From Acidobacteriota bacterium (GTDB taxonomy: Bacteria; Acidobacteriota; Terriglobia; Acidiferrales; UBA7541), in the NCBI GenBank assembly GCA_003224055.1, contig QHYE01000012.1, positions 1 to 42,732 on the forward strand: a stretch of DNA of 42,732 nt, written 5' to 3'. How positions within the stretch are numbered: position 1 is the stretch's first letter; each line of letters opens with the position of its first letter. Below, piece by piece: positions 1-42,732 of this stretch. A program made the translations under genes and the position numbers. Below the pieces are notes generated by a model. That model was given only the letters and a program-made list of their open reading frames with translations. It was not told where the DNA came from and searched no databases.

Positions 1-850
<850 letters not shown>

Positions 851-860
851 CTAAAGTAGT

Positions 861-898
861 CGTGGCTCAACCCGCTATGGTGTGCGGGTCATGCCACG
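861..898 (+). other. Two-tier hairpin just after 16S
   Basis: Immediately after the anti-SD lies CGTGGC (861-866), TCA, ACCCGC (870-875), an 8-nt loop, GCGGGT (884-889), CAT, GCCACG (893-898). The two 6-bp stems are separated by a symmetric 3x3 internal loop. It could be an rRNA-processing structure in the 3' trailer. The function is inferred only from position. Confidence 0.5.
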
Positions 899-1052
899 CA
901 ATGCATCTCTAAGCTCTCACGGGCCGCGGGGATGCACGTTTCGAGTTTCTCGCGCTGCCCTTCTTCGGCCTTGGCTGAAGTCACGGCAGTTTCGGGCAGA
1001 TTCTGGCAGATCGTGTCGAGTCAAAGAGAACAACAATTTATATTTGTGCCTC

Positions 1053-1082
1053 AGGGCCGCTGAGAAATCAGCGGCCCTTTTT
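1053..1082 (+). terminator. Strong intrinsic terminator closing the 16S transcript
   Basis: A perfect 11-bp stem, AGGGCCGCTGA / TCAGCGGCCCT, closes a GAAA tetraloop (1064-1067) and is followed by five T residues. This is a textbook Rho-independent terminator about 200 nt after the 16S 3' end. Nothing resembling tRNA-Ile/Ala or 23S lies between, so the 16S appears transcribed alone. The rest of 851-1198 holds no gene I can support. Confidence 0.9.
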
Positions 1083-1198
1083 GCTTTCTCCCAATTATCT
1101 CTATTCATGAAAACTGGTTAGCTTTTGACCCTACGGAACGCCAAGAATTTCGCAACATCACTCGCGTACAACCTCAAGCGGACTCAGCTTTTTTCCCT

Positions 1199-1582
1199 TT
1201 ATGGCAGCGGGTAGAGCTGCACTTCCGACATCGGGAAGTCTTTGCGATTATCGGTGAGCAATGCACAACCACGCTCGATCGCAATAGCAGCCACTATCGT
1301 ATCCGCGAGAGTCAACGTGTGGCCCTTCCGCGCCCAGGTGTGTTTCAGCCTGCCTGCAAGCCGCGCGCTCGTTCCGGTGAGCTCGTACAACTCCAGTCCT
1401 CTGAGCAGCGCTTCCGTCCTGCCTTCCTCGGCGGGCCGCATGCCCGCATAGATTTCTGCGATGTTGAGCGTCGTAGTCGAGAGGATATGCCCGCCGCGCA
1501 CCAGCCCGGCAAGCCATTCCCTGCGCTGGTTCCTGAGGCGGAGGACGTCAATCAGGAGCGATGTGTCCAGCAGCAGCTTCAT
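1199..1582 (-). CDS. VapC-like PIN-domain ribonuclease toxin
   Basis: This 127-aa protein has the PIN fold signature of type II toxin VapC, a Mg-dependent RNase. The acidic catalytic residues are in place: D6 in LLLDTSLLID, E43 in NIAEIYAG, D94 in LADTIVAA and D111 in LLTDNRKDF, with D115 nearby. The length is normal for VapC. The start overlaps the stop of the upstream antitoxin gene as ATGA (4 bp), so the pair is almost certainly co-translated as one operon on the minus strand. In known VapBC systems the toxin is held inactive by the antitoxin and cuts tRNA or rRNA when released; the target here cannot be read from sequence. Confidence 0.9.
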   Translation of the reverse strand: MKLLLDTSLLIDVLRLRNQRREWLAGLVRGGHILSTTTLNIAEIYAGMRPAEEGRTEALLRGLELYELTGTSARLAGRLKHTWARKGHTLTLADTIVAAIAIERGCALLTDNRKDFPMSEVQLYPLP

Positions 1583-1854
1583 TTCTTCGCGCGCCGCTGC
1601 TTTCTCGTGCGCCTTGTTTCGCTCTCCTGCCGGAGCTCACGCACCCACGTCCCCGCGCCGCGAGCCAGCTCGGGGTGATCCGCATCTTTCCAGGCAGGAG
1701 TGTCGCTTTCGAGGAATCGCAGCAGCTTTTTCCGCCGCACGGCTTCCCGGGCGGTTTCGACCAGGAAGGCGCTACGGCCCCTGGGCCCGACAATCGAGTC
1801 TATTTCCTTCACCAGATCGTGGGGCAGCAGGATATGGGCGCGTTTGCTTTTCAT
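1579..1854 (-). CDS. VapB-like antitoxin (ribbon-helix-helix type)
   Basis: This 91-aa protein precedes and overlaps the PIN toxin gene. The N-terminal 45 residues fit a ribbon-helix-helix DNA-binding domain: a short strand (RAHILLPHDLV), then helices with GPRGRSAFLVETAREAV. The C-terminal half is highly charged and ends in a very basic tail, as expected of a flexible toxin-binding region. Antitoxins of this type bind the toxin and repress their own promoter. A pair of near-identical 11-bp direct repeats lies just upstream (1869-1905) and is a plausible operator. The RHH assignment is by pattern, not by a profile search. Confidence 0.8.
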   Translation of the reverse strand: MKSKRAHILLPHDLVKEIDSIVGPRGRSAFLVETAREAVRRKKLLRFLESDTPAWKDADHPELARGAGTWVRELRQESETRRTRKQRRAKK

Positions 1855-1868
1855 GAAATCACACTCGC

Positions 1869-1905
1869 TATGTGCCTATCTAGTGTATCATGAATATGTG
1901 CGTAT
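1869..1905 (-). promoter_or_regulatory. Candidate autoregulatory operator of the vapBC-like operon
   Basis: The direct repeat TATGTGCCTAT (1869-1879) / TATGTGCGTAT (1895-1905) matches at 10 of 11 positions with 26-bp periodicity. It sits 15-51 bp upstream of the antitoxin start, where a promoter should be. Repeats in phase at two to three helical turns are typical of RHH autorepressor sites. The assignment is inferred. The rest of 1855-2122 shows no gene. Confidence 0.4.
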
Positions 1906-2122
1906 AGCAGCGTGTTCATGCCTGTTGTCGCGCCCCGCCAATTCTCACTGCTTTTACTTACTCGCGGTCCAGGGCGCGACTGTGTCTCAAAAGGGACAGA
2001 CCTGCCTTTACCGAAACTCCTAAACTCCTTCTGCGTGGGAGCTCTCCTCTCCGTGGACACCTACTCTCTCTGCGGCAGGGGATCTCCTGATTTTCCCGCT
2101 CGGTAAAGAAGGAGATGTAGAC

Positions 2123-2275
2123 ATGCTTGGATTAATCGCCTTGGTTTTGATTGTTCTTTGGCTGCTTGGGTTTCTCGCATTTCACGTCAGTGCCAGTTTG
2201 GTTCACCTTTTGCTTGTCGTGGGCCTCGTGCTTCTCATTTTGCATTTCGTAAGGGGCGGGACCAGAACAGCATAA
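2123..2275 (+). CDS. Small hydrophobic membrane protein (lmo0937/DUF5670-like)
   Basis: A 50-aa ORF starts with ATG at 2123, 9 nt after a good Shine-Dalgarno (AAGGAG, 2108-2113). The product is two closely spaced hydrophobic segments (about 3-20 and 24-42) ending in a short basic tail, HFVRGGTRTA. Size and pattern match the lmo0937/DUF5670 family of tiny two-helix membrane proteins common in soil bacteria, some of them stress-induced; the function is unknown. It stands alone between the toxin-antitoxin operon and a secreted protein gene. Confidence 0.8.
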   Translation: MLGLIALVLIVLWLLGFLAFHVSASLVHLLLVVGLVLLILHFVRGGTRTA

Positions 2276-2451
2276 GTTGATCGCGGTGCGCTGCAGACGT
2301 GGAATGCCAGCCGGACTGGGACGTGCTCCATTTTTTGTCCGTTGTTACCGGGATGGTTTGAATTTGAAGACGATGAAACGAGTTCACGAAAACAGAGGAG
2401 TGAATGACTTTACGCTCCTCAGAATCAAAAGAACAAAAAGGAGAAAACTTC

Positions 2452-2829
2452 ATGAAGAATAAATTGCTGTTGAGTATGGTCGCCGCGTCCACGTTGTTGA
2501 TGGTTCCGGCGATTGCTTCTAGCGGGGACAAGAGCGCCGAAGTCCGCACCTTGACGGGCTGTTTGACTAAGGCCGAGGGGGTTCACGAGTATAAGCTAAC
2601 AACCGAAAATGGTGCCACCTGGGAGCTTCACAGCAAGACAGTCAGACTCTCGCCTCACAGGGGTCATACCGTAACCGTGACCGGCAAAGTGCGAACTGCC
2701 GACCTGCACGGCGCCAAAGAGAAAGTCAAAGATGAAATGAAAGAGCACGGCATGGACAAGGACTCTACCGAACACGGCCATCTCAAGGTGACCAACATCA
2801 GTATGGTCAGCGATAGCTGCAAGAAGTAA
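2452..2829 (+). CDS. Small secreted protein, OB-fold-like (DUF5818-like)
   Basis: This 125-aa protein starts at ATG 2452, preceded by AAAAAGGAGA with proper spacing; an upstream in-frame start lacks this site. Residues 1-22 form a Sec signal peptide (MKNKLLLSMVAAS...AIASS). The mature part has the pattern LTGCLTKAEGVHEYKLTT, then GHTVTVTGKV, then VTNISMVSDSC. This resembles small Acidobacteriota exported proteins with an OB-like beta barrel (DUF5818-type); two Cys residues could form a disulfide. A lysine/histidine-rich insert lies around residues 85-105. Function unknown. Confidence 0.8.
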   Translation: MKNKLLLSMVAASTLLMVPAIASSGDKSAEVRTLTGCLTKAEGVHEYKLTTENGATWELHSKTVRLSPHRGHTVTVTGKVRTADLHGAKEKVKDEMKEHGMDKDSTEHGHLKVTNISMVSDSCKK

Positions 2830-2866
2830 CGACCGCGGTCTCTGGAACCGTTAAGAAAAAAGCTTG

Positions 2867-2906
2867 AAGCCCATTCTTCGCCTTCTTTGCGATGTGTGGG
2901 CTTTCT
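2867..2906 (+). terminator. Weak terminator-like hairpin
   Basis: AAGCCCA (2867-2873) pairs with TGGGCTT (2897-2903) around a long loop that contains a smaller CGC/GCG hairpin, followed by a short T-rich stretch. It is well placed after the secreted-protein gene but imperfect. The remainder of 2830-3154 shows no gene. Confidence 0.35.
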
Positions 2907-3154
2907 GTCTTGGGAGGTGTGCGTTACTTCTGCAGCCAGGGATGCAGCCGACTACACTTCCCGCGGTGCATTCGTTGGACTTTAGCCAGACTTCATTCCT
3001 GTGAATCCACGGTGGGCACGTTGCAAACGAAACTTCTTGGGAGTAGGCTCGGAAAAGCCTCACCCCTCCCGTCTCCTCAACCCGTGGTTCCGTGAGGCCA
3101 GACCCCATCTCCTGGATGCTGGATTCAGTCACCCGGAGGAGGAGGACAATTCTC

Positions 3155-3601
3155 ATGTCAGCGGAAAACAAAGCCATTGTCCGCCGGCTCTACGGAGAAG
3201 TCTGGAATGGTCGGCGACTCGAAATCGTGAACGAAATAATCTCCCCCAGCCACGCTCTTCATGACAACAATACCCCCGGTTCTTCCATTGGTCCTGAACA
3301 CTATAAACGCACGGTCACTCGGTTCCTGACGGGTTTCCCTGATCTGCGCTTCTCGATCGAAGATGTCGTTGCCGAAGAAGAGAAGCTGGCTGTTTCTTGG
3401 AACTTTTCCGGTACCCACAAAGGTAAGTACATGGGGATTTCCGCCACTAACACGAAAGTGTCGGTCGATGGAATCACGATCCATCACATCGTGAATGGGA
3501 AGATCATGGATTCGTACGTCAGCTGGGACGCTCTGGGTATGATGCAACAACTCGGCGCCGTTCCTGCCACGGGGAAGGCAAAGGACGCCTCCGCTCCCTG
3601 A
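3155..3601 (+). CDS. SnoaL-like / ester cyclase family protein
   Basis: This 148-aa protein is of the SnoaL-like NTF2-fold family. The start at ATG 3155 is chosen because a strong GGAGGAGGAGG tract lies just upstream (3135-3145). Typical features are an N-terminal helix with NKAIVRRLYGEVWNGRRLEIV, then the DxNTPG-like loop, GPEHYKRTVTRFLTGFPDLRFSIEDVVAEEEKLAVSW, and the late GITIHHIVNGKIMDSYVSWD. Members include polyketide cyclases and many uncharacterised small-molecule-binding proteins. There is no biosynthetic neighbourhood here, so no substrate can be assigned. Confidence 0.85.
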   Translation: MSAENKAIVRRLYGEVWNGRRLEIVNEIISPSHALHDNNTPGSSIGPEHYKRTVTRFLTGFPDLRFSIEDVVAEEEKLAVSWNFSGTHKGKYMGISATNTKVSVDGITIHHIVNGKIMDSYVSWDALGMMQQLGAVPATGKAKDASAP

Positions 3602-3712
3602 GTTCTCACCGTCCAGGAAGCAAGGACCTGGGCTCTCGCATAGCCCTCACATTCTTTTCTAGTTGAAACGATTCTTCCCCCTCCGTCACTACTCAATAGG
3701 AGGCAGTACACT

Positions 3713-3922
3713 TTGCCAGCACACTTATCTTCGATGATCGAGCCCGTTTACGATATCCTGATCGAGGATGCAGACGGCCGCCACCTCCGATTGGAACGCC
3801 TCCGGGACCTCGAAATTGCGCGGCAGCGTTTGCCCATGCTTGCAGCACAATACCCTGGCACTCGGCTCATCCTCTGGAATCATAAAACGCGCGACATCTT
3901 GGCCGCGACCGAAGGCTATTAG
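3713..3922 (+). CDS. Small hypothetical protein with TTG start
   Basis: A 69-aa ORF. A strong Shine-Dalgarno AGGAGG at 3698-3703 lies 9 nt before TTG 3713, which supports TTG as the real start over the internal ATG at 3734. The product is hydrophilic with a beta/helix pattern (YDILIEDADGRHLRLERLRDLEIARQRLPMLAAQYPGTRLILWNHKTRDILA). It looks like a small folded domain, without motifs I recognise. It stands alone between the SnoaL-like and DUF4410-like genes. Function unknown. Confidence 0.6.
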   Translation: MPAHLSSMIEPVYDILIEDADGRHLRLERLRDLEIARQRLPMLAAQYPGTRLILWNHKTRDILAATEGY

Positions 3923-4084
3923 AGCGGCCACCAAGCGACGCGTGGGACAAATCGATTGGGATTGGTACGCCGAATGCTGGCTTGTCCTTCAGGTTACTGG
4001 ACCGTTCCTTTTTACAGTCTTGTGTCATCATACTTGCCGGGCTTACCCCAGTCCGCCCAACCGTTCGCGCTGCGAGGCAAACCC

Positions 4085-4891
4085 ATGAAGCTTTTTCGCC
4101 TGGTCCTGCTGTTCCTCTTGTTTGCTCCCATCGCCAATTCTGTTCCGAGCGGGAGTGCGGCAGAGACTCCTGTGGCTTTGCGCGTGACGCAAGGCTCGAG
4201 CGCAAATCCCGGCAATTCCAAGGTTGTGTATGTCAAAGATTTTGAACTGGAAGTCGTGCGCCGCAGTGCGGACAAGAACTCGCCATCGGGGAGCGCGTCA
4301 GACCCTGCGTCAGGCGAGCCTGCTGGTGCTGCGCCCAGTGCGCCGCGCCCTCCTTTGAGCTCGGCGACTGCCGGCCCATCCAACAAGACCTCGAGCTCGC
4401 CCGCGATAGCATCGTCGGCGGACTCCAGGGCCGAAAACAGCCCTGCCGTCCGGGCGAACGCCCTCGTGAACGCCCTGTCCGAAAGCCTTGTGAATGCTTT
4501 GGAGAAGGCGGGCTATACCGTTCATCGACAGCGAGCTGGTGAGGCACCGCCACAAACCGGCTTGCGCATCCGAGGCGTCTTTGCGGAGCCCGACGAACAG
4601 AACCGCATCCGGCGCCTGGTCGTCGGAGGAGATTCAACCACGCCGAAGATGTTGCTCTATGTCGGTGTCGACGACCTGACACGTCCCGAACAGCCGTTAT
4701 ACGAGCTCGCCAAGCCACCCAACAAAGATGCCAGACGTGGCCCGGTCATTACCGTGACGTCGTTTTCTCCCGTAGCCCGCTTTGAGTTGGATAAGAACCC
4801 CTCGGACGATGACCTCAAGAAAATTACGGGGGACATCGTTGCGGATCTGAATGCGTTACTGCGCGCAAATCCAACGGTGGTATCCCAGTGA
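4085..4891 (+). CDS. Secreted DUF4410-like protein
   Basis: This 268-aa protein starts at ATG 4085, where the signal peptide begins (MKLFRLVLLFLLFAPIANS). After the signal comes a strand containing VVYVKDFELEV, then a roughly 60-residue Ser/Ala/Pro-rich low-complexity linker. The C-terminal domain has ALVNALSESLVNALEKAGYTVHR, GLRIRGVFAEPDEQNRIRRLVVG and DIVADLNALLRAN. The order 'VxDF strand, paired helices with LV.AL, GxF strand' fits DUF4410, exported proteins of unknown role. The long internal linker is unusual for the family. There is no lipobox Cys, so it is probably periplasmic. Confidence 0.65.
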   Translation: MKLFRLVLLFLLFAPIANSVPSGSAAETPVALRVTQGSSANPGNSKVVYVKDFELEVVRRSADKNSPSGSASDPASGEPAGAAPSAPRPPLSSATAGPSNKTSSSPAIASSADSRAENSPAVRANALVNALSESLVNALEKAGYTVHRQRAGEAPPQTGLRIRGVFAEPDEQNRIRRLVVGGDSTTPKMLLYVGVDDLTRPEQPLYELAKPPNKDARRGPVITVTSFSPVARFELDKNPSDDDLKKITGDIVADLNALLRANPTVVSQ

Positions 4892-5013
4892 AAGAATAGG
4901 GATGCCGCGTGCTGCCTGCAGAAATCAATTGCGTACTCAACATCAATAACCTTAAGAACAAGCCGCTACTTGACGTGCGTTTTGTTCACCCCCTGCGATT
5001 CTAGAATTAAGGC

Positions 5014-7530
5014 ATGACCCAGCCTTCCAAAGGCGCTGCTCTCTTCCTCGCTCTCTTTGGGCTCCCTTTTTCGGGTGCCGGACTCTTTTTCATCTACGCA
5101 CAGATCGTAAGCAGGGCAAATTTCAAGCCGGGCGACGCGATTCTCGGCGTCATGTTCGGTTTGGTCTTTGCCGCAATCGGAGCAAGGTTGATGTACGCAG
5201 CGATTGGCGGCTACGGACGCCTGAAGAAGCAGGCTGCGATCGAAGAGGGGAATCCACTCTCCCCGTGGCTGTGGCGCACGGACTGGGCCAGCCGCCGTGC
5301 AGAAAGCCTGAACCAGAAGACTGAAATCACATACTGGGTGATCTGCATTTTCTGTAACATGATCCTGCTCCCGGTGGTCGGAGGGCTTGCACCGAAGATG
5401 GTGCACAGCGGTGATCCACGCGCCTTCCTGCTTCTCGGCTTCGGCTTGATTGGCGTGATCCTCCTCGCAAACGCAGTTCGCGCGACGATTCGTCACCGGC
5501 GCTTCGGCAATACCTATTTCGAATTCAATGCGCTGCCTTTTTCCCCGGGCGACCGCGTCGGCGGAAGGATTCATTTGAAGCTCGAAACGCAGGCTGCGCA
5601 CGGCATCGACCTGCGCCTCTCCTGCGCTCGTAAAGTCGTCTCGGGCTCTGGCGACAGCAGCACCACGCGTGAAGTGGTTCTCTGGCAGGCCGAGCAAAAT
5701 GTTCCCTCGGGAACTGTGGGCCCGGGACCGCTCGGCCGCATGATTCCGGTGGACTTCGCGCTTCCCGCGGAGAGTTACGTCACCAACCACGATAATCCGA
5801 ATGATCAGATTCTCTGGCTGCTCCACGCGCAAGCCGACGTTCCCGGCGTGGACTACTCCGACGATTTCGAATTGCCCGTCTTCCGGAGTGCGGCATCGGC
5901 TGAGGCGGCGCGCGTTTCGCAATCGCAAGCCTCTTCCGGGGCGGAGGCATCCGGCTTTCCCGCGGCGCCCGCCGAGTCGGATTCCAGCGCCGTGGCGCAG
6001 CCGGCGCAGACGAAAGTCATCGTCTCGATGCATTCGGGCGGCACTGAGTTTTGTTTTCCGGCGTTTCGCAATCCGGGCCGCGCTCTTGGGCTTCTTGTAT
6101 TCACGTTGATTTGGAGCGGCGTGGTCTATTTCCTCTATTCGCACGCTCCCTTGTTTTTCTTCGTCGTTTTTGGATTGTTCGATCTGCTTCTAGTCTACGG
6201 CGTCTTGCACGTCACGCTGGGAAGCGCTCGAATCGGCGTGGCCAACGGTGAAATCCTTTCGCGCACGGGCATTCTTGGACTCGGTTCCACGCGGCGGATT
6301 CCGGCTTCCGATGTAGCCTCGATTGTGCCCGTCGTCAGCATGCAGCAGGGTGGCGGCTCGGGAAATGCGCTCTATGCAATCCGCTTGCGATTGAAGAATG
6401 GGCGCAAATACACTCTCGCGGACGAAATCGATAGCCGCCAGGAGGCTCGCTGGGTCGTTTCGCAGATCGAAACGCTCGCAGGCCTGAAACTCGATACGCA
6501 TGTCGAAGTGGATTCAACGTTTGGTGTCTCGTCTCCGCCTCCGCAACCGGGGACCGGCCAAGTCTTCACCCGGCCCCAACCGAAAAAGTCCGTGGTCGCC
6601 TCCATCGGTATATTTGCCTTGGTCACAGTGGCAATGTTTGGCTGGGTCTTCTGGCGGACGCCCACGGGTGCCTCGCGTGGGAGTGGCTCGCGCGCCGCAG
6701 CAGCGTCGCGTCCGAATCCGGTTTCACATCGCCTCTTCTCCGCTCCCGTGACGGACGCGGATGTCGAACGCGTGCTTGCGTTGCCAGCGCAGGATCAAGC
6801 GGAAGAACTCCTGGAGCGCGCGATTGGCCGCGACGAACGTGCGCTCGAATTGTTCGATCAGCATGTCGAAGGATGGATCGGGCATATCCGCATGAGCGAT
6901 CGCATGAGGCAACTGGAGCAGCGCTCTCAGTTTTCCAAAGACCTCCGTGTGCGCTACGCCAACGCGGACATCAATCTTGCACTGGACGGGTGGCAGAAGA
7001 ACGAGCGCGCCGCCGGTCTGCTGATTGAACGTGCGCGCACCGACGAGCACTATCGGGCCGCAGCCGTCTATTTTCTCGGCATGCTCGCGGGACGCGGTGT
7101 GGATTACGACCACATCCACGGCGTGCTGCTCGAGTACGCGCGGAATGACAAAGACGCCACGGTGAGGCAGTGGGCCGTCGAAGGCATGCGTTATCTCGGC
7201 AAAGACGAAGTTCTCGATGAGTTGTTTACTTCGTTTACGGAGGATCCGTCCACATCCGTGCGCCACCGCGCCAGGTGCAACATCTCCGATTGCGGTAACT
7301 TCACGCGCAAGCAGCGCATGAAGATGGTGCCCAAGTTCATTGATCTGGCAATGAATTCCCGAACGAATTCCCAAATGCGCAACTGGTGCTTCCTCGCGCT
7401 CCAGGAAATTACGGACGAAAGGCTACCGGCAGACGCAGTCGTTTGGAGCCGCTGGTATCAGGAGCACAGCGCCGAAAAAATGGCGGAGTTCGAACGCCTG
7501 AACTGGTGGCAAGTCCGCGGCGACGAATAG
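5014..7530 (+). CDS. Large multi-spanning membrane protein with C-terminal HEAT-like helices
   Basis: An 838-aa protein I cannot name. Residues about 8-65 hold two membrane helices, and about 105-155 two more. A beta-rich soluble part follows (GRIHLKLETQ..., 180-290), then an Ala/Ser/Pro linker. Two further helices lie near 350-400, followed by a PH-like segment (IGVANGEILSRTGILGLGS, ASDVASIVPVV) and a single helix at about 525-545. The last 250 residues are helical, with repeat-like units (YRAAAVYFLGMLAG, VRQWAVEGMRYLG, MRNWCFLALQEITDE) resembling HEAT repeats. The first half recalls DUF3592-type membrane proteins. It probably sits in the inner membrane with a scaffold domain on one face; the function is unknown. 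Confidence 0.75.
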   Translation: MTQPSKGAALFLALFGLPFSGAGLFFIYAQIVSRANFKPGDAILGVMFGLVFAAIGARLMYAAIGGYGRLKKQAAIEEGNPLSPWLWRTDWASRRAESLNQKTEITYWVICIFCNMILLPVVGGLAPKMVHSGDPRAFLLLGFGLIGVILLANAVRATIRHRRFGNTYFEFNALPFSPGDRVGGRIHLKLETQAAHGIDLRLSCARKVVSGSGDSSTTREVVLWQAEQNVPSGTVGPGPLGRMIPVDFALPAESYVTNHDNPNDQILWLLHAQADVPGVDYSDDFELPVFRSAASAEAARVSQSQASSGAEASGFPAAPAESDSSAVAQPAQTKVIVSMHSGGTEFCFPAFRNPGRALGLLVFTLIWSGVVYFLYSHAPLFFFVVFGLFDLLLVYGVLHVTLGSARIGVANGEILSRTGILGLGSTRRIPASDVASIVPVVSMQQGGGSGNALYAIRLRLKNGRKYTLADEIDSRQEARWVVSQIETLAGLKLDTHVEVDSTFGVSSPPPQPGTGQVFTRPQPKKSVVASIGIFALVTVAMFGWVFWRTPTGASRGSGSRAAAASRPNPVSHRLFSAPVTDADVERVLALPAQDQAEELLERAIGRDERALELFDQHVEGWIGHIRMSDRMRQLEQRSQFSKDLRVRYANADINLALDGWQKNERAAGLLIERARTDEHYRAAAVYFLGMLAGRGVDYDHIHGVLLEYARNDKDATVRQWAVEGMRYLGKDEVLDELFTSFTEDPSTSVRHRARCNISDCGNFTRKQRMKMVPKFIDLAMNSRTNSQMRNWCFLALQEITDERLPADAVVWSRWYQEHSAEKMAEFERLNWWQVRGDE

Positions 7531-7581
7531 CGTGCGGTTCTGCAAACGGCAGATCTTCTTGCGAGCAGGCGATAACGAATG

Positions 7582-8070
7582 TCAGCTCTGGCCCGCGGCT
7601 TTGGCCATCTTCGCCATCCATTCCTCGGAGCGGCGCTGCATCTCGGCAGGCGCGACGTCTTCCACGTGTTGCGCCAGGCCCCAGTGGTGGCCGAAGGGGT
7701 CGGTGACTTTGCCGTAGCGATCGCCCCAGAATTGGTCCATCAGTGGCATGTCTACCTTTGCTCCTGCGCTGACGGCACGATTGAACATCGCATCCACATT
7801 TTCCGTGTACAGGAACATGGAAACGGGATTCACGGCGCCGGGCGATGGCGCGCGTGTCATCCTGGGAATTTCATCGGCGAGCATGATCCGAGAATCGCCG
7901 ATTTGAATTTCGGCGTGCATGATCATGCCGCCCGGTCCCGGCATACGCATGATTTCCTTTGCACCGAAAACCGATTTGTAAAAGTCGATCGCCTGGGCTG
8001 CGTTCTTGCAAGTCAGTCCCGGCGTAATCGTGTGATACCCCTCGGGGATAGCGCGGACAGGATTCGGCAT
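7582..8070 (-). CDS. VOC-superfamily protein, PhnB/YdcE-like glyoxalase
   Basis: A 162-aa vicinal-oxygen-chelate fold protein. The start has a perfect AGGAGG five nt upstream on the minus strand. PhnB-type signatures are visible: ITPGLTCKNAAQAIDFYKSVFGAKEI at the N terminus, MIMHAEIQIGDSRIMLADE in the middle, and FWGDRYGKVTDPFGHHWGLAQH at the end. These proteins bind a metal with His/Glu residues and include glyoxalase- and antibiotic-resistance-like proteins; the actual substrate is unknown. It is transcribed divergently from the DinB-family gene, sharing the 8071-8266 intergenic region. Confidence 0.9.
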   Translation of the reverse strand: MPNPVRAIPEGYHTITPGLTCKNAAQAIDFYKSVFGAKEIMRMPGPGGMIMHAEIQIGDSRIMLADEIPRMTRAPSPGAVNPVSMFLYTENVDAMFNRAVSAGAKVDMPLMDQFWGDRYGKVTDPFGHHWGLAQHVEDVAPAEMQRRSEEWMAKMAKAAGQS

Positions 8071-8266
8071 GATGGCCTCCTAATTCTTTTGGACGTGCGC
8101 GCAATGGAAACGGGAGGAAGACCGGCAGTACAATGCGCGTAAGCGTGTAAATACTCCTCGGCGTCGTTCCTGTCAACAGGGCCGCTTACCCGGAGAGCCG
8201 AAAGCTGACGCAGTTTTTTCCGGGAGTGAGAATCCACGCAGAAGCTGCCGCAGGAGGTTTATCTCT

Positions 8267-8881
8267 ATGAATTATGAATTCCTCGTTGAAACGTATGAGA
8301 CCGAACGGATCAAAGTGGTGAGCGTCTGGAGTGAATTTCAAGACGCCGATCTCCCCGTACGCCCACGCTCGGGCGACCCGCGAGGCCGCAGCGTACACGA
8401 ACAGATGGTGCATCAGTGCGTGAGCGAAGATCTGTGGTTCCGGAATATGCTGGGAATCGACGTCAATGCACCGCCACTGCCGGCCACAGAGACGCGGTTG
8501 GAATTTATGAAGCGATACGAGGAGGACAGCGGGAAGCGGCTGGAAGTGCTGCGCGCGAGGGATGACTCCTGGTGGGAATCTGATACGAAGTTTTTTGACG
8601 TGAAGCGATCCTGCGCTTGGGTCATCGTTCGGAGAATTGCACATACCGCACATCATCGGGGCCAGCAGATGGCCATGCTGCGCATGTTGGGACGCGATGT
8701 GCACAGTAACTACGGGCCAACTGCTGACACGGGCGGACTGATGCAAAACCATGCGCCGACGATCTACGCCTATCCGAGCCTGCAGGCGCTGTTCGATGGT
8801 GAAATGGACGGCGGCGCGAAGGTACCCCTACCGGGCGGCGGTGGCAAAGCCGTGACCGAACGCCCTTCGGACCAAGTCTGA
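8267..8881 (+). CDS. DinB-family putative metal-dependent hydrolase
   Basis: A 204-aa DinB/YfiT-like four-helix-bundle protein. The start ATG has AGGAGG 9 nt upstream. The His triad typical of the fold is visible: H49 in the first helix (VHEQMVHQCVSED), and H126 with H129/H130 in AHTAHHRGQQMAMLR. The family includes thiol-dependent S-transferases (bacillithiol or mycothiol) and damage-inducible proteins, but most members lack a known reaction. The C-terminal 40 residues look extended and Gly/Pro-rich. Confidence 0.85.
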   Translation: MNYEFLVETYETERIKVVSVWSEFQDADLPVRPRSGDPRGRSVHEQMVHQCVSEDLWFRNMLGIDVNAPPLPATETRLEFMKRYEEDSGKRLEVLRARDDSWWESDTKFFDVKRSCAWVIVRRIAHTAHHRGQQMAMLRMLGRDVHSNYGPTADTGGLMQNHAPTIYAYPSLQALFDGEMDGGAKVPLPGGGGKAVTERPSDQV

Positions 8882-8895
8882 CCCGGATCTGTTAG

Positions 8896-9588
8896 CTAGG
8901 GCCGGTAAAGAGCTGGAAAAACTTTCTTCAGGTTCTCCAGCTTGGGTAGATCGTTGTACACGATGTAGGGATTACTGAGATTACTCTTGAGGTAGTCCTG
9001 GTGGTAACTCTCGGCCGTGTAAAATGCTTGAAAGGGCTCGACCTTCGTCACAATCGGACGGGAATAGACCTTCGCGGCATCAAGCTGCGCGATATAGGCC
9101 TGCGCGATCCGCTTCTGTTCCTCGCTTGTAAACAAGATCAAGGAGCGATACTGAGAGCCGGTGTCCGGGCCCTGACGGTTCCATTGGGTCGGATCGTGGG
9201 CTACGGAAAAATAAACCATCAAGATCTGCCCATAGGTGATTTCTGACGGGTCGTACGTAATGCTCACGGATTCGGCGTGGCCCGTTACTCCCATGCTCAC
9301 ACTTTCATAGGAAGGAGATTTGACGTAACCGCCCGCGTAGCCAGAAGTCGCCTTAGATACCCCTTTGAGGTGTTCGAAGACCGCCTGGATGCCCCAAAAA
9401 CATCCTCCGGCAAGAACAGCAGTCTGCTGGCCTTTAGCGGAAGCCAGCGGCGCATCGCTCGCAGGCGCTGGGAAGGGGAGCTTCGGAGTTTCCGGTGATC
9501 GGGAACCCAGAGCACGCACGGCATTCCACCCCGCCACGCCAACAATCAGCGCGACTGCGATACTCCGACCCATAAACGGGCTCTTCAT
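8896..9588 (-). CDS. msrA: Peptide methionine-S-sulfoxide reductase, membrane-anchored
   Basis: MsrA reduces the S-epimer of methionine sulfoxide in proteins. The catalytic motif GGCFWG is clear, with nucleophile C63 counted from ATG 9588. Other family blocks are GVSKATSGYAGG, TGHAESVSITYDP, DTGSQYRS and AESYHQDYL. The start at 9588 is preferred because GGGAG lies 7 nt upstream; an in-frame ATG at 9612 would add eight residues. Residues 5-28 form a hydrophobic helix followed by a Pro/Ala-rich spacer, so the enzyme is probably exported or membrane-tethered. C63 is the only cysteine in the protein, so the usual resolving cysteines are absent and recycling must use an external thiol. Confidence 0.95.
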   Translation of the reverse strand: MKSPFMGRSIAVALIVGVAGWNAVRALGSRSPETPKLPFPAPASDAPLASAKGQQTAVLAGGCFWGIQAVFEHLKGVSKATSGYAGGYVKSPSYESVSMGVTGHAESVSITYDPSEITYGQILMVYFSVAHDPTQWNRQGPDTGSQYRSLILFTSEEQKRIAQAYIAQLDAAKVYSRPIVTKVEPFQAFYTAESYHQDYLKSNLSNPYIVYNDLPKLENLKKVFPALYRP

Positions 9589-9805
9589 TGTCCGGCTCCC
9601 AAAACCATCCATCCTAGTTTACTCTGTCTACTGAGGATTGGATGCGGAAGGGCTCCTGCTGGATTAGGTTAGATTTCACACTCAGCCTGGCTTCGTTCCT
9701 AGTCCCCGAGCCCTTGTCTGGAACCACCCGTTGTTGGAACGGTGTGTCTGACTGACGCATCATAGAAGCCGAAGCGTTTACTATTCACTCTGAGGGGCTA
9801 AGTTC

Positions 9806-10999
9806 ATGCGCGCACGAAACATCCTTGCTTTAACCATCGCTCCTTGGTTCGCACTCATACTGCCAGGGCAAGTAACCCACGGGCAGAAGCCGAAGTTGCC
9901 TCCTCCCCATGCCACTGAATCCGCCGGTAACGGGCCGCACCGGGAGAAGCCGGCCGCGGGGTTTCTTCCCACGGTGCCGCAGGGCTTTCGCGTCAATATT
10001 TTTGCGAAGGATTTCAAGGGGCCGCGATGGCTTACGGTAGCGCCGAATGGAGACATTTTCCTGGCCGACACCGGAGCTGACGAAATCATCGTGTTGCGCG
10101 ATCCGAAAAATAGCGGTGGAGCGCAAGAGCGCGAAGTCTTCGTGAACGGAATGAAGAGGCCATTTGGCATCGCCTTCCGCGAGAACTACGTTTACATCGG
10201 GAACATGAATGAGCTGCTGCGCTTTCGCTATGATCCGAAAACCTCGAAGCGCCTCGGCGAAAAGGAGCACCTCCTGGATTTGCCGTCGGGAGGACACAAT
10301 ACGCGGTCGCTGGCATTTTCCGCGGACGGCAAGCATCTGTTTATCGGCGTAGGCTCGGACTCGAATATTGACACGGGAGAGGATCCCCGCCGCGCGGCTG
10401 TCACCATCTGCGATCCCGACGGCAAGAATGCGCGGCTGTATGCCACGGGCCTGAGGAATCCCGTAGGCCTGGCGCTCGAGCCGGTTACCGGAGAAGTCTG
10501 GACTTCCGTGAATGAACGCGACGAACTGGGCGATGATCTGCCTCCGGACTATTTCACTTCCTTGAAAGACGGCGGCTTTTACGGTTGGCCCTATAGCTAC
10601 ATCGGCGACAACGTGGACCAACGCGTGAAGCCGCAGCGTCCGGACCTGGTCGCACGCGCGATTATTCCGGATGTGCTGCTCGGCGCGCACGTGGCCCCGC
10701 TGCAATTCGCTTTCTACACCGCGAAGCAATTTCCAGAAAGCTATCGAGGTGGCGCGTTTGTGGCGGAACACGGCTCCTGGAACCGCGCGAAGCGCTCGGG
10801 ATACCAGGTTGCGTTTGTGGCCTTCAAGAATGGAAAGCCCTCAGCCGATCCCGTGCCGTTTATGACGGGGCTGGTGCCCGATCCCGGCGGACAAGATGTC
10901 AATGGGCGGCCGGTGGGCGTGGCTATCGCCCCGGACGGTTCGCTGCTTGTCTCGGATGACGGAGCAGGCATGGTCTATCGCATCTCATCCGCGAAGTAG
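9806..10999 (+). CDS. PQQ-dependent sugar dehydrogenase-type beta-propeller (sorbosone dehydrogenase family)
   Basis: A 397-aa exported protein with a signal peptide at residues 1-26 (RNILALTIAPWFALILPG). It shows the blade pattern of soluble glucose/sorbosone dehydrogenases: GPRWLTVAPNGDIFLADTGADEIIVL, RPFGIAFRENYVYIGN, GGHNTRSLAFSADGKHLFIGVGS, GLRNPVGLALEPVTGEVWTSVNERDELGDDLPPDY, then the hallmark FVAEHGSWNRAKRSGY and a final VAIAPDGSLLVSDDGAGMVYRI. Family members oxidise sugars or aldoses in the periplasm with PQQ. No PQQ biosynthesis gene lies in the window and the substrate is unknown. It is a single gene with no clear operon partner. Confidence 0.85.
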   Translation: MRARNILALTIAPWFALILPGQVTHGQKPKLPPPHATESAGNGPHREKPAAGFLPTVPQGFRVNIFAKDFKGPRWLTVAPNGDIFLADTGADEIIVLRDPKNSGGAQEREVFVNGMKRPFGIAFRENYVYIGNMNELLRFRYDPKTSKRLGEKEHLLDLPSGGHNTRSLAFSADGKHLFIGVGSDSNIDTGEDPRRAAVTICDPDGKNARLYATGLRNPVGLALEPVTGEVWTSVNERDELGDDLPPDYFTSLKDGGFYGWPYSYIGDNVDQRVKPQRPDLVARAIIPDVLLGAHVAPLQFAFYTAKQFPESYRGGAFVAEHGSWNRAKRSGYQVAFVAFKNGKPSADPVPFMTGLVPDPGGQDVNGRPVGVAIAPDGSLLVSDDGAGMVYRISSAK

Positions 11000-11097
11000 G
11001 AGACAGGATCGGAATCTGTTGAATCAGGAACAGTCACGTCCGCGCTTCGCGGTTCCGCGGCGGCTGTAGCCCACGCATGCGCAGTCTGAAGCCCGTG

Positions 11098-13583
11098 TTA
11101 CTTGACAATCAGCTTGAGCTGAATGGGCTGCAGTTCCAGCGGCTGCCCTGAGGACGACGTCGCCGCTGGTGTAATGACAATCGTTGAAGTTCCCGCTGGC
11201 GTAATGATGGATTGCTGTGGGACGGCAGCGCTCCCTCCTCCACAACCCGCGATGCCGAGAAAGACGCAGAAAACTGCCATGGTGAGAGCGCTGCACCCCA
11301 TCAAACGCCCTCTGCCTTCGGCATTTCTGGGCCTCCGGAGATTCTTGACGGCCACCAGGAGAACCAATCCGAGTGTCAACAGGGGCAGTACACGCTGCCC
11401 GGAAACGGGTGTGAAGCGTATGGGAATCGAAGGTGGTAGCATCGCGCCTCCGCTCGTCGCTACCGTAACCGTAAACGGAGAGGGTGCGCTATTGGCGACG
11501 GACACGCTCGAAGGCACATGACACGTCGCGCCGAGCGGCGCGCCGCTGCAAACCAAGGAAACGTTTCCGCTATAGCCCGGCCCGGGTGTTAACTGCAATT
11601 GGTATTGAGCCACTTGACCAGCCGTGACGGACGCGGTTGTCGCGCCTCCCGGGGCGACCCCTGCGGTGAATGCCGGATTGGCGATGGCGCTAAGCGAAAC
11701 ACTTTGTGGAGAACCCTGCGCATCGTCCGTGATGGTTAAGGTTGCCGTACGCTGGCCGGGGCCAATCGGATTGAATGCAACCAAAATCGTGCAGTTCCCA
11801 GCGGGGGCAATCGCAGCTGTGCAATTGTTGGTGAAACTGAAGTCCGAAGGATTAGGGTCGGCGCCAGCCACGGAGGAAATGTGGAGAGGCGCATTCCCCG
11901 AGTTGGTGATGGTCAACGTTTGCGGGGTGCCGGTTGTTTCTTGTGTGATGGTCGGGAAAGAGGGTGCAGTCGGAGAGAGAGTCAGGGCGGGAACGGCGGC
12001 GAGGCCTGCGCCGTTTAGGACAAGAGTTTGCGGGCTGGCAGGGGCGTTGTCTGCAACCTCAAGCGTGGCCAACAATGGGCCAGCGCTGGTGGGCGAAAAG
12101 TCGATACTGACAGAGCAGTTCGAATTTGGGGCGAGCGTTGCCGTGCAAGTATTTGTTTGAGAAAAGCTGGAAGCATTTGTCCCGATGATCGATATGGAAC
12201 TGATGGCCAGGGCTTGGTCACCGTTGTTGACGATCGAAAACACCCGGGTTGGGCCGCTGGTGCCAACCGTGACGCTGCCGAAGTTTGCCGTGGATGGAAA
12301 GATCGTCGCGGCAGGGCCGCTGAGAGCCTGAACTTGGTTGCCAGAGATGGCGATTCCCGATGCACCTCCTATTCCGTTCATCCCGCCGTTGAAGGGAGAT
12401 CCCGAAATCTCCGTGAGATTCCCAGACTGCTGGTCGATTTGATAAACGTGAATGCCGACGCCAAAGGGAGAGAGAGAGTAAAGGTATGGGCCCAGGGGAT
12501 CGGCGACGGAAGTGCCTGGGGAAAAAGAAATGTTTGTGAAAGGCCCCTGAACTTGCGTCAATGCGCCCGTGACTTAATCAATCGAGTAAGTGACGACATT
12601 AGCATCAGTCTCTTGCGCAACGTAGAGAAACCTGCCGGAGTTATCGACGAACATAGCACCGGGTAAAATGCCGGGATTGGGACCCAAGTTCACAGTGGAT
12701 GAAGGGAGCCTCGCGGTACCATCCAGCGGGGAGATCATGCAGCTGTCGATGAATCCGATATTTTGGCCCCATCCAGCAAAGAAAAACCGCCCCTGGGGGT
12801 CCATGGCGTTTGAGTGCCCGCGCCCAGCCGAAGTATCGGCCAGCCCGTTGAAACTCAACGCGCCCGACGAGGGATTGATGGAATACACCTCTGCTCCACC
12901 CACTTCCAGGCCGTTTTGACCCTGACTCAGGCCAACGTACAAGCGAAGCCCCTTGGGATCGGTCAGCAATTGAATAGGTGCGCCGCCGCTAGAAAGGTAA
13001 GTGCTCTGTTGGGTGACGAGCACGGGGCTGGAACCTGATGTATCAATGGCCAGTGAAACGACGGAACTCGATCCCACGAAATCGCCGTCGTAGTAACCGA
13101 CGAAGACAAAACTTCCCGACTTTTCGGTGGTGATGGAAATAGGTCGAGTGGGCGCGTGATTGGAATTCAGAGTTGGAGGGACGGCAAAGGGAGACGCGGG
13201 GACTTCCGTGAGAGCGCCTGTGCTCTGGTCGATTTGGAACATAGAGATATCGTTATGAGTGGGATTGAGGACGAAGACAAACCTACCCCGGCCGTCTACA
13301 GCGACCAGGCCGCCTTCAAATCGCTCGTTAAGGGGTGACCCAGGGACGGCGCTGAGGGCGCCCGTTTGGTTGGCTTTGCTAAATCCTGTTATGACCGAAG
13401 AAGTCGGAGTTGTCGGCTGAGAACCGTAGACGTATTGTTGGGAGGGGCCTGGGCATCGGCCACGGAAGTGGCTCCCAGCAACATGCTCAACACAAGAAGG
13501 AACTGCATAACTCTCGAACGCCGCTGAATTCCGTCCAGAAGAGTCAAGAGCGAAACGGAAGATGCTTCCGTTTGCGTGGACAT
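11098..13583 (-). pseudogene. Broken secreted beta-propeller/choice-of-anchor-D surface protein
   Basis: One ancestral gene is split by two lesions. The N terminus (start near 13583, GAGGA upstream) carries a signal peptide, MQFLLVLSMLLGATSVADA, in one frame. Shortly after (about 13440) the propeller continues in another frame: QQYVYGSQPTTP, then VITGFSKANQTGALSAVPGSPL, then RFVFVLNPTHNDISMFQID. One missing base near the C-rich run would join them. The propeller frame then reads to TYSID, hits TAA (12574-12576), and resumes in the same frame with VTGALTQVQG. Downstream are two choice-of-anchor-D Ig-like repeats (TFT-NNCT, SVSIDFSP, ILVAFNPIG), a further beta domain, a membrane helix and a CGGG segment. 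It is either a true pseudogene or two sequencing errors. Confidence 0.8.
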
Positions 13584-13765
13584 TGATCTTCCTCGGCCGT
13601 TTTTCACGCGGCTCCTTCTGATTTCTGAGAGGGAAACAATTGCAGCTTCACAGTACCGTTGCCCTGAGGAAGCGTCAACACAAATTATCTAATTGGATAC
13701 TCTAATATATAGATTACTGTTATGTTCTCAGGCTTCAGGGGAAAGAAGAAACTGCCCGCGCGGCG

Positions 13766-14641
13766 TTACGCTTCGCGAAGGATGCGCACTAATTCTGCGG
13801 CGGCATGCGGCAGGCGCGCGCCGCGCCGTGAAACGAGATAGAGGTGGCGCGGCATGTTCAATTGCCGCACTTTCACTTCCTTCATCCAGCCGTGCTCGAG
13901 TTCCCATTGCACGCACATGCGCGGCACGATCGCCACGCCCATGCCCATTTGCACGAAGCGCTTGATGCTTTCAATCGTTGGCATTTCGATCGGCATGTTC
14001 AGCGCCGTGCGGTTTCGTGCAAAGAGCTCGATCACGCGCCGCCGGAACGGCGATTCCACAATGTGCGCGATAAAGTTTTCATCGCCGAGTTCCGCGACAT
14101 CCACTTCGCGCTTCTTCGCCAGGTGGTGCTTCAAAGGCACGACCAGCGTCAGCTCATCTTTCAGAATTTCCGTTGCCAGCAGCTGCGCGTCCCGCGGCAC
14201 AAAAGAAACCGCGCCGAGATCCAGCCGGTAGTTCAAGACCTCATGTGGAATATCCCGGGAGAACATGCGGTGCACGCGCACCTGCACTCCAGGATGCAAC
14301 TCGCGAAATCTTGCCAGCGCGGGAAGCAGTGCGTGGATCGAACTCTCGTTCACGCCAAGCGAAAGTTCACCCCGCTTCAAACCCTCCAATTCGCTGAGCC
14401 CTTTCTTGACCTCATCGCGCAGATTGATCAGGCGCTCGGCGTAGTCCTTGAGGAGGGTTCCCGCATCAGTGAGCCGAACCGGCCTCGCTCCGCGGACGAA
14501 GAGGGGCTGACCCAGCCCGTCCTCCAGCTTGCGAATGGCCAGGCTGATGGCCGGTTGCGTGCGATAGAGACGCTCCGCCGCCCGCGAGAAGCTGCCTTCC
14601 TTCGCCACCATTAGAAATACTTGGAGTTCGCCCAGATCCAC
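13766..14641 (-). CDS. LysR-family transcriptional regulator
   Basis: A 291-aa LysR regulator. The start is taken as GTG 14641 because GAGG lies six nt upstream and the product then begins VDLGELQVFLMVAKEGS, as LysR proteins do. The winged HTH covers about residues 1-60 (SFSRAAERLYRTQPAISLAIRKLEDGLGQPLFVRG), followed by the linker helix and a periplasmic-binding-like effector domain (LSLGVNESSIHALLPALARFRELHPGVQVRV, IKRFVQMGMGVAIVPR). It is transcribed divergently from leuA, with a 105-bp intergenic region carrying a perfect palindrome. The effector is unknown; control of leuAB by a leucine-pathway intermediate is a reasonable guess. Confidence 0.92.
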   Translation of the reverse strand: MDLGELQVFLMVAKEGSFSRAAERLYRTQPAISLAIRKLEDGLGQPLFVRGARPVRLTDAGTLLKDYAERLINLRDEVKKGLSELEGLKRGELSLGVNESSIHALLPALARFRELHPGVQVRVHRMFSRDIPHEVLNYRLDLGAVSFVPRDAQLLATEILKDELTLVVPLKHHLAKKREVDVAELGDENFIAHIVESPFRRRVIELFARNRTALNMPIEMPTIESIKRFVQMGMGVAIVPRMCVQWELEHGWMKEVKVRQLNMPRHLYLVSRRGARLPHAAAELVRILREA

Positions 14642-14649
14642 TGGTTCCT

Positions 14650-14661
14650 CTGTCCGGACAG
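14650..14661. promoter_or_regulatory. 12-bp perfect palindrome, candidate LysR operator
   Basis: CTGTCCGGACAG (14650-14661) lies between the divergent LysR gene and leuA, immediately upstream of the LysR start and about 86 bp before the leuA start. A direct echo, GACAGTATAA / GACAGTATTA, follows at 14657-14676. LysR proteins usually bind such dyads in the divergent region and repress themselves. Not tested. Confidence 0.45.
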
Positions 14662-14746
14662 TATAAGACAGTATTATCAAAAGCAGAATAAAGATAAATT
14701 GGACTACAGGCCCCCTCCCGTGCGTAACTACAGGGTGGGAGACCCT

Positions 14747-15940
14747 ATGGACGTCGTACGCATCTTTGACACTACGCTCCGTGACGGCGAGCAGTCGCCC
14801 GGCTTCTCGATGAACACGGAGGAGAAGATCCGCCTGGCACGCCAGCTAGCGGCCCTGAATGTAGATGTGATCGAAGCGGGCTTTCCGATTGCGTCGCGCG
14901 GCGACCTCGAAGCGGTCAAGAAAGTCGCGCAAGAAGTCCGCACCGTGCCCATCGCGGCGCTCGCTCGCGCAAAAAAACAGGACGTGGACGCGGCCGTTGA
15001 AGCCTTGAAGCCGGCGGCCTCCTCCCGGCTGCACGTTTTCCTTGCGACCTCCGATTTGCACCTTCGCGTAAAGCTCAATATGACCCGCGAACAGGCGCTT
15101 GAAGCCATTACCTCGATGGTGCGGCATGGCCGCCAGCACGTCGGCGAGGTCGAATTCTCCGCCGAAGACGCCGGACGAACCGACATCGGCTTTCTTTGCC
15201 AGGTGTGCCGTGCTGCCGTGGATGCCGGCGCGACAATCCTGAACCTGCCGGATACCGTGGGATACGCGGTTCCGGAAGAATACGGCGCGATGTTCACCAA
15301 GGTGCGTGAGTACCTCGGCGATCCTGATGGCGTAACGCTCAGCGCGCATTGTCATGACGACCTGGGCATGGCGGTCGCCAATTCGCTGGCAGCCGTTCGC
15401 GCGGGAGTCCGGCAGATCGAGTGCACCATCAACGGAATCGGCGAACGCGCCGGAAACGCATCGCTTGAAGAAGTGGTGGTCGCTCTCTCAGTGCGCAAGG
15501 AAAGCTTTGGCGTGACGACGGGAATCCGGCTCGAAGAGCTCTTCCCCACAAGTCGCATGCTCACGGAAATCACCGGCGCGCAGGTCGCCCCGAACAAAGC
15601 TATCGTGGGCGCCAATGCGTTCGCACACGAGGCGGGAATCCACCAGGATGGAATCATCAAGAACCCGCTGACGTACGAAATCATTTCGCCGCAGAGTGTC
15701 GGCGTCCCGGCGCGCTCGCTCGTTCTTGGAAAACATTCGGGCCGCAATGCGCTCCGCGAGGCGCTGCGCGATCTGGGTTTCGAGGCGAGCGATACGGAAC
15801 TGGCGGAGGTTTATACCCGCGTAACCGCGCTGGCCGATCAGTCTAAGCTGGTGCGCGCTCGGGACATCCTTGCGATCGCCCACGAGGTCATCCGCCGCCG
15901 TCCCGCGGTGATAGCGGCGGAATCGTCCTCCGCAGCCTGA
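14747..15940 (+). CDS. leuA: 2-isopropylmalate synthase, short form without regulatory domain
   Basis: The first enzyme of leucine synthesis, condensing acetyl-CoA with 2-ketoisovalerate. The start at ATG 14747 gives MDVVRIFDTTLRDGEQSPG, with the metal/catalytic segment DTTLRDGEQ at residues 8-16. HCHDDLG at 201-207 holds the metal-binding His pair, and NGIGERAGN at 229-237 is a family hallmark. The LeuA-type block HEAGIHQDGIIKNPLTYEI and the VLGKHSGRNALREAL subdomain are present. The protein stops at 397 aa, while typical bacterial LeuA is about 510. The C-terminal LeuA dimerisation/feedback domain is absent, so leucine inhibition may be lost. A homocitrate-synthase-like activity is an alternative, but the leuB partner favours LeuA. 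Confidence 0.9.
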   Translation: MDVVRIFDTTLRDGEQSPGFSMNTEEKIRLARQLAALNVDVIEAGFPIASRGDLEAVKKVAQEVRTVPIAALARAKKQDVDAAVEALKPAASSRLHVFLATSDLHLRVKLNMTREQALEAITSMVRHGRQHVGEVEFSAEDAGRTDIGFLCQVCRAAVDAGATILNLPDTVGYAVPEEYGAMFTKVREYLGDPDGVTLSAHCHDDLGMAVANSLAAVRAGVRQIECTINGIGERAGNASLEEVVVALSVRKESFGVTTGIRLEELFPTSRMLTEITGAQVAPNKAIVGANAFAHEAGIHQDGIIKNPLTYEIISPQSVGVPARSLVLGKHSGRNALREALRDLGFEASDTELAEVYTRVTALADQSKLVRARDILAIAHEVIRRRPAVIAAESSSAA

Positions 15941-16049
15941 CCTTTCCGTTGCTGAAAAGTAGTTTGTGACGGGGGAATCCTGCCGTGTTTCGCCTCTTAG
16001 CGTAGCGCCCACGGCTTGCACCAATTTTTGCATTTGCCCGGGGATCTTT

Positions 16050-17156
16050 ATGAAGAAGACCATCATCCTGTTGCCTGGAGACGGCATCGGCCCGGAAGTG
16101 TCGCGTGCCGCAGCCACGATCCTGCGCGAAACCGCGCACGAATTTAACCACGAGTTCGAGTTCCGTGAACTTCCGATCGGCGGCGCCGCCATTGATGCCG
16201 CGGGCACGCCTCTTCCGAACGAAACGCTTGACGCTTGCCGAAAGGCCGACGCCGTTATTCTAGGAGCCGTCGGCGGCCCGAAGTGGGATTCGTTGCCGGT
16301 AGGGAAGCGCCCGGAAAGCGGGCTGCTCGGTTTGCGGAAAGGACTGGGGCTGTACATCAACGTTCGTCCCGTGAAGCTCCTGGAACCGCTGAAGGGGATT
16401 TCGCCCCTCAAGCCAGATCGCCTCGGCGATCTAGACCTCGAGATTGTGCGTGAGCTCGCCGGCGGAATGTATTTCGGCGAACGTGGAAACGCTACAGAAA
16501 AAGGCGTGGAACGTGCCTGGGACACCGAGTCCTACTCGACGCCGGAAATCGAGCGCATCGCCACGTTTGCCTACAACCGTGCGGAGAATCGTTCGCGGCG
16601 GCTCTGTTCCGTGGACAAGGCCAACGTGCTCACCAGCTCTCAACTCTGGCGCCGCACCGTCACGGCGATGAGCACCGTGTTTTCTTCCGTGAAACTCGAG
16701 CACATGTATGTGGACAATACCGCCATGCAACTGACCTTGCGGCCCTCCCAGTTTGACGTGATGCTCACCTCCAACATGTTTGGCGACATTTTGAGCGACG
16801 CCGCGGCGGCCTTGGTCGGCTCTATCGGTCTGATCCCTTCGGCGAGTTTCGGTTCAACCGCGCCGCTGTTTGAACCCATTCATGGTTCGGCGCCTTCCCT
16901 CGTCGGAACCGACACCGCCAATCCCATCGGCTCGATTCTCAGCGCCACGATGATGCTCCGCGACGCTTTTGGGCTCTCGCTCGAAGCCGACTGGGTCGAG
17001 CAATCGCTCCTGCGCGTCCTCGCCGGCGGCTATCGCACACCGGACATCACGGAGCCTGGCGCTCGCGCCGTGGGCGGCTCGGTTTTCACCGAAATCCTTC
17101 GCGAAGAGATGCAGCGCACGCTCGAACATGCCGAGCGCTACGGTTGGGGCGTGTAG
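16050..17156 (+). CDS. leuB: 3-isopropylmalate dehydrogenase
   Basis: A 368-aa NAD-dependent beta-decarboxylating dehydrogenase that converts 3-isopropylmalate to 2-oxoisocaproate. The start at ATG 16050 gives MKKTIILLPGDGIGPEVS. Family marks are AVILGAVGGPKWD, LRKGLGLYINVRPVKL, ELAGGMYFG, the SVDKANVLTSSQLWRRTV block, MYVDNTAMQL with the catalytic aspartates, and FEPIHGSAPSLVGTDTANPIGSILSATMML, where the NAD-binding loop fits LeuB rather than isocitrate dehydrogenase. It lies 109 bp after leuA in the same direction. leuC and leuD are not in the window. Confidence 0.96.
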   Translation: MKKTIILLPGDGIGPEVSRAAATILRETAHEFNHEFEFRELPIGGAAIDAAGTPLPNETLDACRKADAVILGAVGGPKWDSLPVGKRPESGLLGLRKGLGLYINVRPVKLLEPLKGISPLKPDRLGDLDLEIVRELAGGMYFGERGNATEKGVERAWDTESYSTPEIERIATFAYNRAENRSRRLCSVDKANVLTSSQLWRRTVTAMSTVFSSVKLEHMYVDNTAMQLTLRPSQFDVMLTSNMFGDILSDAAAALVGSIGLIPSASFGSTAPLFEPIHGSAPSLVGTDTANPIGSILSATMMLRDAFGLSLEADWVEQSLLRVLAGGYRTPDITEPGARAVGGSVFTEILREEMQRTLEHAERYGWGV

Positions 17157-17407
17157 GGCTGGCTCTCCTCTCGGCCCTCTAGGCGAGCATAGTCCTCATC
17201 GACCCCTTCTCAAGCTGTACGTGCCCCCGCGCCTTGCGAGAACTTGCTGAGAATGCTACTTTTACACTTTCCCAAGCAGCCCGCGGCGAGCTGGAGTCGG
17301 GGACACTCGGTGGCATTGCTTCGTAAGCGGGCTGAATCCGTTCCAGTTTGGCTGAGTCCGAGGGTGCGAATCATCATTACTCATAGCGAGAGTTCTGGGC
17401 ATTTTTC

Positions 17408-17426
17408 GCGACGGATGAGCCGTCGC
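17408..17426 (+). other. Hairpin before the lipid cluster
   Basis: GCGACGG (17408-17414) pairs with CCGTCGC (17420-17426) around a 5-nt loop, ending 17 bp before the first ATG of the lipid cluster. There is no T-run, so it is not a clear terminator. It may shape the 5' leader of the cluster transcript. The remaining 17157-17442 holds no gene. Confidence 0.35.
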
Positions 17427-17442
17427 TAGTCCCACGCCTGCC

Positions 17443-19821
17443 ATGGCCCATTCAGGCTCCAATTCGAACAGCATATTGCCCACCGCAGGGACCCGTGAGC
17501 CTGTCTATTGGAGAGTGGAAGGCTCGCTCCTGGAGCTGGGTGCGATGCGCCCGGTGGGTTTCTTCACGTGGAACTCGCAAAGTTTTTCAGAGCGCTGGGC
17601 GCGCCGCCTGGGCATGGCCGGGATGGCGCTCGCGCGGCCATTCGCCTACGCCGCCAACCGCACGTTTGCCACGCGTTTTCTGCACACCTTGCTCCGCGGC
17701 ATCAGCCGCGATCGGCTGGATCTGCTCGGTGAAGAATACTTCCACTACGTTCTAAGGCCGCAACTGCGCCGCGAGGCCGTCGAGAAACTGATCGAAGCGG
17801 TTCGCGATGGTGAGCGCATCGTGCTGGTCGGGCAGCTCCTCGAAAACATCCTTCGTCCCCTGGCCCATCATTTCGGGATCGACTCGTTCATTTCCAACCG
17901 CTTGGAATTTCGAGATGGTCAGGCCACCGGGAGATTGATGGATCCCATCGTCCGCCCGCGCGGGCCGTTCGCCTGGATTGCGAGCGGCGCCACCGACGGC
18001 CGTGTTTCGCGTGAGAGATTGCTCGGCCAGCTTGGCTGGACGGAGAAGCCGGAGCAACTCAAAGACGCCGTGCAGACCACCGCTCGTCCTGTTTCTAGCG
18101 AAGCCAAATCCGTTGCTCGATTCGGAGATGCGCCTCAAGTCCAGCGCCTTTTGGTGCGCGAAACCCTGGCGAACCGGCACCTGTTGCTCATTGGTGTAAC
18201 CGGATTCATCGGCAAAGTCTGGCTGGTGGACCTACTCGAGAATATTCCGAACATCGGCAAGATCACGCTCCTGATTCGCCGCAACCGCACCACTTCTGCG
18301 CAGCGCCGCTTCGAGAAAATTGTGGAAGAGTCTCCCACGTTCGACACGCTGCACGAGCGACACGGCCAAAAACTCGGCGCATTTCTCAGGGAAAAAGTGG
18401 AAGTCGTCGAAGGCGATGTGAGCGTGCCGGGCCTCGGTCTCGATGAAGCCACGCAAGCAAGGCTCGCGAAATCGCTCGACCTCATCGTGAACAGCGCCGG
18501 CCTCACGGACTTTAATCCCGATTTGCGCGAAGCTCTTTCTTCCAACGTGGATTCGGCGCTCCATTTGCTCGACTTTCTCCGGAAGTCCGATCACGCCGGA
18601 CTTATGCATCTTTCCACGTGCTACGTTGTCGGGATGCGCGACGGCCGCGTCACCGAAGAGTTGCAGGGAAACTACAACCCGGCGAACGGTCCGGATTTCG
18701 ACGCGGAGCGTGAAGTGGAATCCCTCCGCGAAACCATCCGCCGTGTCGAGGCCCGCGCCGAAAGCCCGGAGCTCACGAAGGCGCTTCGCCGCCAGGCGCT
18801 GGGCCGCGGCGGCGACGTTGCTTCCGCGCCGGCCGCGGAACTCGACGGTGTTTTGAAGCGTAACCGGGCGCGCTGGGCACGCAACCGGCTTGTTCGCGTT
18901 GGCATGCGCCGCGCCCAGCATCTCGGTTGGCCCAACACTTACACCTTCACGAAAAGCCTGGGCGAATCCATCCTCGCGCGCCGCGGCCGCGATCTCCCCA
19001 TCGCTATCGTCCGTCCCTCGATTGTCGAGAGCTCGGAGCGTTCGCCCTTCATCGGGTGGAACGAGGGCGTCAACACGTCCGGGCCGCTTTCCTATTTGCT
19101 TGGCACCAACTTCCGCCAGCTTCCTTCGAACGAACGCAAGTGCCTCGACGTCATTCCCGTGGACATGGTTTGCCGCGGCATGACGCTAATTACCGCCGGC
19201 GTGATTGCGCGTCGCCACGCCCGCATGTACCAGCTCGCGACTTCGGCCATCAATCCCGTCAACATGGGCCGCAGCATTGAACTCACCGGCCTGGCGCACC
19301 GCAAACACTACCGCACGACGCAGAGCGTGGACAGTTGGCTGAAAGTGAAATTCGAATCCATCCCGGTTTCGAAGCAACGCTACGAACAGCTTTCGATTCC
19401 AAGACAGAAAGCCGTCGTCTCCGGCATCAACCGCGTGGCCGTCACCCTTGGCATGAAAAAGCCGCCGCTTGCCCGGGCGGAGCGCGACCTCATTCGCGCG
19501 GAAAAGCTTATCGAGCTGTATGAGCCCTTTATCCTTCACAACGAGCATGTTTTCGAATGCGAAAACGCGCGGCTGCTTTCCGCGGCGCTGCCTCCGGAAG
19601 AACGTCTTGTTTTCGGCTTTGCGCCCGAATCCATCGATTGGTGGGACTACTGGATCAACGTACACATCCCGGCGTTGCGCCGCTGGTGCTATCCCCTGAT
19701 GGAAGGCCGACCTCTCGAATCGCGTGAGCCGCGCGCGCTCGATTGGTCCGCCGAACCCGCGCGCGAAGCGGTGCTCTCCAAAGCTGCAACGCCGACCGAT
19801 CCTTTATGGCGATCTTCCTAA
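17443..19821 (+). CDS. Fusion of a degenerate HAD-like domain with a fatty acyl-CoA/ACP reductase (FAR-type SDR)
   Basis: A 792-aa two-part protein. Residues about 20-200 align by eye with HAD-IB phosphatases (CicA/SerB-like), but the catalytic DxDGT is replaced by R24-V-E26-G-S, and the motif II Ser (usual VLVSxS) by VLVGQL. No GDxxxD motif III follows, so it is probably not a phosphatase. Residues about 240-620 are a male-sterility/FAR-type NAD(P)-binding reductase: GVTGFIG at 251-257, [22 protein letters not shown], and catalytic Y500 and K504 in YTFTK, followed by VRPSIVESS. The C-terminal part resembles the 'sterile' helical domain. It should reduce a fatty acyl thioester to aldehyde or alcohol. 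First gene of the cluster; no clear Shine-Dalgarno is visible. Confidence 0.85.
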
Positions 19822-20969
19822 CCGGCGCGACCGGCTATCTTGGCAGCTACCTCGTCGCCGGCCTCCTTACGGAGCACCGCGACACGCTGAATCTTCTGGT
19901 TCGCGCAAAAACTGAACAGGAGGCCCGCGAACGCCTCTGGACCTCGCTCCAACTGCACTTTGCCTTTCCCGAATTCCTCGAGTTCCTGAACACACGCGTT
20001 CGGATCTTCCGCGGCAATCTGACCAGCGATCTCTTCGGACTATCGGACGACGAATACCACGCGCTGGTGGATTCGACCGATTCGCTGATTCACTGCGCCG
20101 CGTCGCTCAACCGCAAATCCGAGAAGCAATGCCTGAACGTGAATCTGCGCGGCACACTGGAAGTCATTCAACTCGCACGCTGCGCGCAAAATCGCCACGG
20201 GCTGCGGCGCTATTCGCACGTCTCGACGGTCGCCGTCGCGGGGAAGCGGCAAAACGAAATTGTAACCGAAGATGCCGCCATTGACTGGTCACGCTCCGAT
20301 TATGATCCCTACGCGCGTACAAAAAAGTTCTGCGAGCACATGGCCAATCAACTCTTGGCTGACGTGCCGAAAACGATTTTCCGCCCGTCGATCATCCTCG
20401 GTGACAGCCGCCGAGGCGACACATCGCAATTCGACATGGTGCAGGCCTTCCACGTCCTGGCGCAGATGCCTGTTCTTCCCCTGCGCCCTGACGATAAAAT
20501 CGATATCGTGCCCGCAAACTACGTCGGCAAAGCGATCGTGAGTATTCACCAAAAAGACGCGCCCGCCCACGGCATCTATCATTTGTCCTCGGGGACCGGT
20601 TCACAGACCTACCACGAATTGACCGATGTCCTAGCGCAGGCGGGTGGCAGGATGCGGCCCACGTATTCGCCCTGGCTGGGCGGGACTTTTTCGCGCACCG
20701 TGAACTGGGCTGCGAATCGCACCGGCGCCATTGGCCACGGCGCCTCGCTCCTCAAAGTTTTCTGGCCGTACCTGGACTGGAACACGGTTTTTGACAATTC
20801 GCGCGTCGTCGCCGAACTGGGCGAGACGCCAGCAAAATTTTCGACCTACGCGCATGCCCTGTTGAAGTTCAGCCGTGAAAACAAGTTTCGTTATCCGGCA
20901 AAACCATGGCCATCGGGCGCGAGCGCGGACGTGGCGGCGAATCCCACCGCGAGAGGCGCCGGCTCATGA
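19806..20969 (+). CDS. Thioester-reductase-like SDR (NAD-binding 4/male-sterility fold)
   Basis: A 387-aa extended SDR starting inside the end of the preceding gene (16-bp overlap). The N-terminal nucleotide motif is TGATGYLG (6-13). Catalytic YARTK occurs in [20 protein letters not shown], preceded by the HVSTVAVAG active-site strand and followed by [21 protein letters not shown]. The family includes thioester reductase domains of carboxylic acid and peptide reductases and FAR enzymes. A second such enzyme next to a FAR suggests two reduction or dehydrogenation steps on the same acyl or carbonyl intermediate, but sugar-epimerase-like activity cannot be excluded. The C-terminal tail (about 25 aa) is low complexity. 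Confidence 0.85.
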
Positions 20970-22405
20970 CGGATTTTCTGCTCGTCGCCTGGGTTAGCGC
21001 ACTGATCGAGATCCGGCGCGTCGGCTGGATGCTGGGTCTTGGCAAGCGCTGGACTCCTGGCGAAAAACTCAAGCTGCTGTTTGCGGGCTACAATGGGACG
21101 CGCAACACGGGCAGCGACGTTCGCGTCCAAGAGATGCTGCGCCAGATTCGCCATGTTCTGGGCGCCGATAACGTTGACTTCAGCGTGATGACGCAGAGTT
21201 TCGACCGCACCAAGGGCTACTTCGAAGGTACCCGGCAGGTTTATCTTCCCGATGTGTACCCGCCGTTCCTCTTTCGCGACGTGCGCCGGAATCACGGCGT
21301 TATTGCGTGCGAAGGCTCGATGTTCAAGAGCAAATTCGCCAACGCGCTCGCGACGATGATGATCGGCTCGCTCGGGCTGGCTTCCGCGGAAAATAAACTT
21401 TCTCTCGCGTACGGCGGGGAAGCGGGCCACATGGACGGAATCATCCAATCCACGTGCGAACGCTACGTCCACGATTCGATGGTGATCACGCGCAATGTGG
21501 AATCGCAAACGCTGCTGAATTCGCTGGGAATTCCCACGGAGCTTGGCACGGATACCGCATGGACGTTTGAGCCGCACCCGCCCGAGTATGCACGCAAAGT
21601 TCTGCGCGAGTCCGGCTGGGATGAAAAAACGCCTATACTCGTCCTATGTCCAATCCATCCGTTCGTGTGGCCGGTGAGAGCATCCGTCGCAAAATATCTC
21701 GCACGCGTCACGACGGGCGCCTACAAAGACAGCCAATACCGCACCGTTTATTTTTTCGAATCCGGGCCGGAAGTGGATCGCAAATACCAGCACTACACTT
21801 CCGGATTTACCAACGCTACGAAAGCGTTCTTGCAGCGCCATCGTGTTTTTCCGATTCTGGTCGGCATGGAGCGGCTGGACGCCGTTGCGTGCCGCGATAT
21901 CGCCGCACAAATTCCGGGCACGCCGGTGTTCACTTCGGACGACTACGACATGTTCCAGCTCGTGTCGCTCCTGCGCGCGAGCTCTTACATGGTTTCTTCG
22001 CGTTACCACGGCATCGTCACCTGCATGCCCAGCCTGGTCGCCTCGGCTGGTGTCACCATGGACGAGCGCATCCGCAACCTGATGCGCGAGCGCGGCCATC
22101 AGCAATTCTTGCTTACCGTGGACGACCCCGATCTTGAGCCAAAGCTTCTCCAAGTCATGGAAACGCTGTTTACGGAAGCCGAATCCGTGCGCGAGGGCAT
22201 CGGCCGCACTGTCGTCCGCAATCTGAAGGTCATGGCGCGCATGGGAACGTATCTCGAGGACGCCATGCGCCGGACATACCCCGAATTCCCGCTACGCTCC
22301 GGAGTTCTTTCGTGGGAAGAATATCTGCCGCCGCTCGGCAGCAATTTGCTGCAGCTTGCCGGACGCTACGACTCTTCGCCGGTTGCGCTCGCCGCGGTTC
22401 GCTGA
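20966..22405 (+). CDS. Polysaccharide pyruvyl transferase-family protein
   Basis: A 479-aa protein whose start overlaps the previous stop as ATGA. It has a GT-B-like architecture of the pyruvyl transferase (CsaB/WcaK) family: N-terminal [22 protein letters not shown] with the family's N-x-GD/S loop, [44 protein letters not shown], and the hallmark [18 protein letters not shown] with H348. Known members move pyruvate from PEP onto sugar hydroxyls of cell-surface polymers. In a lipid cluster it might modify a glycolipid head group, which is an inference. It lies in the middle of the operon, 6 bp before the next gene. Confidence 0.88.
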
Positions 22406-22411
22406 CTTTTC

Positions 22412-24097
22412 ATGCCCAACTTTCTCGAAAATATTTTCGCGCAATTGAAACGAGCAGAGGGCCGCGTCGTTTTGCGGGAAATTCGCGGCGAACAATTTGT
22501 CAGCCTGACGGGAGGCGAGCTGCTGGATCAGGTGCAGCGTGTCCGCGGCTATTTACGCCGCTCCGGTTTGCAACCGGGAGATCGCTGCGCGCTCCTCGCG
22601 GCGAATTCCGTCCGTTGGGCTGCTTTTGACGTGGCGCTGATGGCCGAAGGCGCCATCGTGGTGCCGCTCTATTCGCGCCAGGCGCCTGCCGAGCTCGCTG
22701 CCATGATGAAGGATTGCCAGCCACGATTTCTCTTTGTAGGTGATGCCGCTTTTGGGGAAGGTATCGCTCAGGCTTGGCCGGAAGCTCTGCCTCGCGTTTT
22801 GTTCGAGGATGCTCTGCAGCAGCCTGCGTCGCCGGGATTGGTTCCGAACACTCCCAATCCGCGGGGGGATTCGGACCTTGTCACCATCATCTACACCTCA
22901 GGCACGTCGGGGGAGCCTAAGGGGGTTTGCCTCAACGTCGGGAACATCACGCACATGATTTCCTGCGCCACCGAGCGGCTTGATCAATTGATGGGCGAAA
23001 CGCACGAGCCAGACCGTGTTTTCCACTATCTTCCGTTCAATTTTGCTGCTTCGTGGATCGTGCTTCTCACCTACCTCACGCGCGAGTCGGTTCTTACGCT
23101 CTCCACGGATCTCAATAGGCTTACCGACGAAATCCGGCTGGCCTCTCCGCACTATTTTCTGAATGTTCCCACGCTGCTGGAACGCGTGCGCCGCGGCGTG
23201 GAGGAAGCGCTATCGAAGCGCCCAGCCATGATCCGTTCGCTTTTTGAAAAGGCGCGCGACGCCTGGCAGCGGCTGCACGTGGGCCGCGGTCGCGCGCTGG
23301 ATGCTCTTTGGCTCGCCATCGGCCGAAAAGTTATTTTCGGAAAAATCAAAGAACGTTTCGGCGGGCATCTTCGTACGCTGATTTGTGGCTCCGCGCCTCT
23401 TTCGCCGGAGACCCAGCAGTTTTTCCTGACGCTGGGCATTCCCGTACTGCAAGGCTACGGACTCACGGAAACCACGGGCATCTGCACGTTGGACGATCCC
23501 CGCTTGCCCGTTGAACCGGGTTGCGTCGGCACTGCAATTTCCGGAATTGAAATGAAAATTTCCGAGAACGAAGAAATAGTTGTGCGTGGCCCGCACATTT
23601 TTCCGGGATATTGGAACAGGCCGGAAGAGACGGCGCGCGTGTTGCAAGACGGCTGGTTCCACACGGGTGATCAGGGCGAAGTAAACGTGCGCGGAAATTG
23701 GCGAATCAGCGGGCGCATCAAAAACCTGATTATTCTGAATTCCGGCCACAACATCGCCCCGGAACCGGTCGAAGAAAAAATCGCGCGGCTTCTTCCGGCA
23801 GTGCAGCAAGTCGTAGTTGTCGGCAATGGGCGCGGGTATCTCTGTGCGCTGGTCACCGGCCGCGTCGAACGCGCCGGCGTCCAGGCCGCGCTGGATGCCG
23901 TGAATCCCGAGCTGCCGCATTACCGCCAGATCCGCAATTTCACTGTGATTCCCGAAGGCTTCACCATCGAGAACGGCCTGCTCACCGTGAACGGCAAACT
24001 TCGCCGCTCCGCCATCAATGCGCGCTATGCTTCGGAAATTAACGCCATGTACGATGTCAAGGGAGTCCGCGAAGCAGCCAGCGGAACACTCGCATGA
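22412..24097 (+). CDS. AMP-forming fatty acyl-CoA/acyl-ACP ligase (first copy)
   Basis: A 561-aa ANL-superfamily enzyme. The phosphate loop is YTSGTSGEPKG (161-171). The A5-type motif GYGLTETTGICT, the A7/A8 hinge block GWFHTGDQGEVNVRGNWRISGRIKNLIILNSGHNIAPEPVEE and a C-terminal catalytic lysine K529 in VNGKLRRS are all intact. The PLYSRQAP and HYLPFNF segments are typical of long-chain FadD-like proteins. It activates a fatty acid with ATP, giving acyl-AMP and then a thioester on CoA or, given the ACP gene 0.9 kb downstream, possibly on that ACP. It starts 6 bp after the pyruvyl transferase-like gene. Confidence 0.92.
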   Translation: MPNFLENIFAQLKRAEGRVVLREIRGEQFVSLTGGELLDQVQRVRGYLRRSGLQPGDRCALLAANSVRWAAFDVALMAEGAIVVPLYSRQAPAELAAMMKDCQPRFLFVGDAAFGEGIAQAWPEALPRVLFEDALQQPASPGLVPNTPNPRGDSDLVTIIYTSGTSGEPKGVCLNVGNITHMISCATERLDQLMGETHEPDRVFHYLPFNFAASWIVLLTYLTRESVLTLSTDLNRLTDEIRLASPHYFLNVPTLLERVRRGVEEALSKRPAMIRSLFEKARDAWQRLHVGRGRALDALWLAIGRKVIFGKIKERFGGHLRTLICGSAPLSPETQQFFLTLGIPVLQGYGLTETTGICTLDDPRLPVEPGCVGTAISGIEMKISENEEIVVRGPHIFPGYWNRPEETARVLQDGWFHTGDQGEVNVRGNWRISGRIKNLIILNSGHNIAPEPVEEKIARLLPAVQQVVVVGNGRGYLCALVTGRVERAGVQAALDAVNPELPHYRQIRNFTVIPEGFTIENGLLTVNGKLRRSAINARYASEINAMYDVKGVREAASGTLA

Positions 24098-24897
24098 AGA
24101 GTTTTGCCGGCAAGACGCTGCGTTGGGAATGGCGCGAAGGGGTGATTGAGTTGACGCTCGATCACGCACCCGCCAATGAAATTGGTTCGGCAATGCTCGC
24201 GGAGCTTGAACAATTTGTCGCTGCATCGGGCGCGCTTGCGCCGGAGACTTCCGTCTGCATCATTTCGAGTGCGCGCAAGTCTGTTTTTTCGGCGGGCGCG
24301 GATTTACGCGAACTGTACCGCGGTGCGGCGCCGCTTCCGGAGAAGGAGCGCCTTGCGGGTATTCGCAATTTTCTGGAACGCATCCATGTAGTACTGAACG
24401 CTCTTGATGCTGCGCCCTTCGTCATCATCGCGGCTGTGCACGGCGTTTGTTTTGGCGGCGGACTCGAACTCGCGCTCGCTTGCGATATCATCATCGCGGA
24501 CAAGATGGCGCGCTTTGCGTTTCCCGAATTGCGGCTGGGGCTCATCCCCGGATTCGGCGGGATCCCGCGCCTGAAACGCGATCTTGGCAATGCTTTCGTG
24601 CGAGATTTGCTTTTTACGGGTCGTACGGTCAACGCGACTCGCGCGCAAGCCGTCGGGCTCGTGGCGCAACTTGCCGGCGAAGGCCAAGCTCTCCGCGTCG
24701 CACGCTCGACCGCCGCTCAAATCACAAAATTTGACGCCGTTACACGCGCCGCCGCGAAAAAATTCATCAAGCCTGTTCCCCACGATGAATTGCGCCGCGA
24801 AATCGATCTTTTTTGCGAGCTCTTCGCGCGGCCCGCTGTCATGGCCGCTCTCAAGAAATTCATCGAAGATTCCGGACCCATGCCGTACCTACCGTAA
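24094..24897 (+). CDS. Enoyl-CoA hydratase/isomerase (crotonase) family protein
   Basis: A 267-aa crotonase overlapping the ligase stop by 4 bp (ATGA). The oxyanion-hole segment VFSAGADLREL and the GVCFGGGLELALACD block are present. Both positions used as catalytic glutamates in hydratases are Glu: E125 in GGGLE and E145 in FPELRLGLIPGFGG. Hydration of a 2-enoyl thioester or double-bond isomerisation is therefore possible. The partner dehydrogenases and thiolase of a full beta-oxidation set are missing from the cluster, so a single tailoring step on a dedicated acyl chain is more likely. Confidence 0.9.
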   Translation: MKSFAGKTLRWEWREGVIELTLDHAPANEIGSAMLAELEQFVAASGALAPETSVCIISSARKSVFSAGADLRELYRGAAPLPEKERLAGIRNFLERIHVVLNALDAAPFVIIAAVHGVCFGGGLELALACDIIIADKMARFAFPELRLGLIPGFGGIPRLKRDLGNAFVRDLLFTGRTVNATRAQAVGLVAQLAGEGQALRVARSTAAQITKFDAVTRAAAKKFIKPVPHDELRREIDLFCELFARPAVMAALKKFIEDSGPMPYLP

Positions 24898-24959
24898 TCT
24901 TGGAAAGCTGGCTCGTTCAATTTTCTTTCCTGTCGCAGGAGTGCTAAATTTACCTGTCC

Positions 24960-25202
24960 ATGCGCACACTGGAACAAACGACGCAGGAAGTCCTCGACCT
25001 GGCAGCGAAGCATTTTCAGCTGCCCGCAGGTTCGCTCGCGCCCGCCGATGATTTCTTCAAGAAGCTGGGCATCGACAGCCTTCAGACACTGGAGATGCTT
25101 TCGCGCATCGAAAATCATTTCGGCATCGAGCTGCCGGACTACGAAGTCCAGGGCGTCAGCGACTTCAGGACCCTGGCTGAGCGGATTCAATCTCGCCTGT
25201 AA
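24960..25202 (+). CDS. Dedicated acyl carrier protein
   Basis: An 80-aa ACP. The phosphopantetheine site is S40 in [14 protein letters not shown]; helix II and the acidic surface ([15 protein letters not shown]) follow the usual pattern. It lies 62 bp after the crotonase gene and overlaps the next ligase start by one base (TAATG), so it is translationally linked to that ligase. It is divergent from the housekeeping AcpP (GxDSLDTVEL), which suggests a specialised carrier for the acyl chain handled by this cluster. Confidence 0.93.
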
Positions 25203-26914
25203 TGCTTGACCTTTCCAAATATCAGTCCATCGGCCAGGCGCTGAAGGATGCGCTGGACCAATTTGCGGACGAAGTGTGCTTGATCGAAGCGGACCGCGAA
25301 CGCGAGAAGGAACGCCTGACGTATCGCGACTTCAAGGAATGCGCGCACCCGCTCGCCAGAGCTTTGCAAGACGCCGGTTTCACGGCGGGCGACCGGGCCA
25401 GCATCATCATGACCAACCAGTCCAAGTGGCTGATTTCGGCCTACGCCATTTTTTTTGCGGGCGGCACGCTGGTTCCGCTCGACTACAAGCTCACTCCCGA
25501 CGAGCAATGGCAGCTTCTCAAGCATTCCGGCGCCAGCGTGCTCATCACGGAATATCCCATCTGGCGGCAGCTCAGCGCTTCTGTTGGGCGCGTGGCAGCG
25601 GCAAACGTCCGTACGGTCCTCGTGACCGAGGCTCCAGCAAATGCGGAACTCTCGGGCGCACTGCGCTGGGAAGATTTTCACGGCGCGGGCGAGCCGAGAT
25701 TCGTTTCGCGCGTACGCAAGGACACGGCTTGCATCGTGTACTCCTCTGGAACCGGCGGCCGCCCCAAGGGCTGCATGATGACGCACGAGAATTATTTGGA
25801 GCAGTGCGTCGCGCTGACCTCGATCTATCCCTTCTGGCCTGGCGTGCGCTACCTCAGCATCTTGCCGACGAACCACGCGATTGATTTTATGGTGGGATTT
25901 TTCGGGCCGTTCACCTGCGGCGCGGCAGTCGTGCATCTTCGAACATTGCGTCCCGAATACGTGCGCGAGGCTTTTCCGAAGTACAAAATCACTTACGTCA
26001 GTCTCGTTCCGCTGGTTTTGAAAAATCTGCAAAAAGGTTTGCAGGCGCGGTTCGATGCGTTGCCACCGGCGAAACGGAAGATTTTCAATGCGCTTGTGGC
26101 AATCAACAAAGCGCTGACGAAAAGCAAGTCGCGGCCCGGCATCAGCCGCCGGTTACTCAAACAGGTGCATGAAGCCTTTGGCGGCGAACTTCGTGCCATC
26201 ATCGTCGGCGGCGCGTTTACAGAACCGCAGACCTTGCAATTTTTCTACGATCTGGGAATTCCCGTCGCGAACGGTTACGGCCTCACGGAGGCGGGCACGG
26301 CCATCACCGTCAATGACTTGAAACCATTTCGCGCCGACACCGTCGGCAAGCCACTACCTGGCATGGAAGTGCGCATCATGAATCCTGCCGCGGACGGGGT
26401 CGGAGAAGTCTCTGTGCGCAGCAAGACGGTCATGTCCGGCTACCTCAGCGACCCGGAGCTCACGGCCGAAACTATCGTTGACGCCTGGCTGATGACCGGC
26501 GACCTGGGCCGCTTCGACGAAACCGGCCACTTGCTGCTGAGCGGCCGCAAGAAGAACATGGTCGTTACCGAAGAAGGGAAGAACATTTATCCCGAAGACG
26601 TTGAGGCGGTCTTCGAAACCCTTCCCGTGAAGGAATTCTGCGTATTCGCCGCCAATTACATCTGGCCGAAACGTTCGATGACGGGAGAAAGGCTTGTGCT
26701 CGTCATCCATCTCGATCCGGGCCAGCAATACGGCGAAGAGCTCCGGCAGGACATCAGCGCGCGTAACAATCGCCTGCTAAACTACAAGCGCATCCACGGG
26801 GTCGTTGTCCTGGACGAAGACTTTCCGCGGACGGCTTCCTTGAAAATCAAAAGGAATGTTCTGGCGGAACGTCTCGCGAGTCTAGAGGGTGCATCGGCGA
26901 TTCTGCCCTTGTGA
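25202..26914 (+). CDS. AMP-forming acyl ligase (second copy), likely acyl-ACP loading enzyme
   Basis: A 570-aa ANL enzyme starting on the last base of the ACP stop codon. The phosphate loop is [11 protein letters not shown] (180-190), slightly off the consensus [60 protein letters not shown] and the C-terminal lysine K548 in TASLKIKRN are present, though the usual Gly before this Lys is Leu. It is clearly distinct from the first ligase rather than a recent copy. Tight coupling to the ACP gene suggests it loads a fatty acid onto that ACP. Direct demonstration is lacking. Confidence 0.92.
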
Positions 26915-26976
26915 AAGCGTGCTGAAAACGATTAGGTGCAGCAGGAGTTAGCAGTTCCAGTCTGCCCGAGAGACAA

Positions 26977-27876
26977 ATGGATCGCTTTTTCGCCATCGTG
27001 AACCCCGCCGCCGGTGGCGGCCGTTCCGCAAAACTCGCCGGCCCCGCGCTTGCGAGCCTGCGAGAGAAGGGATTGCGCATTGACGTCATCGCATCCACCG
27101 GCAAGGGCCACGCGGTGCAGCTCGCGCGCGAGGCTTACGATCAGGGTTACCGGCGTTTTCTTGCCGTTGGCGGCGACGGCACGGCGCACGAAATCCTCAA
27201 CGGCGTTTTTGCCGGCCGCAAGCCAGTTGGACGGATTGCGCTTGGTTTCCTTCCGCTCGGCACTGGTAATTCCTTCCTGCGCGATTTCTCAAAGGATGGC
27301 GCGGAAGCTTCGATGCGAGCCCTGCTCGAGGATCGCAAGCGTTCCATCGATTTAATTCGTCTCACGCACTCCGGCGGGGAAGTCTATTCCTTCAATCTCT
27401 TAAGCATTGGTTTCACTGCCGATGTCGCCGCGCTGACCAATCGCATGTTCAAGCCGCTCGGCCACCTTGGTTATCTGCTTGGAGTGTTCGTCCGCGTCGT
27501 GCAGCTGCGCCGGCGCTCCTTCGCCCTTCGCTGCGATCAGGATCAGGAATGGAACGAGCGGCGCTCGCTTTTCCTGACTTTCAATAACAGCAAGTACACC
27601 GGCGGCACGATGCTCATCGCGCCGCACGCGGATCCCGCCGATGGCCACATCGAATTTGTTCAGTGGGGACCGATCGGCCGGTTGGGTTTGCTCCGCATGC
27701 TGCCGCGGCTGTATGACGGCACGCACATCGAACACGCGCTTGCCTCGCACCGGGCCGTGCGCCACGTCGAATTCAAGTTCGGCTCACCACTCGACGTCAT
27801 GATCGATGGTGAAGTGGCTACGCTGGATTGCTGCTCGCTCGATATTCTGCCGGCCGCAGTGGACGTCTATATATGA
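26977..27876 (+). CDS. Diacylglycerol kinase-family lipid kinase (YegS/BmrU-like)
   Basis: A 299-aa DAGK-catalytic protein. The signatures are FAIVNPAAGGGRS at the start, the nucleotide motif GGDGT at 65-69 (LAVGGDGTAHEILNGV), LPLGTGNSFLRDF around 93-103, and later FNNSKYTGGTMLIAPHADPADGHIEF and VMIDGEVA. Family members phosphorylate diacylglycerol, phosphatidylglycerol, sphingoid bases or related alcohols with ATP. In this cluster it could phosphorylate an alkyl- or acylglycerol before acylation by the next gene product. It lies 62 bp after the second ligase and its stop overlaps the next start by 4 bp. Confidence 0.9.
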   Translation: MDRFFAIVNPAAGGGRSAKLAGPALASLREKGLRIDVIASTGKGHAVQLAREAYDQGYRRFLAVGGDGTAHEILNGVFAGRKPVGRIALGFLPLGTGNSFLRDFSKDGAEASMRALLEDRKRSIDLIRLTHSGGEVYSFNLLSIGFTADVAALTNRMFKPLGHLGYLLGVFVRVVQLRRRSFALRCDQDQEWNERRSLFLTFNNSKYTGGTMLIAPHADPADGHIEFVQWGPIGRLGLLRMLPRLYDGTHIEHALASHRAVRHVEFKFGSPLDVMIDGEVATLDCCSLDILPAAVDVYI

Positions 27877-28613
27877 AGAAGAGCTGGCTGGCGTTGCGCA
27901 GCGCGATTCTCTGGATCTTGAGCGCCCTGCATTTTTTCATTCTTGCGCCGCTGCTCGTCTTTCTCGGAATTTTTCTGGATCCCCACAAGCACGATTGGTT
28001 GCAACGTACGTTCTGCCGCCGCATTGTGTTTCTTTCGGGCGCCAGCATGGAGGTCCGCCACTCGCCCGGGTTCGACCCCAGCCGGACCTCTTTCTTCGTG
28101 TCCAATCACGTCAATCTTTTCGATCCTTTCATGCTCTACTGCGCCATTCCGCAGTTCGTCCGTGGCTGGGAGCTGGAATCGCATTTCAAGATTCCTGCAT
28201 ACGGCTGGTTGATGAAGCGCTTCGGGAATGTTCCTGTGCCGGACATTCGTCGCCCTTCGGACCTGAAGCGCATGTGGCGGCTGACGCAGGACGCCATTGA
28301 CGGCGGCACCAGCCTGATCATTTTTGCCGAAGCCAAGCGTACACGCGACGGCCACGTGGATCAGTTCCAGGACGGCGGCTTTCGCGTTGCGCAGCAACTC
28401 GGCGTTCCCATCGTGCCCGTGAGCCTGGTGGGATCCTTCCAGCATCACCGCACGGGTCATTGGATGCTTTGGCCGGCACAAGTAACCGTCATTCTGCACG
28501 ACACGATTGACACCAAAGGGCTTACCAAAGCCGATGTGCCGACGCTGCGTGATCGAGTGCGCGAAATCATCGCCGCGCCGATGGAAGAACAGTTGAAGCG
28601 AGTGGGGAGCTGA
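27873..28613 (+). CDS. PlsC-type 1-acylglycerol-3-phosphate acyltransferase
   Basis: A 246-aa membrane-associated acyltransferase. A hydrophobic segment at 10-34 anchors it. Motif I NHVNLFD (N78-H79-x4-D84) is intact. Motif III is AEAKRT (E153) instead of the usual PEGTRS, with Ala for Pro and Ala for Gly. Motif IV is VPIVPVSLVG. The length is normal for PlsC. It should move an acyl group from ACP or CoA to a lysophospholipid-like acceptor; the altered motif III hints at a non-standard acceptor. It is the last gene of the cluster and overlaps the kinase gene by ATGA. Confidence 0.9.
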   Translation: MKKSWLALRSAILWILSALHFFILAPLLVFLGIFLDPHKHDWLQRTFCRRIVFLSGASMEVRHSPGFDPSRTSFFVSNHVNLFDPFMLYCAIPQFVRGWELESHFKIPAYGWLMKRFGNVPVPDIRRPSDLKRMWRLTQDAIDGGTSLIIFAEAKRTRDGHVDQFQDGGFRVAQQLGVPIVPVSLVGSFQHHRTGHWMLWPAQVTVILHDTIDTKGLTKADVPTLRDRVREIIAAPMEEQLKRVGS

Positions 28614-28616
28614 TTA

Positions 28617-28633
28617 TGGGGGTACAACCCCCA
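28617..28633 (+). terminator. Hairpin closing the lipid cluster
   Basis: TGGGGGT, a 3-nt loop, then ACCCCCA begins 4 nt after the PlsC stop codon. The 7-bp stem is strong but no T-run follows, so it may act as a weak or Rho-assisted end, or protect the mRNA 3' end. Confidence 0.4.
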
Positions 28634-28916
28634 TCCGATGCATGAATATCAAAACAAGGGACTTAAAAGAAGGGCAATTCGTAATTGATTGATTCTAAAA
28701 GGCCGAGATTTGCCGTTGCTTCAGACCAATTCGCAAGCCCATCAAACGAAAAGAGTTGAGTCCAGATGGGCGATGGAAGGTTGCCGAGGCTGAAAAGAGT
28801 CCCAATTCGGGAAGGCACAGATACGTACACAAATGAGTATACCACAGGTTAACTCAAAGTCAAGCTGAGAATCGACGTGTCATCGACGTCTGGCGAGGTT
28901 TAGAGAAACATTCTCA
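28634..28916. other. Intergenic region with no supported gene
   Basis: It is A+T-richer than both neighbours. A 60-codon minus-strand frame (28663-28845) has a protein-like tail but no Shine-Dalgarno and no recognisable family. A 16-codon plus-strand frame begins at about 28642. Neither is supported. The region separates the lipid cluster from the convergent phosphatidyltransferase gene. Confidence 0.5.
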
Positions 28917-29534
28917 CTAAAGCGACAGTTTGATCCCCGGAAGGGTGCGTCCCGCGCGCGTTTCCTGCCAGGTGTATACGATGCGGTGAATGACCGTGAT
29001 GGTGGAAACCACGGCGATTACCCACAGAACCGGGCCCATGCGATTGAAGAGGCCGCCGATAATCAGCAAGACCAGCCGTTCGGGCCGCTCCATGAACCCC
29101 ACTTTGCAGAGCGGAATGAGCGACTCGGCGCGCGCGCGCGCGTAGCTGACCATGACCGAACCGGCCGTAGCGACAGCGGCGAGCACCACGTACGGCGTGC
29201 GGCCACTCACCGAGTAATAGACCAGCAGGCCCATATACAGAGCCATGTCCGCATAGCGGTCGAGTGTTGAATCATAAAATGCCCCGAAAGCGGTGACGCG
29301 GTTCTGCCGCCGTGCTACCTGTCCGTCCAGCATATCCAGGAAACCGGCGAAGAGAATGATGAGTGCGCCGGGGAAGAATGCACCGACGGCAAAGAAAGCT
29401 GCCGCGACGAAATTTACAACCAGCCCGAGAAATGTCAGAACGTTGGGATTAATCCCTGTGGCCGCGACGGCCCCGACAATCTTGTCGAGCAGCCACTTGC
29501 TGCCGGTTCCGATCGCCCCTGTGAAGGTAGCCAT
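28917..29534 (-). CDS. CDP-alcohol phosphatidyltransferase
   Basis: A 205-aa integral membrane enzyme with the complete family motif DGxxAR-x8-GxxxDxxxD: D70-G71, A74-R75, G84, D88, D92, and an extra D67. About five to six hydrophobic helices follow. These enzymes exchange CMP from a CDP-diacylglycerol (or CDP-alcohol) for a polar alcohol. The region YARARAE...GFMERPERLVLL recalls phosphatidylinositol-phosphate synthases more than PgsA of E. coli type, but the head group cannot be fixed. It converges on the lipid cluster from the opposite strand and may supply or use its phospholipid product. Confidence 0.93.
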   Translation of the reverse strand: MATFTGAIGTGSKWLLDKIVGAVAATGINPNVLTFLGLVVNFVAAAFFAVGAFFPGALIILFAGFLDMLDGQVARRQNRVTAFGAFYDSTLDRYADMALYMGLLVYYSVSGRTPYVVLAAVATAGSVMVSYARARAESLIPLCKVGFMERPERLVLLIIGGLFNRMGPVLWVIAVVSTITVIHRIVYTWQETRAGRTLPGIKLSL

Positions 29535-29752
29535 AGCTGTATCAGTGTCTCAAATGACGGCCAGTTTCGCGAAATGGCCCGGCGCTTTCCAAATCTGCGG
29601 CATCCTACACTACCTTTGCTGCATGCGGCAAACAACGAGTGACACAATGCCAGCCAAAATGGAAGATTTGAATGGCTCGTATCTGGCAATTTTTCTTGAC
29701 GGCATGTCTCCTTCAGCCTACAGTCTGCAAGTTTAAGGAACTTTCATCGACC

Positions 29753-30409
29753 ATGATCAACGAACTGAGCCGTCGTACGTTTCTCCTGCGCGCAGGCACG
29801 GGCATCAGCGCCGCCTGGATCTCCGCAAACTGGCCTGCGCTACTTTCTGCCTCAAAACACGCGCATAGCGCCGCTGTGGCAGCCAACCCAGCGAAGCTGG
29901 AATTCTTCACGCCCGAGCAGGCGACCGAGATTGACGCCATCTCCGCGCGCATCATTCCCACGGATGAGCTGCCCGGAGCACACGAAGCTGGCGTCTTGTA
30001 TTTCATCGATCGGGGACTCGCCACGTTCAGCGCGGATGACCAAAAAACGTATCGGGAGGGTTTGCCGGAGTTGCAGGCGAGAGTAACTGAGATGTTTCCG
30101 AACGCAGCCAAATTCTCCTCCTTGACGCTCCAACAGCAGGACGAGGTCTTGCATTCCTTGGATGAAAATGCGCCGTCCCCCCAGCGGCCCTTCCGGGCAA
30201 GTCCCGGCGCCCAGAGTTTCTTCGAGACCATGCGGCAGCACACCATAGCCGGATTCCTGATCGATCCCGACTTCGGCGGCAACGACAGTGGAGCGGGATG
30301 GAAAGTCATCGGCCGCGAACGCGAACACATGTTTCAAGCGCCGTTCGGTTTCTACGACAGGGATTATGCAGGCTGGCAACCCATGCCGAAAGAGGCAGAC
30401 AAGAAATGA
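29753..30409 (+). CDS. Gluconate 2-dehydrogenase subunit 3-family protein (Tat-exported small subunit)
   Basis: A 218-aa protein. The start ATG 29753 puts a twin-arginine signal at the N terminus (SRRTFLLRAGTGISAAW). The mature part follows the small (gamma/hitch-hiker) subunit of membrane-bound FAD sugar dehydrogenases: FFTPEQATEIDAISARIIPTDE, GVLYFIDRGL, then GFLIDPDFGGNDSGAGWKVIGRE near the end. The folded flavoprotein without its own signal is usually carried through Tat by this partner. It overlaps the GMC gene by ATGA. Confidence 0.92.
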   Translation: MINELSRRTFLLRAGTGISAAWISANWPALLSASKHAHSAAVAANPAKLEFFTPEQATEIDAISARIIPTDELPGAHEAGVLYFIDRGLATFSADDQKTYREGLPELQARVTEMFPNAAKFSSLTLQQQDEVLHSLDENAPSPQRPFRASPGAQSFFETMRQHTIAGFLIDPDFGGNDSGAGWKVIGREREHMFQAPFGFYDRDYAGWQPMPKEADKK

Positions 30410-32070
30410 TGGTCGACCAGCCCAAGTACAAAACTTCCTATGAAGTCGATTTTGTGATCATAGGCTCCGGCGCTGCCGGCGGAATCCTCGCCAAGGAACT
30501 TTCGACCAACGGCTTTCGCGTGGTTGTCCTGGAGCAAGGGCCCTATCTGACGGAAACAGATTTCACGCACAACGAAGTCGAAACCCTGGCTCAAGACAAG
30601 CTCACCAACCATCCGAGGCTCCAGCCAAACACCTTCCGCAAAACGTCCAGCGAAAAGGCCAAACCGCAGCGTGCCGTCCTTTATGGCCGGTGCGTCGGCG
30701 GCACCAGCGTACACTTCACCGCGAATTTCTGGCGCTTCCACGAGATTGATTTCATCGAGCGCAGCAAGATTGGGCCCATTCCCGGCACGACCTTTGCAGA
30801 TTGGCCCATCACCTACGCCGACCTCGAGCCTTACTACACCAAAGTAGAGTGGGAAATCGGGGTCTCTGGCCTGGCCGGCGCCAGCCCTTTTGATCCGCCG
30901 CGCTCCAAGCCTTACCCGATGCCGCCGCTGCCGGTGAAATCTTCCGGCGTGATTTTCGAACGCGCGGCCCGGAAGCTGGGCTGGCATCCGTTCCCCGCGC
31001 CGATGGCGATCCTGTCGCAGCCGCGCCCCGGACGAAGCGCTTGCATCAATTGCGGTTTCTGTCTGGCATTTGGTTGCGAGGTCGGCGCTAAATCGAGCTC
31101 GCTGGCGACCGCTATTCGAATGGCGGAGAAGACCGGCCGGTGCGAAATTCGCGCCAATTCCTATGTCCATCGCATCGAAACGGATGCGAATGGCCGCGCC
31201 ATCGGCGCGGTCTACTTCGACGAGAAACGCAACACGCACTTGCAGAAAGCCAAGGCGGTCGTAGTTTGCGCAAATGGCGCGGAGACTCCGCGCCTGCTCT
31301 TGCTCTCCGCCAACAAGCAATTCCCCAATGGCCTCGCCAACTCCAGCGGGTTCGTCGGCAGGAATCTTATGCTGAACAGCGGCGGTGTTACCGTCGGGGT
31401 GTTCGAACATCCGCTCAACGACTACAAAGGCTTTGCTGTGAGCCGCGTGCTGCACGATTTCTACGAGCTTGATCCGCAGAAGGTCGGCTTCTACGGCGGT
31501 GGCGGACTGGATGCGCGATTCGATCTCACGCCCATCAGCTTTGCGTTAAACGCTCTACCCCCCGGGACGCCCCGCTGGGGGAAGGACTTCAAGAGCGCCC
31601 TTGCCCACTATTTCAATCGCACCATGGAGATTTTCTGCCACGGCACTTCGTTGCCTGTCGAAAACAACAGCTTTTCTCTCGATCCAGATTTGAAAGACGC
31701 TTGGGGTCTGCCGGCGCTTCGCATGACGTACAAGGATCATCCCGACGATCTGAAACTGTGGCGTTGGCAAAACGAGCGGGCGCGCGAGCTGTTGGATGCT
31801 GCCGGTGCGCAAAAGCAGTGGTCCCAGCCCGTTGGTGAATCACAATTCGCCGTGCACCTCCTTGGCACTTGCCGCATGGGGAACGATCCGAAGACTTCCG
31901 TCATCAATGGCGATCACCGCGCGCATGACGTTGAGAATCTTTTCCTTTGCGATGGCAGCAGCCTGGTAACCTCCGGCCGCGGCCAGCCCACCATGACCAT
32001 CGAGGCGCTGGCATTTCGAGCCGGCGAGCGCATCACCGCGCTCGCGAAGCGCGGCGAGATCGGCGCCTGA
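30406..32070 (+). CDS. GMC-family FAD oxidoreductase (catalytic subunit)
   Basis: A 554-aa flavoprotein. The FAD-binding motif is IIGSGAAGGILAKEL (GxGxxG at 20-25). The GMC block around YGRCVGGTSVHFTANFWR binds the flavin. A cysteine cluster C213-x2-C216-x2-C219-x4-C224 (around INCGFCLAFGC) matches the position of the iron-sulfur cysteines of FAD glucose dehydrogenase alpha subunits. The C-terminal active-site segment has H484 in HLLGTCRMG and SGRGQPTMTIEAL, where Asn/His is usually seen at the Q. It has no signal of its own and should be co-exported with the preceding Tat subunit. The substrate is probably a sugar or polyol. Confidence 0.93.
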   Translation: MMVDQPKYKTSYEVDFVIIGSGAAGGILAKELSTNGFRVVVLEQGPYLTETDFTHNEVETLAQDKLTNHPRLQPNTFRKTSSEKAKPQRAVLYGRCVGGTSVHFTANFWRFHEIDFIERSKIGPIPGTTFADWPITYADLEPYYTKVEWEIGVSGLAGASPFDPPRSKPYPMPPLPVKSSGVIFERAARKLGWHPFPAPMAILSQPRPGRSACINCGFCLAFGCEVGAKSSSLATAIRMAEKTGRCEIRANSYVHRIETDANGRAIGAVYFDEKRNTHLQKAKAVVVCANGAETPRLLLLSANKQFPNGLANSSGFVGRNLMLNSGGVTVGVFEHPLNDYKGFAVSRVLHDFYELDPQKVGFYGGGGLDARFDLTPISFALNALPPGTPRWGKDFKSALAHYFNRTMEIFCHGTSLPVENNSFSLDPDLKDAWGLPALRMTYKDHPDDLKLWRWQNERARELLDAAGAQKQWSQPVGESQFAVHLLGTCRMGNDPKTSVINGDHRAHDVENLFLCDGSSLVTSGRGQPTMTIEALAFRAGERITALAKRGEIGA

Positions 32071-32156
32071 TCTTCGTTCGGCCCGCAGCATTGAACCGGG
32101 TTCTTCGAAACCGTGCCACCCGGGCGCTCGTCACATCTCCTGCGAGGATTCCATCC

Positions 32157-33314
32157 ATGACTGGCAATGGTCTGAAATTGTGGCTGTTGATTGGCGGAAT
32201 GGCCCTGAGCCTCTGTCTCGGTTTTTCCGGCGTGAAGGCACAATCCAGTTTGCAGCAATCGGCTCCGTCAGGAGCCCCTCCCAAGCTTGCCCAAGAGCAA
32301 TTTAAGAATATCCAGACTCTGAAGTGCATCCCTGCTGACCAGGTGGTTCCCTCGATGCAGTTTATCGGCGCTTCGCTCGGCGTCGAATGCGAGTACTGCC
32401 ACGTCCACGGCGCGATGGAGAAAGACGACAAGAAGCCCAAAGTCACGGCGCGCAAAATGATGGCCATGATGATGGCCATCAATAAAGACAATTTCGAAGG
32501 CCGCCGCGAGGTGACTTGCTTCTCCTGCCACCGCGGGGCCAAGGATCCGGTCGCAATTCCGATCATCAGCGACGAGGAACCCAAGCGGGATAACGGCGAG
32601 GGAAAAAAGTCCGCTGAAGGCAAGCCCGCTTTACCCGCGGCCGATCAGCTCCTTGATAAATATCTCGCGGCCCTTGGTGGCGCCGACGCACTGCAGAAAA
32701 TCTCGACGCGCGTGCAGAAGGGAACGGTCATCGCGTTTGGCGGGGAGCGATTTCCCGTGGAGGTTTATTCGAAAGGACCGGACAAGCGTCTTTCGATCAT
32801 GCACCTCAAGGGTGGAGACAGCATCACGGCATTCGACGGGAATCAGGGATGGCTCGGTGTTCCCGGGCGGACGCACCTGATGTCCGCGGAGGAAAGCGCC
32901 GCTGCGCACATGGACGCCGACCTTACCTTCGCGGCGCACTTGAAGACGATGTTCGCAAAATTTCGCGTGGATGCAGGCGAGAAGATTAATGGCCAGGAGA
33001 CTTTCCTGGTCGTCGGGCGCAACGATGGGCAACCGCCTCTCCAACTCTATTTCGAGCGGCAATCCGGGCTGTTGCTCCGCCTCGTGCGATTTGCCGAAAC
33101 TCCCCTCGGCCGCAACCCTACCCAAATTGACTACGCCGACTACCGCGACGCCGGCGGGGTGAAGCTGCCTTTCCGCTGGACCCTGGCGCGGCCCGGCAAT
33201 CGCTTCACGATTCAAATCGACCAGATTCAGCAGAACATTCCTGTGGACGATGCCAAATTCGTCGCCCCTCCGCCAGCGCCTCCTGCCGCGGAGCCGAAAC
33301 CGCCGGCTCCCTAG
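32157..33314 (+). CDS. Exported di-haem c-type cytochrome with C-terminal beta domain
   Basis: A 385-aa protein; ATG 32157 begins a signal peptide (LKLWLLIGGMALSLCLGFSG). Two haem c sites are visible, CEYCH (78-82) and CFSCH (121-125), in a domain resembling the photosynthetic reaction-centre cytochrome subunit family found widely in Acidobacteriota (QFKNIQTLKCIPADQVVPSMQFI). After a charged linker, residues about 160-370 form a beta-rich domain (DQLLDKYLAALGGADALQKI...DYADYRDAGGVKLPFRW) like outer-membrane lipoprotein-sorting folds. It lies 87 bp after the GMC gene and probably takes its electrons. The tail is Pro/Ala-rich. Confidence 0.9.
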   Translation: MTGNGLKLWLLIGGMALSLCLGFSGVKAQSSLQQSAPSGAPPKLAQEQFKNIQTLKCIPADQVVPSMQFIGASLGVECEYCHVHGAMEKDDKKPKVTARKMMAMMMAINKDNFEGRREVTCFSCHRGAKDPVAIPIISDEEPKRDNGEGKKSAEGKPALPAADQLLDKYLAALGGADALQKISTRVQKGTVIAFGGERFPVEVYSKGPDKRLSIMHLKGGDSITAFDGNQGWLGVPGRTHLMSAEESAAAHMDADLTFAAHLKTMFAKFRVDAGEKINGQETFLVVGRNDGQPPLQLYFERQSGLLLRLVRFAETPLGRNPTQIDYADYRDAGGVKLPFRWTLARPGNRFTIQIDQIQQNIPVDDAKFVAPPPAPPAAEPKPPAP

Positions 33315-33394
33315 CGACCGGGGCCAAGTTTCCAGTTGCACGTCGCTCCGATATCCATGAAACTCGGTGGGCTTTTCAGAACCATGGAGTGTTC

Positions 33395-35383
33395 ATGATC
33401 CGGCTCCGCGCGTTGCTCCTTGCAGCAATAAGTTGCGCAGTTTCTGCACAGGCGCAGCCGCCACAAACGGCAGTCGCCCCGAAGCCGGCTCCCGCTCCTG
33501 CACAAGCGAAGCCTCCCGCTGCCGTTCCGGCTCCTCTTCCGCACGCTCTCGAAAAAGCGGACCTCGAAGCATTCTTTGACGGAATCGTTCCTTTGCAATT
33601 GGAACGAAGCGATGCTGCCGGCGCCACCGTTTTGGTCAGGAAGGACGGGAAGGAGCTGCTGAAAAAGGGCTACGGCTTCTCGGACATTGCGAAGAAGAAG
33701 CCCGTGGATCCAGACTCCACCATTTTTCGTCTGGCTTCGATTTCCAAGCTCTTTACCTGGGTCTCCGTCATGCAGCTCGTCGAGCAGGGCAAGCTGGATC
33801 TCGACGCAGACGTAAACAAGTATCTCGATTTTCAAATTGCTCCCGCCTTTGGTAAACCTGTCACGCTCCGCAATCTCATGACCCATACCGCAGGCTTCGA
33901 AGAGGAGATACGCGACATTCTCCTCACCGATCCGAAGAAAGCGACGCCCTTGCGGGAATTCCTGATCGAGAACCAGCCGCGGCGAATGTTTCCTCCCGGT
34001 GAAGTACCCGCCTATTCGAATTACGGCGTGGGTCTCGGCGGATACATTGTCCAGCGCGCCTCCGGGCAAATGTTTGAGGACTACGTGGCCGAGCATATTT
34101 TTCAGCCGCTGGCGATGACGCATTCCAGCTTTCGCCAGCCCCTGGCGGAAAACCTCGCGCCGTTTCCTTCCGAAGGCTACCGAAGCAGTACGGAAAAGCC
34201 GGCGGTAGGTTTTGAAATCTTTAGTCCGGCCTCGGCAGGCGGCGTTTCGTCCACAGCTTTAGACATGGGCCGGTTTGCGGAGGCCCTTTTGAACGGCGGG
34301 GAACTGGACGGCCACCGGATTCTAAAGCCAGAAACCCTGCAGGCCATGTGGACGAAGCAGTTCGGCACGTCCGAGGCGCTACCCGCAATGTGCATGGGCT
34401 TCTATCAGACCTGGCGCAACAAGCTGCGCTTCATCGGTCACGATGGCGACCTCATCGCTTTTCACAGCATGTTTTTCGTCGAGCCGAAAGAGAAGCTTGT
34501 GATTTTCATTTCGTACAATTCCGCGGGCGCAGCAAGCAAAACGCGCACGGAGATCCTGACTTCTTTCGCGGACCGCTATTACCCGTTCGCGCAGGCGCCT
34601 GAATTTCAGAAGCTTGCCGCCGTAGAAGCCAAAGCCATCAAGGGAACCTATCAAGCCACTCGACGCGCGGACAGCACCAAGCTAAGCCTCGGCAATCTGA
34701 TTTCACAAGGAGACGCCGATGTGGACAAGGACGGTGTCCTGAAGGTAGACGAATTCAAAGATTTACGCGGCCACGTGCGGAAATGGAAGTCGATCGGCAA
34801 GGACTTGTGGCAGGACGAAAACGATCAAAGGCGGATGTTCGCGATTCGAGACAGCGCGGGAAAGATCGTTCGAATCGCGGTGAATTTTCCCGGAGTCCAG
34901 TTCGAACGAGTCGTTTGGTATGAAAACGGCAACAAGATCTTGCCGGTTCTGGGCGTTAGCCTGGCGATCCTAATACTCGTAATCATGGCCTCTTTGGTCC
35001 GCCTGGGCCGGCGGATTATCATGCCCAAGCGACCGGCATTCAAACCGCAGCCAGGAACGCTTGGGCTGACGCTGGCGCCACGGCTGTCCGCAATCGCATG
35101 GATTGCTCTGGCAATCGGAACGGCGGTCCTCATGTCCCGCTTGGAGAATGAGTCGATGCTGCCAAGTCACGACGTGGACAAATATTTTGTGATGATGAAT
35201 CTTGTTACCGGGCTCGCGATTTTCTTCAGCCTCTTCGCGGTTGTGGCCGGCTTGTTCGCGTGGCGGCGCTCCGAAATCCGCTTCATTTCCAAGCTGAAGT
35301 ACTCGCTGATCGCGTTCGCCTGCCTGTTTCTAACCTGGTTCTCCGTCCACTGGCACCTGATTGGCCCGGCGCACCGCTTCTAG
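33395..35383 (+). CDS. Serine hydrolase (class C beta-lactamase/esterase fold) with C-terminal membrane domain
   Basis: A 662-aa protein. ATG 33395 is preferred (GGAG five nt upstream; a GTG lies two codons before). A signal peptide (1-20) is followed by a Pro/Ala-rich linker. The penicillin-binding-like catalytic set is complete: S115-x-x-K118 (SISK), Y207-S-N209, and HDG at 349-351. A segment with DVDKDGVLKVDEF looks EF-hand-like. The last 180 residues hold four hydrophobic helices. The family covers esterases, D-aminopeptidases and beta-lactamases; a peptidase or esterase acting in the periplasm is likely, while antibiotic hydrolysis cannot be judged. It ends about 95 bp before the tRNA scar. 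Confidence 0.9.
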   Translation: MIRLRALLLAAISCAVSAQAQPPQTAVAPKPAPAPAQAKPPAAVPAPLPHALEKADLEAFFDGIVPLQLERSDAAGATVLVRKDGKELLKKGYGFSDIAKKKPVDPDSTIFRLASISKLFTWVSVMQLVEQGKLDLDADVNKYLDFQIAPAFGKPVTLRNLMTHTAGFEEEIRDILLTDPKKATPLREFLIENQPRRMFPPGEVPAYSNYGVGLGGYIVQRASGQMFEDYVAEHIFQPLAMTHSSFRQPLAENLAPFPSEGYRSSTEKPAVGFEIFSPASAGGVSSTALDMGRFAEALLNGGELDGHRILKPETLQAMWTKQFGTSEALPAMCMGFYQTWRNKLRFIGHDGDLIAFHSMFFVEPKEKLVIFISYNSAGAASKTRTEILTSFADRYYPFAQAPEFQKLAAVEAKAIKGTYQATRRADSTKLSLGNLISQGDADVDKDGVLKVDEFKDLRGHVRKWKSIGKDLWQDENDQRRMFAIRDSAGKIVRIAVNFPGVQFERVVWYENGNKILPVLGVSLAILILVIMASLVRLGRRIIMPKRPAFKPQPGTLGLTLAPRLSAIAWIALAIGTAVLMSRLENESMLPSHDVDKYFVMMNLVTGLAIFFSLFAVVAGLFAWRRSEIRFISKLKYSLIAFACLFLTWFSVHWHLIGPAHRF

Positions 35384-35476
35384 AAAGGGAACTGCCTTGG
35401 CATCGCCCTAAGTGAAGAATCGGGCCGCACCGATAACCGTGTATTTTCTTAGAGTTGAGAAATTTACGAAAGAAAC

Positions 35477-35521
35477 TGGTGGGCCTGGGTGGACTTGAAC
35501 CACCGACCTCGCCCTTATCAG
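35477..35521 (-). pseudogene. Truncated tRNA-Ile(GAT), 3' half only: candidate attachment-site scar
   Basis: Read on the minus strand, this is the anticodon loop CTGATAA (anticodon GAT), the 3' anticodon stem GGGCG, a 5-nt variable loop, a perfect T-arm (GGTGG, loop TTCAAGT, CCACC), the 3' acceptor strand CAGGCCC, then ACCA. The 5' half is missing: the five bases before the loop do not pair with GGGCG, and no GGGCCTG acceptor strand is found to the right. Such a 3' fragment is what a tyrosine-recombinase element integrated into a tRNA anticodon leaves at its far end. If so, the element lies to the right of it. Confidence 0.8.
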
Positions 35522-35605
35522 CGTAGCGTGGTTAGGTTTTACAACAACTTACAAGACCGCGGGGACTGCCAAACTACGCGGGAGTCATATAAGACGTAGG
35601 TTTTT

Positions 35606-35626
35606 GTGGGTTGGGCTGTGGGTTGG
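35606..35626. repeat. Tandem GTGGGTTGG direct repeat near the tRNA scar
   Basis: GTGGGTTGG occurs at 35606-35614 and 35618-35626, a 12-bp period, about 85 bp inside the presumed element end. Short direct repeats at this distance are where integrase arm-type sites are found in known elements. The role is inferred. Confidence 0.4.
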
Positions 35627-35728
35627 AAAACTGTATGAACTCCGAAGTAGTCCCCCACATTCATTTCTTAGAACTACCTTTCTGGATAACTGTCGAGTGG
35701 CCGGGCGCCATTGCTGGCGCCCAGCCCT

Positions 35729-35938
35729 CTAAGAACCGGACTTGAAGGTTTCCCATTCATCCGGCTCGAGCACCCAAAAACGCCCTCCTGAAAAACGAGG
35801 ACGCAGCCTGATGCAAAACGAATCAGACCTACTCGATACTGACTTGCTGCCGATTCGCACGACGGTGGAAAATCCACCAGTCGTGTGTGAAGCCGCACCA
35901 ACGGGTTGCCCCGTCGTCATTTGCTTTGCTTCATGCAT
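35729..35938 (-). CDS. Possible small hypothetical protein
   Basis: A 69-aa frame with ATG at 35938 and GAGG about five nt upstream. The C-terminal part is protein-like (RPRFSGGRFWVLEPDEWETFKS), but I recognise no family and codon use is not decisive. It sits just inside the presumed integrated element. It could be a cargo gene, or a chance frame. Confidence 0.3.
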   Translation of the reverse strand: MHEAKQMTTGQPVGAASHTTGGFSTVVRIGSKSVSSRSDSFCIRLRPRFSGGRFWVLEPDEWETFKSGS

Positions 35939-36799
35939 CGGTTCCTCAAGCGTTCTCGAGTTGAGCACCAACAGGAAGTCAGCTCCGTTTCCGGTGAGGT
36001 GATCTTGTCCCCGCGCAGCATTTTAGGCTCTCTTCGGCTGACGACGCTTGCGAGCATTTGTATATTCTGATCGTACGATCAAGCCTAGGCCCGTCTCCGC
36101 CTAATGCTGGCAGATACACCGTTGCCTCACGGTTTCGGCGCCGCACTTACGCGCGTGGATACATTTTTCCAAGGGCTCCAGAACGGTTCGTTGCCTCCCC
36201 GCTCTGCCTTGTAGGCTACGTGCGATGGGACGCGCGGTCTGATCGAGTTCCTCCTCTCCAGACAATCATTTTCAGCAGCTTTCCAGGTCGCACTCCGGGT
36301 AGCCGACCACTCGCCCAGAACATCATCTTTCGCTTCCCAGAACGCCGTTTGCCGATCACGGCAAGCACATGTCCGAAATGCCGGCTTGTCAGAGACCGAC
36401 CGCCTTGCGACCGAGATTCGCAATCGACTTCGCCAAGAGGATAATTAGGGCGATGCTCTCCGAGGAAGATAGACCAGAATTAAGAAGCGAAGCCTTCCGC
36501 ATTAAGCATCTCTAGCCCCACAACTAAGGTCTTTCACCCCCCTTTACAGCAGACGCTCTATTGATTTTAGGCGTTCTGAATTCCATAGATGGAGTCAGAC
36601 GGCACTCGAGGCATCCTGCCCGTCCCGGAGGTCTCCAGGATTCATGGCCGCACCCGTTTTAACCGGTCGATCCGACGGTCGATCCGAAGGGCGTATCCTG
36701 AAGAGATTGACGGCAGAGCTTGCACGCCCAGACAAATCCGTGTCTAGGGAAATGACGTTCACACTACTTGCCCAGCCTCCGCATTCGTCCAACCCTCTG
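35939..36799. other. Gene-poor stretch, nothing supported
   Basis: Several frames of 65-128 codons exist on both strands (for example 36058-36444 plus and 36127-36423 minus). None has a Shine-Dalgarno with a recognisable product. A short tandem pattern CGATCCGA appears at about 36666-36681. Composition is less G+C-rich than the left part of the window. It may be a decayed remnant of the element, including a lost integrase. Confidence 0.45.
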
Positions 36800-36870
36800 G
36801 ACCTTGCCGCAAAGAAGACGCTCCAAGGCCCTAGCGCGCATTAAGTAGATCACCTGCAGGGGAGTTACAG
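36800..36870 (-). repeat. Copy A of a 72-bp block shared upstream of two PilZ genes
   Basis: The reverse complement of this block matches 42502-42573 with about 12 differences in 72 positions (about 83% identity, counted by eye), including one single-base gap. It ends 48 bp upstream of the first PilZ gene. One frame stays open through both copies (V-x-P-x-QV, then R-x-R-x-LE-x-LLCG), but the differences are not concentrated at third codon positions, so a regulatory element or a decayed gene end is also possible. Confidence 0.7.
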
Positions 36871-36918
36871 TATCTACCGGATGGTCAGCTAGTCTAGCCG
36901 GTGGTATGCAACTGTGGG

Positions 36919-37233
36919 ATGCGGCAGAAGTTTAACATTTCCAGTGCCGATGGCCGATCCGAAAAGCGGATCGCGAGAGAGGTGTCGGTAGATATCTACC
37001 GCCAGGACGAACCAATCCGTAAAGAAAGGGCTTGGACCGAAAACGTTAGTCCTCACGGTGCCCGGGCTCTTGTGGAGCAGGTCTGGCGGCCGCAGCAACA
37101 CGTGCTGCTTATCTCTCCAAAGGAAGACCTGCGGTTGAGAGGGCAAATTATTTATTGCCAGCGTTTGGCGAAGACCAGGTTTGCTGTCGGGCTGCTACTG
37201 TCCGCCCGGGCGGAACCGTGGGCGAGGGCTTAA
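36919..37233 (+). CDS. Single-domain PilZ protein (copy A)
   Basis: About 104 aa from ATG 36919; GTG 36901 is an alternative, and neither has a strong Shine-Dalgarno. PilZ domains bind cyclic di-GMP. The two binding elements are visible: RSEKR (RxxxR) near residue 15 and NVSPHG (N-x-S-x-x-G) around residue 43, followed by beta-strand blocks WRPQQHVLLISPKE and GQIIYCQRLAKTRFAVGLLLS. It is roughly 58% identical by eye to the protein at 41926-42225. A second PilZ gene follows after 6 bp, forming an operon, and a zinc-protein gene converges from downstream. Confidence 0.85.
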   Translation: MRQKFNISSADGRSEKRIAREVSVDIYRQDEPIRKERAWTENVSPHGARALVEQVWRPQQHVLLISPKEDLRLRGQIIYCQRLAKTRFAVGLLLSARAEPWARA

Positions 37234-37239
37234 TAAGCC

Positions 37240-37623
37240 ATGAAAACCGTGCCACAAGGGCCTTGCTTTTCAAGGCGGCTGACTTCGCGGGTCGCGAGAC
37301 CGCACGGCGTGTGGGTCTATTGGCGCTGTAATGGACATGATGATCTGTCGAGTGTCAGCGATCTCAGCCTCCGTGGTCTGTTTATCGAGACATCAGACCC
37401 ACGGCCTCTGGGTGCCAAGGCCAAGATTGATTTTCTTGTTCAGGAGGGACAGATCAGGGCCGAGGCTATTGTGTGCCATGTCAAGCCCGGCACGGGACTG
37501 GGACTAAAACTCACAGCACTGGCTGAGCCAGATCGCCCACGTCTCGCCGCATTGATGACAAGACTTTGTCGCTTGCCTCAATTCCGCAGCCACTTGTACC
37601 TAGAGAATCGGCTATCTGCGTGA
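37240..37623 (+). CDS. Single-domain PilZ protein (copy B, diverged)
   Basis: A 127-aa protein starting 6 bp after the previous PilZ stop. The D-x-S-x-x-G element is SDLSLRGLFIET. The upstream basic patch (SRRLTSRVARPHGVWVYWRC) carries the Arg residues, although the RxxxR spacing is looser than in copy A. Later strands GAKAKIDFLVQEGQIRAEAIVCHVKPGTGLGLKL follow the PilZ pattern. The protein is not a recent copy of its neighbour. It is likely a c-di-GMP receptor with no output domain, acting by binding a partner. No counterpart exists beside the inverted PilZ copy at 41926. Confidence 0.8.
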   Translation: MKTVPQGPCFSRRLTSRVARPHGVWVYWRCNGHDDLSSVSDLSLRGLFIETSDPRPLGAKAKIDFLVQEGQIRAEAIVCHVKPGTGLGLKLTALAEPDRPRLAALMTRLCRLPQFRSHLYLENRLSA

Positions 37624-37679
37624 ATGCCTTGGACTGCGAAATCACCAGCGCGGGGTGTATTTCCCGTGCCCCTGCGAAA

Positions 37680-38024
37680 CTACAGATTGCTACCATTACT
37701 ATGGTTCATGTTGCACTGCGGACATTTCCACAGACGGAAACTCTTATGTTCCGGCAAAACCTCAGCTAGATACATGGACGCCCCATCATGGGGACAATGG
37801 ACGTTGGGTGTCATCTCTAGCTTATTTCCATTTCCGGTCTGGTCGGTGACGAAGTATCCGCGCGAACCATGGTAGTGGACCAGGCAATCAGGCTCCGGAC
37901 AGGTGTAGGCAAGTATCTGTGTCTGTTCGCCGCTGGTTTGCAGGACAACCTGACCAAACGTCATTTCAATGTGATGCTCGTAGCAAAGAGCGGAAAGTTC
38001 CCTTTTCATCTGGAGACTGGGCAT
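37680..38024 (-). CDS. Cys/His-rich probable zinc-binding protein (copy A)
   Basis: A 114-aa protein; ATG 38024 has GGGAGG five nt upstream. I do not know a named family. Potential metal ligands are arranged as LCYEHH, then YTCPEPDC-x2-H, then VHCPHDG, and finally WKCPQC, enough for two zinc sites. It shares the order LCYEHHxEM, HYxSxxGYF, VHCPxDGxxMYLAEVxPE and KSFRLWKCPxC with the protein at 41402-41827, so the two are clear paralogues. Both are convergent with a PilZ gene, which suggests a functional link. The role is unknown. Confidence 0.75.
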   Translation of the reverse strand: MPSLQMKRELSALCYEHHIEMTFGQVVLQTSGEQTQILAYTCPEPDCLVHYHGSRGYFVTDQTGNGNKLEMTPNVHCPHDGASMYLAEVLPEHKSFRLWKCPQCNMNHSNGSNL

Positions 38025-38740
38025 ACGACCTCCCTCAAAACTGTTGAGAGACAGCTTCTCAGGGAGTGCTTGAAGTGAGACCAACAGCGTCTGCGCCAGG
38101 GAAGCAAGTGAGGTGGCGCAAGCTTAGAATCAGGAACCCCCAACCGTCAGGGAGCGTACCACCACCGATGTGACACATCAAGAGTTATCTCCCGTCCGTG
38201 GAACGAGTTAGCGAATCTTATGCGCGAGTGAAAGACCCCAACCTTGCGATAGCCGCTAGAGGCGGGATGAGAACCACTGGTGCAAGCGTGATTCCCCCCG
38301 AAAAATGTGCTCTGAACGACCTCCTGACAGATGTTCTCCTTTTGATTAGCTCTTAAACTAAAGGGCGAGGTAAATATCGAAAAATATGCCCGACAGAGAT
38401 TTTCCGAGAGACCAGAAAACTAGAGTTAGCGACAACTGGCGCTGAACCTGAACTCCATCATGGGGATCTGGGGATCTCCTGTTGATTGGCAATCACCTGC
38501 GGATTTCGGTGGAATCCTGAGCCGGCTTCATCGTCTCAGGGCTTTACCTAACCATGGAATTCAGATTCTTCCCGCAACAACAAATGCTGTCTTCACTGGA
38601 TTGAAAGCCCTCGCACAGCGCGTATAGTTCGAGGCTGGACGAGAAGGGCCACGAATTCAGGACGAACGGCCCGCGCTGTAAGCCTCCGCCAACGCCGAAC
38701 GATTGGCCGCCCCTCCATCGCAGCTCTAACCGACCGAGAT
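38025..38740. other. 700-bp stretch without a supported gene
   Basis: No frame longer than 60 codons with a believable start lies wholly here; the antisense ORFs near 38593-38901 are shadows. A short tandem GGGGATCT-GGGGATCT occurs near 38463-38478. I looked for a c-di-GMP (GEMM) riboswitch, given the PilZ genes, and found no convincing match. It may include the promoter of the TPR gene. Confidence 0.5.
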
Positions 38741-39949
38741 TTGAGTACTGTCGTGGTGCGACCTCTTGAGCATTGCAATCTTCTCTGGCAGCGGGAGCTG
38801 CGGCAAGCAGAGCAAAACAAACTGCACGAACGGCCGCAGATCACCGGCGCAGTGGCCCGGCAAATCCTTCGCGGACACGCCTCTTGCCAGCAGCGGCACA
38901 ATGCTCCGTTGGCGATAACGGAAAGACTCTACAAGGCGCTGCGATGGACGAAGCAAGGCGGTCCGCCTTGGCTGTTGCTTGGCCTGCTGGTTTGTGCGCC
39001 GATTGTCCGCGCGCAAATCGCCGGTTTCGACAGACAGCCCGTCGAGATTTTCGGGACTGTATTTCTGGAGGGAGCTAACCGCCCGATCGGCGACATCATC
39101 GTAAACATCCGGTTGCTTACCGGAGGACCTTTTGTCAGCGTTCTGACCGACTGGAGCGGGCGGTTTCACATGAGGGGGCTCGATCCTGGGATGTACGAAA
39201 TCGTCGTGGAAGAAGCTGGTTACGAGCCAACTCGGGAGACTCTGCAACTTCTTCGTGGACCTTCACCACCTTTAGAGCTTTATCTCAAGACCGGCAACTC
39301 TTCGCCTGTACGGCGGACAGATTACGCGGTTTCTGTGCGTGAACTGAGAATACCGGTGAAGGCACACAATGCTTTCGAAAAGGGATTGGAGCGCCTGGCA
39401 AAGAATGATCCGGTCGGCAGCAGGACGCAGTTCGTGCGAGCTGCCACAGCATTCCCGGACTATTACGAAGCGTACTACCACATCGGTGTGGCGGATCTCA
39501 GGCTCGGCCGCGAAGAGGAAGCTGCACAGGCTTTCCAAAAAGCGATTGATCTGAGCGGAGGGCACTACGCCTGGGCACAGTTCGCCCTGGGTTTGCTGCT
39601 TTGCCGACGAGGGGAATGCGCCGAAGCAGAGACTGTCATCCGCAAAGGACTGGACGTGGATGGGAGTACAGCCACAGGTCATCTCTTCTTGAGTGTTGCT
39701 CTTTTTCGTCTGAACCGTCTTGAGGAGGCAGAGAAAAGTGCTCGAGAGGCTCTCTTGAGGAAGCCCGGTTTTGCCTGGGCTTACCTTGTTCTCGCGGACG
39801 TCCACGGGCGCAGGGGCGAGTATGCGAGGCAACTTCAGGACCTGGACGCGTACGTCAAACTTGAGCCTGACGGACCGGCAAGCAAGCAGGTTCGCGAGGT
39901 TCGCGAAGTCGTTCGGCGAATTGTGTTCAGAACGAAAGATGAGGAATGA
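38741..39949 (+). CDS. Exported carboxypeptidase-regulatory-like / TPR protein
   Basis: Up to 402 aa. The start is uncertain: TTG 38741 is the longest choice, but the signal-like helix (GGPPWLLLGLLVCAPIVRA) lies at residues 73-91 of that version, so a start near TTG 38909 would be more natural; none has a Shine-Dalgarno. After cleavage comes a carboxypeptidase regulatory-like beta domain (VEIFGTVFLEGANRPIGDIIVNI...WSGRFHMRGLDPGMYEIVVEEAGYEP). About four TPR units follow (YYEAYYHIGVADLRLGREEEAAQAFQKAIDL, AWAQFALGLLLCRRGECAEAETVIRKGL, ATGHLFLSVALFRLNRLEEAEKSAREAL, AWAYLVLADVHGRRGEYARQLQDLDAYVKL). This domain pair is common in Acidobacteriota exported proteins; it is probably a periplasmic scaffold. 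Confidence 0.8.
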   Translation: MSTVVVRPLEHCNLLWQRELRQAEQNKLHERPQITGAVARQILRGHASCQQRHNAPLAITERLYKALRWTKQGGPPWLLLGLLVCAPIVRAQIAGFDRQPVEIFGTVFLEGANRPIGDIIVNIRLLTGGPFVSVLTDWSGRFHMRGLDPGMYEIVVEEAGYEPTRETLQLLRGPSPPLELYLKTGNSSPVRRTDYAVSVRELRIPVKAHNAFEKGLERLAKNDPVGSRTQFVRAATAFPDYYEAYYHIGVADLRLGREEEAAQAFQKAIDLSGGHYAWAQFALGLLLCRRGECAEAETVIRKGLDVDGSTATGHLFLSVALFRLNRLEEAEKSAREALLRKPGFAWAYLVLADVHGRRGEYARQLQDLDAYVKLEPDGPASKQVREVREVVRRIVFRTKDEE

Positions 39950-39991
39950 TTTTGCCCCTTCAGGAGCGCGTTCCCGATCGGGATTAGATGG

Positions 39992-40228
39992 ATGATTGAG
40001 GGCAAAGGCGTGATCAAGGTCAAGTCGAGCCAGAAGATCTTTATGGACACGGAGGTTGCCACCCTGACCGGGATCTGCCTGGAGCATCTCCACGGTCTGG
40101 CGCGCAGGCGGCACCTCGGCTTTATCGCACGCGCGGATGAGGCAGCGGGGAAGCGGCCCGATCAGTGGCTGTTTACGCTGTCGGACCTGATTGTTCTAGT
40201 GATGCTGGATCAGCGCTGCCAGCACTAG
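39992..40228 (+). CDS. Small hypothetical protein, possibly HTH-like
   Basis: A 78-aa protein from ATG 39992. The central part (MDTEVATLTGICLEHLHGLARRRHLGFI) resembles a MerR-like or excisionase-like helix-turn-helix in layout: short helix, turn, recognition helix, then a hydrophobic C-terminal strand/helix (WLFTLSDLIVLVMLDQRC). It lies 42 bp after the TPR gene and 55 bp before a PilZ gene, in the same direction. The assignment is tentative. Confidence 0.5.
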   Translation: MIEGKGVIKVKSSQKIFMDTEVATLTGICLEHLHGLARRRHLGFIARADEAAGKRPDQWLFTLSDLIVLVMLDQRCQH

Positions 40229-40283
40229 GTTGCGCAAGCGTCCTGGCTGCCGACCAACCGGGAAGGCGAAAGTAAGGCCAGCA

Positions 40284-40658
40284 ATGAGCCCACCACCGAT
40301 GGGATCTCCCCCGTTCGGCTCAAGGGAGCGACGTGCGGCTCGTCGCTATGACTTGTCTCTTCCCATCGTAGTACGTGTAGTTCCGCACAAGCGATCTGAG
40401 CCTTGTCACGGCAGAATCCGGAATATCTCTGCCCGTGGGATCTACTTCATCACCGACGAAGAACTTACCCCGGGTGCGGAGCTCGAATTTACTGTCGCCC
40501 TACCGGTGGGAATTACCCAGGGTACCGAAGTTTCTATACACGCTCACAGCAGGGTGCTGCGCGCACAAGAGAGAAGAGAAGACGACACCACGCACACAGG
40601 CGTGGCTGCCGTTATCGAAGGGATTGAGTCCATCCGCGCCGAACCTGCCCTATCGTAA
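40284..40658 (+). CDS. Single-domain PilZ protein (copy C)
   Basis: 124 aa from ATG 40284 (AAGG eight nt upstream; a TTG at 40230 would extend it). The c-di-GMP elements are clear: RERRAARRYDLSLPIVVRV (R-x-x-x-R) near residue 15 and NISARGIYF (N-x-S-x-x-G). Strand blocks ELTPGAELEFTVALPVGI and VSIHAHSRVLRAQ complete the domain. It is distinct from the other three PilZ proteins. A weak hairpin (CCCTGG 40662-40667 / CCAGGG 40676-40681) follows the stop. Confidence 0.85.
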   Translation: MSPPPMGSPPFGSRERRAARRYDLSLPIVVRVVPHKRSEPCHGRIRNISARGIYFITDEELTPGAELEFTVALPVGITQGTEVSIHAHSRVLRAQERREDDTTHTGVAAVIEGIESIRAEPALS

Positions 40659-40681
40659 ATCCCCTGGTTCTAAACCCAGGG

Positions 40682-41401
40682 CAGTATCTCTGCGTCAAAA
40701 CGATTTCCTTGCGGCTCACACTATCTGCGGTAGCAGGATTGTTAGAGATGATGGAGGATGGAGGGGGGCGGGCTGGGAAAGGATAGCTCGATGGAAAGAT
40801 TCTACGACTGCACAAATTGCAATGAAGACTTTCAAGGTCTCGAGCGTAACTGAACCCTCCGCCGAAATATTGGAGACAAAGGTGAGCGTCCAGCTTGCAA
40901 CACACCAAACACTGTTACTTTGCCGCAGGGAGCCAAGTTTATTGTTACACCGCCAAACTAGCCTGCCGCCCGCTTCCCTCCGATTTTCGGACTTCTGACC
41001 AGTTTCGCCGGATTCATATCTACGAGTAGGTGTTACACGCCCGTTTGGCAGGAAGCCAAATTATTGATCGCCACATCAGATGCAACGCAAGCGATGCACT
41101 GAGACCGCTTGCGCGGCGCGAATCTGACTCTCGCTACGGTCAAATTACCCTGGCTGGCGCAAGTCTGGCGGAAATCTCTTTTGGGAGCCCACATTTCCGG
41201 CGGTATATTTTTTTACTGTCTCTTTGCCCATATGCGGTAGGCGTGGGAAATGCTTGCCGAGGACTGGACAGAATGTCCAAACTCTTTCCGAACCCGGGAT
41301 ACATTAGCCAAGTAAGGCGTGGTTCCCGTGGGAGTAGGCTAGGACACCTAAGGCGTTTTTTATGCGTAAGATACGTCTACTAATATGTCGCGGGAGTACC
41401 A
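40682..41401. other. 720-bp stretch without a supported gene
   Basis: Frames such as 41030-41383 (117 codons, plus) and 40612-40908 (minus) have no Shine-Dalgarno, family match or domain-like pattern. The last 30 bp contain the Shine-Dalgarno-like GGGAG that serves the downstream zinc-protein gene. Nothing else is recognised. Confidence 0.5.
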
Positions 41402-41827
41402 GTGGGCCAAAAATTGCTCCTGTCGCCTTGGGGTGGAAGGGCCAAAGTCCAACAGGAAACAGCAACCAAGAAGGGAAGGCGGGGTACCAGTACGAGGAAA
41501 GACCTTCACGTACTTTGCTATGAGCATCACACTGAGATGCTCCTAGAGCACCGAAGCGAGCCTACAGAGACGTTCCTATATGCCTGCCGGGAACCCGGTT
41601 GTTTCATCCACTACTACAGCTCGCAAGGCTACTTCATCGAGCTCCAAGACGGGGACAGGGGCGAGCCGGAAATCAAGCCTGGCGTCCATTGTCCGAAAGA
41701 TGGGCGCGTTATGTACCTCGCGGAGGTGCGGCCCGAAAGAAAGAGCTTCCGCCTATGGAAATGCCCGGAATGTGACGCGATCCACACTAATGGGGAGATT
41801 TCAAGTACGGCAGCCTTTTCCGGCTAA
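41402..41827 (+). CDS. Cys/His-rich probable zinc-binding protein (copy B)
   Basis: A 141-aa protein starting at GTG 41402 (GGGAG five to six nt upstream; no in-frame ATG precedes the conserved core). It has a basic Lys/Arg/Thr N-terminal extension of about 38 residues that copy A lacks. The core then matches copy A: LCYEHHTEML, YACREPGCFIHYYSSQGYF, VHCPKDGRVMYLAEVRPERKSFRLWKCPEC. The ligand positions are all kept. It converges on a PilZ gene, as in copy A but inverted. Function unknown; two zinc sites are inferred from the Cys/His spacing. Confidence 0.75.
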   Translation: MGQKLLLSPWGGRAKVQQETATKKGRRGTSTRKDLHVLCYEHHTEMLLEHRSEPTETFLYACREPGCFIHYYSSQGYFIELQDGDRGEPEIKPGVHCPKDGRVMYLAEVRPERKSFRLWKCPECDAIHTNGEISSTAAFSG

Positions 41828-41830
41828 TGC

Positions 41831-41922
41831 TGTTCCAACTTTTTCGGTCAAGTCTTGTGACAGAATCCTTTCGGCTGACAGCGACAATCTAAACTTATCT
41901 TTCGGCTAAGATAGTTGGAACA
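41831..41922. terminator. Inverted repeat between convergent genes, possible bidirectional terminator
   Basis: TGTTCCAACT (41831-41840) is the exact inverse of AGTTGGAACA (41913-41922), 10 bp, enclosing 72 nt. Nested in it is TATCTT (41896-41901) / AAGATA (41908-41913) with a 6-nt loop. The word TTTCGG recurs three times in the enclosed part. Placed between convergent stop codons, it could end transcription both ways. Confidence 0.4.
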
Positions 41923-41925
41923 CCG

Positions 41926-42225
41926 CTAGTAAGATTTTGCCCACAGGTCCACCCGGACGGACAGTTCCAACCCGACAGCAAATCTGCATTCCGCCAAAAG
42001 CTCGCAGTAAACAACCTGCCCCAGCGCGCGCACGCCCTCCTTCGGAGAGATAACCATCACCTGCTGCCCCGGCCGCCACTGCCGACCCATAAGAACGCGC
42101 GCACCGTGAGGACTCACGTTTTCGGTCAGCGCCCTCTCTTCAGGCATACCTTCGTCATCAGGACGAACCTCTACGCTCACCGCCCTCGCAATGCGCTTCT
42201 CGAATCGGCCAGTCGGCACCGGCAT
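41926..42225 (-). CDS. Single-domain PilZ protein (copy A')
   Basis: A 99-aa protein, the inverted paralogue of the PilZ gene at 36919. The c-di-GMP motifs are RFEKR (RxxxR, residues 7-11) and NVSPHG (about 35-40). The shared blocks TENVSPHGAR, VISPKE, GQVVYC and RFAVGLELS place it closest to copy A. It converges on the zinc-protein gene to its left. About 280 bp upstream lies the 72-bp block that is also found upstream of copy A. Confidence 0.88.
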   Translation of the reverse strand: MPVPTGRFEKRIARAVSVEVRPDDEGMPEERALTENVSPHGARVLMGRQWRPGQQVMVISPKEGVRALGQVVYCELLAECRFAVGLELSVRVDLWAKSY

Positions 42226-42732
42226 AGTCTCCCCCGACTGCCCCAGAACAAACGTTCTTCTCTTTCATGCCGCTGGGCGGCATGTTCGCCGACAGTTCGT
42301 CTCTAGTTTCGGATGGCCACGTTTTTATGTGTGCGTGGCGCGATTTGCGTGCCCCCTGCAGTTCCCCGAATGAGAGGGAGCCTCTCACAGCTTCGGATTG
42401 AAGAACTAGCTCCTGGGAGGGCCAGACGTAAGAGCGCTCCCTATCTGGGCATCCCAAAACTTGGATAGCATTAGCCAGAATGATCGCCAAGTGGGTGGAG
42501 ACTGTAATTCCCCAGCAGGTGAACTGCGTAGTGCGTCCTAGGACCTTGGAGCATCTTCTTTGCGGGCAAGATCCTAGCCTGAAGTGGCAGCCCGACGTGT
42601 CACGGTGCTCTGTTTTCTGGGCCGCGCTGAGAGGTCACTAGCCGAACGCTTGCTGGGTTGCCTCACGACTGACCAGCGCGCTAGGCCTCAACGGATATGC
42701 CGGGCGAAAGTGCAGGGAGCATCGGGGTAGGC
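42226..42732. other. Right-end stretch, no firm gene
   Basis: It contains the second copy of the 72-bp block (42502-42573). A 53-codon frame, ATG 42480 to TAG 42641 on the plus strand, runs through it without a Shine-Dalgarno. The expected intact tRNA-Ile at the other end of the presumed element is not reached within the window. Confidence 0.5.
42502..42573 (+). repeat. Copy B of the 72-bp block upstream of PilZ genes
   Basis: This is the inverted partner of 36800-36870, with about 83% identity by eye. The best conserved core is CCTTGGAGC-x-TCTTCTTTGCGG. It lies 277 bp upstream of the PilZ copy A' start, against 48 bp for copy A, so the spacing is not conserved although the orientation relative to PilZ is. 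Confidence 0.7.

Follow-up and report, generated by a model that had tools for sequence, protein, structure and literature searches.

The closest described relatives of the cluster reported here are the elb clusters. The elb operon of Myxococcus xanthus (elbA–elbE; MIBiG BGC0000871), as described in PMC9131029 and PMC9426513, has in common with it a HAD protein, a fatty acyl reductase (FAR), a ligase, a carrier, a PlsC-type acyltransferase and NAD-dependent SDRs. In M. xanthus, an elbD insertion strongly lowers ether lipids. The ligase and carrier activities of ElbD were demonstrated in vitro; neither FAR nor acyltransferase activity could be demonstrated for it, and fatty alcohols were not detected (PMC9131029). 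In that organism elb contributes to both alkyl and vinyl ether lipids. Clusters of the elbD type have been described from Acidobacteriota of sponges (PMC9426513). Other reports assign elb to certain members of subdivision 4 of the Acidobacteria, count elbD homologues in 15 of 97 MAGs of Black Sea Acidobacteria and state that Solibacter lacks ElbD (PMC11868695, PMC10087280). ElbD homologues are also on record for Pontiella, where ether lipids were not detected (PMC11868695). Judged by title or abstract, none of the elb papers among the matches listed deals with the present cluster. The AGPS/FAR1/GNPAT and PlsA/Ger routes lead to the same class of product as the one proposed below; the genome with the present cluster has no recognised AGPS and no DUF2229 match.

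Organization of the gene cluster

The ORF listing of the window (the whole 42,732-nt stretch analysed) contains nine ORFs between positions 17443 and 28613, every one on the + strand, with a tenth gene facing them. They are given below from their likely starts.

17443–19821, +, P0001: fusion of a HAD domain (~20–183, degenerate) with a FAR (~234–766); Pfam HAD, NAD_binding_4 and Sterile
19806–20969 (ORF listed from 19743), +, P0002: SDR of thioester-reductase-like type; NAD_binding_4, TIGR01746
20966–22405 (ORF listed from 20906), +, P0003: GT-B-fold protein by its model, pyruvyltransferase-like in sequence; PF04230 (marginal), TIGR03609
22412–24097, +, P0004: acyl ligase ACS1; AMP-binding, AMP-binding_C_3
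24094–24897, +, P0005: crotonase/enoyl hydratase-like; ECH_1
24960–25202, +, P0006: acyl carrier protein, Ser40 in GIDS; PP-binding
25202–26914, +, P0007: acyl ligase ACS2; AMP-binding and trees
26977–27876, +, P0008: YegS-like lipid kinase; DAGK_cat, YegS_C
27873–28613 (ORF listed from 27828), +, P0009: PlsC-type acyltransferase; PF01553
28917–29534, −, P0010: CDP-alcohol phosphotransferase, PI-phosphate-synthase-like, facing the cluster; PF01066

The eight junctions from P0001 to P0009 measure −16, −4, +6, −4, +62, −1, +62 and −4 bp, with overlap at five of them, which bears out the nine co-directional, mostly overlapping genes of the preliminary description. Its domain calls likewise agree with the Pfam/NCBIfam matches for the nine genes and the facing CDP-alcohol gene. 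Judging from alignments, active sites are kept in the cluster proteins except the HAD domain: both acidic residues of P0005 (E125 and E145) occur in 78/78 rows and the HX4D motif of P0009 in 26/26. P0010 scored 170.5 bits against NF040950 (cut-off 180) and is nearest to archaetidyl-/phosphatidyl-inositol-phosphate synthases.

Relationship to elb clusters

P0001 relates the cluster to elb ether-lipid clusters through both its HAD and its FAR, as far as sequence comparison can tell. Residues ~234–766 match the N-termini of ElbD-type proteins at 30–38% identity, in a comparison made without an outside FAR as outgroup, and the best solved match of P0001 is the FAR 7eoz (E 2e-44). The catalytic Asp of HAD motif I is Arg in 71/71 aligned P0001 relatives and is kept in 12/12 aligned ElbB-like HADs; the domain is degenerate, having lost this residue. 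In P0001 an ElbB-like HAD is thus joined to a reductase of ElbD type. The preliminary description had set the locus apart from known ether-lipid sets, a distinction that the relatedness of its HAD and FAR to those of elb clusters does not support; for the same reason the term "uncharacterised" does not wholly apply.

When P0001 was compared with 297 Acidobacteriota genomes, 48 matched at E ≤ 1e-10. Nine of these had a fused HAD-FAR like P0001 and 32 a FAR within a frame of 1,400 residues or more; the rest comprised three standalone FARs, one in a 1,174-residue frame and three weak SDR matches. HAD genes of their own, with a match to the first ~180 residues of P0001 (E ≤ 1e-10, best three candidates per genome scored), were found in 23 genomes, namely 20 of the 32 ElbD-type and all three standalone-FAR genomes, and in none outside these. 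The HAD gene lay on the contig of the FAR in 21 of the 23.

Other Acidobacteriota carry an ElbB-like HAD, often a LarA-like protein, and an ElbD of ~1,450 residues (reductase–ligase–carrier–PlsC); one scanned ElbD-type protein had FAR, ligase, carrier and PlsC domains. Among 17 fetched elb-type loci, a LarA-like gene was present in 13 and a lipid kinase in eight, and P0003-like and crotonase genes had no match. The multidomain clusters (L170–L178, L181–L185) share ElbB-like HAD, FAR, ligase, carrier and PlsC with the present cluster, some also the lipid kinase, but differ in the ElbD fusion, in mostly having a LarA-like gene and in the lack of a P0003-like or crotonase match. The standalone-FAR clusters (L179, L180, L186) resemble it in a FAR unfused to a ligase, with HAD and lipid kinase nearby, but have a LarA-like gene (61–62%), a separate HAD gene and no ligase match in the fetched stretches. 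Compared with M. xanthus elb, by description only, the cluster has separate domain genes and a degenerate HAD fused to the FAR, and additionally a GT-B protein, a second ligase, a crotonase and a lipid kinase. The reductase P0002 may also differ from the ElbE-type SDR: three elb-type SDRs scanned were HpnA-like, and P0002 is thioester-reductase-like, has MxaA as its nearest solved chain and is nearer to NRPS/PKS reductase domains. ElbC is LarA-like in the Acidobacteriota examined, and no Lar_N match was found among the nine cluster genes (Pfam).

Acyl ligases and carrier

In the ligase tree ACS2, not ACS1, fell on the side of ElbD (SH-aLRT 99), and a grouping of ACS1 with ElbD had a p-AU of 1e-5; the same side also takes FAR-less fusions and one standalone ligase. 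The first trees, in which FadD rows had been chosen by similarity to ACS1, joined ACS2 and ElbD at 93/99, later with SH-aLRT 100. After three ligases chosen by similarity to ACS2 were added, ACS2 and ElbD held together at p-AU 0.071, and the branch of ACS2, ElbD and the fusions had a support of only 62 in the control tree. We therefore withdrew ACS2 as a proven descendant of the ElbD ligase, the branch not being upheld with ACS2-similar controls.

The ligase–carrier–PlsC combination is not confined to elb. G275 and G023, which carry the nine-gene-type cluster too, have fusions of this kind without a FAR, and the cluster's own genome has one such fusion (L198) besides a ligase with PlsC (L194). 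Because these fusions exist, it is not established that ACS2, the carrier and PlsC descend from an ElbD that was split.

Fold and family of P0003

P0003 had been called pyruvyltransferase-like, a call that is now weakened. It passes PS_pyruv_trans (PF04230) marginally (25.6 bits, cut-off 25.3) and aligns with TIGR03609 (CsaB) over 57–402 (E 5e-14), and R196 and an SxRxH motif (R366, H368), presumably features of the pyruvyltransferase superfamily, are both kept. Against this, its CsaB score of 52.3 bits lies far under the equivalog cut-off of 213.1, and its model (pLDDT 87.3) has a GT-B fold, which is common to lipid glycosyltransferases (PimA, Z 21.1; MGD1, Z 20.1). No sequence match was found among solved structures (PDB, E ≤ 1). 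The 50 fold matches listed contained no pyruvyltransferase, a result that excludes nothing. P0003 resembles CsaB-type polysaccharide pyruvyltransferases in the TIGR03609 alignment and differs from them by sitting in a lipid cluster. Pyruvylation by the cluster is weakly supported. Identity of P0003 with ElbC was ruled out (hhalign probability 0.1%).

Conservation of gene order

Gene order was surveyed in 86 distinct loci that carry P0003, present in all by selection; two more were duplicates and were left out. Among loci with a match to all the genes counted, order and strand were kept for the first four genes in 80/80 loci (six without a match to at least one gene), for the first five in 74/74 (12 without) and for the eight core genes in 57/57 (29 without). 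For seven genes, the arrangement was kept in 62 loci and not kept in two (L072 and L104), with 22 incomplete; in those two the "ACS2" match is a 25–32% cross-match on or overlapping ACS1, close to a contig end. Most incomplete loci run out at a contig end; the carrier was not found in L020, L024, L063 and L065 despite 2–7.5 kb of room, nor the kinase in L027. ACS2 presence counts (55/58 far, 29/30 near) are inflated by cross-matches to ACS1.

PlsC adjoins the cluster in 23/30 near-group loci versus 5/58 far loci, and the CDP-alcohol gene in 21/30 versus 2/58. Since these two are kept in the near group and rare in far loci, we define the conserved core as eight genes. The distances of seven proteins correlate at 0.77–0.96 (39 rows, species history still included). 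These results uphold the proposal of a conserved set of lipid genes that provides activation, a carrier and acyl reduction. Scattering of the homologues in relatives, named at the outset as an argument against one pathway, was mostly not seen, the order being kept, although in two genomes with a broken block carrier, ACS2, kinase and PlsC stay together at another place.

Upstream LeuA/LeuB genes, found in 23/30 near loci but only one and two of 58 far loci, were rejected as pathway members. The genes that follow the kinase in far loci, for VKOR, an esterase, GT87 and a protein without a Pfam match, were also rejected as core, because they were not found beside near-group clusters. Inserts between crotonase and carrier differ by locus and appear to encode HtrA-like proteases, a LuxR-type regulator, hydrolases or KAS III.

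Predicted pathway and alternatives

The preliminary description had seen no alkyl-DHAP synthase, and none was recognised genome-wide: the FAD-oxidase_C proteins, judged by eye, look like GlcD, GlcE or D-lactate dehydrogenase. DUF2229, which we take to be the mark of the PlsA/Ger route, had no match in the cluster's genome (control positive in 4/14 genomes, including T. maritima). The genome encodes PlsY.

From the HAD and FAR kinship, the conserved linkage and the retained active sites we infer, at a little short of an even chance, an elb-like system in separate-gene format whose most likely products are alkyl (ether) glycerophospholipids, formed with no alkyl-DHAP synthase. ACS2 would activate a fatty acid and load it onto the carrier P0006, and reduction of the chain by P0002 and the FAR of P0001 would give the aldehyde, the alcohol or both. 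The reduced chain would be joined to the glycerol backbone by an enzyme not recognised in the cluster, the lipid kinase P0008 may phosphorylate the (alkyl)glycerol, and P0009, or a non-adjacent PlsC elsewhere, may acylate sn-2. The head group would be built by P0003, plus P0010 in this lineage; ACS1 and the crotonase may supply or modify the second chain. A bolder proposal, which we consider quite improbable, sees here a third route to bacterial ether lipids, one that depends on neither AGPS nor Ger: the pseudo-HAD-FAR fusion would belong to an elb-like system in which P0003, standing where other clusters have a LarA-like hydroxyacid isomerase, prepares or installs the C3 or head unit.

A glycolipid or other modified lipid that lacks an ether bond is an unlikely, though the most probable, alternative to alkyl glycerophospholipids. 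Here P0003 would glycosylate or pyruvylate the alcohol or aldehyde from FAR and SDR, giving an alkyl glycoside or similar, and kinase and PlsC would act on a side product. The presence of P0003 in every locus (by selection), the fold it has in common with PimA and MGD1, and the lack of an adjoining PlsC at most far loci are consistent with this, but the lipid kinase and the near-group PlsC and CDP-alcohol enzyme point to a glycerophospholipid, and the nine genes include no further glycosyltransferase (Pfam). A plasmalogen (vinyl ether) or sphingolipid-like product is very unlikely; the role of elb in vinyl as well as alkyl ether lipids of M. xanthus speaks for the former, whereas no CarF-family match was found (uninformative, control 0/14) and no serine-palmitoyltransferase-like gene is among the nine (Pfam). 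Least probable are fatty alcohols for storage or surface (wax) esters, which the FAR with its solved FAR match would suit but which would make dedicated carrier, lipid kinase and GT-B protein superfluous, in a genome without a WS/DGAT match (weak, control 0/14).

Distribution

Palaeotemperature and pH proxies rest on ether lipids from soils, the branched tetraethers among them, and to our knowledge few producers of these lipids are known. The cluster resembles Myxococcus ether-lipid machinery taken apart, and ether membrane lipids may therefore arise by a route that could have escaped earlier gene searches. If the third-route proposal is true, the Acidobacteria of subgroup 2, and many others of the class Terriglobia from soil and peat, would be producers of ether lipids, possibly brGDGTs, and whole-ElbD searches would undercount them. 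The cluster is a defined gene set whose separate genes would allow ElbD chemistry to be studied enzyme by enzyme. Its genes stay together in many Acidobacteria from soil and peat that have not been cultured. As marked by P0003, the cluster was found in 36/36 sampled genomes of the source genus and in 114/399 of its class.

Organization and conservation of the cluster

The nine co-directional genes claimed for the lipid cluster were all confirmed as ORFs on the + strand, with junctions of −16, −4, +6, −4, +62, −1, +62, and −4 bp (starts chosen to fit relatives). Pfam and NCBIfam concurred with the domains listed in the preliminary description, the “pyruvyl transferase” (PPT, P0003) being the only weak assignment (25.6 bits vs a 25.3-bit cut-off). 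The facing gene, P0010, indeed encodes a CDP-alcohol phosphotransferase, closest to inositol-phosphate-type synthases (170.5 bits vs the model cut-off of 180). Alignment of relatives showed that motif residues were retained, with few exceptions, in the FAR, SDR, crotonase, ligases (ACS1 and ACS2), kinase, PlsC, and CDP-alcohol enzyme.

Two neighboring gene sets flank the cluster:
14621–17156, +: LeuA/homocitrate-synthase-like and LeuB-like genes, directly upstream
29672–33314, +: separate downstream set of gluconate-2-dehydrogenase subunit 3, GMC oxidoreductase, and a cytochrome-c-like gene
The upstream pair was kept in 23 of the 30 loci most related to the window and was rare in the 58 more distant loci.

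A P0003 scan of genome contigs gave 256 relatives, the best 80 of which (62–90% identical) were kept; eight more loci, including two duplicates, brought the comparison to 86 distinct loci. These were picked by P0003 similarity, and clusters without P0003 fall outside this view. Lineage labels of the best 80 were Acidobacteria in all except L058, a Betaproteobacteria-labelled contig with the entire cluster at 75–91% identity, which is probably a mislabelled Acidobacteria bin. Order and strand were kept in every locus in which all the genes concerned were found (80/80 for four genes, 74/74 for five, and 57/57 for eight), largely in line with the gene-order conservation proposed as a check on the single-pathway reading. 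Loci with at least one gene missing numbered 6, 12, and 29 of the 86, respectively, most of them lying at the end of a contig. For seven genes, 62 loci kept the arrangement, 22 were incomplete, and two departed from it, both of the latter being ACS2 cross-hits on ACS1. The cluster is real and strongly conserved, and its relatedness, linkage, and active-site conservation are directly seen.

The carrier was absent from L024, L063, and L065 despite about 7 kb of room with no near contig end, L027 was without the kinase with no near contig end to account for it, and L020 is perhaps another exception. Because genomes G132 and G062, which harbor L020 and L024, have the carrier, ACS2, kinase, and PlsC together at another place, the cluster seems to comprise two modules, HAD-FAR fusion–SDR–PPT–ACS1–crotonase and carrier–ACS2–kinase(–PlsC). 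Pairwise distances of seven proteins correlated at 0.77–0.96 (39 rows) and at 0.74–0.95 among 23 distant rows, shared species history included in both. HtrA-like protease gene pairs are inserted between crotonase and carrier in L032, L036, L037, L044, L048, L054, and L057, several accompanied by a LuxR-type regulator (ORFs judged by eye).

Relationship to elb clusters

The cluster had been described as not a textbook ether-lipid set; that it is unlike known sets is not upheld, as its HAD and FAR relate it to elb, the ether-lipid clusters known from Myxococcus xanthus. A search with P0001, the HAD-FAR fusion, matched 48/297 genomes at E ≤ 1e-10: nine had fused forms, 32 carried the FAR within a frame of ≥1,400 residues, three had standalone FARs, one had it in a 1,174-residue frame, and three gave weak matches to SDRs. 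The first ~180 residues of P0001 also matched HAD genes separate from the FAR in at least 23 genomes (20 of the 32 long-frame and all three standalone-FAR genomes), 21 of them with the HAD on the FAR’s contig; scoring covered the top three candidates in each genome, making these counts minima. The HAD–FAR pairing is the most specific link of the cluster to elb. ElbB-like HADs had the motif I Asp in 12/12 aligned (e.g., YDLEGTL). The P0001 family has WRVEGS at this motif, and R24, E26, and G27 do not vary across 71 rows. The window’s P0001 and seven aligned relatives also lack the C-terminal SDS-type motif. With the Asp replaced and this second motif absent, the HAD domain of P0001 is very probably not a phosphatase.

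Seventeen elb-type loci of other Acidobacteriota were fetched, 14 with a long protein. By BLAST, all 14 matched FAR and the ligases, eight matched P0009 (PlsC), and two the carrier; PPT and crotonase had no match in the 17 loci. In one long protein, a Pfam scan identified domains for FAR, ligase, carrier, and PlsC; PMC9131029 reports this architecture for M. xanthus ElbD. A LarA-like gene was present in 13/17 loci (≥60% identity to the first), with one more locus at 35%; one such protein scored 842 bits vs a 740-bit cut-off.
L172:8504–10099: LarA-like NPN-dependent hydroxyacid isomerase gene near HAD and ElbD genes; relatives in 12 further elb-type loci

ACS2 was closer than ACS1 to ElbD-type ligases by BLAST (e.g., E 1e-74 vs 1e-45), and an ACS1–ElbD grouping was disfavoured in two trees (p-AU 0.0003, and 1e-5 after ACS2-like ligases were added). 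ACS2 and ElbD no longer stood alone after addition of three ligases chosen by similarity to ACS2, two of them FAR-less ligase–carrier–PlsC fusions from genomes also carrying the window’s cluster; ACS2, ElbD, and the fusions then grouped with support 62, a standalone ligase falling on the same side.
L206:370–3108: FAR-less fusion (ligase–carrier–PlsC or ligase–PlsC)
L208:1005–3968: FAR-less fusion (same types)
The window’s own genome has a FAR-less ligase–carrier–PlsC fusion (L198), a ligase–PlsC stretch (L194), and an MFS–PlsC–ligase protein (L195). These data do not establish descent of the ligase, carrier, and PlsC from ElbD, but the cluster fits an “ElbD taken apart” by function and arrangement.

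Lacking the fused ElbD, active HAD, and LarA-like gene of elb, the cluster is treated as an elb-related variant rather than a member of elb, one that probably works in the elb manner. We infer the reaction order of what would be an elb-like route to alkyl (ether) glycerophospholipids. According to PMC9131029, M. xanthus elbD mutants have strongly lowered ether lipids, ElbD ligase and carrier activities were demonstrated in vitro, and its FAR and acyltransferase activities could not be demonstrated. Related literature includes PMC10087280, PMC11868695, PMC9426513, and PMC13274423; no description of the nine-gene cluster was found in the literature searched, subscription papers aside.

Genome context, P0003 and distribution

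The assembly (95.6% complete) encodes PlsY and six PlsC-family matches, P0009 among them, so ordinary phospholipids would be made independently of the cluster. No protein of the genome was judged an alkyl-DHAP synthase, in agreement with the preliminary description, and DUF2229 had no match in it. Wax-synthase and CarF searches were set aside, their controls having matched nowhere.

The P0003 model (pLDDT 87.3, pTM 0.87) has a GT-B fold, with WaaA as top Foldseek match (E 5.6e-7). The top VIA rows were 8ahe_A (Z 22.3, rmsd 3.5, 329 aligned) and 7vz6_C, a UDP-GlcNAc 2-epimerase (Z 22.2, rmsd 4.0, 330 aligned); PimA gave Z 21.1 (rmsd 3.5, 323 aligned). By sequence it matched CsaB (E 5e-14), and it is taken as a putative head-group transferase. 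A 36–37% identical paralogue was observed in L028 (G062:C148, 9496–10818, −), with no other cluster gene within 20 kb.

At E ≤ 1e-50, P0003 was found in 114/399 sampled genomes of the window’s class, 79/89 of its family (counted among the genomes listed, misses sorted by kinship), and 36/36 of its genus, own genome included. Phylum-wide, 11/297 genomes matched at E ≤ 0.001, and identity was ≥58% in nine of these.
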